Shown here piece by piece: positions 1 through 28,072 of a stretch of DNA of 28,072 nucleotides. Position 1 is the first letter of the stretch, and every line of letters begins with the position of its first letter. The notes beneath the pieces were generated by a model. That model did not search any database. It was not told where the DNA came from and worked only from the letters and a program-made list of their open reading frames with translations. The position numbers and the translations under genes were made by a program. Source of the DNA: a virus; IMG/VR virus record IMGVR_UViG_3300010354_000473, positions 1-28,072 of that record; one strand, given 5' to 3'.

Positions 1-33
1 AAAAAAGTGTACAAAGGACTCGATAAATCTCCT

Positions 34-105
34 GCCTAATTAGCTCAGTGGTAGAGCACTCGCCTTGTAAGCGAGCGGTCGTCAGTTCAAGTCTGACATT
101 AGGCT
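34..105 (+). tRNA. tRNA-Thr (anticodon UGU)
   Basis: A full cloverleaf can be drawn. The 7-bp acceptor stem pairs 34-40 with 98-104, the D stem pairs 43-46 with 54-57, the 5-bp anticodon stem pairs 59-63 with 71-75, and the T stem pairs 81-85 with 93-97 around a TTCAAGT loop. The anticodon loop at 64-70 is CTTGTAA, with TGT at 66-68, so it reads ACA threonine codons. The 3' CCA is not encoded and must be added after transcription. It sits just before the terminator and late promoter that open the structural operon. The genes downstream are rich in threonine and often use ACA, so a role in supporting their translation is plausible but inferred. Confidence 0.96.
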
Positions 106-128
106 CTCCGTGTGAAGGAAGTCGGATA

Positions 129-157
129 AACCTCAGGTCTCCCTGAGGTTTTTTATT
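129..157 (+). terminator. Intrinsic terminator after the tRNA
   Basis: A perfect 9-bp stem (129-137 pairing with 142-150) closes a 4-base loop, and the 3' arm runs into a T-tract (149-154, then ATT). This is a standard Rho-independent terminator. It would stop transcripts coming from the tRNA side, so that the late operon depends on the promoter directly after it. Confidence 0.9.
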
Positions 158-164
158 ATAAATA
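157..164 (+). promoter_or_regulatory. T4-type late promoter (TATAAATA)
   Basis: The octamer TATAAATA is an exact match to the T4 late promoter -10 element. T4-like cyanophages use the same motif in the form NATAAATA. In T4 it is read by the phage late sigma factor gp55 with the sliding clamp, and it needs no -35 box. Transcription would start about 6-8 bases downstream, giving a leader of roughly 30 bases before the ATG at 203. The motif begins where the terminator T-run ends, so stop and restart signals are fused. Confidence 0.88.
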
Positions 165-202
165 ACTCAGAAGAAATACCATATCTACGGATAACTGAGA
201 AG

Positions 203-3200
203 ATGCCATTAACAAGACTAGATAATCTAATTTCAAGCAAAACTGGTAAATATCTTTATGTTTCCCCCGACGACTTTAACGCTAGTGATGCATTAGACAA
301 TAGAGGTACGTCACCAACAAGACCTTTTTTGACTATTCAGAGAGCATTCTTAGAAGTTGCCCGTTTTTCTTATGTTCCAGGTGGAGATAATGATAGATTT
401 GATCAATTCTCTATCATGCTATCTCCTGGTACTCACTATATTGATAACAGACCAGGAAAAGGAAGTGCAGCTGATATTCCTGCATTCAATTATTCAAATG
501 GTGAGTGGACCGACACTACTAGTTTAGATTTATCTGATCCAGAGAACGTTCTTTATAAATTTAACTCAATTGAAGGTGGTGCCATTATTCCCAGAGGTAC
601 TTCACTTGTTGGTATGGATTTGCGTAGAACGCAAATTAAACCTCTGTATGTTCCAGATCCAGCAGACAAAGATTTAGGAAGAACTTCTCTATTCCAAGTA
701 ACTGGTGGTTGTTATTTCTGGCAATTCACTATCATGGATGGTGATTTGTCTTCAAACTCTCCATTGTATGATACAACCAATCTAATTGGTAAAGTATATG
801 CACAACCAGATGGTTCTCCTTCCACTGGTGTTGGAATGGCAATTCCAAACTATTCTCACCACAAAATTACTAATTTTATTTTTGCTACCAAAAATGATTT
901 AGGACTACTATATCAAAAAGTTGCTAAAGCGTTTAGTAATTATCAACCAACAATTGATGATCCAGGTGAATTTGGATTTAAAATTCAAGAAAATAGAATT
1001 GTTGGACCTCTATCTGATTCTATTTTAATCGAAAAAATTAAAGTTACTAATTTAACTGGAATTAATACTGGAAAAGCAGATATTACTGTAACTACAAAAA
1101 TTAATCACAATTTCTTTACGGGTCAATTTGTAGCTATTACTGGTATCAATGCGGGAAATGATAAACTTAATGGAGTTTTCCCAGTAAAAGCGTTTGGATC
1201 TGTAGATCCAGCAAAGCAATTTACTTTTGAAGTTCCGTATACTGCTACTGGTTTGGGATTAGTTGATCTTGCTGAATACACAGAAGGAACTGCTATTAAA
1301 CTTAGCAAAGATGGAACTAATGCTCAGGTTCAGGCAGAAGTTGACTCTGTAGAATCAGCATCACCATACGTCTTCAACGTTTCGATTCGTTCAACTTGGG
1401 GTATTTGTGGTATCTGGGCAGATGGTTCAAGAGCCAGCGGTTTCAAATCGATGGTTATCGCTCAGTACACTGGTGTGTCGCTCCAGAAGGACGACAGAGC
1501 GTTTATTCGTTACGATGAGTTCAGCAACACATGGAACCAGGCAAACCTTCAGGATGCCTTCTCAACGACTCCATATCACATCGATGGAACTGCATACTGG
1601 AAAGATGATTGGAGAAACTTCCACGTTCGTGCATCTGAAGATGCGTTTATTCAGTGCGTTTCTATCTTCGCAGTAGGATTTGCTGATCACTTCTTGATGG
1701 AGTCAGGCGGTGACATGTCTATCACCAACTCTAACTCCAACTTTGGTAATACATCTCTACACACTGTTGGTTACAAACCATATGCGTTTAACCAAGATAA
1801 AGGCGGATATATTACAGATATTATTCCACCTAAAAAGTTAGTTGAAACTGCACAGAATATTAAAAATTATTATACATTAAATGTATCACTGACAAATGAT
1901 GAGTCAAATTATGATAGATTATACTATGGTATTGATGAAATAAGCAGTCCTGAAAACAGACCAGCTGCTTCTATTGAGGGATATAAGTTAGGTGCAAAAT
2001 CTGGAGAAAAACTATACGTTAAACTGGATGCTATCGGTGGAGAATCTGGAAAGCAAATTAAAAGTGCATTAGTTACGCCAAATGGTGTTAAAAAGTGGAA
2101 TGCCGCATTGTCTACTATTTCTCCTGCAGGAACTGGGGTAGATAATCTTGCACAGGATGCTGCTAATTTAATTGATTCAAACAAATCATTTATTCAAGCT
2201 GAAGCATTTGGATACATTCTACAAAAATATCCAGCACTTCAAAATGTAAGTTATATTAATCCTAATATCACCAATGAAACTGGTAGATATAGAGATGCTT
2301 CTAATTTAATTAAAGCAAATAAGCAGGAAATTGTTGATACTGCTTTCGCTAATATGACAACGCAATATCCATCATTTACTGTACCTGGAAACACCGCACC
2401 AGGAAATCAGGCTGGTGGTGCTGGAACTAATAAATGTAAGAGAGATATTGGTTATATTGTTGATGCTGTAGCAAATGATCTTTATAGTGGCGGAAATTCA
2501 AATATTATTGATGCTACTAAAGCATATTTTGATGCTGCTGGCGCTCTTCTTAATAATGGATTACTTGGTGAACTTACACAATCTGTATATGCATTTGAGC
2601 AGGCAAGAAATTTAATTAGATCGGCATTAACTAACCAATTAACAGTAAAAGATTTAACAATTATTGCTGACCCACTTACTGGTTCTAATGTAAGTGCTGC
2701 TTCTTGTGCTAACGTAAGAACTACTGTAGATAACTTAATTGCAATTTTAACCACTGCACTCAATACTTCTTCTTTGACATCACTACCAACAAGAAATGTT
2801 GGTCCTTGGTCGTATGTTTCTGAGAATAGTAAGTGTAAGAGAGATATCGGATACATTGTAGAAGCTGTTGCTTCCGATTTGCGTTTAGGTGGAAACACTA
2901 ATGTTGTTGATGCTGCAGAGGCGTACTATGTTGGCGCTACTCTTGATTATATTAATAATGAAGTAACACAGACATTAGATGCTTATAATTATGTAAGGGA
3001 CTTGGCAATTGCTGCCATGCGAAATTGGAGTTTTACAATTACAAGTGCAAGTACTACAAACAATAGTCCAACTGTTACTGTTTCTAGTACAAAGGGTATT
3101 GTTATCGGTATGCAGGTTGTTAGTTCAAATAATAACATACCAGCTGGTACATATGTCAAAAAAATTATTAACTCTACGCAATTTCAGTTAGGTATTTTAA

Positions 3201-6200
3201 ATAGTCGTTTTGATGTTGGAACCACAGTAAATGCTACTTCAACATCATCTTCAAATACTTTAACTCTTACTTTAAATTCTGGTATTTGGGCAGGTAGTTC
3301 TGGTGTTTCTCCAATAACTGATTCTTCCGTACTTCCTGACAATTCATATCCAGAATGTGCTAGTGTTGCTAGTGCTATTGATACTTATTTTGCACAAATT
3401 TCTACAATTATTAATAATGGTCCTAACTCAGTAACAAAAGTTCCTGGGTCGGTAAATACTGCATCTCTATCAAGCAGAGCAACTCTGTTCACTTTAACTG
3501 AAACTGGTGGAAATTTACCAAATCCACACAATCTAGAAACTGGAACACCTGTACGTCTTGTTCCTTTCCCATTAAATTCTTCTGTTGATAAATCAGTTGT
3601 ACGACTACCAAAAGGATTTGATACAAATACTAAGTATTATGTAATTGCTCCTGGTAGGAAAACGTTCCCACAAGATTTTTCTGCTTATACTCAATTTAAC
3701 GGAGCAACCCCTTCACAGAGAGCAGTAATGCTTGCAACAAGTGAAGAGAATGCAAATGCTGGTATTTACATCTATTCTCCAGAAACAGAAGCAATTGATC
3801 CTAACATTAATATTCAAGTACATCAATATGTACAAGATGTAAAATATGATCTAATTAAATTTAAAACTTATCTTGCTTCTGGAAGTAATGAAACTCTCCA
3901 GACAGATGGACCACACCCATTTGATCTTCCATCTGCTAATACAACTCCTCAAAAAGTATTTTTCAGGGGAGGATCTCAAACTGATATTACTGGTTCAGTA
4001 TTACCGACAAAAACTTTAAGTTTTGGTGGGGTAACATTAGAAGATAATATAGAGTATTATGTAAGATTGTCTCCATCTACTTTTGATACTTCTAAATTAT
4101 ATGTTGCATCTACTACAGGATTTGCATCAAATGATATTGTTAAAGTAGGATCTGAATATTTCAAAGTTACTGGTATAACACCTACTGGGCAAATTAGTTT
4201 AACGGTAACTAGATCTTTAACTACTGGTATTAATGGAAGTTATGCTAGTGGTGACACAGTAACTAAGTATACTGTAGCTAACTCTGCAACGGCTCCAACT
4301 GTTCAAGAATTAGTAGATTCTAGTGAAACAGTGTTGGCTCTAAGTAGTTTAACAAATATTTCTGTAGGTGATTATTTAAAAATTACTAATAACGTTGATG
4401 CTACTACGGAATTTGTGAAAGTTTTAGAAACTGGAATTACTGATTCTGCTTATGATAGATTGTATGTAACTCTCGGTACTTCTTTTGCTGCTAATGATAC
4501 CGTTAAAGTTGATAACGAGTATTTCTTGGTAACGTCTGTAAATACAGTTGGCGCAGATTATTTGACTGTTGTTGGTGGGCAAATTAATTCTGGTTCAGCA
4601 TCCCACAACAATGGAGCAACTGTTACAAAACAGACAATTACTGATTCTACTCTCACTGCTATTGCTGATGAATCAATTGATGCAACAGAAACTATTTTAA
4701 CAGCAAAATTTGGAACTATTAATGGTGTAACATATAATGGATTTACTGGATTTTCTGCAGGAGATTTAGTAAGAATTACTAATAATATCGATAGTACTTC
4801 TGAAATTGTTCAAATTGTTTCATTTGGTTCCACTACAAATATCAGAGAAATATATGTAAAACGAGGGCAACTAGGAACTACTGCAGTAGCACAACCATCA
4901 ACTTCTAGTACTGTAATTACTTTCACTAAAGTATCTGTTAGCAATTCTGCTACAACTACAACTCTCAATCAAGTATATCCATTTACTCAAACTAACGCAG
5001 TTCGTGTTGATAGAGGTCAGTTGGGTTCTGCAGCAGTTGCACAACCAAATGCTGCATCTATTATTACAGCAACTAAACAAACTCTTACTGCATCTGCAAC
5101 AACAACTACATTAACAGATAATTATCCTAAGTTATTAACTTCTGCTACAAATACACAATATACTATCCATACTTCGCATATTGATGCAATTAATGGAACA
5201 AATGCAGTTCAATTTAGCAATGTTGGTACTTCATTCTATGTTTATTGCAACAAGAGAAGAAGTCCTGTAAGATTTGCTCCTGAAGCATCTTTAGTTGATA
5301 ATTTAGGTAATAAGGGTTCTTGGTATATTAAAACTTCATCTGATAATAATGAAATTCTTGATAGATTAAAATTACCAGTTTATTCTGATACTACTGGTAA
5401 AACAAGAACCACTGATACATGGTTCTATCGTCAAGAAGATGAAAGAAGCACATCCGATACAGTTTATAGATTACGTTATGTAATTCCTAAAAATGGAAAC
5501 TATCGTGAACCAATTAATGGATTTGTTTTAAAAGTTAGAACGGATGATACTAGAAGATTAGTTCCACAAAGAATTCTTTTAAAACCAGTTGGAGCTGCTG
5601 CTTCATTTGCTTCTATTAGCAAGAATGGAGAAACGCTAGGTGTAGATAGAAATAATGCTGGAACAACATATGATCCATACACAGATCCATACACAAAAGA
5701 AACCGATTCTAAGATTAATTTCTCTGTACAGTCTGCTAAAACAAAAACTATAGGAAGTAATGATTATCTTGAATTGACAGTTTTTGATGTTGGTGTTATT
5801 GATCCTGCTCTAAAAACAGAAGTTTTTACTACTGTTAAGATTGATGCTCCTCAGGGTGGTTCTGGTATATTTGCTAATAGTTTAACTCTTAAAAACTCCA
5901 CAAACTTAGTAAATATTTCTTATGGAACAACTACTAATTATGGTACAGCATATGTACATGCTTATTTCTCATACCAAAATCAATATTACATGATTTTGAA
6001 AGGAGTTTCTACTGAAATTCCTTTCAGCCCTCAAACAAATACTACTTTTACACAAGGATCTGTAACAGCAGTTCTTCAAGAAAAACCAGATGGTGGTAGA
6101 TCTGATAGAACAGTTTACAAGTATACGGTTGAGGGTGCAAATGTTTATACGATGACGGTTGGTGATACTATCACAATTCCAGTTTCTGGTGGTGGAAATG

Positions 6201-9200
6201 CACAGTATAGAATTGATAGTGTGCAAGATGTGGATGATCTTGCTGGAACATATTATATCTTTAAATCTGAAACCATTAGAAAGAGAATCAAAGGTCAGCA
6301 AGATGGTATTTACTACCTAACATGTATTAGAGGTGATATCAGACCAAACCCAACTGGTTCTGGTGTTTCTAATAACTTTAAGAACTTTAAGTTTAGTCAA
6401 CCAGTATCTAGAATCTATCCAATTTCTACAAAGAATGATCCTCTATGGTTCCAGGTAACTGATGAAGTAGTTAATAGTGATTCTCCACCTAGAAACACTA
6501 GCATCGTTGATCCACCGCAATCATACTCAGCTGCTGATAATTTTGTTCACGGTTATGTAACAGTTAATGATGCTAAAAATAGCATAACAAAAGAAGCTGT
6601 TATTGATCTTGTTGCTGATCCAGGAACAAAATTTAATTCATTTACAGGTGATAACGAAATTAAGGGTCAGGAAGGATTAGCTTCTGCTGGTTCAGAAGCA
6701 AGAAAGATTCCTATTTCTGGAGATTCTGCAGAAGCTTATCCAACCGAAGCAAAACTTTATGTAGAACTTCGTAGACCATCTATTGCTCGTTCTGGTAACC
6801 ACACCTTTGAATATCTTGGTTTTGGTCCTGGTAACTACTCAACTGGTTTCCCAGCAAGACAGCAGGTAGTTCTAACTGATAAGCAAGATTATTATGCTCA
6901 GGCAAAGAGAGAGGATGCAGGTATTGTTCTATACACTGGATTGAACTCTAGTGGTGACCTTTATATTGGTAACAAGAAAATCAATGCTATTACAGGCGAA
7001 GAAACTCTACTAGATGCTCCTATTTTAGATGAGGAAGACGAAGAAGTAGGAATTACGAATGCACTTGTTACTACATTTGATGATCCTGTAACGTTCAATA
7101 ATACAGTTACATTTAATTACAACAAAGTTATTCCTGAAACTTTATCTGTTGTTACTTTAAACGTTCCAATTACTATAACTTCTGATACCACTAATACATC
7201 TGGTGGAGTTATAAAACCACCTATCACTGTTATTACATATTCTGCTCCAAGTAGTGATATAAGAAATGATCCTCTCAATAATGGTGAAGGTGATATTACT
7301 TTAGGATGCAATACTATTTCCTTTGGTGTTTGGAGTGTTAATACAAGAGGATCTCAAGATTATACTATAAGAACTTCTACAGACAATAAGAGTCCTAATA
7401 TTAAATTGGGTACTTCTACTGCTGGTGGAACACAACAATATTTTAGCACTACACAAGAGATAAGTGCTGCTAATCAAACCTGGGGATCTGTACCTCCACG
7501 TTCTGGTGATATTCTCTTTAAGGGTGGCAAAGTCGGATATACTGGTTCATTGGGGTGGATTTATGCCAATGATTTTACATCACTAACAACCACAACAGGA
7601 TCTCCACAAGTATCTTCAATTGTTACATATACAAATTATTCTATAATTAAAGTTAATTTTAACGATACACTGAATAATCTTGGTATTACTGCATCGACTC
7701 AGGTTAAAATCAAAACTAGTTCTATAGGTATATTGAATTCTCCAACTGCTTGGAGTATTCCATCTGGTACAATTACTATAGATGCTGCATCTGCTGGTGG
7801 TAGTGCAATTAACGTATCTTCTGGATATCCAGGACCATCTGCAAATTACATTTATTTAAGTATATTCCCAAATCAGGCAATTTCTTTTAACACATATACT
7901 GCTGGAAGTAGTGGAACTTTAGGTGGTAGTTGGACTTTTGAAATTTCAAATAATATTTGGAAGGAATTTGGTGTTATTGGAGCAGAAGCTTTAAGAACAA
8001 CTACAACAAATCTTGGCGATTACAGATTAGGTATCAATACTCTTGCCAGAACAAATGATAGTGCATATATTAATGCATTCACAGATGCTGCTGGGGAAGA
8101 TAATATCAAACCAAGAGCAAATCTCGATGTAGTTGGTAACACATATATTAGTGGAAGATCTACTGCGTTTAGTATATCTGGTGGTGTTGCTACTAAAACG
8201 GAAAACTTCTTAAATGATGCTCTATTAGTTGGTGGTGATAGTGCTACTCCTCTTTCTACTGCAACTTTACGTGTTTCCACTGCAAGTAGCAGAATTGGTA
8301 TTAATGTAAGTAATGCAGAATTAGATAGAACTTTAACAGTTGCTGGTAACGGTAGAATTACTGGAGATTTTAAATTTGAATCTAATATTGAATTAAATGG
8401 AGGAACATTAAGTACAACTGTAACTACATCAACATTTAATCTATTAAACACTAGTACATTTACTGGTACATTAAATTTTGCAAACTCTCCTGCTACTGTA
8501 ACTGCATTTAATTCTGCAACTGCTCTAACTCTTGCAAATACAGCTACTGGATTGCAAACTATTAATATTGGAAATGCTGCTACTATTTCTAATATTACGG
8601 TTGGTGATACTGCTACATCTAGCCTTCTTTACATTCATAGAAATTCTCAAAATTCTCTAATTGATATTGGAACGGTAGCAGACAATGCTGCATATACGTC
8701 ATTTATTACAATTGGTGGTGCTTATTCTAACTCTACCAGTCAATTGAGAATTGGAAATAGATTAACTAAGATTGATGGTGAAGTTGAAATTGGGGCAAAG
8801 AATAGCCCAGGAAGTGGCATTGCTAGAATGTATACATTTGCTGGAACATTGGATTTATTCAGTGCTTCTGGTGGACCAACAACATTAAATTTTGCGAGAA
8901 CTGCTTCTATACTTAGTGTAGGCGCTGATGCTGGAACAACAACAGTTAATAACAGTTTACTGGTAAAAGCGAGCGAGCAAGTAAATGGAAATATTACCTT
9001 AAATGGTGGTCTGCAAGCTGGAACACTAAATGCAACTAGAGGAGTATTTTCTTCTCCAACTTCTGCTCACTCTTCTGGAAGTTTGCTGAATTTAAATATT
9101 GATATCTATCGACCAGTTGAAATCAATAAAACGTTAGATAGTCAGGGTGCTGCTCTGTGGGGTGGTAGTACATTCTTGATTGCTGGTTCCACTACAGAAT

Positions 9201-10567
9201 ATTTCTTACCTCTCAATCAAGCTATTGGTGTTTCTGATATCTCAAATGGTGACTTGTTATTAATTGACAGAGGAACTGTAGCTGGTGGTAGCAATCAAGC
9301 GTTTAGTGAAATTGTTAGAGTTGTTGAAATTCTCAATGCATCAAATGCATCAGATCCTCTTGGATATAGAGTTAGAGTTCAACGAGCACAAGAGAGCACT
9401 ACTTTAAGAACTGATCACCCAGATAACTGCCCAATTGTAAAACTGCTTAAAACTGATAATGTAAGTTATCTTACTGCTGGTGTTTCTGCTGGTGCTGCTG
9501 GAACTACGGTATCAATTACTACTTCTGAATTTGGTGGATCTATTAATGTTAATGATATTCTGAGAATAGATGATACTGAACTCTTTAGAGTTACACAGGT
9601 CAATTCTGCTCCTAATGATATTCAAGGATTAAGAGTAAATGATGGTGGTTCTCCAGCAGTTACTGTATTCCAAGTTCTTTCGACAACTGGAAATACTTAC
9701 GTTAAAGGAACTCTAGATGTAGATAATACGATTACATTAAATGGTTCTACAACTGCAAATGATAATCTGTTAAAGATTACTAATGGTGCTGCTACTCCAA
9801 CAACAACTTTCCAAGTTGATAGTGCAAATGGCAATACATCACTTCTCGGTAACTTAGCTGTAGGAACTGGATTTAATAAATTAACAGTTAATGGAACATC
9901 TGGAACTACTACAATTAATGGTGGTGATTTTAATATCTTTGCTTCAGATGGAACTACTTCTAAGTTAGCATTTGTAAACGGAAGTGGTAATCTCACAATA
10001 TCTGGAGTATTAGCAACAAACGGTACTGGTGTCAATACTTTTGCTGGTGATGTAACATTAAATGGTGGTGATTTAACTGTTAATAATGGAGCTACAAAGA
10101 GATTTAAGGTAAATAATAATGGTACTATTGATCTTGGTGGAATAGATGCATTCTATTCTGCTACTGGTGCTAGAAAGTGGTTGTATGTATCGACAGTATC
10201 TGGCGATGGTGGTGTTCTTACTGCTAATATAAATTACTTTGTAAAACCATCTTCTAATTTGGTGCTGAAATTACCTACAAATGCTACTAGTGGAGACATG
10301 ATTAGATTTGTTGACCTGAGTGGAGTATTGACATATAATGTCAAACTTATTTTAAGATCTCCAACTGGAGTTCCAATTCAGGGAGATTCTTCTAACACTG
10401 CTGCTACTATTGGTGGTGTAACACTAACAGGATATGATGGCGGTGAATTAATTGTTACTACACCTAATGCTGCATTTGGATTAGTATATGCTGGTCCTCT
10501 AAATGCTGATGGTTCTTCTTCAGGTATTCCCAGCAATCTACAAGGTTGGTGGTTAATGGAAATCTAA
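203..10567 (+). CDS. Giant tail-fibre-like virion structural protein (3454 aa)
   Basis: Very large modular structural protein, probably a tail fibre or other long tail appendage. Residues about 1-120 carry a beta-helix signature (TRPFLTIQRA followed by LSPGTHYI), as in right-handed parallel beta-helix proteins. Further beta-helix-like sequence lies at about 125-195 and 485-545. Two helical modules with an NLI..NK pattern start at 652 and 698. A module beginning KCKRDIGYIV occurs at 744 and again, as KCKRDIGYIVEAV, at 877. RGQLG modules lie near 1554 and 1604. The block at about 2025-2140 (FSQPVSRIYP, NFVHGYV) I associate from memory with other cyanophage fibres. The C-terminal third is short Gly/Asn/Thr beta repeats typical of trimeric fibres, ending at GWWLMEI with no visible self-cleaving chaperone. 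It is first gene after the late promoter, with GAGAAG directly before the ATG. Exact position in the virion is unknown. Confidence 0.85.
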   Translation: MPLTRLDNLISSKTGKYLYVSPDDFNASDALDNRGTSPTRPFLTIQRAFLEVARFSYVPGGDNDRFDQFSIMLSPGTHYIDNRPGKGSAADIPAFNYSNGEWTDTTSLDLSDPENVLYKFNSIEGGAIIPRGTSLVGMDLRRTQIKPLYVPDPADKDLGRTSLFQVTGGCYFWQFTIMDGDLSSNSPLYDTTNLIGKVYAQPDGSPSTGVGMAIPNYSHHKITNFIFATKNDLGLLYQKVAKAFSNYQPTIDDPGEFGFKIQENRIVGPLSDSILIEKIKVTNLTGINTGKADITVTTKINHNFFTGQFVAITGINAGNDKLNGVFPVKAFGSVDPAKQFTFEVPYTATGLGLVDLAEYTEGTAIKLSKDGTNAQVQAEVDSVESASPYVFNVSIRSTWGICGIWADGSRASGFKSMVIAQYTGVSLQKDDRAFIRYDEFSNTWNQANLQDAFSTTPYHIDGTAYWKDDWRNFHVRASEDAFIQCVSIFAVGFADHFLMESGGDMSITNSNSNFGNTSLHTVGYKPYAFNQDKGGYITDIIPPKKLVETAQNIKNYYTLNVSLTNDESNYDRLYYGIDEISSPENRPAASIEGYKLGAKSGEKLYVKLDAIGGESGKQIKSALVTPNGVKKWNAALSTISPAGTGVDNLAQDAANLIDSNKSFIQAEAFGYILQKYPALQNVSYINPNITNETGRYRDASNLIKANKQEIVDTAFANMTTQYPSFTVPGNTAPGNQAGGAGTNKCKRDIGYIVDAVANDLYSGGNSNIIDATKAYFDAAGALLNNGLLGELTQSVYAFEQARNLIRSALTNQLTVKDLTIIADPLTGSNVSAASCANVRTTVDNLIAILTTALNTSSLTSLPTRNVGPWSYVSENSKCKRDIGYIVEAVASDLRLGGNTNVVDAAEAYYVGATLDYINNEVTQTLDAYNYVRDLAIAAMRNWSFTITSASTTNNSPTVTVSSTKGIVIGMQVVSSNNNIPAGTYVKKIINSTQFQLGILNSRFDVGTTVNATSTSSSNTLTLTLNSGIWAGSSGVSPITDSSVLPDNSYPECASVASAIDTYFAQISTIINNGPNSVTKVPGSVNTASLSSRATLFTLTETGGNLPNPHNLETGTPVRLVPFPLNSSVDKSVVRLPKGFDTNTKYYVIAPGRKTFPQDFSAYTQFNGATPSQRAVMLATSEENANAGIYIYSPETEAIDPNINIQVHQYVQDVKYDLIKFKTYLASGSNETLQTDGPHPFDLPSANTTPQKVFFRGGSQTDITGSVLPTKTLSFGGVTLEDNIEYYVRLSPSTFDTSKLYVASTTGFASNDIVKVGSEYFKVTGITPTGQISLTVTRSLTTGINGSYASGDTVTKYTVANSATAPTVQELVDSSETVLALSSLTNISVGDYLKITNNVDATTEFVKVLETGITDSAYDRLYVTLGTSFAANDTVKVDNEYFLVTSVNTVGADYLTVVGGQINSGSASHNNGATVTKQTITDSTLTAIADESIDATETILTAKFGTINGVTYNGFTGFSAGDLVRITNNIDSTSEIVQIVSFGSTTNIREIYVKRGQLGTTAVAQPSTSSTVITFTKVSVSNSATTTTLNQVYPFTQTNAVRVDRGQLGSAAVAQPNAASIITATKQTLTASATTTTLTDNYPKLLTSATNTQYTIHTSHIDAINGTNAVQFSNVGTSFYVYCNKRRSPVRFAPEASLVDNLGNKGSWYIKTSSDNNEILDRLKLPVYSDTTGKTRTTDTWFYRQEDERSTSDTVYRLRYVIPKNGNYREPINGFVLKVRTDDTRRLVPQRILLKPVGAAASFASISKNGETLGVDRNNAGTTYDPYTDPYTKETDSKINFSVQSAKTKTIGSNDYLELTVFDVGVIDPALKTEVFTTVKIDAPQGGSGIFANSLTLKNSTNLVNISYGTTTNYGTAYVHAYFSYQNQYYMILKGVSTEIPFSPQTNTTFTQGSVTAVLQEKPDGGRSDRTVYKYTVEGANVYTMTVGDTITIPVSGGGNAQYRIDSVQDVDDLAGTYYIFKSETIRKRIKGQQDGIYYLTCIRGDIRPNPTGSGVSNNFKNFKFSQPVSRIYPISTKNDPLWFQVTDEVVNSDSPPRNTSIVDPPQSYSAADNFVHGYVTVNDAKNSITKEAVIDLVADPGTKFNSFTGDNEIKGQEGLASAGSEARKIPISGDSAEAYPTEAKLYVELRRPSIARSGNHTFEYLGFGPGNYSTGFPARQQVVLTDKQDYYAQAKREDAGIVLYTGLNSSGDLYIGNKKINAITGEETLLDAPILDEEDEEVGITNALVTTFDDPVTFNNTVTFNYNKVIPETLSVVTLNVPITITSDTTNTSGGVIKPPITVITYSAPSSDIRNDPLNNGEGDITLGCNTISFGVWSVNTRGSQDYTIRTSTDNKSPNIKLGTSTAGGTQQYFSTTQEISAANQTWGSVPPRSGDILFKGGKVGYTGSLGWIYANDFTSLTTTTGSPQVSSIVTYTNYSIIKVNFNDTLNNLGITASTQVKIKTSSIGILNSPTAWSIPSGTITIDAASAGGSAINVSSGYPGPSANYIYLSIFPNQAISFNTYTAGSSGTLGGSWTFEISNNIWKEFGVIGAEALRTTTTNLGDYRLGINTLARTNDSAYINAFTDAAGEDNIKPRANLDVVGNTYISGRSTAFSISGGVATKTENFLNDALLVGGDSATPLSTATLRVSTASSRIGINVSNAELDRTLTVAGNGRITGDFKFESNIELNGGTLSTTVTTSTFNLLNTSTFTGTLNFANSPATVTAFNSATALTLANTATGLQTINIGNAATISNITVGDTATSSLLYIHRNSQNSLIDIGTVADNAAYTSFITIGGAYSNSTSQLRIGNRLTKIDGEVEIGAKNSPGSGIARMYTFAGTLDLFSASGGPTTLNFARTASILSVGADAGTTTVNNSLLVKASEQVNGNITLNGGLQAGTLNATRGVFSSPTSAHSSGSLLNLNIDIYRPVEINKTLDSQGAALWGGSTFLIAGSTTEYFLPLNQAIGVSDISNGDLLLIDRGTVAGGSNQAFSEIVRVVEILNASNASDPLGYRVRVQRAQESTTLRTDHPDNCPIVKLLKTDNVSYLTAGVSAGAAGTTVSITTSEFGGSINVNDILRIDDTELFRVTQVNSAPNDIQGLRVNDGGSPAVTVFQVLSTTGNTYVKGTLDVDNTITLNGSTTANDNLLKITNGAATPTTTFQVDSANGNTSLLGNLAVGTGFNKLTVNGTSGTTTINGGDFNIFASDGTTSKLAFVNGSGNLTISGVLATNGTGVNTFAGDVTLNGGDLTVNNGATKRFKVNNNGTIDLGGIDAFYSATGARKWLYVSTVSGDGGVLTANINYFVKPSSNLVLKLPTNATSGDMIRFVDLSGVLTYNVKLILRSPTGVPIQGDSSNTAATIGGVTLTGYDGGELIVTTPNAAFGLVYAGPLNADGSSSGIPSNLQGWWLMEI
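2432..2929 (+). repeat. Internal repeated module KCKRDIGYIV in the giant fibre gene
   Basis: Two copies of a protein module begin at 2432 (residue 744) and 2831 (residue 877), 133 codons apart. Each starts KCKRDIGYIV, continues with an A-V-A-x-D-L pattern, then GGN and a short helical stretch ending in an Ala/Tyr-rich segment. The nucleotide sequences have diverged more than the proteins, so this is an old duplication kept by selection on the protein. Both copies keep a cysteine. Confidence 0.8.
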
Positions 10568-10574
10568 TACAATT

Positions 10575-11804
10575 ATGGCAAACTACGGAAGTGTAAAAAC
10601 TATGAAAGGTGCCGCTATCGGCACCATCATGCCATGGGTTGGAGCTCTTACTGATGTTCCAGCTGGATGGTTAATTTGTAATGGGCAAGTTATAAATGCC
10701 GCTTCATATCCTCTTCTTGTGCAAAATATAGGTAGTACTTATGGTAGTTCTGGATTTAGTGGAACTTTCCCAAATTATACTGGAGAGATTACATTACCAA
10801 ATATTTCTCAGAGAGCACTTCAGGATATAGAAGCTTCTTATTTTGGTGGAGCTGGTGATAACACCAGCACAAATGAAGCACTCGCGGCACTAGTTGCACC
10901 AGGAACAAATACTTCGCTCATTGGACCAGATTCTGATAATGGAGTTGGTACAAATTACAATGCATACACTGATATTAATTTTTCTTATACTCCAGAAAAT
11001 GATTTTACTGGTAAATTAACTGGTGCTACCATAAATGAAACTTTTGGATCTAAAACAGTTTATGTTTCTCCTAGAAAATTAGGAAGAAGACATATTACAA
11101 TTCATAGTCATCCAACAACTTTCAATACAATTTATTCTGGATCTGATGGTAGTAGACCTGGAGTTGGTGTTGCCGCTTGGGGAGAAATTAATTATAGTAT
11201 TAACCGTGCTAATTTTGACCAACTTGATTATAGTCAAGTTCAAGCACAGTTGAGCATTCAATATACAAATCAACAGGGATTTGGCGGTGGTGCTCCTGGT
11301 GTTGTTATCGCTAATGTTCAAGGTGAAAATCCAACCTACAACTTAAAACCATATAATGTTGTTGGATCTCCAATTTCAAACTGGTTTGGACCTTATCAAA
11401 CAAAAGGAACAGCAAATACTAATCCTATGGATGAACAGTTTGTCGCAGGTGATAGTTTGCTGTATGTAGGTGGAGGTGGATCTCAAGCAGTATCAAATAG
11501 AAACTTTGATCCAGGTGGTGGAAATAGTGGTGACACTCTTACTTGGACAAAAACATTATTTGATTCCAATGCAATTAGTTTTAATCAAAATACTATTATT
11601 GCTGGACAACAGGCAGTTATTTCACCTCATGATCATGAACCATTTGAAACTACTTTTGACTTGGCTAATTTAAGATTGCCGAATACAACAAATGCAACGG
11701 TTATTTCAAATGTTACTCCAGCAAATGTTGATAAGGCGTTCAATTTAAATGTCACTACGTCAACACCTTCATTAATTTGCTTATATTTAATTAGGGCATT
11801 CTAG
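10575..11804 (+). CDS. Tail-collar domain protein, short tail fibre-like (copy A, 409 aa)
   Basis: Residues about 15-45 match the phage tail collar domain: an IGTIMPWVG strand, then PAGWLICNGQ and a YPLL segment, followed by FPNYTGEITLPNI. This domain is found in T4 gp12 and many phage fibre tips. Two HxH motifs are visible, HSH at 177-179 and HDH at 352-354. In T4 gp12 and gp37, HxH motifs from the three chains bind a metal ion and lock the trimer, so a similar role is inferred here. The protein ends in SLICLYLIRAF, the usual hydrophobic C-terminal strand of collar proteins. It starts 7 bases after the giant fibre gene with no clear ribosome binding site, which suggests translational coupling. 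Probable role is in host-surface contact. Confidence 0.85.
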   Translation: MANYGSVKTMKGAAIGTIMPWVGALTDVPAGWLICNGQVINAASYPLLVQNIGSTYGSSGFSGTFPNYTGEITLPNISQRALQDIEASYFGGAGDNTSTNEALAALVAPGTNTSLIGPDSDNGVGTNYNAYTDINFSYTPENDFTGKLTGATINETFGSKTVYVSPRKLGRRHITIHSHPTTFNTIYSGSDGSRPGVGVAAWGEINYSINRANFDQLDYSQVQAQLSIQYTNQQGFGGGAPGVVIANVQGENPTYNLKPYNVVGSPISNWFGPYQTKGTANTNPMDEQFVAGDSLLYVGGGGSQAVSNRNFDPGGGNSGDTLTWTKTLFDSNAISFNQNTIIAGQQAVISPHDHEPFETTFDLANLRLPNTTNATVISNVTPANVDKAFNLNVTTSTPSLICLYLIRAF

Positions 11805-11806
11805 AC

Positions 11807-12661
11807 ATGGCAAATTACGCAAAAGAAAAGGCAAAATATGGTGGCATGGTGGGTAGTATACAAATATTCACTAGTTATCTGAATTTATCTAACGATCCAT
11901 TGGACTCTACTTTTAGAACTAAAATACCAGCTGGATATTTGAGATGTAATGGAGCTGTAAAAACAGCAGCAGATTATCCAGAGTTGGCTTTGATATTAGG
12001 AACTGGAGCAAACTCCAGATTCAAAAAGGAACAAACGCAATTAACTGATAGTCAATTTCAATTACCAGATTTAGGATCCAAATATTTACAACCAGGGTTG
12101 GCTACTGGAACTTATTCAGATCTTACATTAATTCAATCTCCAACTACAAAAAGGGTAGGTGTTGAAGTTGAAACTACTTCTAACGTTGGAAATAGTGTAA
12201 CTATTGATTATTCTGGCAATTTTACAGTACAGGGTCAAACAAGTTTAGCTTTGTTGGGAAACGCAAAGTTTACTCCACCTAATACAGATAAGAAGACATC
12301 GACTACTATTCTAGATGCTGGAAATTTCCAAGCGCATGGTCATAATACCAACGCAAAAGTTTTAAATTATACTGGAAACTTTAAAGTTGGTGCTGAAGGT
12401 AAAAGCGGACAAAATTGTTCGCCATTTGGTGGTAACGCTACAGTTGGATCTGGCAACCCAGCAAATACTTCTGCTGCTAATCACCAACATGGTATTACTT
12501 GGCCAACTGCATATAATCAAAATTTTGTGTATCAATACAATACCTTTAATGTGCCAGCTGATAATTTACAAACCACATTAAACATCTCTACTAAAAGTGT
12601 GCAAGTTTTAAATGAAAGTGTGACGCCATTTGTTATTGTTGAATACATAATTAAATTCTAA
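11807..12661 (+). CDS. Tail-collar domain protein, short tail fibre-like (copy B, 284 aa)
   Basis: A second collar-type protein. Residues about 16-50 read GSIQIF, a loop, then IPAGYLRCNGAV, and the DYPELALILG and FQLPDLG segments follow as expected for the domain. HxH motifs lie at 177-179 (HGH) and 226-228 (HQH). The end, TPFVIVEYIIKF, is the typical C-terminal strand. It is shorter than its neighbour copy A and only distantly similar outside the domain. The start is 2 bases after the preceding stop and no Shine-Dalgarno is visible, so it is probably translated by coupling. A short tail fibre or fibre-tip subunit is the best guess; which receptor it meets cannot be read from sequence. Confidence 0.83.
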   Translation: MANYAKEKAKYGGMVGSIQIFTSYLNLSNDPLDSTFRTKIPAGYLRCNGAVKTAADYPELALILGTGANSRFKKEQTQLTDSQFQLPDLGSKYLQPGLATGTYSDLTLIQSPTTKRVGVEVETTSNVGNSVTIDYSGNFTVQGQTSLALLGNAKFTPPNTDKKTSTTILDAGNFQAHGHNTNAKVLNYTGNFKVGAEGKSGQNCSPFGGNATVGSGNPANTSAANHQHGITWPTAYNQNFVYQYNTFNVPADNLQTTLNISTKSVQVLNESVTPFVIVEYIIKF

Positions 12662-12665
12662 TAAA

Positions 12666-14702
12666 ATGGCATTAGTATACGATTATAGACCTGGAGTAAA
12701 TTTAAATTTTCAATTATTAGATGGTTGTGCAGTATATGCATCTGGATATGGCGTATCTGGAGCAGTAAACACTGGCGAGCTAGGTGGATGGACAACTCCA
12801 ACAGGTCAATCGTATTTAAGTGTGGGAACATTTAATTCTACAAGTTATGTTCAAGATAGAGAAGCCACATTTTTATTAAATTTGACTTCCATGGATACTA
12901 TTACGTTTACTCTAATAGCGGGAAATGATTTTAATGGAGGGGAAAGACCAAATAATGCTGGTGAATCTTTGTATGTTAGAGGACCAAATGGTGCTACTAG
13001 ATTATTGGTATATTCTGGACAAGATGGTGGATATACATTTCCTGATATTGGGGGTCAAGAAGTTTGGTTTGATCGTTCTATTTCCTTAAATGAAGATGAA
13101 AAAGTTGTTGGATTATGGAGAATATATGCATTTAGCATTCAGCAACCAGAATTTGCAGGAACTGGTGGTATCTATGATTCGAATGTAAATGCTGGTGATA
13201 GATATGGGGTGTGTAGATTGCAAATCTATGGCACTCCACCAACTACGATTACTAATTTTAGTGCAAACGGGGGACAAGTAAGTACAGAGATAAATCCAGG
13301 AGATCCTGTAGTATTTGCTTGGAATACTAAAATCGGAACACTATCTACTGCTACTTCCACTAGTATAAACAATGGTATAGGAAATGTTACTCCAGTTGAT
13401 TCTGGAACTTACAATCTAGTTGTTGGTCCAACTCAAACTACAGTATATACTCTTACAGCTGTTGGTGTGACGGGAACAGCAACGGAAACAGTAACGGTTA
13501 CTGTCATAGCACCAGATACAGAACCAGATTTGTTCACTTTTCCTAATGTACAGGGAGCTGATTTAAGTACGTTGTATACTAGTGATACTGTAACTATTAG
13601 TGGATTGGGCGCTGGTATATCTTTAAATGTAAGTGCTACAAATGGAGCAGAAACATCAGTTGCTGGAGGAGCATTTTCCACTGCAACTAAGACAATTACG
13701 AATGGGCAAACTCTTCGTGTTAGAATGACTTCATCTGCAAGTTATGATACAACAAAAACAACTACAGTTTCTGTTGGTACTGTTAGTGGAACGTGGTCTA
13801 TTAGTACAAAATCTCCTCCAGCACAAATACCAAATGTGTTTACATTTAATAATGTTATTGATGCACCTTTGTCTGCATATACTACTAGTAATATAGTAAC
13901 TATTACTGGTATTACTACTAGTGTCACTGTAACAGCTCCTACTAATGGAACATATGCTCAATCTTCGGTTAATGATGGAGCGTTTAGTAATACAGCAAAA
14001 ACAATATCTAACGGACAAACTTTACAATTAAGAATTTTAACTAGTAATGTTTTGGGAGATACTAGAACTACTCAGATTCAAGTGGGTGATGGAGCATCAG
14101 TTAATTGGCAAGTTACAAATGTTTCGGTTGCAGATGGTTCTCCCGACTATTTTTCAATTGCTCCGTATAATAATGCTCCAGCTAATACAGCAGTTAATAG
14201 TGCAACATTTACTGTGACTGGAATAAATGTGCCATCTTCGATAACTACTACTAATGGAGCATTGATATCAATTAATGGTGGAACATATGGTACTTCTCCA
14301 CAAACTGTGAATAATAATGATTCTATAAGTATCAGAATTACTTCTAGTTCTACTCCTGGTGGGGAAGTATCTACAATTGTTACCATAGGAAATGGTAGTA
14401 CTACATTATCAAATACTTGGGTAGTTACAACTACTACAGCTGGCGATACATTGCCAGATGATTTCTTTTTCTTTAGTGTAAATAACCAACCACCAGGCAT
14501 TTATGTTTATAGTAATACAGTTATATTAGCTGGAATAACTTCTCCATCTACAATAACTGTTAGTGGTGGTGCTCAAGCATCTGTAAACGGTGGTGCTTGG
14601 GCAACTTCTGTTTCTGCTAGTGAAGGAGATACGTTGCAATTAAGAATACTTTCTTCCGCTACATTGGGAGCTACAATAACATCTACAATTACGGCAGGTT
14701 GA
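12666..14702 (+). CDS. Modular fibre/adhesin 1: unknown beta-rich head on a four-repeat stalk (678 aa)
   Basis: First of three paralogues. Residues 1 to about 195 form a head with no similarity that I can see to the other two; it is rich in Gly, Thr and aromatics and reads as a beta-sandwich, but I do not recognise the family. Residues about 198-283 are an Ig-like domain (VFAWNTK, then TTVYTLTAVG). Four stalk repeats start at residues 284, 389, 493 and 597. Each begins P-D/N-x-F, has an SNTVTITGI-like strand, then SVNGGAFS, ISNGQTLQLR and a final VxxG strand. The protein stops right after that strand in repeat 4. No signal peptide or membrane segment is seen. Probably a virion adhesin or decoration protein in the late operon. 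It starts 4 bases after the previous gene without a clear ribosome binding site. Confidence 0.75.
   Translation: MALVYDYRPGVNLNFQLLDGCAVYASGYGVSGAVNTGELGGWTTPTGQSYLSVGTFNSTSYVQDREATFLLNLTSMDTITFTLIAGNDFNGGERPNNAGESLYVRGPNGATRLLVYSGQDGGYTFPDIGGQEVWFDRSISLNEDEKVVGLWRIYAFSIQQPEFAGTGGIYDSNVNAGDRYGVCRLQIYGTPPTTITNFSANGGQVSTEINPGDPVVFAWNTKIGTLSTATSTSINNGIGNVTPVDSGTYNLVVGPTQTTVYTLTAVGVTGTATETVTVTVIAPDTEPDLFTFPNVQGADLSTLYTSDTVTISGLGAGISLNVSATNGAETSVAGGAFSTATKTITNGQTLRVRMTSSASYDTTKTTTVSVGTVSGTWSISTKSPPAQIPNVFTFNNVIDAPLSAYTTSNIVTITGITTSVTVTAPTNGTYAQSSVNDGAFSNTAKTISNGQTLQLRILTSNVLGDTRTTQIQVGDGASVNWQVTNVSVADGSPDYFSIAPYNNAPANTAVNSATFTVTGINVPSSITTTNGALISINGGTYGTSPQTVNNNDSISIRITSSSTPGGEVSTIVTIGNGSTTLSNTWVVTTTTAGDTLPDDFFFFSVNNQPPGIYVYSNTVILAGITSPSTITVSGGAQASVNGGAWATSVSASEGDTLQLRILSSATLGATITSTITAG
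13515..14699 (+). repeat. Four tandem stalk repeats of modular protein 1
   Basis: Four units of about 104-105 codons start at 13515, 13830, 14142 and 14454; the fourth is shortened to about 82 codons by the stop. The same four units occur in the same order in the two genes that follow. Unit 4 of all three has NQPPG near its start, and the linker into unit 2 has a conserved PP pair. Confidence 0.88.
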
Positions 14703-14703
14703 T

Positions 14704-16881
14704 ATGGCAGGTTCTATTACATTAACATATAATTATTCAGCTCAAGCACAGGTCATAACAATTCCAGCAGGAACACAAAGTCCCACTATTCTTGTTGCTG
14801 GTGCTAGAGGTGCGGGTGGTGGTTCTGATGCAGGTGGAAGTGCTGGTGGATATGGGCAAGGCAGAAGAGCTTCTTTTACAATTCCTCAGAGAAGTGTAGA
14901 TTATACTTTAACTTTATATGTTGGGGATGTTGGTTCTTCTGGGTTTGGTTGTGTAGCAGGAACTGGTGGAGGCGGTGGCGGTGACTGTGGAGGTACAAAT
15001 GATGGAGATGGTGGTAGAGGTGGTAATGCTGGAGGTAGTGGATGCTCGGGCGGTGGTGGCGGCGGTGGTGGCGCTACTGCAGTATTAGATAGTTTTATTG
15101 GTGGTTATGGTGTTGTTGCCGCTGGTGGTGGCGGCGGTGGCGGAGCTTCTCTAAATGCTAATGGGGGCAGTGGAAGTAGTGGAGGATTATTTCAATCTGT
15201 GGCATCAGTTAGTTTGGTTGATGGTGGACAGGGTGCAGACAAAGGTGGTGATGGCGCAGGCGGTGGTGGAGGCGGTGGTGGTCATACTGGTGGAGGTGGT
15301 GGTGGAGCTGGTCAAGATAATAGCTCTGGTGGTGGAGGTGGAAGTGGTGGAACATCTAGATATCATACTAGTTATACAATGGTTGCTGGATCTGAAAATC
15401 TTTCTGATTCTGGATATGTTCAAATAACTTTTACTGCACCTGCAACAATTCAGTATTTTAGAGCAAATGGGCAATACCCTTCAACAACTATTGTTCAAGG
15501 AGAAACCGTGGCATTATCTTGGGATACTAAGTTGAATAATATAGAAACATGTACTTCCGCTAGTATTAATCAAGGAGTTGGTGCAGTTTCGGTAGGAACT
15601 CAACAAATAATTGTAGGACCATTAAATGCTACAACAGTTTTTACATTAACTGCAACTGATGGTAGTACAACAGATACTGAAACTGTTACTGTTAATGTAG
15701 TTGCTCCTGATACAGAAGTTGATTCGTTTGCATTTAGTAGTGTATTAGATGCAAGTTTATCGACGTTATATACATCTAGTGCTATTACGCTTTCTGGTCT
15801 TGGTAATGGTATTTCTGTTAATGTTACAGCAACTAATGGAGCAGAAACATCAGTCAATGGTGGTGCATTTAGTACAGCAACTAAAACAGTTACAAACGGA
15901 TCAACCTTAGCAGTCAGAATGACCTCTTCTCCAAATTATAATACTGTCAAATCTACAACTATTTCTGTTGGAAGCGTCAATTCAGTTTGGTCTATCACTA
16001 CAGTATCTCCACCATCCCAAACACCAAATCCTTTCACATTCAATAATGTTATTGATGCAGCTTTATCTGCATATACCACCAGTAACACAGTAACAATAAC
16101 TGGCATAACACAATCGGTGACAGTAACATCTCCAACAAATGGATTCGAATCATCTGTTAATGGCGGTGCATTTAGTGCCGCAGCAAAAACAATAACCAAT
16201 GGGCAAACTTTGCAATTAAGAGTTTTAACTAGTAGCACTTTGGGAGATACTAAAAGCACTACAATTACTGTTGGGGATGGATCTCCAGCACCATGGAGCG
16301 TTACGAATGTTTTGGTTGCTGATTCTGCTCCAGATTTTTTTGATATACCAGATGTAATTGGTGCTGCATTAAATACAGTTACTAGCAGTACTCCAATTAC
16401 TATAACTGGTATAAATGTACCTACAACTGTATCTACCACAAATGGTGCCCAGATTAGTATTAATGGAGGAGCATTTGTAAATTCTCCAACAACTATTAAC
16501 AATAATCAAACAATAGCAGTTAGATTAACTTCTGCTAATAGTTATGGAGGAGTGGTATCTACTGATGTTACAATTGGTGGATTAACAGATGCATGGAATT
16601 TATATTCTACGACTGCTGGTGATACCATACCAGATGCGTTTAATTTTTCTAATAGAATAAATCAACCACCAGGAGTATTGGTTACTAGTAATACAGTTCA
16701 AATTACTGGTATTACGTCCCCATCTCCAGTTACAGTTACTGGTGCAGCACAATTTTCTGTTAATGGTGGTCCATGGATTACTAGCGGTAATATAAATAAC
16801 GGCGATACTTTGACATTAAGAATAACCTCTAGTGCTACCTTGGGGGGTTCTGTTTCCACCACAATCAGTATAGGAACATAA
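14704..16881 (+). CDS. Modular fibre/adhesin 2: polyglycine head on a four-repeat stalk (725 aa)
   Basis: Second paralogue. A short beta segment (residues 1-30) is followed by a glycine-rich domain at about 33-218 with runs of up to eight glycines, broken by Asp, Asn, Ser, Cys and two bracketing hydrophobic segments. Long glycine runs of this kind form packed polyglycine-II helices in the gp38 adhesins of T2/S16-type phages, where loops between them bind the receptor. I infer a comparable receptor-binding head here. An Ig-like domain covers about 246-335, and stalk repeats start at 336, 441, 543 and 643, ending with SIGT. The start is 1 base after the preceding stop, with AGG about 6 bases upstream. 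It differs from gp38 in being fused to its own stalk. Confidence 0.78.
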   Translation: MAGSITLTYNYSAQAQVITIPAGTQSPTILVAGARGAGGGSDAGGSAGGYGQGRRASFTIPQRSVDYTLTLYVGDVGSSGFGCVAGTGGGGGGDCGGTNDGDGGRGGNAGGSGCSGGGGGGGGATAVLDSFIGGYGVVAAGGGGGGGASLNANGGSGSSGGLFQSVASVSLVDGGQGADKGGDGAGGGGGGGGHTGGGGGGAGQDNSSGGGGGSGGTSRYHTSYTMVAGSENLSDSGYVQITFTAPATIQYFRANGQYPSTTIVQGETVALSWDTKLNNIETCTSASINQGVGAVSVGTQQIIVGPLNATTVFTLTATDGSTTDTETVTVNVVAPDTEVDSFAFSSVLDASLSTLYTSSAITLSGLGNGISVNVTATNGAETSVNGGAFSTATKTVTNGSTLAVRMTSSPNYNTVKSTTISVGSVNSVWSITTVSPPSQTPNPFTFNNVIDAALSAYTTSNTVTITGITQSVTVTSPTNGFESSVNGGAFSAAAKTITNGQTLQLRVLTSSTLGDTKSTTITVGDGSPAPWSVTNVLVADSAPDFFDIPDVIGAALNTVTSSTPITITGINVPTTVSTTNGAQISINGGAFVNSPTTINNNQTIAVRLTSANSYGGVVSTDVTIGGLTDAWNLYSTTAGDTIPDAFNFSNRINQPPGVLVTSNTVQITGITSPSPVTVTGAAQFSVNGGPWITSGNINNGDTLTLRITSSATLGGSVSTTISIGT
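15709..16878 (+). repeat. Four tandem stalk repeats of modular protein 2
   Basis: Units start at 15709, 16024, 16330 and 16630. They match units 1-4 of the genes on either side in order. The DNA is closest to the third gene: a stretch at 15856-15888 is identical over 33 bases to 17813-17845. Confidence 0.88.
16791..16798 (+). promoter_or_regulatory. Possible internal late promoter (TATAAATA)
   Basis: An exact copy of the late promoter octamer lies inside the last stalk repeat of modular protein 2, about 85 bases upstream of the next gene. It encodes part of a GNINN segment, so it may be a chance product of AT-rich coding sequence. If active it would give extra late transcripts of the third modular gene and the genes beyond. 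Confidence 0.4.
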
Positions 16882-16882
16882 T

Positions 16883-18853
16883 ATGGCTAATGTAAACATA
16901 AGTTGGGCATTGACTGAAGGTGGATTACAGAATCCTAGTGTTTATGGTTGGGTGGTTTCAGATAATGGTAATGGTGCTGGTACTAGATTGAGATATAACA
17001 TGGAAGCTTCTTCTAATTGTGGAGGCACCAATAGTGCTACACAAACAGGAACAGCTGTTGCCACTATAACTCCATTAGATGTCAATTATGACATGACTGT
17101 TAATTTATCTGGTGTTGGCGAAGGTCAAGATCCTGGATTTGAAGCTTTAACTATGACTATTAATACACCAGATGTAACTGGAACTATTAGAACTGCAGCA
17201 GCGGCGGGTGGTGGTCTAGGATGTACTGTTCGCCCTGTTAATATAACTACCCAGATACCTTCTCCTTATTATTTACCGAAAGGAATTCCTTGTACATTAA
17301 CTGTAGATTTTTCTTCTAGGGATGGTTTATATCATACAACTTCTTGTTTTTATCAAGTAGATTTAAGTTTTGAAATTGTAGATCCACCAACAAATATTCA
17401 ATCTTTTACTGGTAATACAGACCCAGATGAAACTACAATTACATTAGGAGAACCAGTAGTTTTAGCTTGGAATACGTTATGGAATGGACAATCATCGGCA
17501 TATAGTGCATCCATCAATCAAGGGATTGGAAACGTAACGCCGCTTGATTCTGGATCAGTGACGGTTTATCCAACTGTTACTACAACATATATTTTAACAG
17601 TTACTGGGTCAACTGGAACTGTAACTAAACAAGTAATTGTCACTGTTCTTTCCCCTGATAGTGAACCAGACCTATTTACTTTCGCCACCGTAGAAAATGC
17701 AGAATTGTCTACTTCGTATACTTCGGAAACAGTAACTATTTCTGGATTAGGTACAGTAGGAACAGTTGTTTCTGTTGATGTGACAGCAACTAATGGAGCG
17801 GAAACATCGGTTAATGGTGGTGCATTTAGTACAGCAACTAAAACAATTAGTAATGGTCAAACTTTGCGAGTTAGGATGACATCATCCGCAAATTACAATA
17901 CAAATAAAGTTACTACAGTAACAGTAGGATCTGTTAGTAATACGTGGACTATACTTACAAAAGCTCCACCATCTCAAATTCCAAATGCTTTTTCTTTTAA
18001 TGATGTCACCGAAGCTCCTTTGCAAACTTACACCAACAGTAATATTGTTACAATAACTGGTATAACCCAATCTACGACGGTAACATCACCAACAAATGGA
18101 TTTGAGACATCAGTTAATGGTGGTGCATTTAGTACAGCAGCAAAAACTATTTCTAATGGTCAAACATTACAATTAAGAGTTTTGACCACTAATGTTCTTG
18201 GAGAAACTAAATCAACAACTGTAATAGTAGGTGGCGGATCTCCAGTTTCGTGGAATGTCACTAATGTTTTAGTTGCTGATTCGAGTCCCAACTTTTTTGA
18301 TATAATAGACGTTATTGGTGCTAATCCTTCCACATTAACTAGTAGCCTCCCTGTGACTATTACTGGTATAAATGTTCCATCTACAGTAACTACTACTAAT
18401 AATGCTCAATTGAGAATCAATGGTGGATCATGGGTTAATTCTCCAACAACAATTAATGTTAATGAAACTTTACAAGTTAGATTAACTTCATCTCCAGATC
18501 CTGGTGGATTGGTGTCAACTGTAGTAACTGTAGGTAATAATCCAAGTACTAGTTTGTCTGATACTTGGAATTTGTATACCACAACCGATAACGATACAAT
18601 ACCAGATCCTTTTAATTTTATTAGTAAACCAAATCAACCACCAGGAGTATTAGTTACTAGTAATACTGTACAAATTAAAGGTATTACTACTGCTGCTCCA
18701 GTCACAGTTACTGGTGGAGCACAGTTCTCGGTCAATGGTGGATCGTGGGTTACAAGTGGTAACATAAATAATAATGATACCCTTACAATTCGGATAACTT
18801 CAAGTTCAACTTTAGGGGGAAACGTAAGTACTTCAATATCTATAGGAAACTAA
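16883..18853 (+). CDS. Modular fibre/adhesin 3: cysteine-containing unknown head on a four-repeat stalk (656 aa)
   Basis: Third paralogue. Residues 1 to about 165 are a head unlike the other two, with four scattered cysteines (in SNCGG, LGCTV, IPCTL and TSCFY contexts) and an alternating hydrophobic pattern that suggests beta-strands; I do not recognise its family. An Ig-like domain spans about 168-258 and the stalk repeats start at 259, 367, 469 and 574, ending SIGN. The stop falls at the same point of repeat 4 as in the two upstream paralogues. AGGA lies about 7 bases before the ATG, inside the end of the previous gene. It is probably a late virion protein with a host-contact head, by analogy with the neighbouring polyglycine gene. 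That role is inferred. Confidence 0.75.
   Translation: MANVNISWALTEGGLQNPSVYGWVVSDNGNGAGTRLRYNMEASSNCGGTNSATQTGTAVATITPLDVNYDMTVNLSGVGEGQDPGFEALTMTINTPDVTGTIRTAAAAGGGLGCTVRPVNITTQIPSPYYLPKGIPCTLTVDFSSRDGLYHTTSCFYQVDLSFEIVDPPTNIQSFTGNTDPDETTITLGEPVVLAWNTLWNGQSSAYSASINQGIGNVTPLDSGSVTVYPTVTTTYILTVTGSTGTVTKQVIVTVLSPDSEPDLFTFATVENAELSTSYTSETVTISGLGTVGTVVSVDVTATNGAETSVNGGAFSTATKTISNGQTLRVRMTSSANYNTNKVTTVTVGSVSNTWTILTKAPPSQIPNAFSFNDVTEAPLQTYTNSNIVTITGITQSTTVTSPTNGFETSVNGGAFSTAAKTISNGQTLQLRVLTTNVLGETKSTTVIVGGGSPVSWNVTNVLVADSSPNFFDIIDVIGANPSTLTSSLPVTITGINVPSTVTTTNNAQLRINGGSWVNSPTTINVNETLQVRLTSSPDPGGLVSTVVTVGNNPSTSLSDTWNLYTTTDNDTIPDPFNFISKPNQPPGVLVTSNTVQIKGITTAAPVTVTGGAQFSVNGGSWVTSGNINNNDTLTIRITSSSTLGGNVSTSISIGN
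17657..18850 (+). repeat. Four tandem stalk repeats of modular protein 3
   Basis: Units start at 17657, 17981, 18287 and 18602. Units 1 and 2 share a 26-base identical stretch (17811-17836 and 18114-18139), so DNA-level similarity exists within this gene as well as with modular protein 2. Confidence 0.87.
18763..18770 (+). promoter_or_regulatory. Possible internal late promoter (CATAAATA)
   Basis: This matches the looser cyanophage late motif NATAAATA and lies in the same place in repeat 4 as the motif in the preceding paralogue, about 85 bases before the next start codon. Chance coding of GNINN is an alternative explanation. Confidence 0.28.
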
Positions 18854-18854
18854 T

Positions 18855-20120
18855 ATGCCATATACCACTACATGGAACGTTGGAACCTATAATTCTGCTG
18901 ATGCTTCAGACCCTGGAGTATGGTATAGTAGAAAAGGAAAAAAGGAAGATGGTCTTGCGATAGGTACAGTTATTTCTATATTCAGAGATAGAACTGGAAA
19001 CTGGGGAGATTTGAGTGGAAATTTAGATTCAAGATATCCTGGGTGGAAAGAATGTGATGGGTCTACTGTAAGTGCAACGGATTTTCCAGATTTATTTGAT
19101 GCTATTGGCAATACTTATGGTGGAAATGCCACTAAAACTTTAAGTGGGAATAGTTATACCTATGCAGGAACTTTTAAACTTCCCAATTATAAATTGCGTA
19201 AATTATTTGGTCTTGGTAACGTAGATGGAAACGCAGCATCTTCTCCAATTGTCACAACATACAAAGGACCAGATGTAAATTCTACAGCTACTGGAGATGG
19301 AAATACCGTAGGATCTACTGGAGGTAATTGGTATATTAAAAAAATTGATGCAGCTGGAACACCTCCCGATGAACAAGTATATTCTGGTGTTGTCCCTCCA
19401 GATGGTAAATTTTTTAAATTGGGTAGCTTAACTACTACTGGTGCTGATACAATTAAAGGAGAGACGACATATACTATAACTGGTAATGTTTCTGGGGTAA
19501 TTGGACCAATAAAAGAAACAATTGTTATTCCAGCTCAACATGAACATGATGTTGTCACTGCTCAAAATGATGAAATCAACGTTGGTTGTGTTGCCTGGGG
19601 TACACCTGCGTTTTATCAAATTGGCACTGGAGAAATAGGTAAAACACTATATCCTTCTATTGGATATAACAGTGTTGTTGCTCCTGGTGGTAGTGTTAAT
19701 AGAACTTTTAATAACTATTGGGCTGGTGATGTACAAAATAATATTTCTGGATTGCCTAGTGGTGGAAACCATTCTGCTGGTATTGATATTAACACGGTTA
19801 CTGGAAACGTATCTGTGTGGTCTCCTGGAGAATTAAAAACACACTCACATTATTTGTCTTTGAATTCTTTTGGAACACCACAGAACGTGTATGGATATGG
19901 AAATGATAATGGTGGTGGTATTGCTGCTGGTAGCATGTCAACTGCTACTACAGTTACAATTAATTTTTCTCAAACAGAACTTGCATTATCTGCAAATGAA
20001 GCAGTTTTTGCATTAAATCCATCCAAAAAAGTTTTACCTACTCCATCCTTGTCTCCAGAAAATACTGTTCCACTTATGACTAAATACTATCGAGTTAAAT
20101 ATATCATCAAAGCTTTTTGA
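18855..20120 (+). CDS. Tail-collar domain protein, short tail fibre-like (copy C, 421 aa)
   Basis: A third collar-domain protein. Residues about 34-75 show GTVISIFRD, a loop, then PGWKECDGS and the FPDLFDAIG segment; FKLPNYKLRKLFGLG follows, as in other collar proteins. Two HxH motifs are present, HEH at 229-231 and HSH at 330-332, suitable for trimer-locking metal binding as known in T4 fibres. The C-terminus, YYRVKYIIKAF, is the usual final strand. AGGA lies 7 bases before the ATG. It differs from copies A and B in having a longer N-terminal leader before the collar. It is followed directly by the oxygenase cluster. The most likely role is in a fibre tip or short tail fibre. Confidence 0.84.
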   Translation: MPYTTTWNVGTYNSADASDPGVWYSRKGKKEDGLAIGTVISIFRDRTGNWGDLSGNLDSRYPGWKECDGSTVSATDFPDLFDAIGNTYGGNATKTLSGNSYTYAGTFKLPNYKLRKLFGLGNVDGNAASSPIVTTYKGPDVNSTATGDGNTVGSTGGNWYIKKIDAAGTPPDEQVYSGVVPPDGKFFKLGSLTTTGADTIKGETTYTITGNVSGVIGPIKETIVIPAQHEHDVVTAQNDEINVGCVAWGTPAFYQIGTGEIGKTLYPSIGYNSVVAPGGSVNRTFNNYWAGDVQNNISGLPSGGNHSAGIDINTVTGNVSVWSPGELKTHSHYLSLNSFGTPQNVYGYGNDNGGGIAAGSMSTATTVTINFSQTELALSANEAVFALNPSKKVLPTPSLSPENTVPLMTKYYRVKYIIKAF

Positions 20121-20127
20121 GGAAATT

Positions 20128-20784
20128 ATGGGAGTTACGCCAATTAGACCACTTGAGTTGATGAAAGATGAAAACATCACCAAGTCTGAATTTAATGATT
20201 TTATTGGTATTTGGGAGAATTTTGTTCCTCCTTATGTGTGCCAAAAAACTATAAATTTTTTTGAAGAAACTATTGCAGTATCAACTTTTTATAATGAAGA
20301 TCTTGCCAGCGATGAATTTGGTGTTTTGGATGGCACTGGTCAATTTCAGAATGGTAGCTTGGGAAGAAAAGATCTTTCAATTCTTTTAAATTATTCAAAT
20401 CCAAAATTAAATTATGAGTTGCAACAATATCTCAATGCTTGTACGCAACATTATGTGGACAAATACGATCAATTAAAAAATTCTAAATTGATTGCTGAAG
20501 ATAATAAAATGCAAAAAACTCCTCCTGGTGGGGGATATCACGTTTGGCATTATGAAAATGCTGGTTATGGTCATCATGCAAGGGAACTTGTTTGGGCTAT
20601 TTACCTAAATGATATGCCAGATGGAGAAGCAGAGACAGAGTTTTTGTATCAAAGAAGAAGGATTAAACCTACCGTAGGAACCGTAGTTATATGGCCTGCG
20701 GGTATGACACATGTTCATAAAGGAAATACAGTATTTACTCAAGATAAATACATTTTAACAGGTTGGTTTATCAAGGCTCCATAA
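20128..20784 (+). CDS. 2OG-Fe(II) oxygenase, HxE type (218 aa)
   Basis: Probable non-haem iron dioxygenase that would use 2-oxoglutarate and O2 to hydroxylate an unknown substrate. Candidate iron ligands are H141 and E143 (in VWHYEN) and a distal histidine at 195 or 197 (in MTHVHKGN). K207 (in DKYILTGW) is the likely 2-oxoglutarate salt-bridge residue. Between them lies YLNDMPDGEAETEF, typical of the double-stranded beta-helix core. The usual motif is HxD; HxE is known from the clavaminate synthase group, so activity is plausible. A strong ribosome binding site (GAGGAA) overlaps the stop of the preceding collar gene. It leads a run of five oxygenase genes in the late operon. Confidence 0.8.
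   Translation: MGVTPIRPLELMKDENITKSEFNDFIGIWENFVPPYVCQKTINFFEETIAVSTFYNEDLASDEFGVLDGTGQFQNGSLGRKDLSILLNYSNPKLNYELQQYLNACTQHYVDKYDQLKNSKLIAEDNKMQKTPPGGGYHVWHYENAGYGHHARELVWAIYLNDMPDGEAETEFLYQRRRIKPTVGTVVIWPAGMTHVHKGNTVFTQDKYILTGWFIKAP
20743..20750 (+). promoter_or_regulatory. Weak late-promoter-like motif (GATAAATA)
   Basis: Fits NATAAATA and lies 33 bases before the next start codon, the same sort of spacing as the main late promoter to its gene. It is inside the coding sequence and has a non-consensus first base, so support is weak. Confidence 0.2.
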
Positions 20785-21728
20785 TGACAAATTATTCCGA
20801 TTACATGCAACCAACTAAAGCAGAGTTGGATAAATTTTGGTCTGAGGTAGCTGCTCCCAGATCTTCAAGATTAGAATTTAATTTTAAAGAAAGAGCAGTT
20901 ACTTTAGGATTAATCAATGAAGGATCTACCACTACCTTCATTGAAGATGATGCATGGGAAGAAAAAGTAATGCCATTGTTGACTGATATTTGGCATTATG
21001 AAAACAGAGATGAATTAGAATATATTATTTTATATACTGATAATACTTTTCTGTGTCAAAAAAGAAAATTAAAATATGATTTTTCTAGTGAATCGTCATA
21101 TTGGGTTACATATGAATATAAGGAATGTAATAGCTCAGAAGTGGTGGAATTATGTGACCAACTAGAAGCAATTGTAACAATACAAAAAGAAACTGAATTA
21201 AATAGCCTCCTTACTGAAATAAGAGAATTGGATGCTATGGATTTTTATTATGATGCTAAGTGGTATAAGAAAAAAGATGAAATTAATAAAATGCTTCTCT
21301 TTTCCGATTGGAGAGTTTTGCCAGATGCACCTCAAAAATTTGAAGGTGAAAGAGATATGTGGATAATTTGGAGACAAAAATTAAGAGATTTACTACCATC
21401 TAATCCGAGAGAAGTTTTTGAATCTAACTTTGAAATGTTTAAATTTGTCACTACTGTCAAATATCCTATTGATCCGTTGGTTTACCTTGACAAATATCCT
21501 GATCGTGAAGTAGAATATCTGTCTACGGATGATCAATATGATAAGTATGATTTTGTAGTATCAAAAGATTTTACAAGTGCTACAATGATGAATCTTATTA
21601 TCTTCATGGAAACATATGATGATCAAATCAGACCAATTAATGCAAAAATTCTAGAAATTGCTAAAAAATTAAAATTAGAGGAAGTTTACCCAAGTTTAGA
21701 TTACAATAAATTTATAGCGAATGAATAA
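20784..21728 (+). CDS. Protein with tail-fibre-assembly-chaperone-like motif (314 aa)
   Basis: Starts at the ATG that shares one base with the preceding stop, with AAGG about 7 bases upstream; a longer TTG start 21 bases earlier is less likely. Residues about 173-205 read FSDWRVLPDAP, a short helix, then WRQKLRDLLP. This is the pattern of phage tail assembly chaperones (the DW..LPDAP then YRQ.LRD motif of the Phage_tail_APC family). The rest (1-170 and 210-314) is acidic and helical and is not recognised. Position right after the fibre genes fits a chaperone that helps fold or trimerise them. The call is from motif plus context; the large flanking regions could carry another role. Confidence 0.6.
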   Translation: MTNYSDYMQPTKAELDKFWSEVAAPRSSRLEFNFKERAVTLGLINEGSTTTFIEDDAWEEKVMPLLTDIWHYENRDELEYIILYTDNTFLCQKRKLKYDFSSESSYWVTYEYKECNSSEVVELCDQLEAIVTIQKETELNSLLTEIRELDAMDFYYDAKWYKKKDEINKMLLFSDWRVLPDAPQKFEGERDMWIIWRQKLRDLLPSNPREVFESNFEMFKFVTTVKYPIDPLVYLDKYPDREVEYLSTDDQYDKYDFVVSKDFTSATMMNLIIFMETYDDQIRPINAKILEIAKKLKLEEVYPSLDYNKFIANE

Positions 21729-21730
21729 TT

Positions 21731-22375
21731 ATGATACATGTATTTGATATGTTACCTTTGTCTGTGGTAAAAAACATTAAAGATTTTTATGAATTTTGTG
21801 AGTTTACAGATGGATCTTGGTCTGGATCAGCAAACAAAGATCTGAAATATAATGAACAAATATTAGATGAAATACATTATCCATCATTAGTTCAGTTGAT
21901 GGATAAGTATATCTCTGAAAATGCAGAATTTAATTATTATTTTCTTCCGCGTGGTCATACACATCCTAATTTTTTGAGATATAAAGAAGGAATGCACTAT
22001 GCTTGGCATAATGACATGTGGATTCTTGATGGAATGAAAACAGATTATAGTGTTACATGTTTTCTTTCTTCTCCAGATGAATATGAAGGTGGGGAACTTG
22101 TCATTGAAGTTGGTGGGAAGGAATTAGAATATAAATTAAATCCTGGTCAAGCTGTAATTTACCAAACAGGATTACATCATTCTGTTAAAAAAGTAACTAA
22201 AGGTGAAAGAAAAGTTATTACTTGGTGGTTCTGTTCTATGATTGATAATGGCAGAAACAGAGAAATTATTACAGAGTTTAGTAAGTTACTTGCACAGATG
22301 GAGCCAGAGCATCCATTAAAACATAAATTTGAAACTATTCGTCACAATTTGATTAGAGAAAATGCAATCATTTAG
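21731..22375 (+). CDS. PKHD-type 2OG-Fe(II) prolyl hydroxylase-like oxygenase (214 aa)
   Basis: The clearest oxygenase of the set. FLRYKEGMHYAWHNDMW gives the HxD pair H93 and D95. TCFLSSPDEYEGGELVIE is the conserved core. The segment GLHHSVKKVTKGERKVITWW provides the distal iron ligand H150 and the 2-oxoglutarate-binding R160. This arrangement matches the PiuC/YbiX (PKHD) family of prolyl-4-hydroxylase-like enzymes, which bind Fe(II) and 2-oxoglutarate. A C-terminal helical tail of about 35 residues follows the core. No good ribosome binding site precedes the ATG, which lies 2 bases after the upstream stop. The substrate is unknown; a peptidyl proline is the natural guess from the family. 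Confidence 0.88.
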   Translation: MIHVFDMLPLSVVKNIKDFYEFCEFTDGSWSGSANKDLKYNEQILDEIHYPSLVQLMDKYISENAEFNYYFLPRGHTHPNFLRYKEGMHYAWHNDMWILDGMKTDYSVTCFLSSPDEYEGGELVIEVGGKELEYKLNPGQAVIYQTGLHHSVKKVTKGERKVITWWFCSMIDNGRNREIITEFSKLLAQMEPEHPLKHKFETIRHNLIRENAII

Positions 22376-22901
22376 TGTAGATGATATTGTAGAATATCCA
22401 AATGTTTTTAGTTCTTCTGATCAATCTTCTGTATTAAGATATACGCAATTAGATAAATGGGCATGGGGACACAAAAGCAATCAAACCGAAAAAGATAATA
22501 TGCCTCCATTTTGGTATATGGGGTTATCTAATGAAAAATTTTTTTCTGACTATTTGCTTAAAAAAATTGAATCTGCTACTGGAGAACAATTTGATTTGGA
22601 GAGAGTTTATGCTAATGGGCAAACATATGGTATGCGTGGGAAACCACATGTTGATGGGTATGTAGATACATGTAGAACTTTTTTGTATTATCCTATGGAA
22701 TGCTGGGATGTTCAATGGGGTGGTAAAACCGCATTCATCATACCAACCGAAACTGGAACTAAATATCATTATGTTATTCCAGAACCTAACAAAGGAGTTA
22801 TATTTCCAGGACAAATGTATCATTGGGCGGAAGAAACCACTCGATCTTTTGGTGGAATAAGAATAACTATTGCTTGGAAACTATTCAAAAAACTATCATG
22901 A
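22362..22901 (+). CDS. 2OG-Fe(II) oxygenase (179 aa)
   Basis: Overlaps the preceding gene by 14 bases. Residues 88-98 read YGMRGKPHVDG, giving the HxD pair H96 and D98; the distal histidine is H154 (in MYHWAEE) and the 2-oxoglutarate arginine is R167 (in GGIRITIAW). The core strands TFLYYPM and GGKTAFIIP lie between them. This is the compact prolyl 4-hydroxylase-like layout, without extra domains. All expected catalytic residues are present, so it should be active. It is only distantly similar to the oxygenase upstream, so the pair is not a recent tandem duplication. Substrate unknown. Confidence 0.84.
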   Translation: MQSFSVDDIVEYPNVFSSSDQSSVLRYTQLDKWAWGHKSNQTEKDNMPPFWYMGLSNEKFFSDYLLKKIESATGEQFDLERVYANGQTYGMRGKPHVDGYVDTCRTFLYYPMECWDVQWGGKTAFIIPTETGTKYHYVIPEPNKGVIFPGQMYHWAEETTRSFGGIRITIAWKLFKKLS

Positions 22902-23242
22902 GCTATCAAGTTTACGAATTTCAAACGATTATAGAAGAATATGTGAAAGCAAAGGGCAAACCTCATTTGTTTGTGCGTGTAGTTGGACCAAACAAATGTA
23001 AAGACGTAGAAAAATTAAATAAGATCTACGATCTCTATCGTCACCTTGTTTCACATGATGTATTTACTGCAATTTTCTACAATGAAATGTTTATTATGGA
23101 GTTTGAAACTGTAGAAGCAGCAGATACATTCTTATCAGATAGTTTTCCAAATTCTCCAACCGATGGAGATCCAGATTATTATATTTTTGGTGCAGTATAT
23201 AATGAGCAAGGGCAGGTAGTATTTTCTAATGAGGGTGAATGA
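22898..23242 (+). CDS. Unrecognised small protein between oxygenase genes (114 aa)
   Basis: The ATG at 22898 overlaps the preceding stop in an ATGA arrangement, which fits translational coupling; an upstream in-frame TTG would add 25 residues inside the oxygenase gene and is unlikely. The protein is mixed charged, with a predicted helix-strand pattern (HLFVRVVGPNKCKD, then AIFYNEMFIMEFETVEAADTFL) and an acidic end. It has no signal peptide or membrane segment. I do not recognise a family. Being locked inside the oxygenase cluster suggests a partner or adaptor role, which is only inference. Confidence 0.72.
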   Translation: MSYQVYEFQTIIEEYVKAKGKPHLFVRVVGPNKCKDVEKLNKIYDLYRHLVSHDVFTAIFYNEMFIMEFETVEAADTFLSDSFPNSPTDGDPDYYIFGAVYNEQGQVVFSNEGE

Positions 23243-23243
23243 G

Positions 23244-24128
23244 ATGTCAATAGTTGATCATTACATTGGAGTGAAAGAATATAGTATTGATACTGAAACT
23301 CAAATTAGTTATCATAAGTATATTCCTTATGAATATATTAACTACGGAGAAGAATATATTAATTCTTTATCTGTAGACGTAATTAAAAATTATTATAAAT
23401 TTTTTGCTGACTTGGAAGTTGGTAAAGGATTTCAAAAAGATGCTATTTTTAAAACAAACACATGTGGATTGTGGACATCTTTTAGTAATTCTGAAGAGGT
23501 AGAAGCATATCACTCTTATTTCTCATATGATTATGGTAACATGTCAGAAGAAGATGTTACAAAATTCTACCAAACTGTTATCAATAAAGCTGAATCTCCT
23601 TTAGTGAAATATTTTAGGCATCAAGAATTGGATATGGGTATTGAAGGTATAACTGTAGATATTATGGGTTCAGTTTTGAAGTATATTATGTTATTCAGAC
23701 CAAATTCTGATGTTTTATCTTATCTACCTGATTTAGAAAAAATTGATAACGTACAGCAATTTGTGGATTTAAATTATATGAATATTAAACAGGGGTTATC
23801 TGCTGACCCAGATTCTTTTAAATCTCCTATTCGTATTCAATTTGATGCAGATAACGATAAAAAAATATCTATCGAATTAGTAAGTGCATTTTTTCAAAAA
23901 GAGTATTATTTAAGTAAAAATTCTTACAGTGGATACATTGATAGGAAAAACAAATATTTTGATAGAATGTTGGAATCTGGGTTGTTAACATCTGAAGAAG
24001 TTGAATTTTGTAAGCAGAAGAGCCCTGAATGGCAACAGTTTTCTGTAAAGTTTAAGTGGGAAGATGGTGTCATAGTAGACAAAAAATTATATACTTTTGT
24101 TGTCGTTGATTTTGAAGAAGTTGCATGA
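23244..24128 (+). CDS. Unrecognised protein in the oxygenase cluster (294 aa)
   Basis: The start at 23244 is chosen because GAGG lies 9 bases upstream; another ATG 15 bases earlier overlaps the preceding gene. The protein is acidic and rich in Tyr, Phe, Asp and Glu, and mostly helical in its first two thirds. No HxD iron motif, signal peptide or membrane helix is visible. The last 80 residues hold a charged segment (IDRKNKYFDRMLESG) and two strands (FSVKFKWEDG, YTFVVVDFEE). I do not recognise it. It ends with an ATGA overlap into the next oxygenase, so the two are probably made together. Confidence 0.75.
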   Translation: MSIVDHYIGVKEYSIDTETQISYHKYIPYEYINYGEEYINSLSVDVIKNYYKFFADLEVGKGFQKDAIFKTNTCGLWTSFSNSEEVEAYHSYFSYDYGNMSEEDVTKFYQTVINKAESPLVKYFRHQELDMGIEGITVDIMGSVLKYIMLFRPNSDVLSYLPDLEKIDNVQQFVDLNYMNIKQGLSADPDSFKSPIRIQFDADNDKKISIELVSAFFQKEYYLSKNSYSGYIDRKNKYFDRMLESGLLTSEEVEFCKQKSPEWQQFSVKFKWEDGVIVDKKLYTFVVVDFEEVA

Positions 24129-24688
24129 TTTTAGGAACTATTGTTGGTAAGTATGAATTAAATGATTTTAATAATAAACAAGTTGAAAATTTTTTATATT
24201 CATTAAAAGAATCGCAAACTAATTCTGATGTTCATTCGAACCGTAAAGGTTGGCAAAAGAATGAACTTCAGAACATGCCACAACTAAAGAATTTAATTGA
24301 TGCTATAGGTGAGCAATTCCACAATTTTATTCAGCATGAGTTAAATCCCATTTCACCATGCAAATTTTATTTGGGTAATATGTTTTGCAACATCAATCCC
24401 ACTGGAGCATATCATTTACCACACATACATGAAGGTGATTTTACTGGCGTGTATTATGTGAAAGCACCTAAAAATTGTGGTAATCTTTGTTTAATTAATC
24501 CACATCAATGTCAAAGTACAGCAAAAATGACTTCATTGTTTGCTAATGTGAAGTTAGAAGAAAAGATAGAACCAATAGAAGGTTGTGGATACTTTTTTCC
24601 TACTTACATAAATCATTATGTAGAAGAAAATTTATCTGATGAAGATAGAATTTCGATATCATATAATATCAATATTCAACGAGGTTAA
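24125..24688 (+). CDS. 2OG-Fe(II) oxygenase, PF13759-like (187 aa)
   Basis: Overlaps the previous gene by ATGA. The central segment YHLPHIHEGDFTGVYYVK, followed by GNLCLINP, matches the putative 2OG-Fe(II) oxygenase family Pfam PF13759 (2OG-FeII_Oxy_5), common in cyanophages. Likely iron ligands are among H100, H102 and the distal H164 (in INHYVEEN), and R175 (in EDRISISYN) should hold 2-oxoglutarate. The family uses a histidine-rich HxH-type first motif rather than plain HxD, so the exact ligand set is inferred. The N-terminal 75 residues are helical and include NRKGWQKN, often seen as a substrate-side region in this family. Substrate unknown. Confidence 0.82.
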   Translation: MILGTIVGKYELNDFNNKQVENFLYSLKESQTNSDVHSNRKGWQKNELQNMPQLKNLIDAIGEQFHNFIQHELNPISPCKFYLGNMFCNINPTGAYHLPHIHEGDFTGVYYVKAPKNCGNLCLINPHQCQSTAKMTSLFANVKLEEKIEPIEGCGYFFPTYINHYVEENLSDEDRISISYNINIQRG

Positions 24689-24690
24689 TT

Positions 24691-25287
24691 ATGTTATGTA
24701 AAGTTATTGATGGATTGTTTGATGACATTTATGTGCATCAATTGGATGCTATGATTAGAGATATTCCTCTTTGCACAAACAACATTGCCAACAGATCTAC
24801 GTGGCCTTTTGGACAAGAAGGTACGCATAGATTACTTGGTCAAATATTATTTGATAGAAAATCTTTGAACAGAATAACAGTATTACATGAATCTGCAAAA
24901 ACATTTTTTGATGTATTTGAAATGATTGAAGATAAACTACAAACTAAATTTTATCTGTCTCAAATATCATTGAATGTTCAGCATACTGGTTGTGATGGAA
25001 CTACTCATTGTGATAGTAATAACCCTAATGATTTTACAATTATGGTTATGACTAATTCTAAATGGGAATCTGAGTGGGGTGGGCAATTTCAATTAACGAC
25101 ACCAGATGGTTCAGTTGTTGTTGAAGAACACGAATATAAACCTGGAAGATTAATAGTAATACCTTCTACACATCCTCATCGAGGATTAGCACCTACCGAA
25201 AAATATGTATATCGTAGCACGGTGGTCTTTAGAGTTACTCCTAGGATGGTAAAATCAACCGAAAAGAATTTTTGGCAGGGGGCTTGA
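24691..25287 (+). CDS. 2OG-Fe(II) oxygenase (198 aa)
   Basis: Fifth oxygenase and last gene of the late block. GTTHCDSNN gives the HxD pair H106 and D108; the WGGQFQLTTPDG core follows; STHPHRGLAP supplies the distal histidine (H163, or H161); and R175 (in YVYRSTVVFRV) is the likely 2-oxoglutarate ligand. This is a prolyl 4-hydroxylase-like layout. A strong GAGG ribosome binding site lies 8-11 bases before the ATG. Its stop codon (25285-25287) is inside the -35 box of the next promoter. The substrate is unknown, and it shares little beyond catalytic motifs with the other four. Confidence 0.84.
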   Translation: MLCKVIDGLFDDIYVHQLDAMIRDIPLCTNNIANRSTWPFGQEGTHRLLGQILFDRKSLNRITVLHESAKTFFDVFEMIEDKLQTKFYLSQISLNVQHTGCDGTTHCDSNNPNDFTIMVMTNSKWESEWGGQFQLTTPDGSVVVEEHEYKPGRLIVIPSTHPHRGLAPTEKYVYRSTVVFRVTPRMVKSTEKNFWQGA

Positions 25288-25317
25288 CAGGGGGTTGACG
25301 CCCGTGCTACAGTAGCA
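25284..25317 (+). promoter_or_regulatory. Sigma-70-like promoter with extended -10 and palindromic element
   Basis: TTGACA at 25284-25289 is a perfect -35 box. TACAGT at 25308-25313 is a 4/6 match to the -10 box at 18-base spacing, and TG at 25305-25306 gives an extended -10. A second TTGACG starts 11 bases after the first, one helical turn away. The -10 is covered by a perfect dyad, TGCTAC-A-GTAGCA (25305-25317), which could be an operator. The start would fall near 25320, with a leader of about 18 bases before the ATG at 25338. Host RNA polymerase would be expected to read it, so the genes downstream are probably early. Confidence 0.78.
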
Positions 25318-25337
25318 GAGCACTGAACAGGACACCC

Positions 25338-25571
25338 ATGAAAGGCATCATCGATTACGGTGACGACGGCGTAGTTCCGATGATTGACTCGGATGACGTT
25401 GAAACCGTTGTTGAAAACATTCTTGAATATGTAGAAGCACGGTTCGAAATCCTTGATAAGATGGGTGACCGTGACCGTGACATCTTTGCTCTTGTTGAAG
25501 AGTTTCAAGAGTGGGGCGCTGCTGAGCAAGGGGACGAAGTTTCTTATTTTGTATGTCCAACTTTTGAATAA
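25338..25571 (+). CDS. Small acidic protein, first gene after the early-type promoter (77 aa)
   Basis: Very acidic protein with a long helical middle (DVETVVENILEYVEARFEIL) and a C-terminal end containing YFVCPTFE. No recognised family, no membrane segment. AGGA lies upstream of the ATG at normal spacing, and it is the first gene after the promoter. Codons such as CGT, GAC and GTT are used more than in the structural genes. First place in an early operon suggests strong early expression, perhaps a host-takeover protein; this is inference from position and size. Confidence 0.78.
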   Translation: MKGIIDYGDDGVVPMIDSDDVETVVENILEYVEARFEILDKMGDRDRDIFALVEEFQEWGAAEQGDEVSYFVCPTFE

Positions 25572-25600
25572 TCCTACATAATAACACATTCAACAGGACA

Positions 25601-25726
25601 ATGACTACTCCCAACTGGCAACATCACTCTAAAAAAGAGCAGAAACGTACACTGAAACCACAGGCAATTCGTCAGGCAAAAGCTCGTAAGCAGGCGCTCA
25701 AGCGTCAACTGGAGGTAATCAAATGA
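25601..25726 (+). CDS. Tiny basic protein (41 aa)
   Basis: A short gene that fits the gap exactly: AGGA lies at 25595-25598, the ATG at 25601, and the stop overlaps the next ATG as ATGA. The product is strongly basic and helical (QAIRQAKARKQALKRQLEV), with no acidic residues except near the start and end. It could bind nucleic acid or an acidic partner such as the preceding protein. Family not recognised. The good ribosome binding site and coupling make it more than a chance open frame. Confidence 0.7.
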   Translation: MTTPNWQHHSKKEQKRTLKPQAIRQAKARKQALKRQLEVIK

Positions 25727-25908
25727 CCCACTATGACAAACTGATTGATTCTATCGTTGATGAAATCTACTATGTGTGGACTGAAGTTTCCAGTTGGAAT
25801 GAAGACGACCAAGAAACTGCAAAAGAAGCAGCACATCGTATTCTTCAGCATGTAGAAGAGTTTCAAACTGTTCGCACTAAACTTAATCAATGGAGAGCAT
25901 CTGACTGA
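25723..25908 (+). CDS. Small acidic helical protein (61 aa)
   Basis: Preceded by GGAGG at good spacing and joined to the preceding basic gene by ATGA. It is a helical, acidic protein with several tryptophans (VWTEVSSWNED) and a helix-rich end (AAHRILQHVEEFQTV). No known domain is seen. It overlaps the following gene by one base. Confidence 0.76.
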   Translation: MTHYDKLIDSIVDEIYYVWTEVSSWNEDDQETAKEAAHRILQHVEEFQTVRTKLNQWRASD

Positions 25909-26114
25909 TGGCATTATCTAAACAAGTAGAAGAATCGCTTGACGAAGCACAAGCAGCATTGCGTAATGCACTTGCATATGCAGCGCGAAATGAACGTCCT
26001 GTAGTGAATCAGGGTATCGCAGAATTGATGTGTGATATTGAAAAACTGAAATCGGTGGACAAACTGTTTGACACTCTTGACTCTTGGAAAGATGAATCTT
26101 CTAAAAATCAATAA
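25908..26114 (+). CDS. Small helical protein (68 aa)
   Basis: Starts on the last base of the preceding stop (TGATG). The sequence is a long amphipathic helix (SLDEAQAALRNALAYAARN) then a second helix (ELMCDIEKLKSVDKLF), so a helical hairpin or dimer is likely. It reminds me of small conserved proteins in cyanophage early regions, but no function is known to me. Confidence 0.75.
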   Translation: MALSKQVEESLDEAQAALRNALAYAARNERPVVNQGIAELMCDIEKLKSVDKLFDTLDSWKDESSKNQ

Positions 26115-26319
26115 AGCAGCACTATATCAACCACCAGTTAAAACAACTCCACAAAATGTCAAAGAGGCAAACGAGGGGTTGTTTAACTGTACGATGACAC
26201 TTCCTGCTGCTGCAGCTCACTGTGGTATGACACAAAAAGAAATGAAATTAACGTTCTTTGAGTATCTTAAATACCACCCACGCACATATGTAAGCGAACC
26301 ACAACACAACGGTGATTGA
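26092..26319 (+). CDS. Small protein with a helix-turn-helix-like segment (75 aa)
   Basis: The ATG at 26092, with GGAAAG just before it, is preferred over an earlier TTG. It overlaps the previous gene by 23 bases. Residues 36-58 read TLPAAAAHCGMTQKEMKLTF, which has the spacing of a helix-turn-helix (small residues in helix one, GMT in the turn, a charged recognition-like helix). A DNA-binding role is possible but the match is by eye only. The N-terminal part (ALYQPPVKTTPQNVKEAN) is probably extended. Confidence 0.68.
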   Translation: MNLLKINKAALYQPPVKTTPQNVKEANEGLFNCTMTLPAAAAHCGMTQKEMKLTFFEYLKYHPRTYVSEPQHNGD

Positions 26320-26614
26320 TTATGGTAACGAGCGTCTCAATCAAATATATAGAGACACATGGCCTAATCTGGGGTGGGCAAGAATGGATAGAATCAAAGC
26401 AGGAGACACTGTAAAGTTTCTGGGATGCTCTAAAGAACAAGTTCAGTGGGGCAATAATACCGATCCAACTGGTATTCTAATAGTGGGCGACAAATATTAT
26501 GTTGAGCATGTCTATGTGCATTCTCAACATACTAAAATAGAGCTCAGAGGAGTCAAAGGTAAATTTAACTCAGTATGTTTTGAGGTGACACATGACACAC
26601 GAAGAAATGCTTGA
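26312..26614 (+). CDS. Unrecognised small protein, GTG start likely (100 aa)
   Basis: The frame opens with GTG at 26312, overlapping the preceding stop by 8 bases but without a clear ribosome binding site; an internal ATG at 26384 would give 76 residues and cannot be ruled out. The conserved-looking part is the second half: GDTVKFLG, then GILIVGDKYYVEHVYVHSQH and GKFNSVCFEV. This alternation suggests a small beta-barrel of about 60 residues, similar to SH3- or KOW-like folds. Function unknown. Confidence 0.66.
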   Translation: MIDYGNERLNQIYRDTWPNLGWARMDRIKAGDTVKFLGCSKEQVQWGNNTDPTGILIVGDKYYVEHVYVHSQHTKIELRGVKGKFNSVCFEVTHDTRRNA

Positions 26615-27089
26615 AGAAGCAGCACGAAGAGAAGCAGCACTTAAAGCAGTAGATAAACTCTACGAAGAAAATGGTGATGCTATGAAACAACTCGCAGAGA
26701 TTGAAAAACAAGAAAGAGAGGTAATCAACATTGCTAAAGAAGCAATTGAAGAATATAAACCAGCACTAGAAGAGCTTGCTAAAACTGAGCGACCATTCTA
26801 TCGCTTCTTTGCTATTGAATACTTTGCCACTGGAGAGGGTATGTCTTTCTGGTTGAAAGTATGTCGTAACTACGATTTACATAATGGTAAAGATTACGAC
26901 CTAGAGCGATTCGTTAAGTTTATCGGTGTGGGTGCAGACCACTACATTCATGGTCTAACACAACCCACACAAGAAGAATTTATGACTCAGTATGCTAATC
27001 TGATTCCTCCATATATTGTGAAGATGATTGAGCGTAGAGACCAACCAGCACTTGATTGGGAAACACACTTCTACTTTAACTATTCATAA
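26592..27089 (+). CDS. Coiled-coil protein of unknown function (165 aa)
   Basis: GAGGTG upstream gives a good ribosome binding site, and the start overlaps the previous gene by 23 bases. Residues 1-75 are an almost unbroken charged heptad-like helix (EEMLEEAARREAALKAVDKL and onward), a probable coiled coil. Residues 76-165 look globular with many aromatics (FYRFFAIEYFATGEG, FVKFIGVGADHYIHG). No known domain is recognised. It ends in a TAATG overlap with the next gene. Confidence 0.76.
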   Translation: MTHEEMLEEAARREAALKAVDKLYEENGDAMKQLAEIEKQEREVINIAKEAIEEYKPALEELAKTERPFYRFFAIEYFATGEGMSFWLKVCRNYDLHNGKDYDLERFVKFIGVGADHYIHGLTQPTQEEFMTQYANLIPPYIVKMIERRDQPALDWETHFYFNYS

Positions 27090-27268
27090 TGGAAGTCACT
27101 GAACATAATGTAGATGCTGACTTCAACCATGCTGAAGTTCAAGCATTGATGGCACTCGTCAAGGGTCAAATGTTACGAGAAGACAACGATAGCTTCACCA
27201 ACTTGTTTTATGCCAAAATCTATGGTAAACTGGTGGGTATCAAGCATGGTCTGATTGATTATGAGTAA
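27089..27268 (+). CDS. Small protein (59 aa)
   Basis: Starts on the last base of the preceding stop and runs to the TAA at 27266-27268, filling a gap that otherwise would be empty. The product is mostly helical (AEVQALMALVKGQMLR, then LFYAKIYGKLVGIKHGL), with an acidic N-terminus. It overlaps the next gene by 8 bases. Codon use matches its neighbours. Family not recognised. Confidence 0.68.
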   Translation: MEVTEHNVDADFNHAEVQALMALVKGQMLREDNDSFTNLFYAKIYGKLVGIKHGLIDYE

Positions 27269-27443
27269 ATTTGAGAAAAATCCAGACGAAATCGTTCTGG
27301 AAGATGTTAAGATGTTTCATTACGAAACAATGGATGAAGGCAATCATGTGTGGATTGGTATCTACACTAACAATGGCAAAACCTATCACATGAATATCAC
27401 TGGTAGGAATCTAAAAGTATTTTATTCCGATGAAACTTGTTAA
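27261..27443 (+). CDS. Small protein (60 aa)
   Basis: The ATG at 27261 is used rather than the TTG two codons earlier. The sequence is a short beta-rich unit (DEIVLEDVKMFHYETM, VWIGIYTNNGKTYHMNIT). No ribosome binding site is evident, so it probably relies on coupling to the preceding gene. Function not recognised. Confidence 0.66.
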   Translation: MSKFEKNPDEIVLEDVKMFHYETMDEGNHVWIGIYTNNGKTYHMNITGRNLKVFYSDETC

Positions 27444-27630
27444 ACAAACACAGTGGGAAGATTTCCTTGAGGGATATCACAACTTCATGTATGCTTGGGA
27501 TAGCTACAACACACCCGAGTTTTGGGAAGCATTGTGCTATGGGTGGTATGATGAATACATCTATCCATACGATGACCCATTTCTTATTCACATCCCTTCA
27601 CCCGAGCGTAAATTGAGGTTAGCAGAATGA
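27430..27630 (+). CDS. Small aromatic-rich protein (66 aa)
   Basis: Overlaps the preceding gene by 14 bases. It is unusually rich in Tyr, Trp and Phe (FLEGYHNFMYAWDSYNTPEF, GWYDEYIYPYDDPF). No known domain is seen. It ends in an ATGA overlap with the next gene. Confidence 0.68.
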   Translation: MKLVKQTQWEDFLEGYHNFMYAWDSYNTPEFWEALCYGWYDEYIYPYDDPFLIHIPSPERKLRLAE

Positions 27631-27902
27631 AACTCTTCAACTACTACCACTACGAGGATTACGGGCACGAATGGTATTACCAACTGCTCTCAGCATATCC
27701 ACACTTCGCACTGTTGGATATGACTATTCAGTGGGATGAATACCCTGCTACTGAAATATTCCCAATGCTGCTGATTAGCTTCGGTAGTCGCTCACTCACA
27801 GGATTCTCATTCCGCTGGAAGTGGTTTGAGATTCGCTGTGATTTTCTCACATTCTCACCACGCAACTTTGACAGATACCATCGTGGAGATTCATACCAAT
27901 GA
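27627..27902 (+). CDS. Small aromatic-rich protein (91 aa)
   Basis: Coupled to the preceding gene by ATGA, with GAGG about 10 bases before the ATG. The protein has many Tyr, Phe and Trp residues (NYYHYEDYGHEWYYQLL, FRWKWFEIRCDFL). The hydrophobic stretch FPMLLISFG is too short for a membrane helix. Function not recognised. Confidence 0.7.
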   Translation: MKLFNYYHYEDYGHEWYYQLLSAYPHFALLDMTIQWDEYPATEIFPMLLISFGSRSLTGFSFRWKWFEIRCDFLTFSPRNFDRYHRGDSYQ

Positions 27903-28072
27903 CACAACTGATTGACAAATCCTCACCAGAATACTTCTCACAGAGCTGTTATAAACCATACGACAGGCACAAATACAAAGTATTCTATGCTAGTGGTAGG
28001 GTAGAAACATATGAATGGTATGATGAAGTAATTGCACGATGGATGCAAACACCAGCAGGGCATTTAACACAT
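27899..28072 (+). CDS. Start of an unrecognised protein, cut by the window end
   Basis: Starts in an ATGA overlap with the preceding gene; 58 codons are visible and the frame stays open to the last base. It reads MTQLIDKSSPEYFSQ, then YKVFYASGRVETYEWYDEV and ARWMQTPAGHLTH. The visible part has beta-strand and helix segments but no motif I recognise. Confidence 0.68.
   Translation, partial: MTQLIDKSSPEYFSQSCYKPYDRHKYKVFYASGRVETYEWYDEVIARWMQTPAGHLTH

Follow-up and report, generated by a model that had tools for sequence, protein, structure and literature searches.

The window analysed here is a stretch of 28,072 nucleotides (IMG/VR virus record IMGVR_UViG_3300010354_000473) that carries a baseplate and short-tail-fibre locus of a cyanophage of the Kyanoviridae type; the virus is marine and its hosts are cyanobacteria. 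Marine T4-like cyanophages infect Synechococcus and Prochlorococcus. Many of their tail-fibre genes have been regarded as 'missing' (PMC2984593). A Megablast search of the locus against isolated phages returned no match, and no reverse transcriptase was named among the window genes scanned in this record, which is a fragment. Positions 12666-18853 are occupied exactly, as the first-pass annotation had proposed, by three complete ATG open reading frames in tandem on the + strand, designated A, B and C (Table 1). These genes are spaced by 1 nt, and one base likewise separates the stop codon of C from the ATG of a gp12-like collar fibre gene. The product of this collar gene (18855-20120) passes the Pfam threshold for PF07484 (E 3.4e-11; 43.4 bits against a cut-off of 24), and its neighbours are those of Kyanoviridae gp12-like genes, with two collar genes upstream and a 2OG oxygenase and a tail assembly chaperone downstream. 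The tail assembly chaperone also adjoins the corresponding fibre gene in S-PM2, Syn1, S-CAM1/3/4 and ACG-2014e.

Table 1. Features of the short-tail-fibre locus, in positions of the window.
Feature	Position	Strand	Length	Remarks
Short-tail-fibre/collar protein 1	10575..11804	+	409 aa	phrog_4591 E 2e-94; Pfam Collar PF07484 E 5e-14; upstream in locus
Tail collar protein 2	11807..12661	+	284 aa	phrog_4714 E 5e-90; PF07484 E 4e-6
Head-stalk protein A	12666..14702	+	678 aa	complete ATG ORF; AF2 model
A, head	~12666-13240		~190 aa	pre-domain to ~13523
A, repeats	R1 13524; R2 13830; R3 14142; R4 14454-14699			R4 truncated
Head-stalk protein B	14704..16881	+	725 aa	complete ATG ORF; glycine-rich head
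B, glycine-rich head	~14704-15444		~245 aa	pre-domain to ~15717
B, repeats	R1 15718; R2 16024; R3 16330; R4 16630-16878			R4 truncated
Head-stalk protein C	16883..18853	+	656 aa	complete ATG ORF; AF2 model
C, head	~16883-17383		~167 aa	pre-domain to ~17665
C, repeats	R1 17666; R2 17981; R3 18287; R4 18602-18850			R4 truncated
gp12-like collar fibre protein (presumed socket)	18855..20120	+	421 aa	phrog_4924 E 9e-81; PF07484 E 3e-11
First 17 codons of collar gene, MPYTTTWNVGTYNSADA	18855..18905	+		repeat positions ~84-100, without counterpart in R4 of A, B, C
Tail assembly chaperone (accessory; putative role)	20763..21728	+		phrog_4697 E 4e-65

Alignment of the three products revealed the common C-terminal plan claimed earlier: each has one Ig-like pre-domain followed by four repeats of ~100 amino acids in identical order, with stalk identities of 64% (A/B), 62% (A/C) and 72% (B/C). 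No match was returned when the stalk profile was searched against PDB sequences. In the AF2 models of A and C the pLDDT over the repeats is mostly 85-95, and Foldseek/VIA comparisons, spanning mostly residues 166-567 of protein C, matched the tandem Ig chains of titin, ICAM and contactin (Z up to 9.3). As modelled, the stalk is a bead-like chain of tandem beta-sandwich domains of the Ig superfamily.

The last domain of this stalk is not finished. Repeat 4 (R4) of A, B and C is an incomplete domain that does not possess the last beta strand of repeats 1-3. It ends at HMM positions 83, 84 and 84 of 100 in the three proteins, a spread of at most one residue; the common end point noted in the first-pass annotation is, more precisely, the edge of an incomplete domain. 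In the AF2 models the terminal strand of repeats 1-3 lies at residues 373-381, 479-485 and 579-589 of protein A and at 351-359, 455-461 and 558-566 of protein C, with none in R4 of either. The same end, at about HMM 82-84 of 100, was found in all 20 stalks examined (13 distinct stalks were scored), in every one of which R4 is 81-84 amino acids long as against ~102 for a full repeat. The cut is kept within ~2 residues across lineages with 55-68% collar identity, and it is also conserved in stalks whose genes do not adjoin the collar gene.

The partner with a matching strand at its terminus appears, from the sequence comparisons, to be the collar protein. When R4 is extended by the opening residues of its cognate collar, the HMM match reaches 99-100, in register, with a gain of 8-12 bits, and in this completion test of 13 distinct stalks the gain exceeded that of every control appended. 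When 476 ORF N-termini drawn from 18 loci were ranked by how well they complete R4, the eight collar genes of the window family, and no others, took the top eight places. The one collar gene lying downstream is predicted to begin with the strand that A, B and C lack in R4, and the sequence evidence for the split itself is strong. We refer to the incomplete C-terminal domain as the plug and to the collar N-terminus as the socket.

The split-domain system is family-wide and is not peculiar to the three window genes. Sequence comparison shows it, cut at a different point, in ten further cyanophage isolates: two to six "virion structural proteins" per genome close with the initial half of an Ig repeat, and the remaining half opens one gp12-like fibre. 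Residues 4-53 of the collar N-terminus match HMM 48-96, while the upstream proteins match HMM roughly 8-52 with their C-terminal tails. For 29 of 30 heads, joined plug and socket scored higher than the socket by itself, a gain that controls failed to reproduce. The exception was ACG-2014i v2, which gained nothing on joining; in Sf-FR1 the fit was limited to the collar of that phage and the last of its head proteins, and S-SCSM1 does not have the split arrangement. The socket occurs once per genome (49 places in 49 records), whereas there are three plugs in eight of the ten genomes, six in S-CAM3 and two in S-CAM4. Plugs are 67% identical within genomes as against 47% between genomes, and between-genome plug identity follows socket identity (r = 0.89, Mantel p = 0.0002), a correlation of which phylogeny alone can yield part. 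The two arrangements differ in layout: in the window family the Ig repeats lie on the head proteins and are cut before the last strand (HMM ~84), whereas in other Kyanoviridae they belong to the collar protein and are cut in mid-domain (HMM ~50).

The N-terminal heads, in contrast to the stalks, could not be related to one another by sequence, in agreement with the first-pass annotation; pairwise BLASTP gave no significant similarity, the best E value being 0.046 (glycine-rich head against C). A Pfam search of the heads gave no match. Head B hits only the PHROG virion structural families 2155 and 29022, and is related to S-PM2 v3 (E 1e-44) within a glycine-rich head family spread over Kyanoviridae. 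A peptide-pattern scan for protein B recovered no viral contig, a limit of the method, since the relatives L005 and L012 hold B orthologues. Head A is conserved across lineages at 45-60% identity, while head C has orthologues only in L011 and L023 (63% identity to L023 C). The name 'PA14 domain', borne by the record of an S-MbCM6 protein resembling head A, received no support from Pfam. Heads A and C are beta-rich in AF2 predictions of largely low confidence, and for that reason these were not used for fold claims. That all heads are a single diverged fold, and the set a product of ordinary duplication and divergence, would agree with the beta-rich predictions for A and C; the quality of the head models leaves room for a common fold. 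We regard this as unlikely, because the heads share no sequence similarity even though each head family is itself conserved between lineages (45-60% for A, 63% for C), and the glycine-rich head forms a family of its own across Kyanoviridae.

The first-pass annotation had asked whether heads change while stalks stay, and in relatives they do. Heads and plugs recombine among S-RIM44, Syn1 and ACG-2014j with a sharp switch near residue 155: the head of S-RIM44 v2 is shared, at 81-95%, with ACG-2014j v1, which belongs to another genus, and its plug, at 95-100%, with Syn1 v2, whose head is unrelated. Trees were built with FastTree. The stalk of window protein C belongs to the B lineage (72%), its head is orthologous to that of L023 C, and the stalks of these two proteins are only 52% identical. 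The gene set varies as well: the order is A-C-B in L023 and A-B-C in the window, L005 and L012 have no C, leaving two stalk genes in L005, and L016 has one head protein between contig start and collar; a joint absence of B and C also occurs. The head count in the window family is one to three. At the level of sequence, the evidence that heads are swapped between phages, and also between genera, is strong. During coexistence of S-PM2d with its host, mutations were acquired in S-PM2d219, 220 and 224 (PMC9910659), which are the collar gene at this locus plus two fibre/collar genes that lie upstream.

An unfinished R4, together with the missing piece opening the next fibre gene, suggests a plug-and-socket way of carrying and exchanging heads. 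We consider it probable, on the comparative sequence evidence, that the locus encodes swappable adhesin heads, all borne on the same type of Ig-bead stalk, and that they attach to the collar fibre through the completion of a split Ig domain. The genomes themselves record the split, its conservation, the single socket with several plugs, the covariation of the two and the replacement of heads. The heads would most likely be host-surface adhesins carried in the virion and binding receptors; the N-terminal strand of the collar would physically complete R4, by beta-strand or split-domain complementation, and so dock the head protein. With one plug common to all heads and one socket, recombination could add, remove, reorder or replace heads with attachment unchanged. 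The earlier idea of head swapping on an attachment stalk is supported as regards exchange by recombination, but the stalk hardly appears to be an anchor sufficient in itself, because the last stalk domain is unfinished and its missing strand lies at the collar N-terminus.

If the collar is trimeric like T4 gp12, up to three heads could be borne per fibre. A hetero-headed fibre, in which the trimer takes up three different heads, each completing a split Ig domain, is rather unlikely in that specific form; it would provide a combinatorial adhesin set on each fibre, with new heads acquired as cassettes on the resident plug. A strict heterotrimer with one of each was not adopted because L005 has two stalk genes and L016 has one, and with one to three heads in the window family such a trimer is not required. 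The N-terminus of T4 gp12 is on the baseplate side, and heads on the collar N-terminus could therefore sit near the baseplate and not at the tip.

The locus could also be read with inverted polarity: the heads would be adaptors fixing the collar fibre to various sites on the baseplate or other fibres, the split Ig domain would be the joint of a composite fibre, and the collar C-terminus would be the receptor-binding tip. The gp12-type domain of the collar protein, the two further collar proteins in the same operon and the fact that the C-terminal part of T4 gp12 is the host-binding end all accord with it. An anchor would, however, be expected to be conserved like the baseplate, whereas the heads come and go, change their order and are swapped between genera, and L016 manages with a single head protein between contig start and collar; we therefore rate inverted polarity a minor possibility.

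The split could instead be a fossil of gene fission, in which an ancestral head-stalk-collar chain was divided inside a repeat into independent pieces and R4 is stable without its last strand. Complete repeats and a collar domain do form one chain in many relatives, so fission or fusion has occurred; a mere fossil is nevertheless quite improbable, given that the cut has been kept to ~2 residues across lineages of 55-68% collar identity, including stalks not adjoining the collar gene, and that a second cut elsewhere is likewise complementary and common to two to six genes per genome. A programmed frameshift or stop bypass that fuses the last head gene to the collar would fit the single base between stop and ATG, where a +1 shift would join the halves, but A/B and B/C, where a fusion would be meaningless, have the same spacing, the Sf-CH1b junction is an overlapping TAATG, and most other genera start the socket gene tens of bases past the last head gene. 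Because junction geometry varies in this way, such fusion was set aside as extremely improbable.

Several known systems come close to the proposed one. In open-access literature we found no description of a split Ig domain, donor-strand docking or a plug-socket relation in cyanophage fibres. The gp12-like fibre of Kyanoviridae (PHROG 4924, T4-GC 740) and the 'virion structural proteins' upstream of it (T4-GC 737-739) have the same synteny as the window genes and share with them a homologous collar domain, the repeats and the glycine-rich head family. If one half-domain plug is shared and a single socket receives it, several such 'virion structural protein' families would gain a name and a role at once, and head exchange between genera would be explained.

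The gp38 protein of T4-like phages such as S16 is a polyglycine-type adhesin that sits on gp37. Head B is similarly glycine-rich and a putative binding head; unlike gp38, it is not seated on gp37 but is part of a protein bearing an Ig stalk and plug, and it has no Pfam match. Attachment systems that each carry more than one receptor-binding protein, with exchanged binding parts, are known from LtfA/LtfB of the T5-like phage DT57C (PMC4728585) and from tailspikes TSP1-4 of CBA120 (PMC8825819), of which TSP4 is anchored by N-terminal residues. Compared with TSP4 as described there, the window proteins have their variable part at the N-terminus and their presumed attachment in a C-terminal incomplete domain. 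In chaperone-usher pili, an Ig-like domain without one strand is completed by the N-terminal strand of a partner (donor-strand complementation or exchange). The window system resembles these pili in its incomplete Ig-like domain and the matching N-terminal strand on a partner, here recognised in the sequences. It differs from them in that no usher or FimC-like chaperone was identified for it, and in that several head proteins share the incomplete domain while one fibre protein supplies the strand. If the collar N-terminus completes the stalk domain, the virion would contain a naturally occurring split-domain coupling used by many heads.

The three head-stalk genes A, B and C lie where the first-pass annotation had placed them, one base apart, and, as it had proposed, their products share a C-terminal plan, a stalk in which one pre-domain is followed by four repeats (62-72% identity), with N-terminal parts (heads) that have no significant similarity to one another (best E 0.046). 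The linear record of 28,072 bases (IMG/VR) carries, in order, a 3454-amino acid ORF, two collar/short-fibre genes, A-B-C and a third collar gene, beyond which lie 2OG-Fe(II) oxygenases together with a tail assembly chaperone; this gene set places the window among the T4-like cyanophages. Its last segment, of short genes of unknown function, rises in G+C from about 0.30 to 0.40-0.42.

The stalk is a string of Ig-like sandwiches, the last of which is incomplete. In 20 of 20 window-family stalks repeat 4 has a length of 81-84 residues, and against a 100-position profile built from repeats 1-3 only of these stalks it ends at position 82-84 in all 13 scored. Beyond this point repeats 1-3 have a further strand, 'TWxIxT', followed by a linker. 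In AlphaFold2 models of C and A, which gave no confident model for the heads, the final strand is present in repeats 1-3 and absent from repeat 4. The product of the collar gene downstream of A-B-C begins with MPYTTTWNVGTYNSAD, and appending this segment to repeat 4 extends the match in register to position 99-100, with a profile score gain of 8-12 bits. Control appendages (N-termini of neighbouring head genes, pieces of the collar body) gave a smaller gain, and the eight best completers in a ranking of 476 ORF N-termini, drawn from 18 loci, were the eight window-family collar genes.

A different cut through the repeat was found in ten phages (S-PM2, Syn1, S-RIM44, S-CAM1, S-CAM3, S-CAM4, ACG-2014e, -i and -j, and Sf-CH11), whose collar protein is longer (980-1180 amino acids) and has complete repeats of its own. 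This protein starts mid-repeat, with residues 4-53 aligning to profile positions 48-96. The gene products immediately upstream, which carry the annotation 'virion structural protein', all end in one half-domain (...DIDIPVEIK...PIqV...W..VRqI) matching roughly positions 8-52. Against a profile including neither plugs (the incomplete domains ending head proteins) nor sockets (the collar N-termini), plug and socket joined outscored the socket alone in 29 of 30 cases, which controls did not. The 49 records contain 49 socket places, one per genome. Eight of the ten genomes encode three plugs, S-CAM3 encodes six and S-CAM4 two; a fusion of two head proteins in ACG-2014e and -j leaves the first plug internal. 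Sf-FR1 fits only partially, and S-SCSM1, also examined for the split arrangement, does not fit. The Sf-FR1 collar protein (1853 amino acids) has many repeats and an embedded Gly-rich head family, and may be a fusion of a head with the socket protein.

Gene sets at the socket and positions of features
Feature	Place	Remark
Head-stalk gene A	window 12666-14702 (+)	
Head-stalk gene B	window 14704-16881 (+)	
Head-stalk gene C	window 16883-18853 (+)	
Gene set at socket	window	A-B-C
Gene set at socket	L005, L012	A-B
Gene set at socket	L016	A alone adjoining collar
Gene set at socket	Sf-CH1b, L017/L019/L022/L024	A + long multi-Gly-rich B
Gene set at socket	L023	A-C-B
tRNA-Thr (TGT)	window 34-106	directly upstream of giant 3454-aa ORF
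2OG-Fe(II) oxygenase-type gene run	window 20128-25287	five with Pfam/PHROG support
Genes named 'DNA endonuclease V'	window 22362-22898, 24691-25284	top PHROG name (phrog_274); Pfam 2OG-Fe(II) oxygenase
Short genes, higher G+C	window 25000-28072	
Fused double head protein, ACG-2014e gp032	L010 8418-13787	internal plug half-domain at residues 1157-1224
Fused double head protein, ACG-2014j gp031	L032 6261-11846	internal plug half-domain at residues 1235-1303
Sf-FR1 collar protein	L029 8612-14173	
S-MbCM6 stretch resembling head A	L038 1618-4461	34% identical

The first-pass annotation had predicted that heads would change among relatives and stalks would stay, and this was seen in the gene sets at the socket and in individual proteins. 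The window C head is orthologous to that of C in locus L023 (63%), despite a stalk that groups with those of window B and L005 B (71-72%) and not with that of L023 C (52%). The upstream head protein v2 of S-RIM44 is 81-95% identical to v1 of ACG-2014j, from another genus, over residues 1-155, and 27-56% thereafter; over the final ~60 residues it shares 95-100% identity with Syn1 v2, which has an unrelated head and comes from a phage of the same genus whose socket protein is 90-100% identical to that of S-RIM44. Both kinds of plug carry the Gly-rich head family. Plugs are 67% identical within and 47% between genomes, and between genomes plug identity tracks socket identity (r = 0.89, Mantel p = 0.0002); because shared ancestry contributes, this correlation is consistent with matching and is not proof of it. 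A stretch of S-MbCM6 resembling head A lies well away from the fibre locus and close to photosystem II genes, under the record names 'major head protein' and 'PA14 domain-containing protein', neither with Pfam support.

These comparisons, made at the level of sequence, show a split that is conserved and shared by several head proteins. The most economical reading is a plug and socket: each head protein would offer an Ig-like domain, short of one strand in the window family and of its second half in the other genera, which the single collar protein would fill in with its N-terminus. We infer this complementation, a trimeric collar and an adhesin role for the heads. The N-terminus of T4 gp12 points to the baseplate, and the variable N-terminal modules could accordingly be baseplate adaptors; we rank that reading below plug-and-socket heads, since relatives gain, lose and exchange these modules. 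Phage populations that coexisted with resistant Synechococcus acquired mutations in short-tail-fibre genes of the locus, including the socket gene S-PM2d224 (PMC9910659), and the main targets of S-TIM4 adaptation are tail-fibre and baseplate structural proteins (PMC6224464); both are compatible with a function in host interaction but are no proof of one. For S-SM1, 41 virion proteins have been reported (Sullivan et al., PMC3037559).

The oxygenase-type genes follow the fibre genes, as in relatives, and fibre proteins could be candidate substrates for hydroxylation by these putative enzymes. Two of them bear the name 'DNA endonuclease V', which RefSeq cyanophage records also use but which looks doubtful for these genes.

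Annotations in relatives include 'hypothetical protein', 'PE-PGRS family protein' and 'virion structural protein', and a search of the open-access literature turned up no account of a split Ig domain common to several heads and one fibre protein. Donor-strand complementation is known from pili, and phages with multiple adhesins, as well as head exchange, are already known from DT57C and CBA120.
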